52,588 bases of DNA from NCBI GenBank assembly GCA_016178305.1, contig JACOTM010000028.1:1-52588 (forward strand), written 5' to 3'. The notes beneath the pieces were generated by a model that was given only the letters and a program-made list of their open reading frames with translations, had not been told where the DNA came from and made no database searches. Source of the stretch: Flavobacteriia bacterium (lineage in GTDB: Bacteria > Bacteroidota > Bacteroidia > Flavobacteriales_D > Crocinitomicaceae). Below are positions 1 through 52,588 of this stretch, one piece after another. Within the stretch, counting starts at the first letter, position 1. Each line of letters opens with the position of its first letter. The position numbers and the translations under genes were made by a program.

Positions 1-281
1 CTTTGGAGCCCAGAATGCAACAATACGTGAACAAGTTTATGAAGTATTTTTATTAAATGGAACGCATAGGCGACGAGTTTTGTTAATGTATGGTACTAAT
101 CTTGAAAAAATGACAGAAAAACTTAAAAATATTGCTGAAGAACTAGGAGTAGAAATTGTTAAATACTCTCCAGCAGTTAGTGAAAAGACCATGATGAGGC
201 GGCAACGAAGTAGATAATAAGAAAAGCTTTGGAGAATCATAAAATACCTGGTCAATGATTGCCGGAATTAGGTGGTCAACA
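1..281 (+). mobile_element. Insertion sequence, right end only (partial)
   Basis: The sequence up to base 281 ends in an imperfect 34-bp terminal repeat (about 248-281). Read inward from the end it starts TGTTGACCACC, then ATTCCGG, then ATTGACCAG. A matching inverted end occurs at 52464 at the other side of the window, with about 28 of 34 positions identical, so the two are probably the two ends of one kind of element. The GACCACC/CCGGAAT ends resemble IS21-family ends of Bacteroidota, but no complete transposase is present to confirm the family. The rest of the element lies outside the window. Confidence 0.5.
2..217 (+). CDS. C-terminal fragment of an unknown protein, probably the last ORF of the insertion sequence
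   Basis: This reading frame is open from the window edge to a TAA at 215-217 and encodes about 71 residues, with a basic C terminus (MMRRQRSR). The start lies outside the window. It ends about 65 bp before the inferred IS terminus, as expected for the last gene of an insertion sequence. I do not recognise the sequence as IstB or as any transposase, so the link to the IS rests on position. A chromosomal gene end interrupted nearby is the alternative. The antisense frame at 37-255 is a shadow. Confidence 0.45.
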   Translation, partial: FGAQNATIREQVYEVFLLNGTHRRRVLLMYGTNLEKMTEKLKNIAEELGVEIVKYSPAVSEKTMMRRQRSR

Positions 282-348
282 TGAACGGAATCTTCAGTTT
301 AATTATAAAAGTGCGATATTGAGCTAAAAATATGTCATTGGTAGGTTT

Positions 349-669
349 TTATTCTTCTGGGGCTAATCTTAAAACAATGCCATTTATTTCTTCTGTTATT
401 TGAATTTGGCAACCTAAACGACTATTTTGTTTAACAAAAAAAGCTTGATCTAACATGTCTAATTCAGCATCTCCTTGTTCTGGCAGGCTTGTGTCAGATT
501 CTAAATAACATTGACAAGTTGCACACATCGCCATTCCTCCACATTCACCTTTAACAGGCAAATCATAAGATTTACAAACTTCCATGATATTCATATTCAT
601 ATCCGTTGGCGCGATTAATTCATGATTTATACCTTCTCTGTCAATTATATTTACTGTAATTTCGTTCAT
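349..669 (-). CDS. 2Fe-2S ferredoxin, adrenodoxin type
   Basis: A 106-residue soluble electron-transfer protein. The plant/adrenodoxin-type cluster ligands are visible as GECGGMAMCATC (C-x5-C-x2-C) around residues 43-54, followed by a fourth Cys in RLGCQI near residue 86. The fold order, an N-terminal beta hairpin and then the cluster loop, fits the 2Fe-2S ferredoxin domain. I place the start at the ATG at 669 (MNEITVNI) because the upstream in-frame ATG at 690 sits inside a clear -7 promoter box. Such ferredoxins serve Fe-S assembly or P450-type and other reductases in the cytoplasm. The partner is not visible here. Confidence 0.9.
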   Translation of the reverse strand: MNEITVNIIDREGINHELIAPTDMNMNIMEVCKSYDLPVKGECGGMAMCATCQCYLESDTSLPEQGDAELDMLDQAFFVKQNSRLGCQIQITEEINGIVLRLAPEE

Positions 670-687
670 GTGTGTTCTTTTGAAATG

Positions 688-718
688 CAAAAGTAGTTAG
701 ATGTTTTATTATATACAA
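688..718 (-). promoter_or_regulatory. Bacteroidota-type promoter for the ferredoxin gene
   Basis: On the minus strand a TTG (716-718) is followed after 20 bp by TACTTTTG (688-695), matching the Bacteroidota consensus TTG-N19/20-TAnnTTTG. Transcription would begin near 682, giving a short leader before the ATG at 669 and ruling out the longer frame starting at 690. Confidence 0.65.
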
Positions 719-721
719 TAA

Positions 722-1150
722 TTAATTGAAAATACGAAGACTATTATTTCCATCAAATGAAACGGCATATTGTCTTAAACCATATTTTGAACCGCTTATC
801 GCTGAGCCATCATAAAGTGAAAATATTGCACCTGAACAGGAGTCTTTTAATTGGAGAAAATTTGCAGAATCAGGAGTTAGAGGGATTTTGCATTTTCCGT
901 CTGGATCTTCGGGGGAATGTCTGTCAAATGCAACAAAATCTTGTGTTCCTTTTCTGTAAACAATCACACCTCTTGAACCAACATTGTTTACATACGCCCA
1001 TCCACCTACTCCAGTTAATGCAGAATAGGAAGGGAGTGCAAAATTGATAGTTATATCAAAAGAAATACTTGGAACAGGATTTTTATTACTGTTTTTTTTA
1101 CAGCTTAAATTAATTATAATGAATAAAATGAAAATTATTTTTACTTTCAT
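722..1150 (-). CDS. Secreted lipoprotein with a degenerate Rieske-like domain
   Basis: A 142-residue protein with an N-terminal lipoprotein signal (hydrophobic stretch ending INLSCKK, Cys about 17), so probably an outer-membrane or periplasmic lipoprotein. The body (FVAFDRHSPEDPDGKC, then DSCSGAIFSLYDG, then GLRQYAV) has the layout of the Rieske-like lipoproteins common in Bacteroidota. The usual CxH and CxxH ligand pairs are not intact, so cluster binding is doubtful. It lies head to head with the following small lipoprotein gene and downstream of nothing obvious. Function unknown. Confidence 0.65.
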   Translation of the reverse strand: MKVKIIFILFIIINLSCKKNSNKNPVPSISFDITINFALPSYSALTGVGGWAYVNNVGSRGVIVYRKGTQDFVAFDRHSPEDPDGKCKIPLTPDSANFLQLKDSCSGAIFSLYDGSAISGSKYGLRQYAVSFDGNNSLRIFN

Positions 1151-1187
1151 GCTTGTTTAATTATGATTCGCTATTCGATTCAAATGT

Positions 1188-1511
1188 ATGAAGATTAAAA
1201 CGATTTTACATCTAATTATATTGCTTTTGATTCTATTCATGAATAGTTGTGCAATTATTGCAGCTCATAAAACTCCTGAAACAGCAGAAGAAGCAATAGA
1301 GCAAAGAGAAAATTTAAAACGAAAAAAAGCACGTCAAGCACGTAGAGCCAATAAAAAACAAATCAAGGTTTATTGGGCAAACCAGACACCTGCGGTTCGA
1401 AAATCAGTAAAAAGAAACGCTAAACGACAAAAAAAAATAATAAAAAAGAGGAATAAAATTCAAAAGGCAAATATGAAAAAGAGAAAACGCAATGCCTCAC
1501 ATAAAGCGTAA
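1188..1511 (+). CDS. Small, very basic lipoprotein
   Basis: A 107-residue protein with a signal sequence and a lipobox (LFMNSC, Cys about 21). The rest is almost entirely Lys/Arg-rich helix, with KRKKARQARRANKK and later Lys/Arg runs. Short basic lipoproteins of this kind are common in Flavobacteriales, and no catalytic motif is visible. Its stop codon abuts the stop codon of the convergent ABC-F gene with no space for a conventional terminator. Function unknown. Confidence 0.6.
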   Translation: MKIKTILHLIILLLILFMNSCAIIAAHKTPETAEEAIEQRENLKRKKARQARRANKKQIKVYWANQTPAVRKSVKRNAKRQKKIIKKRNKIQKANMKKRKRNASHKA

Positions 1512-3461
1512 TTATTCCAAGGTCATTAATTCTTCAGTTGCTGTTTCCCAATTAATCATTTCTTCGTCTAATTTCTTCTTGATGATTTCATATTCAGTTA
1601 AAATTGCATTTGATTTTGCTTCATCGGAATAATCAAGATTAGCGATAATTTCATCTAATTCTTTTATCTTTTTCTCATAGATAGCAATGTTTTCTTCTGC
1701 TTTTTTTACTTGATTGTTGTATTGATTCTTTTTACGTTTTATTTCTTTTTGTTCTTCAAAAGATAGTGTTTGTTTTGTCTCAATAATAGGTATAGGAGCT
1801 TGTGTTTCTTCTTTTTGCTTTGTTGAAACAGAGGTTAATTTTCCATCTTCAGGAATGTCCATTTTTCTTCGTAGAAATTCTTGAACATCGAAATGATGAA
1901 TTTTTAATGTTTTGTCTTCAATATCCCAAATTCGATTCGTTAAGCCATCCAAGAATTCTCTATCATGTGATACAACAATAAATGTTCCCTCATAATTTAA
2001 CAAGGCATTTTTTAATACTTCTTTACTTTTAATATCCAAGTGATTAGTCGGCTCATCGAAAATCAAGAAATTGGAAGGACTCAGCAATAAAAGGCATAAA
2101 GCAAGTCGGGCTCTTTCGCCACCTGATAATACACCTACTTTTTTATCCACATCTTCTCCCGTAAAAAGAAAAGCGCCTAATATACTTCTTAAATCTTTTC
2201 GAATTTCTCCAATAGCGACATCATCAACCGTTTCATAGATAGTCTTGTTAATGTCTAAACCTTCAGCTTGATCTTGTGCGAAATAGGTAATTTGAACATT
2301 GTGCCCATAGTTTACAATCCCATCACCATCAACTTTACTCATTATACGTTTTAATAGTGTCGATTTACCAACTCCATTTGCGCCAAGTAATGCAATTTTC
2401 TCACCTCTACCAACAGTTAGATTAATATCTCTAAAAAGTACTCTGTCACCATAAGATTTTCCCATGTCATGCATCTCCAGTACCCATTTTCCCGGTTGAA
2501 CACTTAAAGGGAAAGCGATTTTCATACCAGAAACAGAGTCATTTTCTACTTCAATTCTTTCGGTCTTTTCTAATTTTTTAATTAATGATTGAGCAAAAGC
2601 AGCTTTATTTTTCTTAGCTCGAAATTTGTCAATCAATTCTTTTGTTTGCTTAATATCTTTATCTTGTTGCTTTTTTGCATCTCCTAATCGCTCTAATTCT
2701 TCTTCACGAACAATTTTATATTTGGAATAAGCATACGGAAAATCTAATAAACGTCCTTGAGAAAGCTCAAGTGTTCTTTTGGTTACATTGTCTAAGAATA
2801 AACGGTCGTGTGAAATTACAATTACAGCACCTTCAAAACGTTGTAAATAATTTTCAAGCCAGCTAATAGAAATTATATCTAAATGATTGGTTGGCTCATC
2901 TAAAAGGATAATATCGGGTTGATTGACTAAAATCCGAGCCAATTCAGCACGCATTTTCCAGCCACCAGAAAATGAATTTAATGTTTGTGTAAAATCATAA
3001 TCAGAAAAACCTAAGCCTCTTAATGCGGATGATATTTTCTCTTCCCACATAAATCCTTCATGTAAATTGAATTTATGGTTTAAATCGCTTAATTCATCTA
3101 AAAGACCTAAATAGTCATCCGATTCGTAATCAGTTCTTACAGTTAATGCTTGATTGATTTCTTCAATTCGATGTTTTAGTATTGTTAATGTTTCGTTGGA
3201 TTGGTTCAAAAATTCAAAAACGCTTAAATCAGTATCTATTTTAATATCTTGCGTTAAATATCCAATTACAACATCTTTTGGACGGTGTACTTTTCCTTCG
3301 GTTGGATTGTCTTTTCCTGAAATTAATTTTAATAGTGTGGATTTTCCCGCTCCATTTTTACCTGCTAAACCAATTTTATCTCCTTTATTGATTTGTACGT
3401 TTATTCCTTGAAATAAATATCCTTGAGGCAAGTGTACGCCTAACTGTTCTAAATTAATCAT
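1512..3461 (-). CDS. ABC-F family ATPase (Uup/EttA-like)
   Basis: A 649-residue soluble protein with two ABC ATPase domains and no membrane segments, the mark of the ABC-F family that acts on ribosomes. Domain 1 has Walker A GKNGAGKS near residue 34, signature SGGWKMR and Walker B ILLDEPTNHLD. Domain 2 has Walker A GANGVGKS near residue 360, signature LSGGERARL and LIFDEPTNHLD. A charged linker and a C-terminal coiled coil (about residues 560-645) resemble Uup. The family role is tuning of stalled or translocating ribosomes or DNA-junction effects. The exact subfamily and substrate cannot be told from the sequence. Full length. Confidence 0.9.
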   Translation of the reverse strand: MINLEQLGVHLPQGYLFQGINVQINKGDKIGLAGKNGAGKSTLLKLISGKDNPTEGKVHRPKDVVIGYLTQDIKIDTDLSVFEFLNQSNETLTILKHRIEEINQALTVRTDYESDDYLGLLDELSDLNHKFNLHEGFMWEEKISSALRGLGFSDYDFTQTLNSFSGGWKMRAELARILVNQPDIILLDEPTNHLDIISISWLENYLQRFEGAVIVISHDRLFLDNVTKRTLELSQGRLLDFPYAYSKYKIVREEELERLGDAKKQQDKDIKQTKELIDKFRAKKNKAAFAQSLIKKLEKTERIEVENDSVSGMKIAFPLSVQPGKWVLEMHDMGKSYGDRVLFRDINLTVGRGEKIALLGANGVGKSTLLKRIMSKVDGDGIVNYGHNVQITYFAQDQAEGLDINKTIYETVDDVAIGEIRKDLRSILGAFLFTGEDVDKKVGVLSGGERARLALCLLLLSPSNFLIFDEPTNHLDIKSKEVLKNALLNYEGTFIVVSHDREFLDGLTNRIWDIEDKTLKIHHFDVQEFLRRKMDIPEDGKLTSVSTKQKEETQAPIPIIETKQTLSFEEQKEIKRKKNQYNNQVKKAEENIAIYEKKIKELDEIIANLDYSDEAKSNAILTEYEIIKKKLDEEMINWETATEELMTLE

Positions 3462-3465
3462 GGTG

Positions 3466-3473
3466 CAAATTTA
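3466..3473 (-). promoter_or_regulatory. -7 box of the ABC-F gene, almost touching its start codon
   Basis: TAAATTTG on the minus strand matches TAnnTTTG and ends only 4 bases before the ATG at 3461. If used, the mRNA would be nearly leaderless. I see no clear -33 TTG. Confidence 0.4.
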
Positions 3474-3551
3474 GGAAAACTTTTGGAGATATTTCTTTGT
3501 GAATTGAATAGGAGGGAAGGGAAATAATAGAATCATTTGAATGAATAAAAA

Positions 3552-3578
3552 AAAGGAAGCCTTGTAGAGACTTCCTTT
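3552..3578. terminator. Hairpin in the divergent intergenic region
   Basis: AAAGGAAG and CTTCCTTT form an 8-bp perfect stem with an 11-base loop, flanked by A-rich sequence on the left and a short T run inside the stem. It lies between two divergent genes (3462-3762), where no gene ends, so it may be a leftover terminator or an RNA element. The rest of this 301-base gap holds the two promoters and nothing else I can name. Confidence 0.4.
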
Positions 3579-3750
3579 AATATTATTAATCTGTAGAATT
3601 AATAATAGATTCGCATTTTTAAGAACGATAGAATTCAAATAAGGTTACAAAAAAGATGTTTTTTTTAGCATTTTAAATAAATTGGAGGTAATTAACAATT
3701 TGTATTGAAAAAGTTTGTAAATTATATTCAAAACGAGGGATTTACATTTA

Positions 3751-3758
3751 TAACTTTG
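3751..3758 (+). promoter_or_regulatory. -7 box of the SirB1-family gene, almost touching its start codon
   Basis: TAACTTTG matches TAnnTTTG and ends 4 bases before the ATG at 3763. This is the same geometry as the divergent ABC-F promoter, again suggesting a nearly leaderless transcript. No good -33 TTG is seen. Confidence 0.4.
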
Positions 3759-3762
3759 TTTT

Positions 3763-4641
3763 ATGGCAGATATACAATCCATCATAGCATTAATTAGTCT
3801 GATAGATGATCCAGATGAAAATGTATTTTTACATGTTCGCGATCGCTTGTTAAGTTATGGACCGGAAGCAATTCCTTTTTTAGAAAATTCTTGGGAAGAA
3901 AAAGATTATGGCTTGTTATTTCAAAATCGTATCGAAAATTTAATTCATGAAATCCAATTTGAAAACACCAAAAATGAATTGCAAAATTGGAAAGATTCCG
4001 CTGAAAAAGATTTGTTGAAGGGAGCTGTTTTAGTCGCAAAATATCAATATCCAGGTTTACATGAAAATCAAATATATACTGAAATTCAAAGAATTCAAAA
4101 AGATATTTGGTTAGAAATCAATGAGCGTCAAACAGCTTTAGAAAAAGTTTACATTATTAATAAAGTATTATTTGAATTACATCATTTTCATGGTGATTCA
4201 AAGCATTTTCATTCTCCCTTAAATTCGTATATTAACACCGTTTTAGAAACAAAAAAAGGAAACCCTTTGAGCTTGAGCATTATTTATAGTATTGTTGCTC
4301 AAAATTTAAATATTCCAATTTATGGGGTGAATTTACCAAATCATTTTGTGTTAGCATATTTAGATGAATTTGGGGTGAAAAAATTTATTGCTAATGAAAA
4401 TAAACACGGCGTTTTATTTTATATCAATCCTTTTTCAAAAGGAACTATTTTTGATGAAAACGAAATAAAATCTTTTTTGTCGGGAATAAATCAACCTCAT
4501 TTAAAAGAGTATTTTGAACCTTGTTCGAATACCTCAATCATTAAAAGAATGCTAACTAATTTAATTTCGTCATTTCAAGAAGTAGGTAATTCAGAAAAAG
4601 TAAATGAATTAGTTGAATTAAGAAATTTATTTGAAGATTAA
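3763..4641 (+). CDS. SirB1-family protein (transglutaminase-like fold)
   Basis: A 292-residue protein with the SirB1/Transglut_core2 layout. An N-terminal helical repeat region (about 1-100) is followed by the conserved stretch from FHGDSKHFHSPLNSYI through NPLSLSIIYS to GVNLPNHFVLAY (about 145-205), and then a C-terminal helical region. The family keeps the transglutaminase fold, and its biochemical activity is poorly defined. No signal peptide is present, so it is probably cytoplasmic. It is a chromosomal gene and the last one before the tRNA-linked integration site. Confidence 0.8.
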   Translation: MADIQSIIALISLIDDPDENVFLHVRDRLLSYGPEAIPFLENSWEEKDYGLLFQNRIENLIHEIQFENTKNELQNWKDSAEKDLLKGAVLVAKYQYPGLHENQIYTEIQRIQKDIWLEINERQTALEKVYIINKVLFELHHFHGDSKHFHSPLNSYINTVLETKKGNPLSLSIIYSIVAQNLNIPIYGVNLPNHFVLAYLDEFGVKKFIANENKHGVLFYINPFSKGTIFDENEIKSFLSGINQPHLKEYFEPCSNTSIIKRMLTNLISSFQEVGNSEKVNELVELRNLFED

Positions 4642-5186
4642 CTTGTTCTGTTCTAGCGTGATTTCAATGAGAAAGAGTCTGAACTATTTCTTGGAGGATT
4701 TAGATTCAATTTTAGAATTCTAGAAAGCGTGGGAGACAAAGACGAATAGACCAGATCCACACGTAATTTTACACTTTAATTCTTGAATTATTTTACACTC
4801 TGAATTATTCGATGATAATTATTTGCATGACTTCTTTATTCTCAAAAGTTAATTTTAGATAATAATACCATGCTGAAATATTTTGAAATTCGATAGTATC
4901 CTAATCACATAAAGTTATACATTGATATATATTGCTCTGAAAAAACTGCTAAGAATCCAATTGTACACCTTTTTCTTACCCTAAAAAGAAAAAAACCTTA
5001 AAAACATAGAGTTTATAAGGATTTTGCTTGTTTAAGTGTGATCCCAATGAGAAATATTTCTAACAAAATACTTGAAGATATCTCTTCGATTTTGAATTTT
5101 TTGAAAGAATGAGAAGCAGAATGAAAATGATGAAAAAACAAAACGGGAAACATCCTCATTCTGATTCTGTTTCCCGTTCTGTTTTT
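4642..5186. other. Gene-free scar region left of the integrated element
   Basis: No gene is supported in these 545 bases. They hold two diverged copies of an 85-base segment (about 4653-4740 and 5033-5120), both beginning with GTGAT(TT/CC)CAATGAG, a variant of the tRNA-Arg att core. They also hold a decayed element end (4940-5048) and the original tRNA terminator (5133-5187). The 76-aa antisense frame at 5013-5243 crosses all of these and is not credible as a gene. Confidence 0.6.
4940..5048. repeat. Decayed copy of the element's right end (att relic)
   Basis: This stretch aligns almost end to end with the right end of the present element (41647-41756). Both have AA(G/G)AATCCAATT, then two CACC-type arm motifs, then a CCTAAAA tract, then a hairpin with AAACC and GG(A/G)TTT arms, and finally GTGATCCC. 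The order and spacing match, with scattered substitutions. It is best read as the remains of an earlier integration at the same tRNA site. Confidence 0.6.
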
Positions 5187-5187
5187 G
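5133..5187 (-). terminator. Original tRNA-Arg operon terminator, now orphaned
   Basis: Arms at 5133-5152 and 5168-5187 form a near-perfect stem (AACGGGAAACA with TGTTTCCCGTT at its core) with a 15-base loop. On the minus strand it is followed by a T run. It directly abuts the displaced tRNA 3' end (5187-5201), where a tRNA operon terminator belongs. Integration has moved it 36.6 kb from its operon. Confidence 0.65.
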
Positions 5188-5201
5188 TGATCCCGTTTGG
5201 A
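5187..5201. other. Left attachment core (att), displaced tRNA-Arg 3' end
   Basis: The 15 bases GTGATCCCGTTTGGA are identical to 41745-41759 and correspond to the acceptor and T-stem 3' end of tRNA-Arg on the minus strand. This copy has no tRNA body next to it, so it is the original 3' end separated by integration. Confidence 0.85.
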
Positions 5202-5318
5202 AATTTTTTCATTTAATAGAAATTTAGGTAATTTCAAAAACACATGTAACCATTTGATATTTAATCGTTTCGTTAGTTAAATAACATTAAATAAAACTCT
5301 ATAAAATCACCTAAAAAC

Positions 5319-5350
5319 TCCAAGATTCCGCACCTTTTTTGCACCCAAAA
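5319..5350 (+). promoter_or_regulatory. Putative integrase arm-type site, left end
   Basis: Contains ATTCCGCACC, then TTTTTT, then GCACCCAAAA, a pair of GCACC motifs about 11 bp apart. The same arrangement is found inside the right end of the element and, decayed, at 4951-4985. Paired motifs inside both ends fit arm sites of a tyrosine recombinase. They also overlap the integrase promoter region. Confidence 0.45.
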
Positions 5351-5397
5351 TACAATAAAAAAGACTTAAAATTGTTTATAATTTAAATGAAAAAAAA

Positions 5398-6708
5398 ATG
5401 AAATTAATTATAAATTATTCATTAAAAAGTGGAATTCAAGGTGAAATTCCCATAATTGCGACCCTAAATTTTGGTTATAAAGAGTTCGATGTTTTGAAAA
5501 ATGAGTTTATTTATAAACCCTTGAGATATTATATTGGACTTAAATTAAAAAAAGAAGAATGGGATGCTAAATCCAAAATTCCATATAACAAATCAAAGTA
5601 TGCTGAACTTCTAAAAATAGAAGAACAAATAATAAACACTTTTAAATATTTAGAACATAAAAAGGATTTAACTCCTGAAAATTTTAAATTGGAATTAGAT
5701 TCTAAAATAAAAGGCAAAGAAGATTCCAAAATAATCCAAAGATTAAGAATTGTTGACTTTATTAGAGAAGAAATAATAAAGACTAAAGCAATTAAATCAG
5801 AAAGTCTAAAACCGTATACTGGATTAGCGAACAAACTTGAAAAATTTGAAGAAAAAATAGGTAAATTGATTTATACAAACGACCTTAATGAAGAATTGTA
5901 TCTTCAATTTATAAATGAAGCAAAAAATCGACTAAGTAAAATAAATGGTGTTTGGGCAATTCAGAAGACATTCAAAGCAACTATAAATGAAATTAGCAGA
6001 AAATATAAAATTACAATTTTCAATCCAACAGTTGACTTAGCTCAAAAAGATAAGATTCAAGCTGTCTCAGTAGATGCTATATACTTAAACTTTCATCATA
6101 TTAATAGTATCATAAAATATAAGCCTGAAACTGAAAAATTAAAAAATACAAAATTAATACTCCTTACATTACTTTTTACAGGTTGTAGAGAATCGGATGT
6201 TTATAAAATAATACCTATTGAGGGTACAGATAAAAATGGAAATAAATTTTTATATGCTAGATATTTAAGTCAGAAAACAGACACAGAAATTGTAGTACCT
6301 ATTTTAAAACCGTTGGAAAATGCTCTAAAAGAAAATAAATTTCAACCTCCAAATCCAATAAGTCAACAAAAATTTAATGAATATGTAAAAGAATTAGTTG
6401 CACTAGCAAAATTAAAAGATGATGTAACGATTTCATTTGTGAATGCTCAAGGCAAAAAAGAGTTTCAAACAAAAAAGTTTTATGATTTCGTTACATCTCA
6501 TATAGGTAGGCGATCATTTGTAACTAATTTAATAAATTATGTGCCTATTACAATTCTTACTAAAATAACTGGACATACTTTAAAAGATAAAAGTATAATT
6601 TTTGGATATAATAAAATTTCACTAATAGATAATGCAATTCAATTTCGTAAAATATTAAAACAAGCATGTGATGAAAATAAAGATCACTTTGTTTTCAAAC
6701 TTGTATAA
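5398..6708 (+). CDS. Tyrosine-family site-specific recombinase (integrase)
   Basis: A 436-residue integrase. It has an N-terminal arm-binding-like region (about 1-105), a SAM-like core-binding domain (about 115-210) and a C-terminal catalytic domain. Catalytic residues are visible: Arg in TGCRESDV, His and Arg in HIGRRSF, His in TGHTLKD and the nucleophile Tyr in GYNKI. It sits 200 bp inside the left att core and points inward, typical for tRNA-targeting elements. It ends at a strong hairpin shared with the convergent HTH gene, a likely directionality factor. Full length with no defects seen. Confidence 0.92.
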   Translation: MKLIINYSLKSGIQGEIPIIATLNFGYKEFDVLKNEFIYKPLRYYIGLKLKKEEWDAKSKIPYNKSKYAELLKIEEQIINTFKYLEHKKDLTPENFKLELDSKIKGKEDSKIIQRLRIVDFIREEIIKTKAIKSESLKPYTGLANKLEKFEEKIGKLIYTNDLNEELYLQFINEAKNRLSKINGVWAIQKTFKATINEISRKYKITIFNPTVDLAQKDKIQAVSVDAIYLNFHHINSIIKYKPETEKLKNTKLILLTLLFTGCRESDVYKIIPIEGTDKNGNKFLYARYLSQKTDTEIVVPILKPLENALKENKFQPPNPISQQKFNEYVKELVALAKLKDDVTISFVNAQGKKEFQTKKFYDFVTSHIGRRSFVTNLINYVPITILTKITGHTLKDKSIIFGYNKISLIDNAIQFRKILKQACDENKDHFVFKLV

Positions 6709-6710
6709 AA

Positions 6711-6742
6711 AAGAAAGGCTCTCAAAATTGAGAGCCTTTCTT
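6711..6742. terminator. Bidirectional terminator between int and the leftward operon
   Basis: A perfect 15-bp stem (AAGAAAGGCTCTCAA and its complement) with a 2-base loop and terminal T/A runs on both sides. It ends the integrase gene on the plus strand and the long operon on the minus strand. Confidence 0.85.
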
Positions 6743-6753
6743 GTAGTTTACTT

Positions 6754-7071
6754 TTACTTACTTTCAGATTTTATAAATTCAAGAATGGAAGCTTTAGTGT
6801 ATTTTATTCTCCTTTTACTTATTCTAATTTGCTTAATTAAACCTCCTCTAACAAGTTTTTGGAGAGTGTTAAAACAAACCCCTAAAATAGTTTTTACCTC
6901 ATCTGTATCTAGTAATTCATCTTTAATAGAAACAGAAGTATGAACCTGAGAAAGTATAACCTCATTTTTATTTGATGTATTGTTTTTTTTATATTCTTCA
7001 AATTCAGCTTTTAATTTTTCAAGTTCGTCTGAAAGACGACTTACTGCGAGATTCAACAATTTAGTTTCCAT
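6754..7071 (-). CDS. MerR/excisionase-type HTH DNA-binding protein
   Basis: A 105-residue protein. The first 45 residues are a charged helix or coiled coil. The second half has the winged HTH_17 layout (LLDTDEVKTILGVCFNTLQKLVRGGLIKQIRISKRRIKYTKASI, given here as its key blocks LLDTDEVKTILG, NTLQKLV and RRIKYTK). Such proteins act as excisionases or small regulators. It is the last gene of the leftward operon, 5 bp after the patatin gene and beside the integrase, so a recombination directionality role is likely by position. Confidence 0.75.
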   Translation of the reverse strand: METKLLNLAVSRLSDELEKLKAEFEEYKKNNTSNKNEVILSQVHTSVSIKDELLDTDEVKTILGVCFNTLQKLVRGGLIKQIRISKRRIKYTKASILEFIKSESK

Positions 7072-7076
7072 AATGA

Positions 7077-8243
7077 TTAAGATTTAAAGTTAAAGGTTCT
7101 AACAGCTTGCTCGTAACCATGAGCGATACGTTTATTAATTAGGTTTTCATTTGCAACTAATGGACTTCCCAATTCAAATGAAAAAGCAGGATTTATTATT
7201 GTTGCTTCAAATGCTTTTATTGGGCGATTCAATGAATTTGTTAGAACAATTTTATTATCCACTAATTGAACTTGTTTTGCAATGTCATTGATCTGTAAGA
7301 AATGATTTATGTCATTTTGGAAAACTTCGGTTAGAGTTAATTCATAGATTGATCTAACTGCAATTGCTCCAATTGATTTATTTGAGAATGGTTCATAATT
7401 CGGTATTCCACTATTACAATTGATTGCTATAATTTGATAAGTACATTCATCTTCGTCCTCAGAAATCATTTTGATAACATCACCAAAAGGAGAAACGTTG
7501 ATGATTCCACCATCTACGTTATTGTGAGAGTTGATGAAATTTCGACCATCAAAAAATGAAATTTTATCTACGGGATTCCAAATAGCAGGAATTGAAGCTG
7601 ATGCCAAAACTCCGTTTATAAAATCTGTGTTAGACAAAAAGTTTTCATGTGAAACGCTATGATAAGCTCCTGTATTTAAAGAAACAAATCCACAAGAAAA
7701 CTTTGTGTTTTTAATTTTTGAACGGTTTAAATAGCTTGATAATTTAGTCGCTAATTGAGTATTATCAGCAATGCTTTTGAAGTTTTTTAAATTACTTTTT
7801 AAAGAATTTTCAAGTTCTTCAATAACTCTGTCAATAATCTCTTTGCGTTTTTTAGAAGAAAACAACATTCCAACTTTTTCAAATATCCCAATATTAAAAT
7901 CAAGGTTTAAATTCAAACGTTTGGCAAGCTGTTTAATATCAAGTTTAAATTTTAATTTATCTTCTTTAGATTTAGTATCAATGAATTCCGAACTGTAAAT
8001 TTCAGATGCCCCATTTTTACCGATTTGATTTACCCAAAGGTTATGGAGTAAATCAAATTCATTCATAGCTACCAATGAACCATTGATTGCTCCAGCACTT
8101 ACACCTGAAATGATGTCAAATTTCATGGGAGTATCAAGTCCAGTTATGTTTTTCCAGTTTTCACGAATGTATCTCAATGCTCCAACTTGGAAAGCACCGT
8201 TGAATCCTCCTCCTGAAAGAACTAATGCAAATTTCTTTTTCAT
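7077..8243 (-). CDS. Patatin-like phospholipase
   Basis: A 388-residue lipase of the patatin fold. The oxyanion-hole loop GGGFNG is at 11-16, the nucleophile elbow GVSAG at 47-51 (Ser49), ASIPAIWNPV near 216-225, and the Asp of the catalytic dyad in DGG at 244-246. I chose the ATG at 8243 because the glycine-rich loop must lie close to the N terminus. The upstream frame overlaps the previous gene. No signal peptide is seen, so it acts on inner-leaflet or cytoplasmic lipid. In this operon it could help membrane remodelling or cell lysis. Patatins also act as membrane-attacking defence effectors, but no sensor or cyclase is next to it. Confidence 0.88.
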   Translation of the reverse strand: MKKKFALVLSGGGFNGAFQVGALRYIRENWKNITGLDTPMKFDIISGVSAGAINGSLVAMNEFDLLHNLWVNQIGKNGASEIYSSEFIDTKSKEDKLKFKLDIKQLAKRLNLNLDFNIGIFEKVGMLFSSKKRKEIIDRVIEELENSLKSNLKNFKSIADNTQLATKLSSYLNRSKIKNTKFSCGFVSLNTGAYHSVSHENFLSNTDFINGVLASASIPAIWNPVDKISFFDGRNFINSHNNVDGGIINVSPFGDVIKMISEDEDECTYQIIAINCNSGIPNYEPFSNKSIGAIAVRSIYELTLTEVFQNDINHFLQINDIAKQVQLVDNKIVLTNSLNRPIKAFEATIINPAFSFELGSPLVANENLINKRIAHGYEQAVRTFNFKS

Positions 8244-8265
8244 GATTTTTTGATTTAGATGATTA

Positions 8266-9750
8266 TTAATTAAAAATGTCCATTTCTCCGCCTTGGTTGA
8301 ACCTACCAAATTGTACTGCTTTTCCTTTTTCAGGAACTTCAATAACAACATCAACATCGTGTTGGTAACCGTTTTCTCCTCTAAAATTTCCCTGCTTTGT
8401 TGTTTGAAAAATGTAAACAAATGAAATTTGAGGATTCGTAGCTTGTAAGTTTTCCAAATCGTCAGGGGTTAATCCTAACTTTGTTACACTATCTAAGAAA
8501 ACAAAATCCCATTGAGATAAATTATTTGGAATAGAACCTACAAATTGTAAATTTGGGTGTGCTACATTTGTGTCTTGCAACTTTTCTTTGATCGTGTCTC
8601 CGATTCTTTCTTCACGAGCAATATATAATACTTTACCATGATTTCTTGCTAAATATCCTGCAAAGTCAATGCACAAAGTTGATTTTCCAAATTTAGGTTT
8701 TCCAAAAACCATTGAAGTAAATCCTTTTGATGGATTACCGATAAACTCTTTCCATTTTCCAGTAAAATCAAGTTTGTCAAATTCCATATTTACAATATCT
8801 AAACTGTCTACAACCAAATGATCAGGAATTGAATTAAAACCGTTTAAACCTTCAAAACCCGAAACTATTCCTTCAAGTCCATTTAATTCCTTTGTTGGAA
8901 CTACTAAAATTCCTTCAGATGAATTCTTTTTCACAAACGATTTCAAGTTGGTAAGAAGTCCTTGTAATTCATTCCAGTAAGGATCTTTTTGAGTAATCAG
9001 TCCTATATTGATTGCTTTGGCAAGTCGATTATGAAGACTTGTTGCACGAACATTGCTAATCATTTTCCCTTGTAAACCAATGTAACTTTTTATAAATCGA
9101 ACAGAAAGCATCAATTCTTGTTTACCGATAATATTTAGTAAATGAGTTCTTTTTGTTTCTTCAATTTCAACTTTAAAAGATTCTAAACCTTTAGACTTTC
9201 CAAACAGAATCAATAAATTGTCTTGAATTTCTAATATCTCTTTTGAATATTTTGAAGTTTTACGAATACGCTTTTCAATCATTGCTCTTTGTAAAGAATT
9301 GATAAATGATCTGATTTGCGATCCATTTTTTATTTTTCCGTGCATCAAAACATAGCGTTTGATTAATCGAAGTTCTTCACTAATCCTTTCAACTTTTTCT
9401 CCATTATTTTTAAATACTCGAAATGGAGTTATTTTTGATTTTCGTAAACTTTCCGCCTTTTTTAAAGGTGGTTTAGATTGTGTATTTGAAGTTTTGTTAT
9501 GTACAATTACATTTGGTTGTGTTGGTTTGTGTGATGATATACTATTCAAATATGATGCTAATTGAATAAAGTATTGGTCAATTGTTCTTTTGATTTGAGT
9601 GTTTTCTGAATCGTTATAATCATCCCATGACTTACCATTTTCTGTAACTTCATCTACAAAATCAGCTACATCTTTTAAGGTTTTCGGTAGTGAATTACGA
9701 TCAATTTTACTTAGTTCTGAAAAGTAATTCTTGGTGGTTAATTGTGTCAT
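8266..9750 (-). CDS. RecA/RadA-fold ATPase with a long N-terminal extension
   Basis: A 494-residue protein. Residues 1-285 have no motif I recognise and are rich in charged helices. Residues 340-490 form a RecA-like ATPase with Walker A GKPKFGKST (350-358) and Walker B WDFVFLDSV (about 414-422). A RadA/Sms-like ending reads TTKQGNFRGENG and then HDVDVVIEV. A motif ELNGLEG with GFEGLNGF lies at 288-305 and recurs in the transglutaminase-like protein of the same operon. Its start overlaps the stop of the upstream giant gene (ATGA). It is not of the FtsK/HerA packaging type. It could be a DNA motor or repair ATPase of the element. Confidence 0.7.
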   Translation of the reverse strand: MTQLTTKNYFSELSKIDRNSLPKTLKDVADFVDEVTENGKSWDDYNDSENTQIKRTIDQYFIQLASYLNSISSHKPTQPNVIVHNKTSNTQSKPPLKKAESLRKSKITPFRVFKNNGEKVERISEELRLIKRYVLMHGKIKNGSQIRSFINSLQRAMIEKRIRKTSKYSKEILEIQDNLLILFGKSKGLESFKVEIEETKRTHLLNIIGKQELMLSVRFIKSYIGLQGKMISNVRATSLHNRLAKAINIGLITQKDPYWNELQGLLTNLKSFVKKNSSEGILVVPTKELNGLEGIVSGFEGLNGFNSIPDHLVVDSLDIVNMEFDKLDFTGKWKEFIGNPSKGFTSMVFGKPKFGKSTLCIDFAGYLARNHGKVLYIAREERIGDTIKEKLQDTNVAHPNLQFVGSIPNNLSQWDFVFLDSVTKLGLTPDDLENLQATNPQISFVYIFQTTKQGNFRGENGYQHDVDVVIEVPEKGKAVQFGRFNQGGEMDIFN

Positions 9751-12700
9751 GATGCTTTGTTTTTAAAGGATAATAACTCTAGTTCTAATTCAAGTGCTTT
9801 GGCTCTAAGTCTTAATCTTCTTGATCTATCTGTTGTTTGCTCTTCTTTACTTGGGAGCCTAATCTGAACTTTTGGTTTTACTGCTGATTGAACCAATCCA
9901 ACGGTTTCAATTTGTGATTCACTCATTTTTACTGAAACTCCAATTTGAGATTCAAGTATTGCTAATAATGGCTCAATATTACTTAACTGAACATAACTTG
10001 ACATATTTTTACCTACTTTTTCAAAATTGTTATTTTGAACTAACTTTAATATTTCGGGATTCAAAAATATTTCTCCTCCTTCTCTTATTACTCCATTTAT
10101 AACAATTCTAAAAGTGCCATCATGTAATTTGAAAAATGTTATTCCATGAGAGGTCACAATGTCTTTTCCATAAGGCAATGATTGAAAAACTTTTAAAGCT
10201 TTACTTATAGGAACATCTACCTTTCCACCAAACGCTTTTTCATACTGCCAATGTTCAGGCATAAGAATACCTTTTGTTATTTGGTTATCATGTGTTGTAT
10301 AGCTAACTAATTTCCCTTTATAATCTGAAAATGCTTGTAAGATATTACCAGTAATTATATACCGAATGGTTCTATCTTTTGTATTTTCAGAAATTGCTTC
10401 TCCCCACATACTTAGAGTGTTTTCAATATCAGATTCACGAACATATAGACTTGCTCCTTTAATTGCGTTTATCTCTTTATTGAAACTTGCAGGAATTTCT
10501 AAATACTTTTGTGATGAAGCAATAGCAAATCGTAATCCAATAGCACTTGGGGCATACGGATTTTTACGTTTAAAATCCAATTTAAAACCAACAAAAACCG
10601 CCATTTGATTGGTGTCTGTCCCCTCAAAAGAATCAATTGGATAAAGTAAACGTTTACCAATTGTAAAGTATTTAAATAAACCTTGTATGTTCGTTTTCTT
10701 ATATTCAGCAAGTTTATTTTCATCCTCAATTTTCTTATTTTTAGCAATGTTTAATTCCAATATCCTTTGCTCAATTGCTGAATCAACAAGTGTTGGTGTT
10801 TCCTTTTGAATTTTCTTTATTTTTTTCTCATTTGGAATATCCTTGATTAAAGATGAATAATGTTCATTTATCTCATTTAGTTCAGATTCTAAAATAGCAA
10901 CGTTATGTCCTAAATAAGTTTCAATTAGTTCGTTTGAAACCTCAATTGGAGTTTTTCCATTTAAGGATTGAATAATTAAGTTTCTCAATTCATCAATTTT
11001 AAAAGGTTTACGAAGAACGTTTGCTTCTACTTTCTCTAAAATTGAATCTTCTCCAAAAGATGAATACCCACCTTTGCCCATTTTGATAATGGAAGAAGAA
11101 ACTGTTTTAGTTTTCAAATCCATTTCCTCTACTTCTAAATCATACTCTCCAGTTTGCTTTAAATAGTTGATATGGTTATCGTATCGTTCTTTTATGTCGG
11201 TGTAAAATTCTTCCTGCATTTTAACTGATAAAACAGCCACACGACCTGAAACTTTTAATGCGCCGTCTTCTTTGATTTGTTCAGTACCTCCAATTTTTAA
11301 AGGATCGCCCAAAAGTGTATTTAATTCTCTGTTTTCTTTTAAGTATTCAATCACTATTGCATCTCCATATTTATTTAAAAAATCAGGCACATCCAATATG
11401 CTACTACTTTGTTTTTGATTCGATGAGGTATTCGCATCCAAAGATTTCAGTTTCTTTTGAAGCATCATCATTAAACGCATTTCGGCTGGAATTGCTGAAT
11501 TTACGTAATCATAAATCGGTTTTAAGATTTGTCCTGTTCGATTGATTCTACCGCGTTTTTGAACTTCGATATTAATATCTAATTCAGGTTGTAATACAAT
11601 CATTACTCGTTGTTTTACATCTTCTTTTTTTACTTTACTTGTAATGATTGCATGAGCCGAAGCACCAGTACTACCTGATTGATTTATTAGTAAAACATCT
11701 AATTCATTATTATTGAACTCACGAAAAGCATCATTTGTGTTTATCTTTTTACGGTTTTCTACAATTCCACGTGTTCTTTTTTCATTCAATTGTAATTTCA
11801 GTTTTCGTCCAGTAACTTCCCCAACAGAATATCCTGCTTTTTGAATACGACTTACTATTACATCAATTGGAGAAATTGTTATTCCAGTTGAAATACTGCT
11901 TATTTGCTCATGAATACGTAAATATTCAACTTTAGCTTCCGCTCCTAATTCATCAATATCGAAAACTTCATATTCTTTAGTTCCGTCAGGTAAAGTGATT
12001 GTATATCTCATAACACCTTCCAAACCTTTTTCAAGAACGATTGAAAAATCTGCTTTTACTTCTTCGCCTATGGAAACAGAAACTCCACTTTCATCTTCCA
12101 TTTGTTCTAAAAAACTTCCCATTGTGGAAGCGAAGGCGATGACAGGTTTTTTACCTTCTTTTAATCTTTCTATTGCACGATCTGCCACCGCTTCTGCTTT
12201 GATAGAAAACAACATTTGATTAATCACATTAAACACTTTTGAGAAGTAAGGCATATTGTCAACTCCTGCATTTGATGTTCCCTCACGGACTTCTATTTCT
12301 GCACCTTCTTCTGCAATTATTTCATCCAATTCGCCTACACGTTTATCCACATAATTTGCCTGAAATGCGATAATGTCACGCAAAATTAAAGTGATATTAT
12401 CCGCTATTGCTTTGTGTTCATTTGCTTTATCATGGAGTGTAATATAATTTACTTCAATTCCCTCGTAGCTTCTTTCTCGTCTTATCATTTGCCCCTCTGA
12501 AACAAGTTGTGATGCTAATACTTCTTGTAATGCTACACCGCCATTAGCGATAGCATCAACCAAATTTTGTTGTGACATGTTTGCTTCTGAAATGGATGTT
12601 TTCATACCATATATCGGCATATTATCGGGACGTTTTGCAAAGGTTGCTGATAAGAAAACAGCTCCCTTTGTTTTCTTCACAATACTTTGCATGAATGTTC

Positions 12701-14621
12701 CTGTATTTGACGATCCACTTGCATTATGACTTTCATCCATAATCAAAATGCTACCTTCGGCAATGTTTCTTAAGAAATTGGGTTTTGTGTTTTTCTTTTC
12801 AGGCGAGTTGAATTGAGAATATGTACCGATTACAAAATCATAGTTTTTTAACTCGCCAGTTTCAAATATGTGATTTTGTTCCATACTCGATGGTGCTTGA
12901 TAAACGACTAATCCGTTTTCATCTTTGATGTCTGTTTTACTCTCTTTTGAATTGACAATAAAAGGTCTTAAATGTGAAGAACCAATTGCATCCAAATCAC
13001 GATATAAATCAGAAAACAAGTTTGCTTTTTCAGTCAGGACAATTGGTTTTATACCTTGATGCACTGCATAGCGAATCATAGATGAAGCAATTCGACCTTT
13101 TCCAATTCCTGTTTGATCTCCAATAATCATTGCTTGGTTCAATGCTTCAATGTTGTAAATTGCCATTCCAACTGCATCAATTTGTTCTGCTGATAAAACA
13201 TTATACATTGAAGCTTTTGTTGGATAACCTAATCGATCACGAACAAAATTATCCATGTCTCCACCAACATCGCGTGTTATTTGTTTTAAAGCTTGATGAA
13301 TCTCGAAGTCCATTGAATCGGGTACTTGAGTATCTAAAACCTTTCCCTTTGATGATGGAATATAAGCACCTTCCAATGTTCCTAAATCAGAATTAGAATT
13401 CAAAAATTTTTCTAACTCTTTCGCTCTTTTGATTAGATAATTTGATTTGGATGTATCTTGACTATCTATAATTTGTGAATTTACCCTAGCGAATAATTCA
13501 TCGAATGAACTTACAACTTTTGATAAAGTATCATTTTTAAGAGGTGCAACACCTGAAGGAATTTTTTTTCTTCCATTGATTAGAACAACTCTTGTATCAA
13601 AAGTTGTTCCTTGACGAGAATACAATTTGTCTCCTTTTATTGGGATAACATCATCGACGTTATAATGAGAGTATATGTAATTGAAAAAGATTCTGTTTTT
13701 TCCTGCTTGAATTCGACCTTGATTGTCATAATCTGTATGACCTCCAATGATAAATGCACATTTACCATTGTCTTTCATAGTTTCTAAAGCTATGATTGCC
13801 ATATAATGATCCAAATCGTAAATTCGGTAAGTTCCAATATATGTCGGGTCTCCAATTCTACCAAAAGGCGGATTTGTGATTACTGCATCAAAACGTCTTT
13901 CAAAATCCTTGAAAGGTCTTGAAGCATCAACTCCAGTTACAGAAATGTAGTTTTGACGTTTTAAATTTTCACGTCTTACTTTATCAATTTCATTGACAAT
14001 TACTTTATTTGGATTACATGCTATGGTTAATAATCCATTGCCTGCTGATGGTTCAAAAACTATTTTTCGATTCGTTTCAATTCCACAATACAAACCCATT
14101 AAATAACCAATAGGGGCAGGTGTAGAATATTGCTTTAACAAAATACTTTGAGAAGTACGAAATGATAAATTGGTTTGACGGTTATACAATTCAACAATTT
14201 TATTGAATTTCGATTTTTTATCATCCCTGCTGTCATTTGCAATTGAGCGTGCTGTTTCAACGATCGCATATTCCGTTAATTCTTTGACTTTTGTTTTGTC
14301 AACTATTCCCATAGAATGTGCAATCCTTTCAGTATGAAGTCTTGATAATTTATCTCCATTTGATAGACTATCAATCATAAATCGAATATATCTATCTTCA
14401 TTTTGAACCTGTTTCATGACACTTGCTTTTGAGGGTTTTGTTTGGAAATTGATTTGATTTTTTAGAAACTCATTTTCATTTTGTAATTCTTTAATGAGTT
14501 CTTTTTGAGGTTCATTTTCTGTTATTCCACGAAGTACGCTGTGATAGAACCCTAAACTGCCGATAAAACCGATTACCGACAGTAAAAAAGAGTACTTCGC
14601 ATAAGGAATTGGCTTACTCAT
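9747..14621 (-). CDS. Giant DarB-like DNA methylase-helicase fusion (strawberry-notch type) with N-terminal membrane span
   Basis: About 1624 residues. A single hydrophobic span (about residues 10-32) comes first. Next is an N6-type methyltransferase domain with motif I FEPSAGNG (about 189-196) and motif IV NPPFG (about 250). It is followed by a superfamily 2 helicase of the strawberry-notch class with Walker A DQTGIGKGR (about 502), DESH (about 630), SATF (about 658) and motif VI QKRGRINRTGQ. The layout matches phage P1 DarB, a virion protein that shields injected DNA from type I restriction, and similar plasmid proteins. The start at 14621 overlaps the previous stop by 8 bp. The N-terminal span is unusual and suggests a membrane- or virion-anchored form. 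Confidence 0.82.
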   Translation of the reverse strand: MSKPIPYAKYSFLLSVIGFIGSLGFYHSVLRGITENEPQKELIKELQNENEFLKNQINFQTKPSKASVMKQVQNEDRYIRFMIDSLSNGDKLSRLHTERIAHSMGIVDKTKVKELTEYAIVETARSIANDSRDDKKSKFNKIVELYNRQTNLSFRTSQSILLKQYSTPAPIGYLMGLYCGIETNRKIVFEPSAGNGLLTIACNPNKVIVNEIDKVRRENLKRQNYISVTGVDASRPFKDFERRFDAVITNPPFGRIGDPTYIGTYRIYDLDHYMAIIALETMKDNGKCAFIIGGHTDYDNQGRIQAGKNRIFFNYIYSHYNVDDVIPIKGDKLYSRQGTTFDTRVVLINGRKKIPSGVAPLKNDTLSKVVSSFDELFARVNSQIIDSQDTSKSNYLIKRAKELEKFLNSNSDLGTLEGAYIPSSKGKVLDTQVPDSMDFEIHQALKQITRDVGGDMDNFVRDRLGYPTKASMYNVLSAEQIDAVGMAIYNIEALNQAMIIGDQTGIGKGRIASSMIRYAVHQGIKPIVLTEKANLFSDLYRDLDAIGSSHLRPFIVNSKESKTDIKDENGLVVYQAPSSMEQNHIFETGELKNYDFVIGTYSQFNSPEKKNTKPNFLRNIAEGSILIMDESHNASGSSNTGTFMQSIVKKTKGAVFLSATFAKRPDNMPIYGMKTSISEANMSQQNLVDAIANGGVALQEVLASQLVSEGQMIRRERSYEGIEVNYITLHDKANEHKAIADNITLILRDIIAFQANYVDKRVGELDEIIAEEGAEIEVREGTSNAGVDNMPYFSKVFNVINQMLFSIKAEAVADRAIERLKEGKKPVIAFASTMGSFLEQMEDESGVSVSIGEEVKADFSIVLEKGLEGVMRYTITLPDGTKEYEVFDIDELGAEAKVEYLRIHEQISSISTGITISPIDVIVSRIQKAGYSVGEVTGRKLKLQLNEKRTRGIVENRKKINTNDAFREFNNNELDVLLINQSGSTGASAHAIITSKVKKEDVKQRVMIVLQPELDINIEVQKRGRINRTGQILKPIYDYVNSAIPAEMRLMMMLQKKLKSLDANTSSNQKQSSSILDVPDFLNKYGDAIVIEYLKENRELNTLLGDPLKIGGTEQIKEDGALKVSGRVAVLSVKMQEEFYTDIKERYDNHINYLKQTGEYDLEVEEMDLKTKTVSSSIIKMGKGGYSSFGEDSILEKVEANVLRKPFKIDELRNLIIQSLNGKTPIEVSNELIETYLGHNVAILESELNEINEHYSSLIKDIPNEKKIKKIQKETPTLVDSAIEQRILELNIAKNKKIEDENKLAEYKKTNIQGLFKYFTIGKRLLYPIDSFEGTDTNQMAVFVGFKLDFKRKNPYAPSAIGLRFAIASSQKYLEIPASFNKEINAIKGASLYVRESDIENTLSMWGEAISENTKDRTIRYIITGNILQAFSDYKGKLVSYTTHDNQITKGILMPEHWQYEKAFGGKVDVPISKALKVFQSLPYGKDIVTSHGITFFKLHDGTFRIVINGVIREGGEIFLNPEILKLVQNNNFEKVGKNMSSYVQLSNIEPLLAILESQIGVSVKMSESQIETVGLVQSAVKPKVQIRLPSKEEQTTDRSRRLRLRAKALELELELLSFKNKAS

Positions 14622-15294
14622 TATCAGTTGCAATTAAATAACAACCTCCTAACAACAATGCAATTAAAATCCCTGAAATTGCAATAGTTTTTAATTCTTG
14701 TCGACTTTCCATTCTCTCATCAACCAAAGTATAAGTGAATTTATTTCCATGAAAGGAACGATGTACTTCACATAATTTCATAAAGAAATCAAAGTCACTT
14801 GCACTTTTAAATACTTGGCATCCTGCTGAATATTTATCAACAACAAGTGTAGAACCTATTTGAGATGCTCGATGGATGTTGATACCGAAAAAACCACTTG
14901 CAACTTTTCCATTATTGAAATCAAGCACTGCATCTCTATCATAATCACGAGTTACATTTACTTTTCCACCTGTTTGTATCAAGGCTTTATATTTTCCTCG
15001 GTGTAATCCAATTTGATATGTGTCAATGTATTGACTTGGATTTAAAATTGCTGTTCCCTGTGCATTCATTGGATTTTTCAACCAAAAAGTACCAGGATCT
15101 GTGGTACATTTAAAAACCATGTATAACCATTTGGGACGACCCGATTGAGCAATGTTTGTAAATACGTGCATTTCGTCATCAAATGCATTTGGAGTTTGGC
15201 TATTTGCTCTAAATCCCCAAATGTTTAGGCGGTAAGGTTCTTCGTAAATTACGTAACCTTTCTTTTGAGCTAGTTTTGAAATTTCTTGGATCAT
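14614..15294 (-). CDS. L,D-transpeptidase-like cell-wall protein with a C-terminal membrane anchor
   Basis: A 226-residue protein. FGINIHRAS (His141) and KYSAGCQVF (Ser156, Cys159) give the H...SxGC pattern of YkuD-type L,D-transpeptidases and related peptidoglycan enzymes, although the usual Arg after the Cys is replaced. A single C-terminal hydrophobic span (about 203-221) anchors it, with few residues beyond. No signal peptide is present. It overlaps the preceding gene by ATGA and the next by 8 bp, so it is translationally coupled. In a virus-like operon it could open the cell wall during entry. The assignment rests on the short motif alone. Confidence 0.6.
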   Translation of the reverse strand: MIQEISKLAQKKGYVIYEEPYRLNIWGFRANSQTPNAFDDEMHVFTNIAQSGRPKWLYMVFKCTTDPGTFWLKNPMNAQGTAILNPSQYIDTYQIGLHRGKYKALIQTGGKVNVTRDYDRDAVLDFNNGKVASGFFGINIHRASQIGSTLVVDKYSAGCQVFKSASDFDFFMKLCEVHRSFHGNKFTYTLVDERMESRQELKTIAISGILIALLLGGCYLIATDNE

Positions 15295-16232
15295 GATACG
15301 TGTTTTATTGATTTAGTGTTTACAAAAAGGAATCTTCCGTCTACTGTTTCAAATTCCGTTATTCCATTACTATCAGTTGAGTATGTACCTAGAATTGTAA
15401 ATTGAGGAACGATTAATGACTTACCAACTCTATCCCATACTTTTGTAGAAACAGTTGTCATCAAACGATCTTCGAGACCATACACTCCTGAAAGTGACCA
15501 TTTAGAACCATCATATTTTAATCCGATTCTATAAAATTCAGCGTTGATTTTTTTCTTGTATTCCATCGATGTAAACCTTGAAAGCAAAGCATTTACAACT
15601 GTATTACTAACTAATGCAAATTCAATCTTTTTAAATTCTTCATTCAAATAGATGTACTGCTCTTTGTTTTTTATCTTTTTTAATATGGATAGAGCAGTAA
15701 AAATGTTGTCTTCGATAACAGAATCATGAAGCGTTTTTGCAAGTGCTTTATAATTGTTTTGATCTGTATTTTTAGTTTCAGACTTTGGTTTATCATTACC
15801 ATTTTTAGAATCTGATGTTACTATTTTACCGTATTCTTTGGAATCAATTGTAGTTGGTAATCCTTTTGATTTCAAAGCTGTTTCCATTTCCTGACCATAG
15901 AATCCGTCCGCACCATATTTAGGTAAAATTGAACCTCCGTATTTTTTGATAAGTGCTAATTGCACATCTTTTACAAGTGTTCCTTTACTTTTTCTTTTCA
16001 AAGGAAAAGTTGAGTTTTGAGGTGCAGGTTTATATCCACTCGGTTTAGAACTTGATGCAGGTAAACTATTTTGATCTGATGAAGGTTGAAAATCTGAATC
16101 AATTTGATCTACAAAATCTTCAACTGCTGAATCCTCTTTTTTGCTTTGTATATGTTTAAACAGGAAATACCCACCTGTACCTACTGCGATTGCACCTAGC
16201 GACCAGAGTAAATATTTTGTTTTGGTTTCCAT
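15291..16232 (-). CDS. Membrane-anchored peptidoglycan-binding protein with an annexin-like helical region
   Basis: A 313-residue protein with an N-terminal membrane span (about 7-26) and a low-complexity Ser/Pro linker. A PG_binding_1-like domain at about 74-130 shows PLKRKSKGTLVKDVQLAL and then GADGFYGQEMETAL. A helical segment (about 150-215) resembles the annexin-like repeats of the next upstream protein. A C-terminal beta region (about 260-313) is perhaps SH3-like. The start overlaps nothing and lies 8 bp after the 253-aa gene. Together with the neighbour at 14614 it forms a cell-wall-contacting pair. Confidence 0.65.
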   Translation of the reverse strand: METKTKYLLWSLGAIAVGTGGYFLFKHIQSKKEDSAVEDFVDQIDSDFQPSSDQNSLPASSSKPSGYKPAPQNSTFPLKRKSKGTLVKDVQLALIKKYGGSILPKYGADGFYGQEMETALKSKGLPTTIDSKEYGKIVTSDSKNGNDKPKSETKNTDQNNYKALAKTLHDSVIEDNIFTALSILKKIKNKEQYIYLNEEFKKIEFALVSNTVVNALLSRFTSMEYKKKINAEFYRIGLKYDGSKWSLSGVYGLEDRLMTTVSTKVWDRVGKSLIVPQFTILGTYSTDSNGITEFETVDGRFLFVNTKSIKHVS

Positions 16233-16240
16233 AATCTGAT

Positions 16241-17002
16241 TTATTTTTTAGGTTTCTTTTTTAATAATGCTCTCCAATCAAGTGACCAATCTAAATCGCC
16301 ATCTAAATCATCCCATAGATGTACTGAATACATTTTATTATAGGAATTAGCCGTTGCCCAAAAGGCTTTTTGTGTTGGTATCTCTTGAAAAACTGCTACT
16401 ATTGCATCTTCATCCGTTCCTGACATAAAACCCAACCATGAATAATCTAAAGCAGAATGAAATCGTTTTGCCCAACCCACAGGATCATAAATTTTCAAAG
16501 TTTGAGTCCCATTTGATTTTGATGGTTTAGCGTTTTTAATCGCTAACATTTCTTGGTATTCCAACTTGGTCAATTCATCTGACATTTCTTCGATCAAACT
16601 TGCCCCTTTGTACATTTTTCGATACGATTGCTCTACACTGTAAAAGTCTTCTTTGGATGGAATAGCACGCATTGTTTGTCTTACAAGTGGCACGTCTGTT
16701 CCCCACCAACCATCATTTTCAAAAGCTTGTCGAAATTGCTTTGCCCATGTTGCGTGGTTGTCTTTTCCAAATGATTTGGATTGTTCTTTTTTGGCGTTTA
16801 TTTCTTGAACTTTCCTTTTTGCAAAATAAAAAGCTGTGATTGCTATTATTGAAACTCCTAGAGTAATGGACAGCGAAGTAACAAATCTTCGCTGTCCATC
16901 TGTTAAAGAATTCCACCAACTTCTTTGTTTGGTATCAATTATTATACTGGTTGGAGCGACTTTGTAAGTTTTCTTTTTAGGTGTGTTACTGACGCTTTCC
17001 AT
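16241..17002 (-). CDS. Membrane-anchored protein with two annexin-like repeats
   Basis: A 253-residue protein with one membrane span (about 40-61) and two tandem repeats of about 70 residues (84-148 and 175-247). Each has WAK(Q/R)F, W(G/L)G or GTDED, IP(S/T) and SY.KMY. The second reads GTDEDAIVAVFQEIPT and later SYNKMY, close to the annexin repeat form GTDE...Y...L..DL. Annexin repeats bind membranes, usually with calcium, and whether the ligands are present here cannot be settled by eye. Function in this operon is unknown. It may contact a membrane or wall. Confidence 0.6.
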   Translation of the reverse strand: MESVSNTPKKKTYKVAPTSIIIDTKQRSWWNSLTDGQRRFVTSLSITLGVSIIAITAFYFAKRKVQEINAKKEQSKSFGKDNHATWAKQFRQAFENDGWWGTDVPLVRQTMRAIPSKEDFYSVEQSYRKMYKGASLIEEMSDELTKLEYQEMLAIKNAKPSKSNGTQTLKIYDPVGWAKRFHSALDYSWLGFMSGTDEDAIVAVFQEIPTQKAFWATANSYNKMYSVHLWDDLDGDLDWSLDWRALLKKKPKK

Positions 17003-17029
17003 TTGATTTTAGGTGTTTTGTGTTTTTTT

Positions 17030-17212
17030 CTAATCAACGCCTAGAAACTTCTTGGCGAGTGCTACTTTTGCAGGATCAGTTTTTACAACTTTTGCTAATG
17101 CTGTAAGTGTTTGAGCTGATAAGTAAGTTGCTAATTCTGCTACTGCTTTTGCCTTTTCGGTTGCTTCTTTTTGAGTTCCCGAAATGGAAATATTGAATTT
17201 ATACTTTTCCAT
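17030..17212 (-). CDS. Small conserved-looking protein, 60 aa
   Basis: A short protein with one beta segment (KYKFNISISG) followed by two Ala/Lys-rich helices ending KFLGVD. The ATG at 17212 gives a compact start. The longer open frame runs back through the end of the previous gene. It overlaps the upstream coiled-coil gene by 14 bp, which supports cotranslation. There is no membrane span. Abundant small structural proteins of viruses often look like this, but that is only a possibility. Confidence 0.55.
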   Translation of the reverse strand: MEKYKFNISISGTQKEATEKAKAVAELATYLSAQTLTALAKVVKTDPAKVALAKKFLGVD

Positions 17213-17942
17213 TTTGATTGATTTTTTGATTAACAATTGAATAAAAATCTTGTCGGAGTTCAGGATATTTGGCAAATACCTCCCATGTTTTAATAGCACT
17301 TTCCAATTTTTCTTCTCCGTATTGCTCTTTTAGTTCTTGATAGAATTTGTCAGTTTCTGAAAGTTCAGCTTCAATTTCAACTTCTGCTTGGGGAATACCA
17401 TGTATAGGGTTTGCAGGTGCTTTTGAATTAAACTGTCCATATAATTGCATTCCTTGGGAAAGTAATTCTTTGACATCAACTTGTTTGTCCCCTAATTGAT
17501 CTTCTGCATCTTGTAATTTGCGTTTTAGCTTTTTTACTTTTTTTCTAAGTGTAATAACTTCCGTTTCTAAACTTTGTCTTTCAAGAGCTGATGAAATTCG
17601 TCCCTCAACATCTTCTGATTTGTTTTTGATTCCATCTAATGAAGCTTCTTTTAAATGGAAAATGTATCTGTTTGAATTGGGAGAATCTCCAAAATATAAT
17701 CTCACTTCAACATTTTCAGTATGTGGTTCGATGTAATCTAAATATTCATCAAAGTTGGTTGGATCATTTGTACAGGCTACGATTAATTCTCCATCAACTG
17801 ATATTGAGTATCTTTTTTTTCTTCCTTGTTCGTAAAAATTAGAAACTAGTCTTTTAATTGCATCTAATCGTTCTTTTGAATAACTTTCGTTAAAGACTTT
17901 ACCACCATTTCCACGTGCTTTTGTTTTTCCAAAATCTTCCAT
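17199..17942 (-). CDS. Coiled-coil protein of unknown function
   Basis: A 247-residue soluble protein. The N-terminal 110 residues are mixed alpha/beta. A long heptad-rich coiled coil (about 118-155, ETEVITLRKKVKKLKRKL as core) follows, then an acidic helical C terminus. No enzyme motif is seen. Its position between beta-rich candidate capsid proteins and the membrane-anchored group suggests a scaffold or spike-linked role, but this is inference. It is 11 bp from the upstream gene. Confidence 0.55.
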   Translation of the reverse strand: MEDFGKTKARGNGGKVFNESYSKERLDAIKRLVSNFYEQGRKKRYSISVDGELIVACTNDPTNFDEYLDYIEPHTENVEVRLYFGDSPNSNRYIFHLKEASLDGIKNKSEDVEGRISSALERQSLETEVITLRKKVKKLKRKLQDAEDQLGDKQVDVKELLSQGMQLYGQFNSKAPANPIHGIPQAEVEIEAELSETDKFYQELKEQYGEEKLESAIKTWEVFAKYPELRQDFYSIVNQKINQNGKV

Positions 17943-17953
17943 GATTAGTTGTA

Positions 17954-18274
17954 TTATTTAATTTTTGGTATTACCTGTAAAAGCTTAACATGTACAGGTA
18001 GTTTTTGATTCAAGTTTTGAATGGTAATTGTTCCCGAATAAACATACTGCATCTCACTAATTCCTTTATCTGTCAGATCGAATGCTCCAGTTTTAGAAAC
18101 TACTCGAATGTTTTCGTCAGGTAAGAGTAAAATCAAAATATCATTTGGTGCTTTTACTATTCTTGATTCGTCAGGGATTAAAACAAGGTGTCTGAATCTC
18201 AACAAATAATTTTCGCCAACTTCCAATTCTAACATTTTCTTTTTGGCTATTTCTATGGCTAGACCATCTGTCAT
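17954..18274 (-). CDS. Small beta-rich protein, possible virion component
   Basis: A 106-residue protein made largely of alternating hydrophobic beta strands (ENYLLRFRHLVLIP, DILILLLPDENIRVV, VYSGTITIQNL, PVHVKLLQVIP). No signal peptide or membrane span is present. It overlaps the upstream gene by ATGA. It is the fourth of four adjacent beta-rich genes (19497-20216, 18972-19370, 18271-18969 and this one), which would suit capsid and vertex proteins. Confidence 0.5.
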   Translation of the reverse strand: MTDGLAIEIAKKKMLELEVGENYLLRFRHLVLIPDESRIVKAPNDILILLLPDENIRVVSKTGAFDLTDKGISEMQYVYSGTITIQNLNQKLPVHVKLLQVIPKIK

Positions 18275-18969
18275 AATTCAAGATTTAGATAAATATTAAT
18301 TTGATAGCCATTAGTTAAATCCTTTAAAAGATTTGAATAAAATCCCTCTATGATTGTAGATGTTGGATCAATATCAATTGAAAAAAAAGATTCTTTACTT
18401 CCATTGATCCATTCTTTGCCCTTACCAAAATCAGGAAGAACATTCATAGCTCTATTGAAACCAGCCAATCCATATTGATGTGTTGGCATTTTCACAACTT
18501 CACTAAATAACACATCTCTTCTTTCAGGAATTCTAAGCCAAAGTGAACCCATTTCTTGTTCAGCAATTTCAAGCATTATTAATCTGACTGTTACATTTGA
18601 TTTGGAATTGTTTCTTTCAATACTTGCTAGATATTCTTTATACTTTTCAAGTAAAACTTTCTTTTCTTGTTGAAGTTTAGCAATCAATTCTTTGTTATTA
18701 ATTACATAAGCTTCTTCCAATTTCTTATCAATTTGAGTAATCAATAACTTGTAATTATTGTCTTCCAAATTGTTTTGAGAAATTTTCTTGTAATATTCAT
18801 CCTCAATTGTATTGTTTCGTTTCAAAAGTTCTTCTTGCTCTAAACTGTAACCATTTGTCGTGATTTTGATTGATTTCACACGTTTTGTATTGCGAGGGAG
18901 CTTGATTTGAAACATTACTTTTTCAATTCCTGACTTAATTTGAATGCTATGAATCAATGTTTTTTTCAT
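18271..18969 (-). CDS. Beta-rich protein with an inserted coiled coil, possible minor capsid or spike protein
   Basis: A 232-residue protein. Residues 1-40 and about 125-232 are beta-rich, opening with EKVMFQIKLPRNTKRVKSI and ending YQINIYLNLEL. Residues 41-118 are a charged coiled-coil insertion. Beta sandwiches that carry a coiled-coil insertion are typical of spike or vertex proteins. It starts 2 bp after the 132-aa gene and overlaps the next by ATGA. No sequence family is recognised. Confidence 0.5.
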   Translation of the reverse strand: MKKTLIHSIQIKSGIEKVMFQIKLPRNTKRVKSIKITTNGYSLEQEELLKRNNTIEDEYYKKISQNNLEDNNYKLLITQIDKKLEEAYVINNKELIAKLQQEKKVLLEKYKEYLASIERNNSKSNVTVRLIMLEIAEQEMGSLWLRIPERRDVLFSEVVKMPTHQYGLAGFNRAMNVLPDFGKGKEWINGSKESFFSIDIDPTSTIIEGFYSNLLKDLTNGYQINIYLNLEL

Positions 18970-18971
18970 GA

Positions 18972-19370
18972 CTAATATTCTGAATTTGTTTCAATGACTG
19001 AGAATGTATAAATCGTTACTCTGTAAGGCACGAACTTGATTAATTCATGTGCTTTATCTGTGTAAGCAATTTCTATTTTTCCGTTTCCAGTACCTAATTC
19101 GCCTAGAGTAATCAATCGATTATCAGGTGCGACATTTAAACCCGACATCAACAATTTACTTTCAAAACCTTCAGGAAATAATTCCATATCATTCAAAAGA
19201 ATTTTTTGACTTCCTCTGTAAAACATCAAATCATCACGAGAAGAGGTTAAAGCAATTCCAATTAAATAATTTGCATTTTTATCCAATTCAAATTCCTGTT
19301 TAAATGTTTGGTTTTCGGCTGTTATCTGAACATCGAACCGTTCTTTGATAAGATTGTGTTTGTAACTCAT
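18972..19370 (-). CDS. Small beta-sandwich-like protein, possible minor capsid protein
   Basis: A 132-residue protein consisting mainly of predicted beta strands (FDVQITAENQTFKQEFEL, YLIGIALTS, GKIEIAYTD, YRVTIYTFSVI) with the loop LFPEGFESKLL. No signal or membrane span is present. It is the first gene after a strong hairpin (19444-19484) that separates it from the candidate major capsid gene. The strand pattern and place in the operon fit a jelly-roll-type virion protein, but no match is recognised. Confidence 0.5.
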   Translation of the reverse strand: MSYKHNLIKERFDVQITAENQTFKQEFELDKNANYLIGIALTSSRDDLMFYRGSQKILLNDMELFPEGFESKLLMSGLNVAPDNRLITLGELGTGNGKIEIAYTDKAHELIKFVPYRVTIYTFSVIETNSEY

Positions 19371-19443
19371 ATTATTAAAGTATTTGAAATAAAAAGGTGG
19401 TTAAGTGGTTGTATTTAGGATGGTTTTGAGTAATTAAAAGAAT

Positions 19444-19484
19444 TAAGGGACAGTTTTGATTTAGGTTATAGATACTGTCCCTTA
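19444..19484 (-). terminator. Hairpin just after the candidate major capsid gene (attenuator)
   Basis: TAAGGGACAGT and ACTGTCCCTTA form an 11-bp perfect stem with a 19-base loop, 13 bases after the stop of the 239-aa gene and upstream of the 132-aa gene, in a 126-base gap. It could partly stop or stabilise transcripts, so that the 239-aa protein is made in excess. Confidence 0.6.
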
Positions 19485-19496
19485 TTTGCTTTTTGG

Positions 19497-20216
19497 TTAA
19501 GGTGTTGTTACTGTTCCTACTAATCCAACGTACAACCATTGATTTTCAGGAATTTTAAATTGTGTTCCCAATTCAATTGTAAATTCAATCAACTCGTCAT
19601 CGTTTACCAATCTTGGATTATCTAAAGGATAATACCCCATAGGTAACATATTATTGTTGTCAGTTGCAAAACATCTGATTGCTTGATTTTCAGGAATCAA
19701 TTGTTTACGATTTGCTTTGAATGAAAACTCCCCATTGCAAATTGCATTAACAGTTGATACGCTTTCAAATTTGATTGCTTTTCTAGCTTCTGTGTTATTC
19801 ACGTCAGGGTTTTCGCCAGTCAATAGAAAGATTCCACTTACTACCATTACCATATTCTTTGGCAATTTCGCATTTGAAATATTTCTAACTCCAACTTCTT
19901 TGTCATCTTGTGGCTCAAACATTTTAATTGTTTTTGAATTAATTGGTTTGATTGAATAAATGATGTAATCTGAAAGTCGAAGATTTCCTTTTCCTAATTC
20001 ATCTTTGATATGATTTGGTAATACTCCGAAGTGTTTTTCCATATCACGTCTTGATCCTCTCGATACTTGAACTTGCCCTTGTTGAGCAATCTTTTTTACA
20101 ATTTGTGCTTTTTCTATTGGAGATGCACTATGCGCAATTCTTGAAAGTTTTACTGCATCTAATCCGTACAATTCTCCTGCGTTATTGTACTCTGAATTTA
20201 AAAATTCTCCTAACAT
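19497..20216 (-). CDS. Candidate major capsid protein of a tailless virion (unknown family)
   Basis: A 239-residue protein. The N-terminal 85 residues are helical and basic (VSRGSRRDMEKHF). Residues about 86-239 are a string of beta strands with short loops (SDYIIYSIKPI, MVMVVSGIFLLTG, GEFSFKANRK, DELIEFTIELG, QWLYVGLVGTV). No enzyme motif, signal or membrane span is present. It stands apart from the tightly overlapping genes, with its own leader hairpin and a following hairpin, the layout often used for a highly expressed capsid gene. The capsid role is inference from layout and strand content. I do not recognise the sequence. Confidence 0.5.
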   Translation of the reverse strand: MLGEFLNSEYNNAGELYGLDAVKLSRIAHSASPIEKAQIVKKIAQQGQVQVSRGSRRDMEKHFGVLPNHIKDELGKGNLRLSDYIIYSIKPINSKTIKMFEPQDDKEVGVRNISNAKLPKNMVMVVSGIFLLTGENPDVNNTEARKAIKFESVSTVNAICNGEFSFKANRKQLIPENQAIRCFATDNNNMLPMGYYPLDNPRLVNDDELIEFTIELGTQFKIPENQWLYVGLVGTVTTP

Positions 20217-20232
20217 AATTATTGATTTAAGT

Positions 20233-20245
20233 CCGCCAAAGGCGG
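20233..20245 (-). promoter_or_regulatory. Small GC-rich leader hairpin before the candidate capsid gene
   Basis: CCGCC and GGCGG form a 5-bp stem with an AAA loop, standing out in AT-rich DNA, 17 bases before the ATG at 20216. It may stabilise the 5' end of a processed capsid mRNA. No clear TAnnTTTG box is visible in the 95-base gap. Confidence 0.4.
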
Positions 20246-20311
20246 TGTGATTATTATACTTTTTACTGATTTAATTGTGATTAGTCTTTTTTATCAAAAG
20301 CTACGATTGGC

Positions 20312-20974
20312 TCACATTTTTGAGAAGTCAGGTTCGTCGTCAATGATTGAGTATGCAAAACTTGGTGCTGAACTCAATTCTTCATTGTCATCGTCATAAT
20401 CTGAATATCCTGCAATAGCATTTTGACTTTCAAATTCATCTGCTTCTTGACGGTTGAAGTTTTCAAAAAAATCAAGTGCTGATACATCGATTGCTCCAAC
20501 TGATCCATCTGCATTTGTTGAACTCTCTACCGTACTTGCTGAATCCCCACCTTTGAAGATTTTATCCAAATAGTAAGTTGCTAAAACTTCATCTTTGAAT
20601 TGTGTCAACCTTGTTTTGGCTTTTGATGATTCTCCTGCTAATGTGAAGCCATTTACCGATGTTGCGATTTGTTCATTTTCAAAGTGTTTTGCAATTCCAT
20701 AAGCAATTGCACTTGCTCCTGCAACTCTTAAAACTCCAGATCTGTCTCCAAAGTAATGACCAAGACCTATCATTCCTAAACCAAACCATTTCGCTTGTTT
20801 TCCTGAAACCGCTCCGATTCCTGCTCCAACTGTTGCACCTAGTACAACATCAACAAGGGTTTTTAGTCCTGCATTTGAAAAACTTCCTTTGGTTTCTTTG
20901 GCGTTATAGGCATCTATGAAGTTTTTTCCTTTGGTTTTTAATTTATGCCCTGAACCTTTATTTTTCTTTGTCAT
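20312..20974 (-). CDS. Glycine-zipper membrane protein with acidic C terminus
   Basis: A 220-residue protein. A basic N terminus (TKKNKGSGHKLKTKGKNF) is followed by Gly/Ala-rich hydrophobic segments (about 38-62 and 68-95, with VVLGATVGAGIGAVSG and LGMIGLGHYFG) typical of glycine-zipper membrane or membrane-active proteins. The last 90 residues are polar and acidic. It could be an internal-membrane protein of a virion. No family is recognised. It lies 18 bp downstream of the transglutaminase-like gene. Confidence 0.55.
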   Translation of the reverse strand: MTKKNKGSGHKLKTKGKNFIDAYNAKETKGSFSNAGLKTLVDVVLGATVGAGIGAVSGKQAKWFGLGMIGLGHYFGDRSGVLRVAGASAIAYGIAKHFENEQIATSVNGFTLAGESSKAKTRLTQFKDEVLATYYLDKIFKGGDSASTVESSTNADGSVGAIDVSALDFFENFNRQEADEFESQNAIAGYSDYDDDNEELSSAPSFAYSIIDDEPDFSKM

Positions 20975-20992
20975 GATTACTGATTTAACTGT

Positions 20993-22807
20993 TTATAATA
21001 ACTCAATTCTTCGGACGTATCCTCTCGATTTAGCATGAGTTGTTGCCTTTCTTCTTCGTGGTTTCTGTTTTGTGGTTTTACGTTTAATTGGTGTCTTTGT
21101 GGTTGTTTTTCGCTTTACTGTTACTTTTCGTTTTAAAGGTTTTTTTGTGGTTTTTCTTCTAACTCCATCTAATCCTTCTAAACCATTTAATGCTTTAGAA
21201 GATTTTGGAGGTGCTTTTTTTCCTTTCAAAGCTTTTACTGCTAAAATTGTCCCTCCGATAACTGCTCCTGCAATTCCAAGTGACAGCAAAGGATGATCTT
21301 TTACCCATTGCATAAAACCACCTGACCCACCTGCATCTGCTGATTTTGCGTTTGTATTTGCACTTCGACTTTCCATATCTGTTGATTCTGTTTCATCTGT
21401 TCCACTCTCATCCGCTGTTGTATCAACACTTGTTGTTTTTAGTGCTGGTAAATTGGATGATCTTTGAGTTGTTACAACTTGATTTGCAATTTCATCTGAA
21501 TTGTGTGGACTGTTTTTTTCTTCTTCATCTGAAATTTTATCTTGCACTTCATCGTCTTTTTCCTCTTTTGATCCTTTTTTGAAAAGTCCCCCAAGTTTTT
21601 TAATTAAAGTGGCAATTGTTCCGATTACTCCCGATGCAGCTGCGATACTTGCGCCTGCCGTTACTGAACCTAAACCATTTACTCCATTTTTGTTTTGAAC
21701 TTGGTTGAACTCATCGTAATAAGTGTCCGTTCCAATGATTGCTATGAGATCATGTTCATTGTAAACGGGACTTATTACTTCGCCTAGACCATTGAGACTA
21801 ACTTTTTTATCACGATTTCCACGACCTGTTAATATGGATTTTTTCAAGTTTTCGGGTTTTCCACCTGCACCATAAAAGATTTTTTCTAATTTCTCTCTAA
21901 TAGTTTTTAGTTGTTTAAACTTTGCTAAATCCATGTTGTTTTGTTGCGCTTGAGCATCTGTCCAATAGGAATATCTAAGCTTTCCTGCTACTTTCATTAG
22001 GTTAACTTTCATACTTGCTAGTACTCCTGCTCTGAGTAATGCCGTTGCAGGATTTAACCGATTTACAACATGCAATCCTTTCCCTAACTTTTGTTTTAAA
22101 GTTGAATTAGTGTATTTTGCTACTCTTGTCTTTCTTTTTTCTTGCCTATTATATTTGCGATCAAGTTTTTTTTGATTACCATCCAACCCTTCTAATTCAT
22201 CTCGATTATAATCATCTTCCCAACCTTCCAGTTGCTCGAATTCGTCGAACTCATCGTCCTCGAATCCATTTAAATATTGCAGATCCATTTTGATGTCTTG
22301 TTTTTGAGTGTAAGGGACTTCGTAGTTATATTTATGTACCACGCAATCCATAATTATTACTTTGTTTCCGATATGAACTACAGGATATACATGTTCAAAT
22401 TCTGAAGATTGGTATTTGGTCAATCGAATTGAAAATGGTATATCTAAGTTCATAAGTATTGATCCGATAAAAACGGTCATACAATCACAATCTATTCCCT
22501 GTTGTCGATCTTTCCAAGTTCTTGCAGGTCTTCTAACTTGTTCTTTGTTTTGTTCGTCTTTCTCGTATTGCAAGTGATTGAAACAAAATTCCCAAACACT
22601 TGCACAGGTTTCTTCTAATGTGGATTTTTCAAGCACTTTAGAAATTTGTTTTGTGTCCGAAAGAGTTGTTGTAATTACTTTTTTCATTAAGCTTACTGTA
22701 TCTGATAATTCAGCATAGTTTTTAATGACTAAGTTTTTACCCTCTGCTTTTGGAAACAAGGAATTGAATTCAACTCCATTTGCAATTGTTCGTTTTCCCG
22801 TTTTCAT
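20993..22807 (-). CDS. Transglutaminase-fold cysteine enzyme with two membrane spans and a basic DNA-binding-like tail
   Basis: 604 residues. An N-terminal transglutaminase-like domain has Cys in GIDCDCMTVF (about 106-109), His in FEHVYPVV (about 139) and Asp in IIMDCVV (about 154), the Cys-His-Asp triad. It is preceded by the usual Trp-containing segment. An acidic patch, a conserved-looking helical middle (NRLNPATALLRAGVL), two hydrophobic spans (about 381-402 and 507-527) and a strongly basic tail of KRK/TTK repeats (from 530) follow. The motif (V)NGLG or LNGLEG occurs several times. The start at 22807 overlaps the previous stop by ATGA. It could act as a maturation protease or cross-linker plus DNA-membrane tether. 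Confidence 0.7.
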   Translation of the reverse strand: MKTGKRTIANGVEFNSLFPKAEGKNLVIKNYAELSDTVSLMKKVITTTLSDTKQISKVLEKSTLEETCASVWEFCFNHLQYEKDEQNKEQVRRPARTWKDRQQGIDCDCMTVFIGSILMNLDIPFSIRLTKYQSSEFEHVYPVVHIGNKVIIMDCVVHKYNYEVPYTQKQDIKMDLQYLNGFEDDEFDEFEQLEGWEDDYNRDELEGLDGNQKKLDRKYNRQEKRKTRVAKYTNSTLKQKLGKGLHVVNRLNPATALLRAGVLASMKVNLMKVAGKLRYSYWTDAQAQQNNMDLAKFKQLKTIREKLEKIFYGAGGKPENLKKSILTGRGNRDKKVSLNGLGEVISPVYNEHDLIAIIGTDTYYDEFNQVQNKNGVNGLGSVTAGASIAAASGVIGTIATLIKKLGGLFKKGSKEEKDDEVQDKISDEEEKNSPHNSDEIANQVVTTQRSSNLPALKTTSVDTTADESGTDETESTDMESRSANTNAKSADAGGSGGFMQWVKDHPLLSLGIAGAVIGGTILAVKALKGKKAPPKSSKALNGLEGLDGVRRKTTKKPLKRKVTVKRKTTTKTPIKRKTTKQKPRRRKATTHAKSRGYVRRIELL

Positions 22808-23310
22808 ACTTTTATAGTTGAAATCTGTTCGTAAGGAAAACTTCCTACTAAGGTGTAAACTCGACAATTCGTTGCAACTTTAATAGTCGTTTTACCCCCA
22901 GTATCAGGATTTTGAAAGCGAGCAATTAAATCAGGTGCAATTGTTGCAAGTCCAATCCAAGGGATCATAACTTCTGTCTGAATATCACCCGTTTCATTGT
23001 TAGCACGGATCACGATTTTTCCACTATCATCTCTCGATTCTTCGGGAATATCGATTTGTTGCATACTACTTGTTGCAACCTGTTTACCATTTACTGTAAT
23101 AGTGATTAAAGGTGCAGTCATTCTCATAGTGGATCCTGTGGGATTTTTGATGTTGTACTTTATATATAAAGTAACTCCCTGTGCCGAGATTTTGTGAACT
23201 TTACCTGATACTACAATGGTAATCTTGTATTGTGCTTGATTTATTTTATACAGGTAACTACCTGTTAAAAACAATGCACCTCCGATGGCTATAACTGTGA
23301 ATGCTTTCAT
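22804..23310 (-). CDS. Membrane-anchored LEA/WHy-like beta-sandwich protein
   Basis: A 168-residue protein with one N-terminal span (about 3-22), followed by a beta domain with GVTLYIKYNIKNPTG, PLITITVNGKQV and QQIDIPEE. This is the look of the LEA14/WHy family: a strand-rich domain on a membrane stem whose key feature is a NPT or NPS turn. No lipobox or catalytic motif is seen. It is coupled by ATGA to the transglutaminase-like gene. A membrane-surface virion protein is plausible. Confidence 0.6.
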   Translation of the reverse strand: MKAFTVIAIGGALFLTGSYLYKINQAQYKITIVVSGKVHKISAQGVTLYIKYNIKNPTGSTMRMTAPLITITVNGKQVATSSMQQIDIPEESRDDSGKIVIRANNETGDIQTEVMIPWIGLATIAPDLIARFQNPDTGGKTTIKVATNCRVYTLVGSFPYEQISTIKV

Positions 23311-23328
23311 ATTTTAAATTTTTAGGAT

Positions 23329-23505
23329 TTAAAGAGCATTTCTGTTACCTCTAAATCGTGTGTTGATTTTGTTTGAAATGTTTCTCACTTTTTCGTCAAG
23401 GCGAGTTACCTTTTTAGACATGTCTTTGAAGTCTGTATGAAAGTCTTTTATGAAATAAACACAAACTGCTACTAGGATGCTATTGACAATTAATAATGTT
23501 TCCAT
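23329..23505 (-). CDS. Small single-span membrane protein, 58 aa
   Basis: Starts at the ATG at 23505 (METLLIVN). The upstream in-frame ATG at 23559 would lie inside the promoter and repeat region. A hydrophobic span (about 3-19) is followed by a short amphipathic helix with KKVTRLDEKVRN and a basic end. This is the size and layout of small virion membrane proteins or holin-like proteins. It is the first gene of the presumed late operon. Confidence 0.5.
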   Translation of the reverse strand: METLLIVNSILVAVCVYFIKDFHTDFKDMSKKVTRLDEKVRNISNKINTRFRGNRNAL

Positions 23506-23539
23506 GATATTGATTTTAAGTTGTTTTGAATTGTTGATA

Positions 23540-23640
23540 CAAAGTTCCAACTGTTTCAATTATCGCTTTTCCATTTATTCCTATTAGTTCCTTTTTATTC
23601 CCTTTTATTCCGCTTTTTTCTAAATTATTCCCTCTTTTTT
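23540..23640 (-). promoter_or_regulatory. Probable late promoter with helically phased 10-bp repeat array
   Basis: Six to seven consecutive 10-bp units (23571-23640), each ending in (A/T)TTC on the plus strand (for example CCATTTATTC, CTTTTTATTC, CCTTTTATTC), lie exactly in phase with the helix. Downstream on the minus strand, GAACTTTG (23540-23547) is one base off the TAnnTTTG box, and no -33 TTG is present. The layout suits a promoter that needs an activator bound along one DNA face, with a start near 23534 and the small membrane-protein gene following. Confidence 0.5.
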
Positions 23641-23643
23641 GGA

Positions 23644-23958
23644 TTAATTCAAACAGATTTCAAATACTTCAAATGGCTTTTGAGGTTTATATTCTAATTT
23701 GGAACTGATCATTTTTAAATGCATTGCGACTTCTTTTGAAATGAAGCGATCTATTTTATCTAAAATTCTTCTAAAAATGATTCGAGTATTTTTTTCGGTT
23801 GTGTCGTATTTTCCCGCCAGTTCTATAAATGAGTACTCATTAATTATTCGATCAATTAAGATTTTGATTTCTATATGGCGCAATTCTGCCCATAATTCGG
23901 GGTCGTTTTTGATCCAAAGTGTTAAGAACACATTGATATCATTCTTGTTTAGTTTCAT
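23644..23958 (-). CDS. Sigma-70 region 4-like HTH regulator
   Basis: A 104-residue protein. The central part (about 35-75, EYSFIELAGKYDTTEKNTRI then FRRILDKI) has the look of a sigma region 4 or LuxR-type HTH: a conserved Ile-Glu-Leu-Ala turn followed by a recognition helix with the R-x-x-L-D-K pattern. It directly precedes the phased-repeat promoter of the long operon, so it is a good candidate for the late activator. No other domain is present. Confidence 0.55.
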   Translation of the reverse strand: MKLNKNDINVFLTLWIKNDPELWAELRHIEIKILIDRIINEYSFIELAGKYDTTEKNTRIIFRRILDKIDRFISKEVAMHLKMISSKLEYKPQKPFEVFEICLN

Positions 23959-23969
23959 GATGTTGATTT

Positions 23970-24170
23970 TTAACGGTATTTATTCAAACAATTAATCACA
24001 TCAGTCATGTCTAATTGCCAATAATTACAATAATCCTTTACCGTAACTTTTTCCTTTCCTAAAGCATCCTTTAAACCGACAAGTTCTTTTCTTGCCACCT
24101 TAGAACAACAGTCCTCAATTACTTGAATGTCTTTTGTAGAAATTAAAATACTGCCCTTTAAATTTTCCAT
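23970..24170 (-). CDS. Small HTH-like protein, 66 aa
   Basis: A short protein whose second half (KEKVTVKDYCNYWQLDMTDVI) looks like a helix-turn-helix, as in small phage regulators. It is the first gene leftward from the control region and lies 11 bp before the sigma-like gene. It has two Cys in a pair (EDCCSK), with no obvious metal site. Function is inferred from size and place. Confidence 0.5.
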   Translation of the reverse strand: MENLKGSILISTKDIQVIEDCCSKVARKELVGLKDALGKEKVTVKDYCNYWQLDMTDVINCLNKYR

Positions 24171-24591
24171 GACCGATTGATTTTTAGCTAATTTCAGGAA
24201 TCAATTTTGTCTGTACAATTGGGGGTACGGGGAGAACTAGAAGTGAAAAATTGAAAATTGGAGGTAATCGGGAGTAGTAGAAGTTGACTTGGACTACGGG
24301 GGGAGTAGTCTAGTAGATTTTCAATGAAAAATTTAAGCTCACTTCATATAATGCAAGCTCACTTCATCTTGTTGCTAACTCACTCCATGTTGTTTATTTT
24401 CATGATTTTAAATTGAAAAAACTGTTTTTAATTATCTAAAACTATACAAATCACATAGAAGTAGCTACATTTTAATAAATTATCGATCCTTTTTCGTTAA
24501 AATATACAAAAAAGTACAATTTTGAGTGTATATATTTGAAATACCATACGTTATAGCGATTATATGCTGTTATTCTCAAATACTCTTTGCC
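24171..24591. promoter_or_regulatory. Divergent control region with two sets of operator-like repeats
   Basis: These 421 bases separate the leftward operon from a rightward HTH gene and contain no gene. A G-rich set, (A/T)CGGGAGNANTAGAAGT-like, occurs at 24226-24244, 24267-24284 and, less well conserved, 24295-24316. A second set, AAGCTCACTTCAT, is at 24335-24347 and 24355-24367, with TAACTCACTCCAT at 24376-24388. That is three direct copies 20-21 bp apart, or two helical turns. The arrangement resembles a phage-type switch or iterons. Confidence 0.5.
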
Positions 24592-24816
24592 ATGCCATCA
24601 TCAAACTATCTAACACCCGAAGAGTTAATGAACCTATATCCTCAAGTTAAATTACTTGGATGGAGTTCATCTAAAATTGGAACTTTCTTTAGTTCAGGGT
24701 TATTACTTGGTTATAGATGTGGAAAGGAGTACAAAGCACTTATTTTAGAATCAAGCTTTATTGAATTAATGGAATATACTAATCTTGTGAACGATAAAAG
24801 AAGGCTTAAGTTTTGA
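24592..24816 (+). CDS. Small MerR/HTH_17-type DNA-binding protein
   Basis: A 74-residue protein starting at the ATG at 24592 (MPSSNYLTPEELM). The longer frame from 24526 would add an unlikely hydrophobic leader. The pattern LTPEELMNLYPQ, then GWSSSKIGTFFSSGLL, then a beta hairpin (GYRCGKEYKALIL), fits the winged HTH_17 fold. It diverges from the leftward operon across the operator repeats and has its own terminator, as expected for a maintenance repressor. The cro/cI-like role is inference. Confidence 0.6.
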   Translation: MPSSNYLTPEELMNLYPQVKLLGWSSSKIGTFFSSGLLLGYRCGKEYKALILESSFIELMEYTNLVNDKRRLKF

Positions 24817-24831
24817 AAAACTTGTAAAAAC

Positions 24832-24865
24832 AAAAATAGAGAAAACGGGAGTCTTCTCTATTTTT
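24832..24865 (+). terminator. Intrinsic terminator of the small HTH gene
   Basis: AAAAATAGAGAA and TTCTCTATTTTT form a 12-bp stem with a 10-base loop, ending in a T run, 15 bases after the stop codon. Confidence 0.8.
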
Positions 24866-24968
24866 TAAATCAACCTAACCTAACCACCTAAATCATAGTA
24901 AAAATAAATAAAAAAAATAGTTTCATTGTGTTTAACATCAAAATAGATTGAAAAAAAATATTTGGTAT

Positions 24969-25490
24969 TCAATTACTCCTACGATTAAACAAATGCAATT
25001 CCAACTCCGCAAGATTCGTAACTTCTGAATTCTCCAACTCATCTTTCGCTTTTTGAATTATTTTCAAATATTCAGTTTCATCATTCATTTTAGTCCAAGG
25101 ATAAGGACTTTTCATTTTCAATTTATTCTGAATAATGCTATCAACAGGAAAATGTGGTGGTGCAATTTTTAAAACATCTAAGCACCAAAGATATTTTAAA
25201 TACAGATTTAAAAGTTTTTGACTAATTCCAAAATTTAATGATCCACCATTTAAAAGCGATCTAAATTTACTTGTGAAATTTTTAATTGATTTAATATTTT
25301 CAATATGTGTTTTTTCATCAATTAATGAGGAGACATATTGCTCTGAAATATTAATAATAAATACCTTTAATTCATTTTTAAAACCATTCCGTTCTTTTTC
25401 AGACGTTAACGTTTCATATACATTTGATCTTTGAAATGCTCCATTAATAGTAAGCATCCAAATTTCATCTTTTATAAAAGTACTTTTCAT
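24969..25490 (-). CDS. Hypothetical helical protein, 173 aa (defence-cargo region)
   Basis: I do not recognise an enzyme motif. The central block LNFGISQKLLNLYLKYLW, followed by APPHFPVDSII and PYPWTKM, looks conserved and reminiscent of small proteins found near restriction systems. It is mostly helical, with no signal or membrane span. It is the last of three leftward genes after hsdR and is separated from the next upstream gene by 200 bases. Confidence 0.6.
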   Translation of the reverse strand: MKSTFIKDEIWMLTINGAFQRSNVYETLTSEKERNGFKNELKVFIINISEQYVSSLIDEKTHIENIKSIKNFTSKFRSLLNGGSLNFGISQKLLNLYLKYLWCLDVLKIAPPHFPVDSIIQNKLKMKSPYPWTKMNDETEYLKIIQKAKDELENSEVTNLAELELHLFNRRSN

Positions 25491-25690
25491 TAAATTTATT
25501 TTAAATCATTTTCACAAATCTAAGAAATCTACTTTTGTTTTATTTGAAAAAGGTCAATTTACTAATTGTATTAATTATCGAATACAAAACTTCCATTACA
25601 ATTTACACAATTATTTAGACCCAATATTACAGAAACGATGATTTTTTTAAAAGGATGCAAGAACCATATTTCAACTTCTGTATCATTATT

Positions 25691-26935
25691 TTAATTTATT
25701 ACATCTATTAATATAAGCTTCCCATTTCTCAATAATGTTTTACCTTTAATCTTAATAAACGTTTTTTGTTCTAAACTCTTTGTGTAATCAGAATTTTCAA
25801 AATTTACTAAGTTGTGTTTTATTCTAACGCTTTTCAATCTTGAATTTTTTTCATCTGATTGGATATATGCTTTACATTTATTAGTATCTGAATTTATTTC
25901 ATATACACGAACTGAAAACTCACATATCTCATCAATAATTTTTTCTTCAAAATAAGGTAAGTATTTTTTTACTTTATCAAAATAATTTGATTCAATATTA
26001 ACTGTTGATTTTTGAGATTCATAAAGCTCAGTATTATTGCTTTTTATTTCCAAATTATCAATTCCATTATTTAAAAAATCATCAATATTTTCAGATTTAG
26101 AAAGAATTTTTATTATCGATTTTTTTAATATATTTTCGGTTTTATCTTTTTTAGAACTCTTGTTAAGTAATCCATTTAGTAAAACTTCTAAATCCTTAAA
26201 TTCTAATGTATCTTCTATATTAATTGAGTCATTATTCTTTAGATTTAGGAAAGTGAATTTAATAAATGATGAAAAATACTCTTCAACTTTATCTATGAAT
26301 TCAATATTAAATTCTTTACCTGATTTTGGTTTAATTTTAAGTAGTAAATCAATTTTAAAACTACCTTGCATTGCAGGTTCATAATAAGGCTCAATTGAAT
26401 AATCTGATTTATTTAACGGAGCTAAAATATTACCATAAAGATTTGTAGTAAAGTCAATAAAACTAACTGTTGATTTTAATTTAGACAAATGATGATCTGC
26501 AATCCCACCTTTTAAACTTGAAGAAAATGACAATTGAGCTTCATTTGTATTTAATTCAATAAAGGAATCTTCAAGGGGCAACCAATTTTCAGGTACTGAA
26601 TTTTTATCTAAATTATAAATTTTAAAAGGTTTCATTGAGTAAGTAAAATCAACTATATAAATTCTACTTGAAGATAAATACAATTCTCTAAGTGATATTT
26701 GATTTCTAATTAATTTTTGATAATTAATGTCACTAACAAGAATATGAAAATAACGAAGAATTTTTTCATCATATATATCTTCAATTATAGAACCTAATAT
26801 TCTGTTACCATATATAGATTTTCCAGTATACAATATTGGATCATCATCAGGAATTAATTCAAAATATTCATCAAAAATTAAAATTAATTTATCATCAATT
26901 TTTTTATCAAAATATAAATCTAAATCAAAATTCAT
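25691..26935 (-). CDS. Hypothetical protein, 414 aa, partner of the 158-aa gene
   Basis: An acidic, soluble protein with no motif I can name. The N-terminal 90 residues (YFELIPDDDPILYTG and later NQISLRELYL) look like a conserved domain. The middle is low-complexity and Asn/Lys-rich (about 245-315). The C terminus is a small beta domain ending KGKTLLRNGKLILIDVIN. Its start overlaps the end of the 158-aa gene by 11 bp, so the two are translationally coupled and probably act together. Base composition is more AT-rich than the virion-like half. Possible defence module. Confidence 0.6.
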   Translation of the reverse strand: MNFDLDLYFDKKIDDKLILIFDEYFELIPDDDPILYTGKSIYGNRILGSIIEDIYDEKILRYFHILVSDINYQKLIRNQISLRELYLSSSRIYIVDFTYSMKPFKIYNLDKNSVPENWLPLEDSFIELNTNEAQLSFSSSLKGGIADHHLSKLKSTVSFIDFTTNLYGNILAPLNKSDYSIEPYYEPAMQGSFKIDLLLKIKPKSGKEFNIEFIDKVEEYFSSFIKFTFLNLKNNDSINIEDTLEFKDLEVLLNGLLNKSSKKDKTENILKKSIIKILSKSENIDDFLNNGIDNLEIKSNNTELYESQKSTVNIESNYFDKVKKYLPYFEEKIIDEICEFSVRVYEINSDTNKCKAYIQSDEKNSRLKSVRIKHNLVNFENSDYTKSLEQKTFIKIKGKTLLRNGKLILIDVIN

Positions 26936-27401
26936 TTTGTAAGTTATTTAAGGATACTATTCGTTGCGAAGATAGGGAACTTGTTATTGAAAAATTTTGT
27001 CTTTTGAATAATGAATGGTGATAAGGGTTGTGATCTCTTGATGATGATTCTACATCACATTCATTATCATTACAATGAAAAATTAGTGCAAATTTTTGAA
27101 GATTGGGCGCAAATTTTTGATTTTTTTTAATTTTAAATTTATTGTGGTAATCTGTTTCTATTTCAATTAAATTTGATTTATCAATTTTATCGATAGAAAT
27201 CGAATGACACTCTTTGCATTGAGTACGATCGTTTATTATAATACATTTCTTGTCTTCTCGTTCAAAATGTGTTTCAAAATCGAAATCAACAACTTCTCTT
27301 CTTCTAAGTTTTCTAATAAAAGACAAAGAAGCTGTATTCTCTATTTTAACAATTTCACAATCAGTTAATAGAATTTCTTTAATTTCTTCCGTTTGGTTCA
27401 T
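26925..27401 (-). CDS. Hypothetical protein with Cys pairs, 158 aa
   Basis: A small protein with QCKECHS (about 62-68) and HCNDNEC (about 108-114), which could form a zinc site. It has no membrane span or signal. It starts 57 bp downstream of hsdR and overlaps the following 414-aa gene, so it may be cotranscribed with hsdR. Function unknown. The C-terminal 40 residues are polar and probably disordered. Confidence 0.55.
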   Translation of the reverse strand: MNQTEEIKEILLTDCEIVKIENTASLSFIRKLRRREVVDFDFETHFEREDKKCIIINDRTQCKECHSISIDKIDKSNLIEIETDYHNKFKIKKNQKFAPNLQKFALIFHCNDNECDVESSSRDHNPYHHSLFKRQNFSITSSLSSQRIVSLNNLQNEF

Positions 27402-27458
27402 TATAATTGATTAGTCTTAAAAGATGTAAATATATTAATTCTAGGCGAAGCCAATATT

Positions 27459-30302
27459 TTATTCCCTAAAAAAAGTATTAACAAAATTCAAAAACTTACT
27501 TAAAATAGTTTCTCCTACTGTTGCTCTTTGTAGTATTGAGGGTTGTTCTTCTAAAATTTGAATTACTTCTTCCTTTTTTGGAGTTCTTTGTGTGAAAAGA
27601 AAATTTTCCGTTAACTTTTTGAGTTTGTCGGGATTAACTTTTTCTTCTTGAGTAAATTTTTCAAAAGCTTTTTGCTTTTCCTCATTCATAAAGTTGTTGT
27701 ATTCTTCTTCGACATTTTCTTCCAAGATTAAAGGTAAATTCTCAATAATAAATTTTTCGATTAGTTCTCTTTTTGATCTTAATTTACTATCACCAGCAAG
27801 AATGTCTAATATTTCTTTCTGTCTTTTCGCTTTTTCTTCTTCAGTAGAAGATTTCAATTTAGCTAATAAACCTAATATATATGCAACCGTAATATCATCA
27901 CGATGAATCAATTCCAATTCAAAATCAACCTCTTCTAAAATGGATGTTTTCTCTTTTTTCTGACTGGTTTTATCGTATAAGTCTAGGTATTTTGATTTGT
28001 AATTTTCAAAGGTTTGTTCTTCCAATTCAATATCCTCAAAAGAGAAATCCACAAATGAGGTCATGATGTTTTTCAAACGGATAATTTCTCTAAAAGCTTT
28101 GATAAAATCTAATTCATCAATTTCACTTTGTAGTTCGTCAACAGATTCAAATGTGGGAACGATTTGTAATAATTTTTCATAAGCTTCATCTATATCTTGA
28201 ATGTATTTTATATACGGTTTCATGATGATGATTTCCTTTGCATCTTTGTTTGAGAACAAAGCAATTGCATCATCCGTTGCTTTTTTAAGATTACGGAATA
28301 CAACAATATTTCCTTGTGATTTTTTATCTCCTAATATCCTATTCGTTCTTGAGTAAGCTTGAATTAAACCGTGATATTTTAGGTTTTTATCTACGAATAA
28401 AGTATTTAATGCTTTGCTGTCAAATCCTGTCAAGAACATATTTACAACCACCAATAAATCAACTTGCTTGTTTCTTACTCGTTTTGCAATGTCTTTATAA
28501 TAGTTGTAAAATGATAAACTATCTTTTGTAGTATAATTCGTTCCAAAGGTTTTGTTATAATCAATTAGGTATTCTTCTAATTTATCTCTTTTGTGAAATG
28601 ATTGGTATTCTGCTTTTGGTTCAGCTACTTCATTGAAATCTTTATCATCATAATCGGATTCAATTTCAATCATATCATCGTTTGCTCCATAACTGAATAT
28701 TGTAGCAATATTCAATTTATGTTTACCTTCGTTTTTAAGACGTTGGAAAGTATCTACATATTTAATCAAACTATCAACACTACTTACACAAAACATAGCC
28801 GTAAATTCTCTATTATGTGTTTTTATTGGGTGTTGCTGAATAATATAATTTGAAATTTTCTCAATTCGTTGAGGACTTTCCATTAATTCCTGCGTATCAA
28901 TGTCTTCTACCTCAATATCCACCTCATTTTGTGAATCTTCTTTTTCTCGGTATCTTCCAACGTATTCAACTGAAAAATTTAATACATTTTGGTCTTTAAT
29001 TGCATCGGTAATTACGTATTTATGCAACTGCTCTCCAAATAAACTTGCTGTTGTTTGATTTTCTTTTGATTTAGACAAGGCATTTTCAACAAATATTGGT
29101 GTTCCCGTAAATCCAAACATTTGATAATTGGTGAAGTATTGTGTGATTCTCTTATGTGTATCACCAAATTGGCTTCTATGACATTCATCAAAAATGAAAA
29201 CAATTTTTTTATTTTTCAGATCATCCATTGTTTTCAAATGGTGTTCTTTTGAAATAGCGTTGAATAGTTTTTGAATGGTCGTAACAATCAATTTATTATT
29301 GGAATCATTAAATTGATTGACTAATGTTTTTGTATTCGTTGTAGTATCAACGCAATCAGGTTTGAAGGCATTAAATTCTTTTGCTGTTTGATAATCTAAA
29401 TCTTGTCTATCAACGCAAAATACTACTTTATCGACTTTTGGTAATTGGGAAAGTATTTGACTAGCCTTAAAAGATGTTAATGTTTTCCCTGAACCAGTTG
29501 TATGCCAAATATAACCATTCTTATCTGAATTTTTCACCCTGTCAATAATACGTTCAACTGCATTGAATTGGTATGGTCTAAGTACCATTAGAATTTTATC
29601 TGTATCATGCAATACAATATATTTCGTTATCATTTTAGAAACGTGGCATTTTTCTAAAAATGTATTGGTAAAATCTTCTAGTAAGGAAATTCGTTTGTTG
29701 TTTTCATCTGTCCAATAAAAAGTTTGTTTGAAGTCAGGTTTTTTATTTCCAAAATTGCTGTAATATTTCGTATTTACGCCATTTGAAACAACAAATATCT
29801 GAACAAAATTAAATAGACCTGAATTTGTACCGTATGAATGTTTTTGGTAACGAACAATTTGATTATACGCCTCTTTTAACTCTAATCCTGTTTTCTTTAA
29901 TTCTATTTGGACTAATGGCAAACCGTTAATTAAAATAGTAACATCGTAACGGTTTTTGTATATTCCTTCATTTGTAATTTGATGGGTAACTTGATATTGA
30001 TTTTGACACCAAAAATCCATATTGATAAACTCAATATAAATCAATTCGTTGGCATCGTTGCGAAAGGAAAATTTATCTCTCAATATCAATGCTTTCTCAA
30101 ATACATTATTGTTTTTTGATAAATGATTTACAATCTGCTTGAAATCGTTATCAGAAAAAGTTTTGTTATTGTGCTTTTCTAATTGTATTTTCAGATTTGC
30201 CAACAAGTCTTTTTCATCTTTAATGATTACTTTTTCATAACCATTGGATGTCAATTGCTTGATTAATTTTTCTTCTAATATTTGTTCAGATTGGGTTGTC
30301 AT
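27459..30302 (-). CDS. hsdR: Type I restriction enzyme, R (restriction/translocase) subunit
   Basis: 947 residues, usual for HsdR. The N-terminal nuclease domain shows the PD-(D/E)XK core DVTILINGLPLVQIELKK. Motor domain 1 has Walker A HTTGSGKT and the DEAD-type box DECHRSQFGD. Motif III is GFTGTP. The second RecA lobe ends with QAYSRTNRI. It cuts unmodified DNA after ATP-driven translocation together with HsdM and HsdS. It is separated from the hsdM-hsdS part by two accessory genes and a terminator, so it has its own transcript. It looks intact. Confidence 0.93.
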   Translation of the reverse strand: MTTQSEQILEEKLIKQLTSNGYEKVIIKDEKDLLANLKIQLEKHNNKTFSDNDFKQIVNHLSKNNNVFEKALILRDKFSFRNDANELIYIEFINMDFWCQNQYQVTHQITNEGIYKNRYDVTILINGLPLVQIELKKTGLELKEAYNQIVRYQKHSYGTNSGLFNFVQIFVVSNGVNTKYYSNFGNKKPDFKQTFYWTDENNKRISLLEDFTNTFLEKCHVSKMITKYIVLHDTDKILMVLRPYQFNAVERIIDRVKNSDKNGYIWHTTGSGKTLTSFKASQILSQLPKVDKVVFCVDRQDLDYQTAKEFNAFKPDCVDTTTNTKTLVNQFNDSNNKLIVTTIQKLFNAISKEHHLKTMDDLKNKKIVFIFDECHRSQFGDTHKRITQYFTNYQMFGFTGTPIFVENALSKSKENQTTASLFGEQLHKYVITDAIKDQNVLNFSVEYVGRYREKEDSQNEVDIEVEDIDTQELMESPQRIEKISNYIIQQHPIKTHNREFTAMFCVSSVDSLIKYVDTFQRLKNEGKHKLNIATIFSYGANDDMIEIESDYDDKDFNEVAEPKAEYQSFHKRDKLEEYLIDYNKTFGTNYTTKDSLSFYNYYKDIAKRVRNKQVDLLVVVNMFLTGFDSKALNTLFVDKNLKYHGLIQAYSRTNRILGDKKSQGNIVVFRNLKKATDDAIALFSNKDAKEIIIMKPYIKYIQDIDEAYEKLLQIVPTFESVDELQSEIDELDFIKAFREIIRLKNIMTSFVDFSFEDIELEEQTFENYKSKYLDLYDKTSQKKEKTSILEEVDFELELIHRDDITVAYILGLLAKLKSSTEEEKAKRQKEILDILAGDSKLRSKRELIEKFIIENLPLILEENVEEEYNNFMNEEKQKAFEKFTQEEKVNPDKLKKLTENFLFTQRTPKKEEVIQILEEQPSILQRATVGETILSKFLNFVNTFFRE

Positions 30303-30433
30303 TCTCTTTGTAAAATTTATGTCTTATTTGCATATTAACTTAAATACGTGATTATATATAAATTGTTCATTTTAAATTAATTGCAAATAAATGTTATATT
30401 TTTTATTCTAATTTCATTTTTTTCATACCTTTG

Positions 30434-30503
30434 TATCAAGTTCATCCTACCGCTCGGAGGAAAGAAATCGAAAAACGCAAGCCAAGATGCTCTGCGTTTT
30501 TTG
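30434..30503 (+). ncRNA. Possible small RNA between hsdR and the accessory genes
   Basis: TACCTTTG (30426-30433) on the plus strand matches the -7 consensus exactly. It is followed after about 35 bases by a stem of AAAAACGCA and TGCGTTTTT with a T run, so a transcript of roughly 65 bases is possible. The segment CCTACCGCTCGGAGG is markedly GC-rich for this region, and there is no ORF. No -33 TTG is seen, so this is tentative. Confidence 0.3.
30471..30501. terminator. Bidirectional hairpin terminator after the accessory genes
   Basis: AAAAACGCA (30471-30479) pairs with TGCGTTTTT (30493-30501) with a 13-base loop and T runs on both strands. On the minus strand it comes 6 bases after the 168-aa gene, separating that operon from hsdR. 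Confidence 0.75.
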
Positions 30504-30506
30504 CTT

Positions 30507-31013
30507 TTAATGAAGTTCTTCTAATCTTCTTTTGTATTTAGATTTGAATTTATCTCTCTTTACATCTTTCCCTCTAACATGATAGGCTGTTAATAAATAG
30601 TATTCTTCATTTTTTCTTAATGGCTCTAAAACAATTACATATTTCTCTACTTCATCATAAATATAAGTTCTTATCCCTTCAGGTTCTTTCACCGAGAAAA
30701 TTAAAATATTGTCTTTTTTCTTTTCTTCTATATGATATTTAATCCAATGTAAACGTATAGATCTATGATATTCAAATTCTCTTTTTTTGGTTTCGTAATC
30801 TACAACCTCTGTTGTAAGGTGTTTAAACAAAAGTCCTAATTTAATCGCTCCATCAATTGGTGTAGGTTTAATCGCTTTAGAACGAAATGAAAATGATTTA
30901 TTATTTACAATATCTCTTTGAAAAACTCCGTACAAAGATTCAGTTCTTTGATTTTCTCCAAATGAACCAATATCTAATAACTGATTGTATTTTTTTAATA
31001 GGTTAAATGGCAT
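30507..31013 (-). CDS. Possible PBECR-type RNase-like toxin, 168 aa
   Basis: A soluble protein. The C-terminal half (EKYVIVLEPL, then EYYLLTAYHVRGKDVKRDKFKSKYKRR in blocks) resembles the phage-associated barnase-EndoU-ColicinE5/D-RelE (PBECR) fold, where a tyrosine strand (YYLLTAY) and basic residues act on RNA. The N-terminal half carries a conserved-looking HW(I)KYHI segment. It starts 1 bp after the DUF3800 gene, a pairing that suggests a two-gene accessory unit. The toxin role is inference. No antitoxin is recognised, unless it is the DUF3800 protein or the small RNA at 30434. Confidence 0.45.
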   Translation of the reverse strand: MPFNLLKKYNQLLDIGSFGENQRTESLYGVFQRDIVNNKSFSFRSKAIKPTPIDGAIKLGLLFKHLTTEVVDYETKKREFEYHRSIRLHWIKYHIEEKKKDNILIFSVKEPEGIRTYIYDEVEKYVIVLEPLRKNEEYYLLTAYHVRGKDVKRDKFKSKYKRRLEELH

Positions 31014-31014
31014 A

Positions 31015-31695
31015 TTATTTCAAATCAATAAAAAATAAATTCATTTTAGTTTCACTAAAACCCGACGAGTTTGATAGGTTTTGTTTTGTATGTTCCTTTA
31101 TTTTCTCAATTAGTTTCATTTTAGCAATTACTTTTTTGTCAGTATTATTCAAATGATATGACAATGCACCTGATAAAAAATCAGCAATCTGTAGAATCAT
31201 ACTTTCATTTGAACGTATATTTTGAACGTTTCTGAATACACCGTATTGAATATTAAGAATGTGCTTCAATTTATTTACTTTGTATGCGCTAAGGGTGTCT
31301 TTTATATCAAGATAAACATTGTATGTGTATTGACTATTCTTTTTATGATTTAGTAAATAGTAATACATCTTGTAATAAAACGTATCGTAATTTTGTGAAA
31401 ATTTATCGTTTTTAATTTTGGATTTATCAACAACTATTGCTCGGAAACGTAAATCAGTATCAAAAAAATAATTCACTAAATCAGTATAAAATTGATGTTG
31501 CGAATTTGATACGTTTGACCATTTTATTTCACCGTAATAATTATGTTTCTTTTTTAAATCATTAATTCTTTCTGTATGTCGTTTTACTTGATTATACGCA
31601 GAACTAACACTACCAAGTATCATATACTTTTTATGATCATTTTCAATGTGACAACTTTCATCACAATAAATATTGAAGGTTTTATTTGTAATCAT
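31015..31695 (-). CDS. DUF3800-family protein
   Basis: A 226-residue protein. It opens with the DUF3800 signature FNIYCDESCHIENDHKKY, an RNase-H-like strand with Asp-Glu, and continues with KWSNVS and YLDIKDT. Later it has LQIADFLSGAL, whose Asp is the last acidic residue of the presumed active site. DUF3800 proteins are common in mobile elements and defence islands, and a nuclease-like fold has been proposed. It lies between hsdS and the PBECR-like gene, nearly overlapping both. Exact function unknown. Confidence 0.8.
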   Translation of the reverse strand: MITNKTFNIYCDESCHIENDHKKYMILGSVSSAYNQVKRHTERINDLKKKHNYYGEIKWSNVSNSQHQFYTDLVNYFFDTDLRFRAIVVDKSKIKNDKFSQNYDTFYYKMYYYLLNHKKNSQYTYNVYLDIKDTLSAYKVNKLKHILNIQYGVFRNVQNIRSNESMILQIADFLSGALSYHLNNTDKKVIAKMKLIEKIKEHTKQNLSNSSGFSETKMNLFFIDLK

Positions 31696-31713
31696 ATTAA
31701 AAACATCTTTAAT

Positions 31714-32868
31714 TCAACAAAACATCTGTTGCAACAATCCTTTTTTATACTCTTGAGTATCTTCTATTTGTATTGAAATTAATTCAATCTTTTCATCAAT
31801 CGCAGTAAGAAAATCAGCTATTTTGATTTGTTCTTGAATAGAAGGAATTGGAACAATAAATTTCCTCAAATCACTTCCATTAATTGAATTTATTGTCGCA
31901 CCTAAATTAATATTTACATTTTGCTTATAATCTTCGGAATCAAACCAATGAATTAAATATTTATTCAAATTACTTCTATAAACAGTCATAAATGCTCCAA
32001 ATGCAACTCCTTCTATTTCTTTAGGGATAATTACATTTTTTCCAATTAAATTACGACTACCATTTCTTACACATATTAAAATATCATTTTCAATAACTGG
32101 GTTAAATTTGGTAGTATTGACATAAACGTTATCTACAAATGCTAATCTTTTGTTTTTTATATTAGAAGAACGTAGAACTAAAATACCATCACTACAAATA
32201 TTATCAGGTGAATAAGTTAATCCATTAATAACTTCACCAATCTCCACCAAAGTTTTTTCCTCCCAATCCATAAAATCTTTCCCGTTCTCATCTTTAAACC
32301 GAATCTCTTGCGAAAATATTTTTTGCATCATTCCTTTTTTGTATTCTTCTAATGCTTCTTTTTTCTCTTTTAAAAGATTTAGTTTTTCATCTACGGAGGT
32401 AAGGAAATTTGCTATTTTTGTTTGTTCTGGGAGGGTAGGCAAATTAATTGGCATATCAAAAATCATTTCCCTTCTAACTGAATCAACAGAGTTTTTAGCA
32501 TTCATTCTTGTTATTCTCTTTAAAAAATTTTCTGAGAAATAATGAAAAACAAATTTTCCATAAATGCCTTCTTTAAAGTTACATAAGCAATAAACTCTTT
32601 GGTGAAAATCAAATTTTCCATTAATGTAATGATAGTTTTTGCCAACACCTACGCCATCACCAGAAGTTAAAATTGCCTCTCCATCAAAAGTAAATGAATT
32701 AATTCTTTCTACAGTTTGAGAACGAACAAAAAATGGATAAAGCCCATCTTCAATTTTATTCTGAGTATCTTTATTACCAGTAGTTAAATTGCAAACATCG
32801 CCAATAATTCTTGACGCTAAAAAGTCTTTAAACTCAGGAAATCTTAATATTGGTTGTAATTTATCCAT
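31714..32868 (-). CDS. hsdS: Type I restriction-modification, S (specificity) subunit
   Basis: 384 residues, with two target-recognition domains separated by conserved helical spacers. The first spacer has LPEQTKIANFLTSVDEKL and EEYKKGMMQKIF (about 145-190). The second has IQEQIKIADFLTAIDEKI and EYKKGLLQQMF at the C terminus. The two recognition domains set a split DNA target. Its start overlaps the previous stop by one base (TAATG). It appears intact. The target cannot be read from sequence. Confidence 0.93.
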   Translation of the reverse strand: MDKLQPILRFPEFKDFLASRIIGDVCNLTTGNKDTQNKIEDGLYPFFVRSQTVERINSFTFDGEAILTSGDGVGVGKNYHYINGKFDFHQRVYCLCNFKEGIYGKFVFHYFSENFLKRITRMNAKNSVDSVRREMIFDMPINLPTLPEQTKIANFLTSVDEKLNLLKEKKEALEEYKKGMMQKIFSQEIRFKDENGKDFMDWEEKTLVEIGEVINGLTYSPDNICSDGILVLRSSNIKNKRLAFVDNVYVNTTKFNPVIENDILICVRNGSRNLIGKNVIIPKEIEGVAFGAFMTVYRSNLNKYLIHWFDSEDYKQNVNINLGATINSINGSDLRKFIVPIPSIQEQIKIADFLTAIDEKIELISIQIEDTQEYKKGLLQQMFC

Positions 32869-33389
32869 TATAATTTCAATTTTCTTTTTTCACTTCGTGT
32901 GATACTAGCGATTCCACTCAAATGTGCCACAAGAGTATTTACCCCAACCTGAAAAACATTTCTTGAAGTAGCTTCTTTAGGTGCGTTCATATTCATTGAT
33001 ATTTCGTGCCATTTTAACTGAGAACAAAGCTCTTTAATTTTTTCATCATCAAATGAAATGATAATTTTATGAGCAAAAGCATTTCTAATTTGACCAATTT
33101 TATCTAAATCATTTTTTATTATTTTACTTATAAAACCTAGTGAATAGAGTAAATCTGTTTTTGCAGAAAAATTGCCTATTATACCTGTATGATTCAGCAT
33201 TTTTTTGACTGTACTCGAATTTGAAGGGAAATAATTTTCAAGGCAAAATAGTAATAAATCTTCTAAATAAGCAACACCTACAACTACTATTGCTCGGTCG
33301 TTATTATCATAATTAAACTGCTCATTAAATGACATCAACCCATTTTCAATGATAAAATATCTTTCTAACTCTTTACCTTCAATTAACAT
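32868..33389 (-). CDS. HEPN/MtlR-like accessory protein in the type I operon
   Basis: A 173-residue helical protein. The segment SLGFISKIIKNDLDKIGQIR, then NAFAHK, contains R-N-A-F-A-H, the Rx4H motif of HEPN domains, in the layout of MtlR/DUF4145-like proteins. Many HEPN proteins are RNases or bind nucleotidyltransferases. It lies between hsdM and hsdS, 1 bp from hsdM and overlapping hsdS, so it is made with the methylase. It may be a safety device that acts when restriction fails. That is inference. Confidence 0.65.
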   Translation of the reverse strand: MLIEGKELERYFIIENGLMSFNEQFNYDNNDRAIVVVGVAYLEDLLLFCLENYFPSNSSTVKKMLNHTGIIGNFSAKTDLLYSLGFISKIIKNDLDKIGQIRNAFAHKIIISFDDEKIKELCSQLKWHEISMNMNAPKEATSRNVFQVGVNTLVAHLSGIASITRSEKRKLKL

Positions 33390-33390
33390 T

Positions 33391-34983
33391 TTAAAAGGGT
33401 GTTTTAATATTCAACTCTTTACAAAATGAAGCAATGGTTTTATCCACTTCGTTCATTTTTGCATCTATACCTTGTATTCGTTCAGCAACTGTATTTACAT
33501 CAATAGAAACTGCTTCTTCAAAAGTGTTTACATAACGAGGTATATTCAAATTGTAGCCATTTGCTTTAACTTCTTCCAAAGTAGCAATGTTAGAGTATTT
33601 CTCAATTACCTCACGAGATAAGTAGGTATTTACAATTTTATCAATATGTTCTTCTTGCAGTATGTTTTGGTTTTTCTCTTTTATAAAATCATTACTCGCA
33701 TCAATGAACAAAATATTTTCAGGGTTTTCACGGCAAATTTTAAAAACCAAAATACACGTTGGAATACTTGTACCGTAGAACAAATTGGAAGGTAAGCCGA
33801 TAATGGCATCAACATAGTTGCGGTCTTCAATCAGAAATTTACGAATATGTCCTTCAGCTGCACCTCTAAACAATACACCGTGCGGAGCAATACACGCCAT
33901 TATTCCATTATCATCCAAATGATGAATCATGTGTTGGATAAATGCAAAGTCGGCTTTGGTTGCTGGAGCTAAACGTCCGAATTGAGAAAAACGATCGTCA
34001 TTTGAAAATAATGGGTTGGCACTCCATTTTGCAGAAAATGGAGGATTAGCAACAATCGCTTCAAATTTCATTTCTTCGTGTTGAGGTCTTTCTAAAGTAT
34101 CTTCATTTTTGATGTCGAACTTATGATAATTTACATCGTGAAGAATCATGTTCATTCGAGCCAAGTTATAAGTAGTACGGTTCATTTCCTGACCATAGAA
34201 ATGTCCAACTTCTTCTACTTCTCTTGCAACACGTAATAATAACGAACCTGATCCACAAGTAGGATCATAAACAGATTTTAGTTTGCTTTTACGAGTAGTT
34301 ACAATTTTTGCCAAGATAGAAGACACTTGTTGAGGAGTGTAAAATTCACCTGCTTTTTGACCAGCACCTTCCGCAAATTTTGCAATTAAGTATTCGTAAG
34401 CATCACCCAAAACATCACCGTCCGTATTGTCTAGGTCAAAATCAATTTCGTTTAAAGAAGTTAAGATTTTTACAATTACATCGTTTCTGTCTTTGGTTGT
34501 ACGACCTATTTTAGTTGAGTTTAAATCAATATCATAAAACAAATTATCAAAATCATCCTGACTTTCAGAACCCATTGTACTTTTTTCGATGCTACTCAAT
34601 ACATTCGCCAAATCTTCCATAATGAAGGTACTTTGAATTTGTTCTTCATCGTCTTCATTGATCACTTTTGCATTTCCCTTTTTAGCCAAAGAACCAAATA
34701 ATTCCGATGGTTTAAGAAAGTAACCCAAAGCATCAACAGTAGCTTTTTTTAATTCTTCTAATATTAGTTTTCCATTTTCTGAATTTTCATCAATTTCATT
34801 AAAAACAATTCCATCTGTTTTTAAAAATTCATTAGCTTTTTTCTCTAACTTTTCAGAAAGGTATTTGTAGAAAATAAATCCAAGGATATAATCCTGAAAT
34901 TGGTTAGCACTAATTTTTCCTCTAAGAATATTGGCAATCGCCCATAACTGTTGTTCTAATTGCTTTTTTTGTTCTTCTGACAT
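33391..34983 (-). CDS. hsdM: Type I restriction-modification, M (methyltransferase) subunit
   Basis: 530 residues. An N-terminal helical HsdM_N domain (about 1-130) is followed by an N6-adenine methyltransferase domain with motif I DPTCGSGSLLLR and motif IV NPPFSAKW, and then the usual C-terminal helices. It methylates the HsdS target to protect host DNA. It is first in the operon with the HEPN-like, hsdS, DUF3800 and PBECR-like genes. An inverted repeat 16 bases upstream is a possible operator. Intact. Confidence 0.95.
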   Translation of the reverse strand: MSEEQKKQLEQQLWAIANILRGKISANQFQDYILGFIFYKYLSEKLEKKANEFLKTDGIVFNEIDENSENGKLILEELKKATVDALGYFLKPSELFGSLAKKGNAKVINEDDEEQIQSTFIMEDLANVLSSIEKSTMGSESQDDFDNLFYDIDLNSTKIGRTTKDRNDVIVKILTSLNEIDFDLDNTDGDVLGDAYEYLIAKFAEGAGQKAGEFYTPQQVSSILAKIVTTRKSKLKSVYDPTCGSGSLLLRVAREVEEVGHFYGQEMNRTTYNLARMNMILHDVNYHKFDIKNEDTLERPQHEEMKFEAIVANPPFSAKWSANPLFSNDDRFSQFGRLAPATKADFAFIQHMIHHLDDNGIMACIAPHGVLFRGAAEGHIRKFLIEDRNYVDAIIGLPSNLFYGTSIPTCILVFKICRENPENILFIDASNDFIKEKNQNILQEEHIDKIVNTYLSREVIEKYSNIATLEEVKANGYNLNIPRYVNTFEEAVSIDVNTVAERIQGIDAKMNEVDKTIASFCKELNIKTPF

Positions 34984-34998
34984 TCTTAATTATTTAAG

Positions 34999-35021
34999 TT
35001 GACCTCATTTACAGAGGTTAA
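34999..35021. promoter_or_regulatory. Operator-like inverted repeat upstream of hsdM
   Basis: TTGACCTC and GAGGTTAA form two 8-base arms with one mismatch and a 7-base spacer (ATTTACA), centred 27 bp before the hsdM ATG. Such a dyad near a restriction-modification promoter may bind a controller or the HEPN-region products. No controller gene was recognised. Confidence 0.45.
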
Positions 35022-35233
35022 AGTTAAAAAATCTATTTTGACTGCGGAAAGATACGATTAGAAGGTCGTAATTTTTTTATGGTTTGGTGATTAATTAATT
35101 TATTTTTGTATAAAAGATAATATAAGTTATTCCTTTGAATATATTTTTAATTTTGAAATAGAGAACGTTACTAAACCAAAATTCAAATAGTACTTTTTTA
35201 AAATTCAATTTCACAAATTAATGTTATAAAATT

Positions 35234-37166
35234 ATGGAAAAACACACAACCAAAATAACATCTAAAAGCATTGAACAAAGTGGATTACCTTTAGATTTTA
35301 AAAAAGCAATTGCCGAATATATTTGGAATGGCTTTGATGCCAAAGCAACAACAATAGATATTAAATTTGAAGCCAATGAAATAGGATATTTACATTTATT
35401 ATCAATTTCTGATAATGGAGTTGGCATTGATTTATCTTCAATTGATGAAACGTTTGGTAATTTTTTAGATTCAAAGAAATCAAAAACATTAGATCAAAAT
35501 GGGTTTGTAAAAGGAAAAAAAGGAAAGGGAAGATATTCTTTTGATGTTTTTTGCAACGAAGCTACAAGATTTTCAAATATCAAACAAAATAATTTCAAAG
35601 GTAAATCAAACTGGTACAATAGTAAATTTTTATTCATTTCATTCTTTAACATCTGATTTACTAAGTAGCGATGAATTTAATGATTTTATAGCTAGTGAAT
35701 TTGGTTGGTTCCTATTTTTAAATAAAGAATCAAATTATAAAATTTCAATTAATAATATTGAAATTGATTATTGGAATATAATAGGTGAAAATTTAGAATT
35801 TGATGAAAAAATTAATGAATTTGATTTTTCTATAAGTTTTATTAGATGGAATAAAAATATTGGGGATAAATATTTTTATTATTTCCTTAACGAAGAACAA
35901 AAAGAATGTGAAAGAAAACATACTTTATTCAATAATAAAACAGTTGACTTTCATCACTCTTTATATATTATTTCTGATTATTTTAATGAATTTAAAATTA
36001 CTCGATTAGATCAACCAACTTTAGATTTTGATGGTAAAAATCAAAGTGATGTCGTTTATAAAAAATTATTAAAGAAATTAAATGAAATTGTAAATAATGA
36101 AGAAAAGAAATTTATTCGAGATTTAAAGGCAAACAAACTTATTGATGGATATAATTCAAAAAATATTTTTCCTTTATTCAAGAATAATGAATACGAGCAA
36201 TTAAGAAAAAAAGATTTAGAAATTGTTGTAAAAGAAATATATTGTGTACAACCAAAAATTTTTCAAGGTCTAAAAATTCCTCAAAGTAAAACTATTGTAG
36301 GTTTTTTAAATTTATTACTTGACACTGACCAAAGAGAAAATGTTTTAGATATATTAGAAAATATTATCGAATTGTCAGAAGATGAACGCTGTGAATTATC
36401 AAAAGCACTTCAAAAAACTAAAATATCAAGTATCACAAATTTAATTAAGATGATTGAAAATAGATTAAATGTAGTCACTGTATTAAAGACATTGGTTTTT
36501 GAATTATCTAAATTTACTAATGAAAGGGATCATATTCAAAAAATAATAGAAAATAATTATTGGCTTTTTGGAGAACAATATCATATAGTTTCAGCAGATA
36601 AAAATTTTGAAACAACTTTAAATAATTATTTAGATTTTACTGAAAATGGCAAGAAAAATAAAGAAAAGTTAATTAGTAAGGAAAAATTAAAGAGACCTGA
36701 TATTTTTATAGCTAGAAAATCAGAAATTATTGATTCAGAAAGTAATGACTATACAATTGAAGAGAATATTATTGTTGAATTAAAAAGACCTAGTGTTGTA
36801 ATAGGTAAAACACAATACGATCAAATTGAAAACTATATTAGATTTATTATTAATGAGCCAAAATTTAATAGTGAATTGCGTACTTGGAAGTTAATTCTTG
36901 TTGGAAAAAAAGTGGATGAATGGATAAAAGATGAATATGAATCTAATAAAGAAAAAGGCAAAAGATTTTTAATTAAATCTGTTAGAAACTATGAAATTTA
37001 TGCAATGACATGGGATGATTTGTTTAAAATTTTTAATAATAGACATCGACACATCATTAATAAATTAGATTTTAAAGATACAATTATTGAATCCTTAGAA
37101 AATAAAGGTCTAATTATGGAAAATGATATGCCTAATGAATTAACAAAGGTTATACTTAATAAATAA
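35234..37166 (+). pseudogene. Broken GHKL ATPase fused to a Shedu-like (DUF4263) nuclease
   Basis: The first frame (35234-35656) holds a GHKL ATP-binding domain with the N box EYIWNGFDA, DNGVGI, and the lid GKKGKGRYSF. A second frame (usable from about 35600 to 37166) continues with NQTGTIVNFYSF, a helical middle and a C-terminal nuclease. The nuclease part (about the last 170 residues) shows NYWLFGEQY, RPDIFIARK and NIIVELKRPS, the PD-(D/E)XK core of Shedu/DUF4263. The frames cannot be joined without a shift near 35570-35610, and the segment expected there looks shortened. So the gene is probably dead unless it frameshifts. GHKL-Shedu architecture would be a defence gene. Confidence 0.65.
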
Positions 37167-37214
37167 TATTATTTTAGATTGAATATAGTTGCTAAATATT
37201 ATATTTTGTCAAAT

Positions 37215-38591
37215 TCATTTTGAACTATCTTTTATAATATCAACACAAAAATTAAATGAAAAAAATGGATGAAAATCTGGTGTAATTGAATGAATTAAAT
37301 TATCAATTAATGTAAAATGTCCAATTTCAGGAAACAAATCGGGATCAATCGGTATTAAAGCATTAGGATTATGAAATAAATTCATACCTTCTCTCCATGA
37401 TTCTGTGCCGTTTTCTTCAACATTATATTTGAATAATTTTGGATCAATTGCATTTTGATCTTGATCATAGCAAGCACCATATCTAATGGTTTTATTACTC
37501 TTCACTCCAAATCCAGCTTGTATCCCCATTCGAGTAAATTTTGAAATTGTAGCTGTAGCAGAAAATAAAACGCCACTAATATTTTCAGATGACGGTAAAT
37601 TGAAAAAACCAGATTCAATTTCAGTTCCATTTCCTTTAATGTATTTTCCTATTTGTTTTGAAGTCACTATTAATTCTCCATTTTCATCTTTTTCATGTTC
37701 ATGTTTAACTCCATATAAGTAATCTGAAATTGAATTAAACGAAATGGTCATAGAATAATCATCATAAAAATCGGCAATTGCAATAATAATTGGTTTACCT
37801 GCCACATGAGGTAAATTCCAATATTTTTTATTCAATTTCGCAGTTAATGAACTACCAAATCTTAACGGCATATCATTATTTATTTCTTTTGAAATATCAA
37901 TATTGTGGAATCTTTCAACATTATCAAAACTGGCATCTTTACTTCTATTTACTATTACAGCTTCAATAGCAATTTCAATATACTGTTTTCTTATCATAAA
38001 ATCTGGTCGCTCATATTTTCTGAGTAATTGAAATTCCATCTCAGTAAACAAACAAAATAAATACAACTCCCAAAGTCTTGAATCAAAACCATTTAGAGAT
38101 TGAAATTGTTCAATAAAGTTTCCATCAATGTCATGAAAAAAATTAGATATTTCAGAAATAATTTTTTTAGTTGGTTTATAATGTTCGTCCTCATTCAATC
38201 TTTTAAAAAAAGGATGAATTTTATTCTCACTCACTTTCAAATCAAACAAATCAAGACCTTTTTTTAAATCACCTTGAAATATTGTTTTAACTTTATTAAT
38301 AGTGTGTCTTGAAATTTCCGTTTTTATCCAATCTCTTGCATTTTCAATTTTTTCAAAATTTATTTTTAAATCAATTAATCTAAATTTCCAATGCTCATCT
38401 CTACAAAATATTACACAATTAAAGTCTCTATCAAATAAATCTTCATTTAAAGTTGCTAAGATTGTTTCATTGTCATTAGAATAATATTCTAATTCTTTAC
38501 AAAAACCTGTTAGTCTTGGTTCTTTTGTAAACATTATGTAAGCTTTAAATTTTTGTTCAGAAATTTGTTTGATGATAGGTTGTGAAATCAT
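37215..38591 (-). CDS. Possible PD-(D/E)XK-type protein, 458 aa
   Basis: A soluble protein. The middle part reads GFDSRLWELYLFCLFTEM, then ERPDFMI, then YIEIAIEAVIV (about 165-215). This Glu...Asp-Phe...Glu-Ala order resembles a restriction-endonuclease-like core with the Lys replaced. The N-terminal 120 residues and the C-terminal part (VLFSATATISKFTRMGIQ) look conserved. It faces the GHKL-Shedu pseudogene (ends 49 bp apart). Likely a stand-alone defence or repair protein, but I do not recognise the family with confidence. Confidence 0.6.
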   Translation of the reverse strand: MISQPIIKQISEQKFKAYIMFTKEPRLTGFCKELEYYSNDNETILATLNEDLFDRDFNCVIFCRDEHWKFRLIDLKINFEKIENARDWIKTEISRHTINKVKTIFQGDLKKGLDLFDLKVSENKIHPFFKRLNEDEHYKPTKKIISEISNFFHDIDGNFIEQFQSLNGFDSRLWELYLFCLFTEMEFQLLRKYERPDFMIRKQYIEIAIEAVIVNRSKDASFDNVERFHNIDISKEINNDMPLRFGSSLTAKLNKKYWNLPHVAGKPIIIAIADFYDDYSMTISFNSISDYLYGVKHEHEKDENGELIVTSKQIGKYIKGNGTEIESGFFNLPSSENISGVLFSATATISKFTRMGIQAGFGVKSNKTIRYGACYDQDQNAIDPKLFKYNVEENGTESWREGMNLFHNPNALIPIDPDLFPEIGHFTLIDNLIHSITPDFHPFFSFNFCVDIIKDSSK

Positions 38592-38724
38592 AAGCGTTAT
38601 TTAAATTGTGGAATAGTTATAAATATAGCTATTTCATTTATAATATTATAATCTATTTAATACTATGAATTTGGATCAATTTAATTTTCATTTATTGTTT
38701 TAATCAGCCTAAACTCGATTGATT

Positions 38725-39984
38725 TTATGATATAATTGTAATTATTTCCATTAATTGCGTAGTATATCTTGGAGATAACTTCTCTTGTTTCATTTTCCAA
38801 ACTCTCTTTTGATCTTGCGAAGCAAGTTTAATTTTTTGTTGTCCCATTGAAAGATTAATTCTATCAATCACTTTCATTAATTGTTTGTGTTTTGGGTTAC
38901 TGTTTTCAAATAACGAAAGTTGCATATCCTTTTCAGGAGTAAAGTTCATGATTATAACACCTGCTTTTTTATAAGAGTAACCAAAGACAAATATTTTTTC
39001 CAATGCTTGAGTTGCAAATCTTGCTAATTCGATGCTAGAACTTGTAGGAAATGGTAGTTTAACAACTATGTTTTTTGAGTACTGTTTTAAATCTTGTCTA
39101 TGAAAATTCGTTTGTACAAAAACCATTATCGAATTACAAGTAGATTCTTGTTTCCTAAGTTTTTCAGCACACGAAACTGCAAAAGTGGTTACTCGTTCTT
39201 TTAGATCTTTTAACTCCGTAATATTCCTTTCAAAAGAACGTGTAGTTGCAATGTTCTTTTTGTCTTTAACATCTTCCAAATCAAGAGTTGGAATACCTTG
39301 TAAGTCATGTTTTAATCTAAGACCAACAATAGATAAATTTCTCTGCACCCATGAATCATTTAATTGAGTGAAATCATAAGCTGTTTTTACCCCAACTTCT
39401 CTCAATCGAATTGCGTGTTTTCTGCCAATACCCCAAACATCCTCAATAGCTGTCCATTTTAAAGCTTTTATTCTTTTTTCTTCAGTATTTATTAAATAAC
39501 TACTTTTAGTTCTTTCAGGGTACTTCTTAGCTATCTTATTTGCAATTTTAGCCAATGCTTTAGTCGGGGCAATTCCAACACTTACTGGAATGCCTGTCCA
39601 CTTTTTTATTCGTTTACTAATTCCAATTCCATATTCATTGAGGTCATACATTTCAAAACCTCTCAATTTTAAGAAAGCTTCATCAATACTGTATATTTCA
39701 GATTCGGGACTGTATTCTTGTAACAAAGTCATTACCCTGTTACTCATGTCTCCATAAAGGGCAAAGTTTGCAGAAAAAACATTTATATTGTTCCGAATAA
39801 AAACGTCTTTGTATTCAAATGCCAATGCACCCATTGGAATACCAAGTGATTTTGCTTCATTACTCCGAGCAATAACACAACCATCATTATTTGAAAGTAC
39901 AACAATCGGTTTCCCAACCAAATCAGGTCGAAAAACACGCTCACAAGAAGCGTAAAAGTTGTTACAATCAATTAATGCAAACAT
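38725..39984 (-). CDS. umuC: Y-family DNA polymerase V catalytic subunit
   Basis: 419 residues. The palm opens with [18 protein letters not shown] (metal Asp6), followed by [18 protein letters not shown] and the second metal site YSIDEAFL (about residues 98-105). A helix-hairpin-helix segment ([18 protein letters not shown]) and the little finger follow. It does translesion synthesis with UmuD'. It lies 64 bp downstream of umuD in the same direction. Such umuDC pairs are common cargo on mobile elements. Intact. Confidence 0.95.
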
Positions 39985-40048
39985 GAATGCTATTTATTTG
40001 TGCAAATATTAAGGATACAGAACGTAAGGTTTTTATGTTTTCGGAAAT

Positions 40049-40498
40049 TTATAACGCTTTTATAACGAATGTTACAATTCCCCAAATAATAAGCTCGTTT
40101 TCTTCCGTTACTTTAATCGGTTGGTATTTATCATTTGCAGGTATCAACCAACAACAATCATTTTCAATTTTAATTCGCTTAACTGTAAACTCTCCATCTA
40201 TATAACATACCGCTATTTTGTCGTCTTTTGGTTCAACACTTTTATCAATTACCAAAAGATCGCCATCTGAAATTCCTGCATCTTTCATAGAATCCCCTTT
40301 AACACGTCCATAGAAAGTCGATGTAGGTCGTTTAACAAGATGTTTGTTCATGTCAATCGTTAAATCAATAAAGTCCATTGCAGGGGACGGAAATCCAGCA
40401 CTCAAAGATTCTGAAATCAATGGTATATTCAATTCAGATTCAGAACTAGCGGAATAAATATCTAAAGCAAAAGATGAGTGTAATTTTAACGCTGTCAT
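40049..40498 (-). CDS. umuD: UmuD-like S24 self-cleaving protein
   Basis: 149 residues starting at the ATG at 40498 (MTALKLHSS). The ATG seven codons upstream falls at the promoter. The Ala34-Gly35 cleavage pair is in ESLSAGFPSPA, the nucleophile Ser70 in KGDSM and the general base Lys107 in FTVKRI. It has no LexA DNA-binding domain. RecA filaments would trigger its cleavage to UmuD', which joins UmuC. It is first in the umuDC operon. Confidence 0.9.
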   Translation of the reverse strand: MTALKLHSSFALDIYSASSESELNIPLISESLSAGFPSPAMDFIDLTIDMNKHLVKRPTSTFYGRVKGDSMKDAGISDGDLLVIDKSVEPKDDKIAVCYIDGEFTVKRIKIENDCCWLIPANDKYQPIKVTEENELIIWGIVTFVIKAL

Positions 40499-40503
40499 AA
40501 AAC

Positions 40504-40525
40504 AATATTGGGACAACAAAATTAC
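40504..40525 (-). promoter_or_regulatory. umuD promoter with a palindrome at the transcription start
   Basis: TAATTTTG (40518-40525, minus) fits TAnnTTTG and gives a start near 40511, which is why the ATG at 40498 is preferred. The self-complementary CAATATTG (40504-40511) sits at that start and might be an operator. No known LexA box is seen. Confidence 0.45.
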
Positions 40526-40623
40526 GGATTAAAGAGTTGATTTAAAAAAGAAAATTTATAATATATCAAATTAATAAATGTATTTGGACTGCGATTTAAT
40601 TTTAAATAGTTTTATAAAAAAAA

Positions 40624-41607
40624 ATGATAATGGATTATATTGAAAAGACTAAAATTATGATTGAATTAACAAGTATTAATTCTTCAGACATTTATTATTT
40701 TGATTCAACACCTTACGAATCTGAATTTCAAAAAATTTTTGATTTTTATTGTGAAACACTCGAAATACACTCTGATTATGGCATTAATCCAAGTCATTTA
40801 TTTTTTATAAATAATATTAGTCGTAATGCAAGAGCAACAAAATATAATGATCAATTTATCATTGGATTAAATTCAGGTACAATAATTTATTTAATTGAAA
40901 CTTTTAAGAATCAATTTTCAAAAAATAAAATAAATTTAATTCAATTAAATCAAGTAATTATTGGAACAGAAGCTAACAATTTATTATACCAATTATCATT
41001 GCATTTTACATTATACCATGAATTAGCTCATTTAATTCAAAGATCAAATTCAATTCATAATGAGACTATATTATTGAACGATTCCGTAACTAATTTTTCT
41101 GAAAGAAAACATTTAGAAGAACTGGATGCTGATTGTTTTAGTTCATTGTGTTTAGCAACACATGTTATTCAGCTTTTTGAAACTAATTATAAAGAAAATA
41201 AAAGTATATTAGAATTCAAAAAATTAATAATTGCTTCTACTGCCACTTGTATTTATTACATATTATCTTTTAGTGGTGCTGATAAAGAAATATACTTTCA
41301 CGAGAACTCACATCCACATCCAATAATAAGAATTTCAAATATTATTGGTCATTTTCTTGAGTATATACAACAAAATTATGGAAAGCATATTTTTACAGAT
41401 ATACTAAGAAAAGAAGTAGTGGAAAAAGCTTTTGAATTAAATTCTCAAATATTTGACGACAATAAAATTGATAAGTTTAAAGACACATTATCTAAAAATT
41501 ATATTGATATAAAAAAATATCTGGAATTTTACAAAAAACTTGAAGAAAATGATAAATCTTTAGCAGTTTATAAATGGAATGAAAAAGCCAAATTAAATAA
41601 GAACTAA
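40624..41607 (+). CDS. Zincin metallopeptidase-like protein next to the right att site
   Basis: 327 residues. The zinc motif YHELAHLIQ gives HExxH (His132, Glu133, His136), followed about 30 residues on by HLEELDADCF, which supplies the third ligand Glu. Later comes the segment HPHPIIRISN, as in M48-like and Lit-type (U49) peptidases. It has no clear signal peptide. It is the last cargo gene, 140 bp inside the right end, a common place for defence or stress genes. A Lit-like abortive infection protease is possible but unproven. The start could also be the ATG at 40630. Confidence 0.65.
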   Translation: MIMDYIEKTKIMIELTSINSSDIYYFDSTPYESEFQKIFDFYCETLEIHSDYGINPSHLFFINNISRNARATKYNDQFIIGLNSGTIIYLIETFKNQFSKNKINLIQLNQVIIGTEANNLLYQLSLHFTLYHELAHLIQRSNSIHNETILLNDSVTNFSERKHLEELDADCFSSLCLATHVIQLFETNYKENKSILEFKKLIIASTATCIYYILSFSGADKEIYFHENSHPHPIIRISNIIGHFLEYIQQNYGKHIFTDILRKEVVEKAFELNSQIFDDNKIDKFKDTLSKNYIDIKKYLEFYKKLEENDKSLAVYKWNEKAKLNKN

Positions 41608-41658
41608 AATGAAATTCTATGAAAACAAATAAAATTATATGATTCAAAAAACACCCTA

Positions 41659-41694
41659 GGAATCCAATTCCGCACCTAATTCTGCACCCTAAAA
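41659..41694 (+). promoter_or_regulatory. Putative integrase arm-type site, right end
   Basis: Contains GGAATCCAATTCCGCACC, then AATTCT and GCACCCTAAAA, the same paired GCACC motifs in the same orientation as the left-end site at 5319-5350. It lies about 50-85 bp inside the right att core. GGAATCCAATTCC also holds an inverted GGAAT/ATTCC. Confidence 0.45.
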
Positions 41695-41699
41695 TAAAA

Positions 41700-41730
41700 A
41701 ACCCTTGTAAATCGAGTGTTTACAAGGGTT
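41700..41730 (-). terminator. Element-borne replacement terminator for the tRNA operon
   Basis: AACCCTTGTAAA and TTTACAAGGGTT form a 12-bp perfect stem with a 7-base loop. On the minus strand a T run follows. It lies 15 bp beyond the tRNA-Arg 3' end but inside the element, so the element supplies a new terminator. The plus-strand metallopeptidase gene may also end here. Confidence 0.75.
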
Positions 41731-41744
41731 TCAGAAATTTAAAA

Positions 41745-41759
41745 GTGATCCCGTTTGGA
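41745..41759. other. Right attachment core (att) within tRNA-Arg
   Basis: GTGATCCCGTTTGGA is identical to 5187-5201. It forms the 3' acceptor strand and part of the T stem of the intact tRNA-Arg, so integration rebuilds a complete tRNA. Confidence 0.85.
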
Positions 41760-41819
41760 TTCGAACCAAAGACCTGCTCATTAGAAGTGAGCTGCTCTAT
41801 CCAGCTGAGCTACGGAACC
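41746..41819 (-). tRNA. tRNA-Arg(TCT)
   Basis: A 74-base cloverleaf. The acceptor GGTTCCG pairs with CGGGATC, followed by discriminator A, and the T arm is GGTTCGAATCC. The anticodon loop CTTCTAA gives TCT. CCA is not encoded. The acceptor has two G-U pairs. The 3' end is the element's integration target. Confidence 0.95.
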
Positions 41820-41866
41820 ATTATAAATATAAGATAATAAAAAAGGGGATGATTTCTCATCCCCAG

Positions 41867-41941
41867 TCGGGGTGGCAGGATTCGAACCTGCGACCTCCTG
41901 GTCCCAAACCAGGCGCGATGACCGGGCTACGCTACACCCCG
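41867..41941 (-). tRNA. tRNA-Pro(TGG)
   Basis: A 75-base cloverleaf. The acceptor CGGGGTG pairs with CACCCCG, followed by discriminator A. The anticodon loop TTTGGGA gives TGG, and the T arm is AGGTTCGAATCCT. The plus-strand ORFs across it (41849-42312) translate the tRNA and are spurious. Confidence 0.95.
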
Positions 41942-42043
41942 AAATTATCTTTTGTATTTCAATTTTTTTTCAGAAACGTTTTCCTGAATTCGAGTGCAAA
42001 GATAGTAAATTTTTCTTATTACACAAGCTTTTTGAAAAAAAAG

Positions 42044-42130
42044 CGGAGAGAGCGAGATTCGAACTCGCGGTACCGTTACCAGTACGTCAGTTTAGCAAAC
42101 TGGTGGTTTCAGCCACTCACCCATCCCTCC
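42044..42130 (-). tRNA. tRNA-Ser(GCT)
   Basis: An 87-base tRNA with the long variable arm typical of serine. The acceptor GGAGGGA pairs with TCTCTCC, followed by discriminator G. The anticodon loop TTGCTAA gives GCT. It is first in the Ser-Pro-Arg operon. Confidence 0.95.
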
Positions 42131-42155
42131 GGATTCTATATAAAGAACTAGGGCG

Positions 42156-42184
42156 CAAAATTAATAAAAGCATTCATTCTACAA
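42156..42184 (-). promoter_or_regulatory. Promoter of the tRNA-Ser-Pro-Arg operon
   Basis: On the minus strand TTG (42182-42184), an 18-bp spacer and TAATTTTG (42156-42163) match the Bacteroidota promoter, 26 bp before the tRNA-Ser 5' end. Confidence 0.65.
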
Positions 42185-42227
42185 TGACTTTTTACGAAAT
42201 AATTTTACTTTTTTTTATTAAAAGACC

Positions 42228-42785
42228 TCAACTTATTAAATGCCAAAGTTTTGTAGTTTCTAATATAAACATTAATATCCATAAATTTAGAATCGGATAC
42301 TTCTCTAAATGAAATAATGCATAAATAAATACAATTAAGTATGCAATTTCCTCCAATATTAAATTATGATTTCCCAAAGCGATAAATAAAATAGCAATAG
42401 GAAATATAGAGGCAAACTGGATATATTTATGTTCTGATTTATAAAAAGAAAAAACAAAACAAGTTCCTATTAATAGATATTTTATAAGTTTAAATAAATC
42501 TATTGTAACGCCATTATTCAAGTTGATTAGTGCTTCTCCATTCATGAAAAAGGACCAAAAAAATTCACTTGATAGTATTCCAAACGATGCCATAACAAAA
42601 AAAGCTAATGATAAAAGTCGCTCTTTTTTATATTGGTAGAAAGAAATGGTACAAGTAGCAATAAAAAAAATAACCTCATATAAAGGGAAAGGGAAAATAA
42701 TAGTCTTAGTTTGCAAAAAAATACTTATAGCATAAATAAATACGGTTAATATTGCAAGTGTAACGGTTTTTCCTTCTCTAGTCAT
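42228..42785 (-). CDS. Integral membrane protein of unknown function
   Basis: 185 residues with about six hydrophobic spans covering most of the length, short loops and few charged residues. No transporter or enzyme motif is visible. It starts 2 bp after the stop of methionine aminopeptidase, so the two are probably cotranscribed. Its end points toward the tRNA operon promoter. Function unknown. Confidence 0.75.
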   Translation of the reverse strand: MTREGKTVTLAILTVFIYAISIFLQTKTIIFPFPLYEVIFFIATCTISFYQYKKERLLSLAFFVMASFGILSSEFFWSFFMNGEALINLNNGVTIDLFKLIKYLLIGTCFVFSFYKSEHKYIQFASIFPIAILFIALGNHNLILEEIAYLIVFIYALFHLEKYPILNLWILMFILETTKLWHLIS

Positions 42786-42787
42786 GT

Positions 42788-43564
42788 TTATTTCTTAGCT
42801 AAAGCTTCTTCAATATATTTAAATGTTGACAAAACTTCTGGTTTACCATTTACAACAGCTACATCATGTTCAAAATGTGCACTTGGTAATCCATCTGCTG
42901 TAACAATTGTCCATTTATCAGCCAGTTGAACAACTTGCTCTGTCCCCATGTTAATCATAGGTTCAATGGCGATAGTTAAACCATTTTGGATTTTTTTACC
43001 ACTTCCTCTACGTCCGTAATTAGGTACTTGTGGTTCTTCATGCATCGTTTTCCCTAAGCCGTGCCCAACTAAATCACGAACAACGCCATATCCATGTTTT
43101 TCAGCATGCTGTTGAATAGCAAAACCGATATCTCCTATGCGGTTAGATGTATTTGTTTGTTGAATTCCAATTTCCAAACATTCTTTTGTCACATCTAATA
43201 ATTTTTTTACTTCTGGAGAAACTTCCCCTACTTCAAAAGTGTAAGCATGATCCCCATAATATCCTTCAAATAAAGATCCGCAATCAACAGAAATTATATC
43301 TCCTTCTTTTAATTGTCTCTTTGTAGGGATGCCGTGAACTACTTGTTCATTTATTGATACACATAACGTATTCGGAAAATCATATAATCCTAAAAAACCA
43401 GGTACTGCATTTTGAGAACGAATATATTCTTCTGCAATTTTATCTAAAAATAAAGGAGTAACTCCTGGTTTTATTTCAGCTGCTAAAATTCCTAAAGTTC
43501 TACTCACGATTTGAGCTGCTTCACGCATTATTTCAATTTCTTCAGGTGTTTTGTATATAATCAT
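42788..43564 (-). CDS. map: Type I methionine aminopeptidase
   Basis: 258 residues starting at 43564 (MIIYKTPEEIEIM). The metal ligands are visible: Asp in SVDCGS, Asp in YYGDHAYTF, His in DLVGHGLG, Glu in IEPMI and Glu in AHFEHDV. The active-site His is in VVHGIP. It removes the initiator Met from new proteins. The 7 extra upstream codons of the open frame are not needed, and a TACTTTTA box lies nearby. Intact, essential housekeeping gene. Confidence 0.93.
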   Translation of the reverse strand: MIIYKTPEEIEIMREAAQIVSRTLGILAAEIKPGVTPLFLDKIAEEYIRSQNAVPGFLGLYDFPNTLCVSINEQVVHGIPTKRQLKEGDIISVDCGSLFEGYYGDHAYTFEVGEVSPEVKKLLDVTKECLEIGIQQTNTSNRIGDIGFAIQQHAEKHGYGVVRDLVGHGLGKTMHEEPQVPNYGRRGSGKKIQNGLTIAIEPMINMGTEQVVQLADKWTIVTADGLPSAHFEHDVAVVNGKPEVLSTFKYIEEALAKK

Positions 43565-43716
43565 TTGACGATTAAATAAATTCATGTGTACAATTTTTAC
43601 GTAAAAGTAGAAAGATTCTGTTGTAAATTTAAATTTGATGTTGAATAATTTTTAAACGTGACAAACATCTCTCCACATTCCAAAACAATAGATAATCCTT
43701 TTTAGATAAAATTGCA

Positions 43717-44505
43717 TCAACTTTTCACATACTTTTTCAACCATTCTTTCGCTTCTAAAATATCTTGAAAGAAATTTATTGGAAAAGTTTTTTCATTTAA
43801 CTCCATAAATATTTTAGGAATCACTTCTCCGATAGTCGTATCAGATATTACGGCCATTGCATGAAACAAATTGGGAGCTTCTACTTCAATATATTTTCGT
43901 GTTTCTTCATCTGGAGGGAAAGAATTGGAGGCATCGGAAAGTAAACAAACTTTTTGTCCTTTTGTGATTTCTTGTATAAAATTGAAATTACGTTTTTGCA
44001 TCTCTAATGTTCGTACCACTTTTTTTGATTTGGCAAATAATATTCCTAAATCAAGAAACCAAAAAGTAGCCATTTCTCCTTCGAAAATTTCTTTCTTTTC
44101 AGTCGAGGAGTTTTTGTTTTTACATGTTAATAACCATTCTCTAGCCTCTTTCTCATCATGGAAAAATTCTAAAGGAAAATCATTATCGTATAGTTCTTTA
44201 TAGACTTTGGGGATTATTTCTCCTGTGATTGATTTTGATGATACAGCGACAGCGTAAAATAGTTTCGATAGCTCATCGACTAAAAATGCTCTTGTTTCAG
44301 CGTCTAATAATTCAGAATCTGTTAAATCTACAAAGGCATAAACTTTTTTACCTTTAGTTAATTCCTTCATAAATTTAAACGTTCTTATTTCTAAATCTAA
44401 AGAGCGAGGAACTTTTTTTGTTAATAAATTAAAAATTCCATCATCATCAAACCAATAATAATGTAGTTCTCCTTCAATAACTTCTTTGTCTTTTGGTATT
44501 TCCAT
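43717..44505 (-). CDS. Protein with two tandem STAS/SpoIIAA-like repeats
   Basis: 262 residues made of two similar halves (about 1-125 and 135-262). The first has GELHYYWFDDDGIFNLLTKK, KKVYAFVDLTD and EIIPKVYKEL. The second has GEMATFWFLDLGILFAKSKK, QKVCLLSDAS and EVIPKIFMEL. Both end in FF(H/Q)D..EAKEWL. The fold looks like the STAS/SpoIIAA-type proteins common in Flavobacteriales. The role is unknown. A third copy is the next gene upstream. Confidence 0.65.
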   Translation of the reverse strand: MEIPKDKEVIEGELHYYWFDDDGIFNLLTKKVPRSLDLEIRTFKFMKELTKGKKVYAFVDLTDSELLDAETRAFLVDELSKLFYAVAVSSKSITGEIIPKVYKELYDNDFPLEFFHDEKEAREWLLTCKNKNSSTEKKEIFEGEMATFWFLDLGILFAKSKKVVRTLEMQKRNFNFIQEITKGQKVCLLSDASNSFPPDEETRKYIEVEAPNLFHAMAVISDTTIGEVIPKIFMELNEKTFPINFFQDILEAKEWLKKYVKS

Positions 44506-44530
44506 TTTTCAAAATATCATAAGTTATTAT

Positions 44531-44932
44531 CTAAATAGTAGCTTCAAAAAATGTTTTCAACCATTTAATTGCTTCGTTTTTATCTGTGAATATCCGAGTA
44601 GGTCTCGCTGGTTTATTGATTCTCAAATAAAAATTAGCGACAAGTTTTTGAGGAAAAGAACAAATGACATACGCATCCGCTAATGAATAAGGCAAAGCTT
44701 CTTTTTTTGCTAAATATTCTCTTGATTCTTTGGATGGAACACTAAACTCTTTGGCAAGAAATAATACGGGATATTTATTAATTCCAACAATATTCATTAC
44801 CTCATTTGTACCTTGAATAACTTCTTCAATAGTTACCTCTGTTATTGGCTCAATATCAACTTGTATTATACCATCTTCTCGTAGGAAAACAGAATAGCTC
44901 TTCAACTTAACATCAAGAATTACCTCGGTCAT
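44531..44932 (-). CDS. Single-domain STAS/SpoIIAA-like protein, paralogue of its neighbour
   Basis: 133 residues with the same pattern as each half of the neighbouring protein: an N-terminal beta hairpin (SVFLREDGIIQVDIEP), YPVLFLAKE, VICSFPQKLVANFYLRI and a C-terminal NEAIKWLKTFF. It lies 25 bp upstream of the duplicated gene in the same direction, so the pair arose by tandem duplication. Function unknown. Confidence 0.65.
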   Translation of the reverse strand: MTEVILDVKLKSYSVFLREDGIIQVDIEPITEVTIEEVIQGTNEVMNIVGINKYPVLFLAKEFSVPSKESREYLAKKEALPYSLADAYVICSFPQKLVANFYLRINKPARPTRIFTDKNEAIKWLKTFFEATI

Positions 44933-45305
44933 TTACAGTAAATAGTTAATTGTGAATTGGATATAAAGTAAAAGTAAAATAAATTTCAAATAAAAACAAA
45001 TGATTGTAGATTAAAAATTTGATGATTAGTCAATATAAAATAAAAACATACTGCTTTCTAAAAATTAGGTAGTCAAAAATTATAGAAAATTGTTAATGTT
45101 TAATATCATTTTTCACTTTGAATTTACCAGTATATTTTTAGAGGTGTAATACCGATATAGTTTTGGTTAAATTGGAATTATAATGCAGTATTATCAAAGG
45201 TCAATCAGTATTAACACCGATTTTATTCATCTATGATTAGAAATTGTTTAAAAAAAACGCTTTTCTTTGGAAAAGCGTTTTCAAATTATTTGGATAGCTA
45301 AAAAA
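44933..45305. other. Intergenic region without genes
   Basis: 373 bases with no credible ORF. Apart from the sucC terminator at 45254-45281 and, presumably, the promoter of the STAS-like gene near 44940-45000, I see only AT-rich sequence. Confidence 0.6.
45254..45281 (-). terminator. sucC terminator
   Basis: AAAACGCTTTT and AAAAGCGTTTT form an 11-bp perfect stem with loop CTTTGG, followed by T runs on the minus strand, 24 bases after the sucC stop. Confidence 0.85.
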
Positions 45306-46517
45306 TTATGCTAAAACTTCTTTTACTTTATCGGCTGCTTCTTGTAACATAACTGCTGAGTGAACATTTAATCCTGATTCGTCGATTAATTTTTTCGCTT
45401 CAATAGCATTTGTTCCTTGTAAACGAACAATGATTGGAACAGGAATATTCCCCATATTTTTGTATGCATCTACAACCCCTTGAGCAACACGGTCACATCT
45501 TACAATACCGCCAAAAATATTAATCAAGATAGCTTTTACATTTGGATCTTTTAAGATAATATGAAAAGCTTTTTCAACTCTTTCAGCATTTGCTGTACCT
45601 CCTACGTCCAAGAAATTAGCAGGGTTACCACCAGATAATTTAATGATGTCCATAGTAGCCATCGCTAAACCAGCTCCGTTTACCATACAAGCAACATTTC
45701 CGTCTAACTTCACGAAATTCAAACCTGCAGCATCAGCTTCAACTTCTGTTGGATCTTCTTCTGAAAAATCACGCATTGCTAAATAATCTGGATGACGGAA
45801 TAAAGAATTTCCATCTAAAGTCACTTTTGCATCTACAGCTATAATTTGATCATCCGAAGTTTTAAAAACAGGGTTAATTTCAAACATTGAGGCATCACAA
45901 CCTACAAAAGCATTGTATAAATTCACAACGAATTGTGTCATTTCTTTAAATGCTTTCCCTGACAATCCTAAATCAAAAGCAATTTTACGAGCTTGAAATC
46001 CTTGAATTCCAACTCTTGGGTCAATCGCTTCTTTAAATATTAAATGGGGAGTGTGTTCTGCAACATGTTCGATATCCATTCCACCTTCAGTTGAATAAAC
46101 AATTACATTTTTCCCTAATTCTCTATCTAATAAAACGGACATGTAAAACTCAGAAACTTCTGATTCGCCTGGATAATAAACATCTTGTGCAATCAATACT
46201 TTGTTGACTTTTTTACCAACGCCATTTGTTTGTGCTGTTTCTAAATGACCTCCTAAAATTCCTTTAACAGTGTCATCAAGTTTATCAATTCCTTTTGCTA
46301 ATACAACACCATGAGAACCTGTCTCAGCAACAACACCTTTTCCACGTCCACCTGCATGGATTTGTGCTTTAACTACATACCAGCTAGTACCAGTTTGTTC
46401 TGTTAATTTTTTAGCTGCTTCTTGAGCATCTTCCACTTTGTCAATTACAATACCTTCTTGTACTTTAACGCCAAAGCTTTTCAATATAGATTTTCCTTGA
46501 TATTCGTGTAAATTCAT
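45306..46517 (-). CDS. sucC: Succinyl-CoA ligase (ADP-forming), beta subunit
   Basis: 403 residues. The N-terminal ATP-grasp domain begins MNLHEYQGKSILKSFGV, with VVKAQIHAGGRGKG and the metal site FEINP. The C-terminal CoA-ligase domain has LDVGGTA, NIFGGIVRCD and VRLQGTN. It makes ATP or GTP from succinyl-CoA in the TCA cycle with SucD, which is not next to it here. It lies alone, with its own promoter and terminator. Confidence 0.95.
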   Translation of the reverse strand: MNLHEYQGKSILKSFGVKVQEGIVIDKVEDAQEAAKKLTEQTGTSWYVVKAQIHAGGRGKGVVAETGSHGVVLAKGIDKLDDTVKGILGGHLETAQTNGVGKKVNKVLIAQDVYYPGESEVSEFYMSVLLDRELGKNVIVYSTEGGMDIEHVAEHTPHLIFKEAIDPRVGIQGFQARKIAFDLGLSGKAFKEMTQFVVNLYNAFVGCDASMFEINPVFKTSDDQIIAVDAKVTLDGNSLFRHPDYLAMRDFSEEDPTEVEADAAGLNFVKLDGNVACMVNGAGLAMATMDIIKLSGGNPANFLDVGGTANAERVEKAFHIILKDPNVKAILINIFGGIVRCDRVAQGVVDAYKNMGNIPVPIIVRLQGTNAIEAKKLIDESGLNVHSAVMLQEAADKVKEVLA

Positions 46518-46536
46518 CTTCTGAAATTTTGTGTCG

Positions 46537-46566
46537 TAAAAGTAAAGGTTTTTCTTTAAAATTCAA
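46537..46566 (-). promoter_or_regulatory. sucC promoter
   Basis: On the minus strand TTG (46564-46566), 19 bp and TACTTTTA (46537-46544) match the Bacteroidota promoter except for the last base, with a start about 13 bases before the ATG. A second box, TACCTTTG (46604-46611), lies further upstream. Confidence 0.6.
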
Positions 46567-46756
46567 GAAAATATTATTCTTTTTTTTATCCACGTTAGCT
46601 TAACAAAGGTAGAACGGTTTTCAGGATGCCTTATTACTCCTTTAATAGTGGAAAACTCTCTGAAATTGTTTAAAACTAAAGCCTATTCTTATGAAATACA
46701 TCTTTCAAAACTCAGCTTAAAATATTAATTTTATGATCCCAAAATAACAAACACAG

Positions 46757-49700
46757 ATGTACATTATATTCGATACCGAAACGACAGGTTTACCTCGTAA
46801 CTGGAATGCTCCGATAACGGATACAGACAATTGGCCTAGAGCTGTTCAGATAGCCTGGCAGTTGCATGATGATATGGGACGTTTGTTGGAACAAAAAGAT
46901 TATCTTATCAAACCTGAAGGATACGATATTCCTTATGATGCTGAACGAATTCATGGTATTTCAACAGAATTAGCCGATACGCTTGGTGTGGATTTGGAGA
47001 TGGTTTTGAAAGAATTTAACATTGCACTTTCGAAAGCGAAATTTGTTGTGGGACAAAATATTGGTTTTGATGTTAATATTTTAGGTTGTGAATTACATCG
47101 TAAAGGAATCAATTCTCCAATGGCTTCAATGCCTGTACTAGACACTTGTACAGAAATTACTGCTGAAATGTGTAAAATCCCGGGAGGTCGAGGAGGTCGA
47201 TGGAAATTACCAACCTTAACGGAATTACATCACCATTTATTTGGTACTCCTTTTGGAGAAGCTCACAATGCTACAGCTGATGTTGAAGCAACTACGCGTT
47301 GTTTCTTTGAGTTAATTCGAATCGATAATTATACTTTAGAACAGCTTCAACAAGGGGATCGCTATTTAGAAGATTTTAAGTCGTTCAATCCGATGCCAAT
47401 CGTTTCAATTGGATTGAATCACTTGAATTTAAAACTTGAAAGCGAAAAATTAAAAAAACAAAGTGCGCCTTCTGGCATTGAAATCACCATTGATGAGGAT
47501 GAAGTAAAACAGCGTTTAGCAGATATTCCTTTTGCCCATTTACATAATCATACTCAATTTTCAATCCTTCAATCAACCATAAATATCAATGCTTTAGTTG
47601 CGAAAACCGGAGCCTTAAACATGCCTGCCGTTGCTTTGACCGATTCAGGAAATATGATGGCTGCATTCCATTTTGAAAAAGCTATTGCTGGTTACAACAA
47701 AGGAATAAAAGCAGAGAAAGCAAAAGCGGAGGAAGAAGGAATGTCTTTTGATAAAAAAGAAATTATTCCAATTATTGGCTGTGAGTTTTATGTTTGTAAA
47801 GATTTAACGGATAAAAAAAATAAAGACAATGGTTATCAAGTTGTTATTTTAGCTAAAAATAAAAAAGGATATCAAAATTTAATAAAACTAGCTTCCATTG
47901 CTTACACCGAAGGTTTTTACTATGTTCCTCGAATTGATAAAAGAGCAATAGAAAAATACCACGAAGAATTGATTGTTTTAACAGGGAATTTATATGGAGA
48001 AGTTCCGAATATGATTCTAAATCTTGGTGAAAATCAAGCTGAAGAAGCATTGTTATGGTGGAAAAATATTTTTAAAGACGATTTATATGTCGAAATAATG
48101 CGACATGGTCAAGAAGATGAAAACCGTGTAAATGAAGCTTTAATTCGACTTGCTAAAAAAAATGACATCAAACTTGTTGCTACAAACAATACGTTTTATT
48201 TAGATAAAAGTGATTCCGATTCACATGATGTTTTATTATGTGTAAAAGATAATGAATTAGTTTCAACACCGAAAGGTCGTGGAAGAGGATTTCGCTTTGG
48301 ATTAGAGAACGAAGAATATTATTACAAATCTGCGGATGAGATGAAAGAATTGTTTTTGGATGTTCCAGAAGCTATTGAGTCCATTCAAGAAATTATTGGA
48401 AAATGCGAACATTACGGTTTGGCACGGGATGTTCTTTTACCAGCTTTCGATATTCCAGAAGAATTTACCGATCCAGAAGATTTAATTGATGGTGGTAAAA
48501 GAGGCGAAAATAATTACTTACGTCACTTAACTTATGAAGGAGCAAAGAAACGCTACCCTGAAATAACGGAAGAAATTAGAGATCGAATTGATTTTGAATT
48601 AGCAACTGTAGCTAAAACAGGTTATCCAGGTTATTTTTTAATTGTACAAGATTTTTGTAATGCAGCAAGAGAAATGGGGGTTTCTGTCGGTCCAGGCCGT
48701 GGATCTGCAGCAGGTTCAGCAGTGGCATATTGTACAGGAATCACAAATGTTGATCCAATTAAATACGATTTACTTTTTGAGCGTTTCTTAAATCCTGATC
48801 GTGTATCAATGCCTGATATTGATATAGACTTTGATGATGAGGGACGTGGTAAAGTAATTGAATGGGTTATACAGAAATATGGGGCAAATCAAGTTGCTCA
48901 AATTATTACGTATGGTACGATGGCGGCAAAATCATCTATACGAGATGCTGCCCGTGTAATGGATTTACCGCTTTCTGATGCAGACCGAGTAGCGAAATTA
49001 GTACCTGATATTTCATTGTCGAAATTGTTTAAATTTTCCGATTCTGAATTAGTTGACAAACTTAAAAATCAGGAAGATATTCAAAAAGCAAAAGAATTAA
49101 AAGAAATTTCAACGGGGGATGATTTATCGAGTAAAGTATTAAATCAAGCTCGAAAAATAGAAGGGTCAGTTCGGAATACTGGAATTCACGCTTGTGGTGT
49201 TATTATTACTCCAGGAGATATTACAGATTATGTTCCCGTTGCTTTGGCTAAAGATTCTGATATGTATTGCACGCAATATGATAATTCAGTTGCAGAATCA
49301 GCAGGATTACTAAAAATGGATTTTTTAGGTTTAAAAACTTTAACCTTAATCAAATACGCTGTCAACAATGTGAGAGAAAGGCATGGAATTGAATTGGTTC
49401 CAGACAACTTTCCTGTTGATGATGAAAAAACATACGAATTATTTCAAAGAGGGGAAACAGTTGGGATTTTTCAATATGAATCCTCTGGAATGCAAAAATA
49501 CATGCGTGAATTAAAACCGACTGTTTTTGCAGATTTAATTGCTATGAATGCGTTGTATCGTCCCGGACCTTTGGAGTATATTCCTTCTTTTATTAAGAGA
49601 AAACATGGGACAGAAGATATTATATATGACGTTGATGATTGTGAAGAATACTTAAAAGAAACTTACGGAATTACTGTTTATCAGGAGCAAGTAATGTTGC

Positions 49701-51118
49701 TTTCTCAAAAATTAGCGGGATTTACAAAAGGTGAAGCGGATACTTTGCGAAAAGCAATGGGTAAAAAAGACCGTCCAACTTTGGATAAAATGAAACCAGC
49801 ATTCATTGATAGAGGCTCAGAAAAAGGTCATGATCCTGTTAAACTTGAAAAAATTTGGAAAGATTGGGAATCCTTTGCATCATACGCATTCAACAAATCA
49901 CATTCTACTTGTTATGCTTGGATTGCTTATCAAACAGCTTATCTAAAAGCGAATTATCCAGCTGAATACATGGCTTCGGTTTTGAGTAACAACATGAACG
50001 ACATCAAGCAAGTTTCATTTTTTATGGAAGAATGTAAGCGAATGGGCGTTCCTGTTTTAGGCCCAGATGTTAACGAATCAAATTACCAATTTACAGTAAA
50101 TAAAGAAGGAGCTGTTCGTTTTGGATTGGGGGCAATTAAAGGCTTAGGAAGTGCTCCTGTTGAAGCAATTATTTTAGAAAGAATTGAAAATGGTCCATAT
50201 CAAAACATTTTTGATTTTTCGAAACGCGTCAATCTTAGACTTTGTACTAAAAAAGCATTTGAAAGTTTAGCTTATGCTGGTGGCTTTGATTCATTTAAAA
50301 ATATCCATCGGGCTCAATTTTTTAAAGAAGATTCGAACGGTAGGCTATTTATGGAAAATGTCATGCGTTTTGGGGCCAGTTTCCAAGAAAGTGAAAATTC
50401 ATCCCAAGTCTCCATGTTTGGAGAAGCAACAGGAACAAAAATGCCCGAGCCTGAAATACCAAAAGCGGAAGAATGGGGGAGTATTTATAAAATAAAAAAA
50501 AAAAAAGAAGTTGTAGGTATTTTTATTTCAGGTCATCCATTAGATGATTTCCAAATAGAAATTGATTCTTTTTGCAATGGAAATGTCGGTATGTTAAACG
50601 ACATGGAAACGCATAAAAATAAAGATTTGATGATTGGTTGTACGATTACCGAAGCCGAACACCGAATTACAAAAAATGGAGATCCTTTTGGAACAATACA
50701 AATTGAAGATTATACAGATTCATTTAAATTGTTTTTATGGCGTGAGAATTTCTTAAAGTTCAAACATTTCATAACACCTGGTGCATTTATCGCAATTAAA
50801 GGGAGAATTGAACTTCCACCGCGAAGGTCTGAACTAGAATTTGTGATTCATTCGATTGAACTTTTAGCAAATTTAAGAGAATCGAAAGCTAATACGATTC
50901 ATGTAAGATTATCAACAAAGGCAATAGACCAGATTTTGATTACTGATTTAAGTAAACTATTTCTACAACACGAAGGAAAATGTAACTTGTATTTCACGGT
51001 TTACGATCCTTTGGAAAATATGGAAGTAAAAATGCCTTCAAAATCTTTTAAGGTCGATCCAAATAACGACTTATTTAAAGAATTAAAGAAATTTGATCTA
51101 GAAGTTGAAATAAAATGA
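46757..51118 (+). CDS. dnaE: DNA polymerase III alpha subunit with fused N-terminal DnaQ exonuclease
   Basis: 1453 residues. Residues 1-185 are a 3'-5' exonuclease of DnaQ type with YIIFDTETTG (Asp6, Glu8) and HNATADVEATTRCF. A PHP domain follows (FAHLHNHTQFSILQ, about 255). The polymerase core has GPGRGSAAGS and the catalytic PDIDIDF (about 690). A tandem helix-hairpin-helix region and an OB fold follow at the C terminus. The proofreading fusion is known in Flavobacteriia. This is the replicative polymerase and it looks intact. The next gene overlaps it by ATGA. Confidence 0.95.
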   Translation: MYIIFDTETTGLPRNWNAPITDTDNWPRAVQIAWQLHDDMGRLLEQKDYLIKPEGYDIPYDAERIHGISTELADTLGVDLEMVLKEFNIALSKAKFVVGQNIGFDVNILGCELHRKGINSPMASMPVLDTCTEITAEMCKIPGGRGGRWKLPTLTELHHHLFGTPFGEAHNATADVEATTRCFFELIRIDNYTLEQLQQGDRYLEDFKSFNPMPIVSIGLNHLNLKLESEKLKKQSAPSGIEITIDEDEVKQRLADIPFAHLHNHTQFSILQSTININALVAKTGALNMPAVALTDSGNMMAAFHFEKAIAGYNKGIKAEKAKAEEEGMSFDKKEIIPIIGCEFYVCKDLTDKKNKDNGYQVVILAKNKKGYQNLIKLASIAYTEGFYYVPRIDKRAIEKYHEELIVLTGNLYGEVPNMILNLGENQAEEALLWWKNIFKDDLYVEIMRHGQEDENRVNEALIRLAKKNDIKLVATNNTFYLDKSDSDSHDVLLCVKDNELVSTPKGRGRGFRFGLENEEYYYKSADEMKELFLDVPEAIESIQEIIGKCEHYGLARDVLLPAFDIPEEFTDPEDLIDGGKRGENNYLRHLTYEGAKKRYPEITEEIRDRIDFELATVAKTGYPGYFLIVQDFCNAAREMGVSVGPGRGSAAGSAVAYCTGITNVDPIKYDLLFERFLNPDRVSMPDIDIDFDDEGRGKVIEWVIQKYGANQVAQIITYGTMAAKSSIRDAARVMDLPLSDADRVAKLVPDISLSKLFKFSDSELVDKLKNQEDIQKAKELKEISTGDDLSSKVLNQARKIEGSVRNTGIHACGVIITPGDITDYVPVALAKDSDMYCTQYDNSVAESAGLLKMDFLGLKTLTLIKYAVNNVRERHGIELVPDNFPVDDEKTYELFQRGETVGIFQYESSGMQKYMRELKPTVFADLIAMNALYRPGPLEYIPSFIKRKHGTEDIIYDVDDCEEYLKETYGITVYQEQVMLLSQKLAGFTKGEADTLRKAMGKKDRPTLDKMKPAFIDRGSEKGHDPVKLEKIWKDWESFASYAFNKSHSTCYAWIAYQTAYLKANYPAEYMASVLSNNMNDIKQVSFFMEECKRMGVPVLGPDVNESNYQFTVNKEGAVRFGLGAIKGLGSAPVEAIILERIENGPYQNIFDFSKRVNLRLCTKKAFESLAYAGGFDSFKNIHRAQFFKEDSNGRLFMENVMRFGASFQESENSSQVSMFGEATGTKMPEPEIPKAEEWGSIYKIKKKKEVVGIFISGHPLDDFQIEIDSFCNGNVGMLNDMETHKNKDLMIGCTITEAEHRITKNGDPFGTIQIEDYTDSFKLFLWRENFLKFKHFITPGAFIAIKGRIELPPRRSELEFVIHSIELLANLRESKANTIHVRLSTKAIDQILITDLSKLFLQHEGKCNLYFTVYDPLENMEVKMPSKSFKVDPNNDLFKELKKFDLEVEIK

Positions 51119-51603
51119 CACTTATTATCAGAGAAATTCAACAAAAAGACAACAAAGAAATAGCTTCAATAATCAGAAGTTCTTTAATAGAGTTTGGCGT
51201 TGATAAGCCGGGGACAGTATTTACTGATCCAACAACAGATCAACTTTTTGAATTGTTTCAACAAGAGAATAGTGTTTATTTTATTGCAGAACTCAATGGA
51301 AAAATGGTAGGAGGATGCGGACTTTATCCAACAAATGGTTTACCTGAAGGAAGTATTGAATTAGTGAAACTATATCTAACAAAAGCTGCTCGCGGTAAAA
51401 GAATTGGTTTTCAACTTATGATTCAATGTATTCAAAAAGCAAAAGAATTGAATTGTTCTTCAATATACTTAGAATCACTTCCAGAATTGAGTAATGCTAT
51501 TAAACTTTACGAAAGTCTTGGATTTAAAAAATTAAATGAACCACTTGGTAATTCTGGACATTATGCTTGCGATTTGTGGATGTTTCTAAATTTAATGCCA
51601 TGA
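51115..51603 (+). CDS. GNAT-family N-acetyltransferase
   Basis: 162 residues. The acetyl-CoA-binding motif A reads VKLYLTKAARGKRIGFQLM (R-G-K-R-I-G, about 92-100). The strand FIAELNGKMVGGCGLYP and the C-terminal AIKLYESLGFKKL complete the fold. The substrate is unknown. The start overlaps the dnaE stop (ATGA) and its own stop overlaps the next start, so it is read through with dnaE. Confidence 0.9.
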   Translation: MTLIIREIQQKDNKEIASIIRSSLIEFGVDKPGTVFTDPTTDQLFELFQQENSVYFIAELNGKMVGGCGLYPTNGLPEGSIELVKLYLTKAARGKRIGFQLMIQCIQKAKELNCSSIYLESLPELSNAIKLYESLGFKKLNEPLGNSGHYACDLWMFLNLMP

Positions 51604-52463
51604 GAATAATACTTTTAATCTGTTTTAACATAACCTTTTTAACATTTTCATTTTGCCAAAGAGCTTATTTGAAAACGCATAGCCAAACTTTAACAGATAA
51701 CTTCAAATTAAATTTAGATTCAATAAAAGTGATTGGTTTTGGTGCTTTTCATGGTTCAAGTGAAACGGAAAATGCAGAAATTTTACTTCTAAATAAAATT
51801 TTTCAAACAAACCATTCTATGAACTATTTTCCTGAAACAGACTTTTCTACAGCCTATTATTTTGAAAAGTATTTGAATTCTGGAGATGGCAAATTGTTAA
51901 AGGATTTAATTAATGAATATCGCATACGTGTTCCACAAGAAGGAAGTATCGAATTCTATGATAAATGGCAAAATTACATCTAATTAACAGCAAGCACAAA
52001 ATTCATGTTTTCGGAATAGATAAAATCGCCTCTTATAAGTTTTCAATACTTCATTTGATTGAATTATTTGAACCGATTAATGGAGGTTTTAAAGACACGT
52101 TAAAGCAGATTTATGCAGATAAAAATGCTAATTTTTCTGCTTATTATCCAAGTCAAACAAAAAGTTCTTTAGAGTCATTCATCACAAAATATGAACTTCA
52201 AAAAGAAAAACTTCAAAATAATAACACCCTTATTATTGACCATATAATTGCAAATATTAAAGAAACTTTTAATGTAAATAAACGAGAAAATCAGATTTAT
52301 AAAAATTATTTGGAATTAAATGCAATTTACAATTTCAAATCTGAAATTCAGTTTTTTAGATTTGGAGTCTTTCATATTTTAAAAAATAAAATAAATACCA
52401 ATTCTTCTTTCTTTTCATTATTAATAGAAAACAAAATATATTCTTCAGTGCATATTCCAGTGA
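51600..52463 (+). pseudogene. Erythromycin-esterase-like secreted protein, frameshifted and cut by an IS
   Basis: Starts at 51600 (MRIILLICFN, a signal peptide) and overlaps the GNAT stop. The first frame shows VIGFGAFHGSSETENAEI and YFPETDFSTAYYFEKYL, the Gly-His-Gly and Glu pattern of the erythromycin esterase/EreA-like fold. It stops at 51983. The reading continues in another frame from about 51975 (KIHVFGIDKIASYKFSIL) up to the IS end at 52464, where the last codons are IS sequence. So it carries both a frameshift and a truncation. Confidence 0.7.
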
Positions 52464-52588
52464 TGTTGACCACCCCATTCCGGAGTTAATTGACCAGTCA
52501 TTTTAATATTAAAAAAGAGCGTTTTTATCTAGCCGTTATTTTTACAAATTTATGTATTAATTCTGATAATTTTCTTCTTGATTTTTAC
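52464..52588 (+). mobile_element. Insertion sequence, left end only (partial)
   Basis: Starts TGTTGACCACC and continues ATTCCGG and ATTGACCAG, the inverted match of the end at 248-281 (about 28 of 34 positions). The remaining bases to the window edge have no ORF, as expected for the leader of an IS. Its insertion truncates the esterase-like gene. Family probably IS21-like. Confidence 0.5.

Follow-up and report, generated by a model that had tools for sequence, protein, structure and literature searches.

A single long frame that joins a DNA methylase to a helicase, lying among virion-like genes, raises the question of whether it shields viral DNA from restriction and whether the hydrophobic span at its N-terminus belongs to that function. 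We considered both points in a window of 52,588 nucleotides, the whole stretch of DNA analysed, taken from a contig of a Flavobacteriia bacterium.

The protein and its membrane span

The frame first proposed at 9747-14621 is real and forms one ORF at those coordinates; it is read on the minus strand (1624 aa, ATG 14621), the same stretch being full of stops on the plus strand. By its sequence and its structural model, this ORF carries a membrane span at its N-terminus, followed by an HsdM-like adenine methyltransferase and a Strawberry-notch SWI2/SNF2 helicase in one protein (Table 1). Pfam recognises the Strawberry notch domains AAA_34 (1.1e-19, 70.9 bits, cut-off 27) and Helicase_C_4 (9.2e-20, 71.9 bits, cut-off 30.5), together with an Eco57I methylase match (4.4e-4) that at 20.8 bits falls under the 25.3-bit cut-off. 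The NCBIfam search at 0.001 gave no match, and a PADLOC mad2 match (9.5e-6) was taken as methylase likeness only. The AlphaFold model of aa 69-1200 (mean pLDDT 84) matches the type I subunit HsdM (3lkd; Z 16.4, 228 residues, 3.9 A) and BsaXI (8w2q; Z 16.6, 228 residues, 3.1 A) and, separately from these, SWI2/SNF2 motors and ZorD (Z 18.4, 436 residues, 4.0 A). The P0002 core is 51-66% identical to 11 relatives in A2, and its key catalytic residues are invariant in all 30 aligned rows of A4, including the NPPF motif, whose role in methylases is given in PMC5512222. With its helicase domains and an N-terminal methylase carrying NPP(F/Y), the protein has the make-up of a Strawberry-notch methylase-helicase dyad.

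The original prediction also gave the protector an added N-terminal span. The hydrophobic 19-mer is indeed there, at aa 12-30, but the part that holds it, TM65, has its counterpart in a separate small gene in all 15 relatives that show both, and six further relatives carry a TM65-type small gene and no Strawberry-notch dyad. That the span is a property of the protector is thus not supported, and the 15 separate genes likewise rule it out as a conserved DarB feature. What was an attractive clue is now corrected to a lineage-specific one: in this copy the gene of a small membrane protein runs into the enzyme frame, the product may be tethered through it, and membrane tethering of the enzyme would be lineage-specific at best.

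It is unlikely, though worth weighing, that the single ORF is itself an assembly or sequencing error and that the window too has two genes. One fused case stands against 15 separate ones, and the contig of the nearest relative, L085, stops before the junction, so that no close copy confirms the fusion. Against an error, the distance from the small-gene ATG to the KLSR motif is 270 nt in the window, 19 fewer than the 289 nt in L023, and the sequence around the stop is itself diverged, so that more than one base differs at the junction; a one-base error added to an 18-nt difference is possible.

The operon and the element

The genes around the enzyme are rich in membrane features, in agreement with the virion-like operon originally proposed, and the operon is also present in several families of the order. 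Its candidate capsid protein, g239, gave a model (pLDDT 53) whose best matches in the PDB, coherent but weak, are to jelly-roll capsid proteins of viruses. By sequence, no PHROG, Pfam or PDB match names g239 as a capsid protein, and this identity could not be upheld on that basis, the hits (0.57 and 0.98) being to designed proteins. The virus is probably a tailless, membrane-containing one of Bacteroidota; we infer the particle itself, its capsid fold and any presence of the enzyme in particles.

Table 1. Positions of the features in the window (KD, Kyte-Doolittle value).
Feature	Positions	Strand	Evidence or remark
Probable att copy, GTGATCCCGTTTGGA	5187-5201		15-bp repeat
Tyrosine integrase	5398-6708	+	phrog_1 1.5e-14
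Patatin-like phospholipase	7077-8243	-	PF01734 6.3e-25; ATG 8243, frame open to TTG 8420
RecA/RadA-like ATPase closing the slot	8266-9750	-	phrog_6891 4e-22; RadA/Sms 6e-5, far under its cut-off
Methyltransferase-Strawberry-notch helicase (P0002)	9747-14417	-	aa 69-1624 of the ORF
Helicase DESH box, aa 629-632	12726-12737	-	D, E, H invariant in A4
Helicase Walker A GDQTGIGKGR, aa 501-510	13092-13121	-	D, T, three G, K, R invariant in A4
Methylase motif NPPF, aa 250-253	13863-13874	-	invariant in 30/30 rows of A4
TM65 part, single span and coiled-coil-like stretch, aa 1-68	14418-14621	-	separate gene in relatives
Hydrophobic 19-mer, aa 12-30	14532-14588	-	mean Kyte-Doolittle 1.73
Endolysin-like, C-terminal hydrophobic stretch	14614-15294	-	phrog_3000 4.5e-29, phrog_33083 2.6e-11; KD 2.43
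Endolysin-like protein	15291-16232	-	phrog_1493 1.8e-7
Operon protein with hydrophobic stretch	16241-17002	-	KD 2.02; synteny
Five conserved operon genes	17030-19370	-	17030-17299, 17199-17942, 17954-18274, 18271-18969, 18972-19370; synteny
Candidate capsid protein g239, jelly-roll-like	19497-20216	-	weak model, pLDDT 53
Three operon genes with hydrophobic stretches	20312-23310	-	20993-22867 weakly transglutaminase-like
Three small genes at operon head	23329-24170	-	synteny
hsdR	27459-30302	-	TIGR00348 484.3 bits, cut-off 284.55
Candidate defence pair PDC-M04B / PDC-M04A, nested in hsd locus	30507-31695	-	PADLOC
hsdS	31714-32868	-	PADLOC Specificity_I 4.4e-81
hsdM	33391-34983	-	TIGR00497 443.2 bits, cut-off 242.75
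Probable att copy, last 15 bases of tRNA-Arg(TCT)	41745-41759		15-bp repeat

From its sequence, the operon probably belongs to a single element some 36.6 kb long, whose limits are set by a 15-bp repeat beside the integrase; the repeat starts on the final base of tRNA-Arg, at the 3' end of that gene. Integrase and att repeats are those of an integrated provirus, the repeat being only 15 bp long and the site rearranged. A chance origin was considered, as one 16-mer and several 14-mers also repeat; the 15-bp repeat was kept as att because it lies at the exact tRNA end and beside the integrase. The operon of L020 adjoins the same tRNA-Arg-Pro-Ser cluster, which lends weak support, but in opposite orientation; no integrase was recognised there in 16000-20000 and the exact 15-base word is absent. 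Looking for the empty site, we found sirB1 in six genus relatives and dnaE adjoining it in five (the L202 stretch is too short). The gene order of G014 (sirB1, dnaE, sucC, map, tRNA-Ser) indicates that the window is inverted at the site, and, the site being rearranged, a clean empty one was not found among the six.

The same probable att-flanked element holds hsdR, hsdS and hsdM in one locus (27459-34983), as the sequences indicate for a type I restriction-modification system. That this locus shares the element with the enzyme therefore stands, at a distance of 12.8 kb and not the 10 kb first given. A complete hsdRMS was found only in the window and seems to be cargo, not a constant component of the family; the element may also bring its own restriction system.

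The slot and the role of its enzyme

In related elements, the position between the TM65-type small gene and the RadA-like ATPase is a swappable slot, which the enzyme occupies here and which, to judge from the relatives' sequences, is refilled with unlike DNA-modifying enzymes. The slot can be seen in 24 related host elements: 17 have the dyad there, five have other DNA methyltransferases and two have nothing. A lone Dcm or Dam enzyme fills it in L067, L075 and L077, L068 and L069 have a slot without any methylase, and two distant elements scanned have a slot with N6-methylase, RadC and SNF2 helicase. In 19 of the 24 the RadA-like ATPase comes next after the slot, and the remaining five contigs stop before that point; a RadC domain is fused in 9 of the 15 relatives compared (the RadC HMM check was run on L020 only), and L004 has a MutS_I domain within the same ORF. 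No earlier description of such a slot or family was found in the open literature, subscription papers and preprints lying outside the search, nor any methylase-helicase slot in membrane-containing tailless phages in the literature searched. One position in a likely particle operon is thus refilled with unlike enzymes, and this swapping allows a simple test of which host barrier selects which enzyme.

We favour, with somewhat better than even confidence, the reading that the ORF encodes a slot-borne enzyme of counter-restriction, that it belongs to an integrated virus, probably tailless and membrane-containing, and that the enzyme methylates viral DNA late, in the producing cell. That the element avoids restriction, as originally suggested, remains the best reading, and it is supported independently by the slots of some relatives, which carry other DNA methyltransferases in place of the enzyme. 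The adenine methyltransferase and the Strawberry-notch motor would move along double-stranded viral DNA, methylating it as they go, and the type I or other restriction enzymes of the host would then spare it. The enzyme would most likely be made late and act near the particle-forming membrane; by analogy with P1 DarB, delivery with the DNA is possible. We infer the methylation, the protection, the timing and the location of the enzyme; no methylation or protection data for Strawberry-notch dyads were found in the literature examined. As counterpoints, the nearby RadC and RadA-like ATPase would suit a role in DNA repair or replication as well, two slots lack a methylase, and the Pfam methylase match of the window protein, taken alone, is below cut-off.

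A less probable reading, but the strongest of the others, makes the enzyme a virion-borne protector like P1 DarB, packaged and entering the new host with unmodified DNA, which it would shield in cis. Among the best 80 of 214 viral-contig relatives, the core lies in an ORF of >2500 aa in 63, of the polyvalent kind that PMC5512222 proposes to be transferred at infection, and in Bacteroides phage BS-TP4 the core lies in a 5392-aa protein right before the portal gene. PMC9024508 describes P1 DarB as a protein of the head whose N-terminal signal targets it to the capsid, and a DarB-like protein of JC1 was detected in particles by mass spectrometry (PMC9144972); the TM65 fusion could serve as a targeting tag. 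Plain Dcm or Dam enzymes in the same slot of some relatives, however, suggest action in the producing cell. A PRD1-like vesicle, moreover, offers no obvious entry for an enzyme of 1,600 residues. Rather improbable is a genome-processing enzyme that would join RadC and the RadA-like ATPase in remodelling intermediates of recombination or replication, methylation being secondary: the RadC fusions, the ATPase that follows and the MutS_I domain of L004 all speak for it, but five of the 24 slots hold a lone Dcm or Dam enzyme or are empty, and NPPF is invariant in every row. We give still less credence to a membrane-anchored virion component, built into the internal membrane through its join to the small span protein, placed with the DNA or at its exit and methylating it as it leaves the particle, with the family's modular anti-restriction cassette docking at the adjoining membrane protein.

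Comparison with known systems

Counter-restriction, our preferred role for the enzyme, is best known from tailed phages. P1 is one of these, and its DarB is packaged in the virion and protects from EcoK and EcoB. The likeness of the window protein to DarB holds for the layout and for the phage counter-restriction context: P1 DarB (AF234172 10469-17236) is also one large protein with an N6-methylase followed by an SF2 motor. It does not extend to orthology, as BLASTP gives a weak match to the methylase core only (27% over 106 residues, E=0.035) and the helicase of DarB is of another subfamily (SNF2-rel_dom/Helicase_C, PF00176/PF00271, against AAA_34/Helicase_C_4). P1 is absent among the three phage records matched at 1e-5, of which the closest is BS-TP4 (XPO95421.1; 35% identity across 89% of the window protein). 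According to PMC5512222 and PMC9024508, P1 DarB guards against type I enzymes.

As a single query against viral_contigs, P0001 found nothing, and profile A2 found 214 relatives, of which the best 80 were kept; the tree omits 13 viral loci, L031, L033, L074 and L171-L173/L177-L179, so that it does not cover all the relatives found. Compared with HsdM and BsaXI, which share the fold of its methylase part, the window protein is fused to a Strawberry-notch motor and has no specificity subunit directly adjoining. The hydrophobic-rich operon, with its candidate jelly-roll capsid protein and its endolysin-like and phospholipase genes, resembles those of FLiP, PM2, PRD1 and their kin, except that the searched libraries gave g239 no sequence match to any named family of capsid proteins; a DNA methyltransferase is listed for PM2-like gut viruses (PMC9502842), so that methyltransferase genes are not new there. 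Of similar composition are the methylase-helicase dyads described in polyvalent proteins by Iyer et al. 2017 (PMC5512222), which pair an EcoKI/TaqI-like methylase with a Strawberry-notch SWI2/SNF2 motor and count RadC and SMS/RadA among their domains too, whereas here the ORFs are shorter or separate and occupy one slot of a virion-like operon in a probably tailless provirus.

The methylase-helicase and its slot

The open frame claimed by the original prediction for a methylase-helicase is present, on the minus strand rather than the plus, and encodes 1624 aa from the ATG at 14621. It combines an HsdM-like adenine methyltransferase with a Strawberry-notch SWI2/SNF2 helicase, a pairing in one ORF that we call the dyad; both Strawberry-notch helicase domains score well over the Pfam cut-off and the methylase match lies under it. 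In an AlphaFold2 model of residues 69-1200, built on a 30-row alignment (mean pLDDT 84.1, pTM 0.62), the first part (about 18-322 in model numbering) matches BsaXI at Z 16.6 and 3.1 A and, at Z 16.4 and 3.9 A, the type I methylase subunit 3lkd, and the helicase part (model 378-1071) matches ZorD (Z 18.4) as well as SWI2/SNF2 motors, e.g. INO80 and ISW1. As these folds match, and as all 30 aligned rows keep NPPF, SAT and the key residues of the Walker A box and of the DExH box unchanged, both the methylase and the helicase engine look intact. With the window's own genome counted, the enzyme was found in 9 of 240 family genomes (E<=1e-30) and 3 of 395 phylum genomes (1e-100). A 2161-aa relative (L004:9521-16006) has RadC and MutS domain I ahead of the helicase.

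The enzyme lies in a slot between TM65, a small single-span membrane gene, and a RadA-like ATPase gene, and this slot was readable in 24 related host elements, window included. The dyad fills it in 17 (window, L019, L020, L022, L023, L025, L027, L028, L030, L031, L032, L070-L074 and L078; the gene is truncated by contig ends in L032, L072 and L074). Other methyltransferases occupy it in five: a cytosine methylase joined with a methylase domain that is 29% like that of the window (L033), a cytosine methylase (L067, and L075 by reading only), a cytosine methylase and an N6 methylase plus an SNF2 helicase ORF (L076), and a D12 adenine methylase (L077). The slot is empty in L068 and L069. TM65 was undetected in L077 and L078, where the stretch preceding the ATPase was taken as the slot; the ATPase is present in 19 of the 24, the contig ending first in L027, L032, L072, L074 and L075. 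The count leaves out L079, L080, L085, L086 and the split G124 contigs, in which the slot is not visible. Beyond the 24, the dyad is also found in L177, L089 and L090, and the slot of the distant L081 and L083 (about 33% in g239, the candidate capsid protein) holds separate N6 methylase and SNF2 helicase ORFs with RadC between them (by HMM in L083 and tblastn in L081; the HMM scan left out L082 and L084), directly downstream of a protein with a span and heptads (by reading). This swap of unlike DNA methylases in one slot is the strongest evidence for what would be a self-protection role, and from these sequence comparisons the enzyme is best described as a methylase-motor for counter-restriction that occupies a swappable slot in an operon of the provirus.

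The membrane span and TM65

The first about 60 residues of the window ORF correspond to a separate small upstream gene in relatives. TM65-type ORFs occur at 21 loci, six of them without the dyad (L033, L067, L068, L069, L075 and L076); the added N-terminal span, originally taken as the DarB-like protein's own, is a different ORF in all 15 relatives showing both (near-copies: L019/L020, L023/L073/L074, L028/L031 and L070/L071). At the limits used, TM65 was undetected beside the enzyme in L002/L078, L003, L004, L089, L090 and L177-L179. Judged from sequence, the enzyme's span is a borrowed one. Between the TM65 ATG and the KLSR motif lie 270 nt in the window and 289 nt in L023, and because of these 19 fewer nucleotides the TM65 and enzyme frames join. 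A RadC domain stands ahead of the methylase in nine of the 15 relatives (L019, L020, L025, L027, L030, L032, L070, L071 and L072; by HMM on L020, by tblastn or reading frames for the other eight) and is absent in six; since the RadC-less rows are interspersed with RadC rows on the tree, repeated loss of RadC is probable, and such a loss may have produced the fusion.

Two measures of flank charge give an unsure picture of TM65 topology. Net charge makes the N-side flank the more positive one in 21 of 22 sequences (L067 tied); by K+R count alone it is ahead in 15, tied in 4 and behind in 3, the window being among these three. Should the family be N-in/C-out, the enzyme of the fusion would point to the periplasm-like side, and neither S-adenosylmethionine nor ATP is to be expected there; this would speak for additional translation from an internal start, Met69 for instance, or for a location within the particle. 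By reading, the small span protein of L027, L030, L031, L032 and L075 has an N-terminal cysteine-rich, zinc-ribbon-like part.

The element, its operon and its defence cargo

Features of the window
Feature	Position	Remark
Tyrosine integrase	5398-6708	PHROG match; adjoins 15-bp word
Virion-like operon	6754-24170
RadA-like ATPase	8266-9750
Methylase-helicase	9747-14621	minus strand
PHROG match, 'major head protein'	16241-17002	single match, E 0.0094
g239, candidate jelly-roll-like capsid protein	19497-20216
Candidate defence pair PDC-M04B/A	30507-31695	inside hsd locus, between hsdR and hsdS
GHKL/MORC-looking ATPase gene (by reading)	35234-37166 (+)	split: overlapping frames 35234-35656 and 35541-37166
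PD-T7-1-like defence protein	37215-38591	1.2e-166; beside type I locus
Second copy of 15-bp word	41745-41759	exact last 15 bases of tRNA-Arg(TCT)

The two 15-bp words probably bound an element of about 36.6 kb, which takes in the operon, hsdR, hsdS, hsdM, PDC-M04A/B and the PD-T7-1-like protein, so that the hsdRMS locus of the prediction probably belongs to the same element. This AT-rich window also repeats a 16-mer and several 14-mers and the word alone is within chance, and it is counted as boundary evidence because of its exact placement at the tRNA end. The L020 operon adjoins the same tRNA-Arg-Pro-Ser cluster in opposite orientation; the exact word is absent from L020 and no integrase was recognised in the stretch of it read. 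Comparison with genus relatives gave no clean empty site because the window's left side is rearranged. The dnaE-sucC-map-tRNA block is inverted relative to genus relative G014, and the element is flanked by sirB1 and by tRNA-Arg (4640-5187, 41745-51118), and partial att-like copies, GTGATTTCAATGAGAAA and GTGATCCCAATGAGAAA, lie near 4658 and 5038. By reading, apparent large serine recombinases replace the tyrosine integrase in L024:1035-2693, L067:1840-3561 and L177:0-1763; L069 retains a related tyrosine integrase (42%). Several genomes (G008, G045, G061, G107 and G264) carry two elements of this family apiece.

Among the loci compared, a complete hsdRMS was seen in the window alone. Relative to the operon rather than to element ends, hsdM-like matches lie upstream in L072 and in L184 (G241), the latter with an hsdS-like gene; the match in L023 is short and that in L029 lies far off. 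L035, near L023, has a cyclase of the CBASS type alongside further defence-like genes, and the window's genome has a further N6_Mtase-family gene elsewhere (C105).

Gene arrangement is conserved among relatives that represent several families within the order: it covers the 15 genes standing upstream of the enzyme, from 24170 to 14614, then the ATPase and, in some, a patatin; a few operon genes were undetected in more distant relatives. In 5 of the 15 proteins the mean hydropathy is at least 1.6 over a stretch of 19 residues, and the operon proteins scanned gave no match to portal, terminase or tail families. The g239 gene was found in 26 of 399 order genomes (window's own counted), and together with the enzyme on two IMG/VR contigs, L089 and L090. 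Its model is poor (pLDDT 53.4); the PDB structures that match this model best are jelly-roll capsid proteins of viruses, from EhV-201 (3.7e-5) and the cowpea chlorotic mottle and brome mosaic viruses to SPV1 (1.1e-3) and the FLiP penton (2.5e-3), and matches in a viral library were mixed, several of them capsid proteins. The virus is likely tailless and membrane-containing.

Comparison with known systems

Phage P1 DarB has SNF2-type helicase domains, whereas those of the window enzyme are of the Strawberry-notch type, and the two align over 106 residues alone (E 0.035). The prediction of a DarB-like protector in a virion-like operon is retained for counter-restriction, which the methylase swapping supports, and given up for likeness to DarB beyond the layout. 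PMC9024508 describes capsid targeting by the N-terminal 30 residues of P1 DarB, and PMC9144972 the detection of JC1 gp69 in particles; as JC1 is not one of the three phage records matching the window protein, gp69 is treated as a parallel rather than a demonstrated relative. Among the best 80 of the viral relatives found, 63 loci carry the enzyme core inside an ORF of >2500 aa. Pairing of a methylase with Strawberry-notch has already been described (PMC5512222), and methyltransferase genes in tailless viruses are likewise already known, one being listed for PM2-like gut viruses in a figure legend of PMC9502842.
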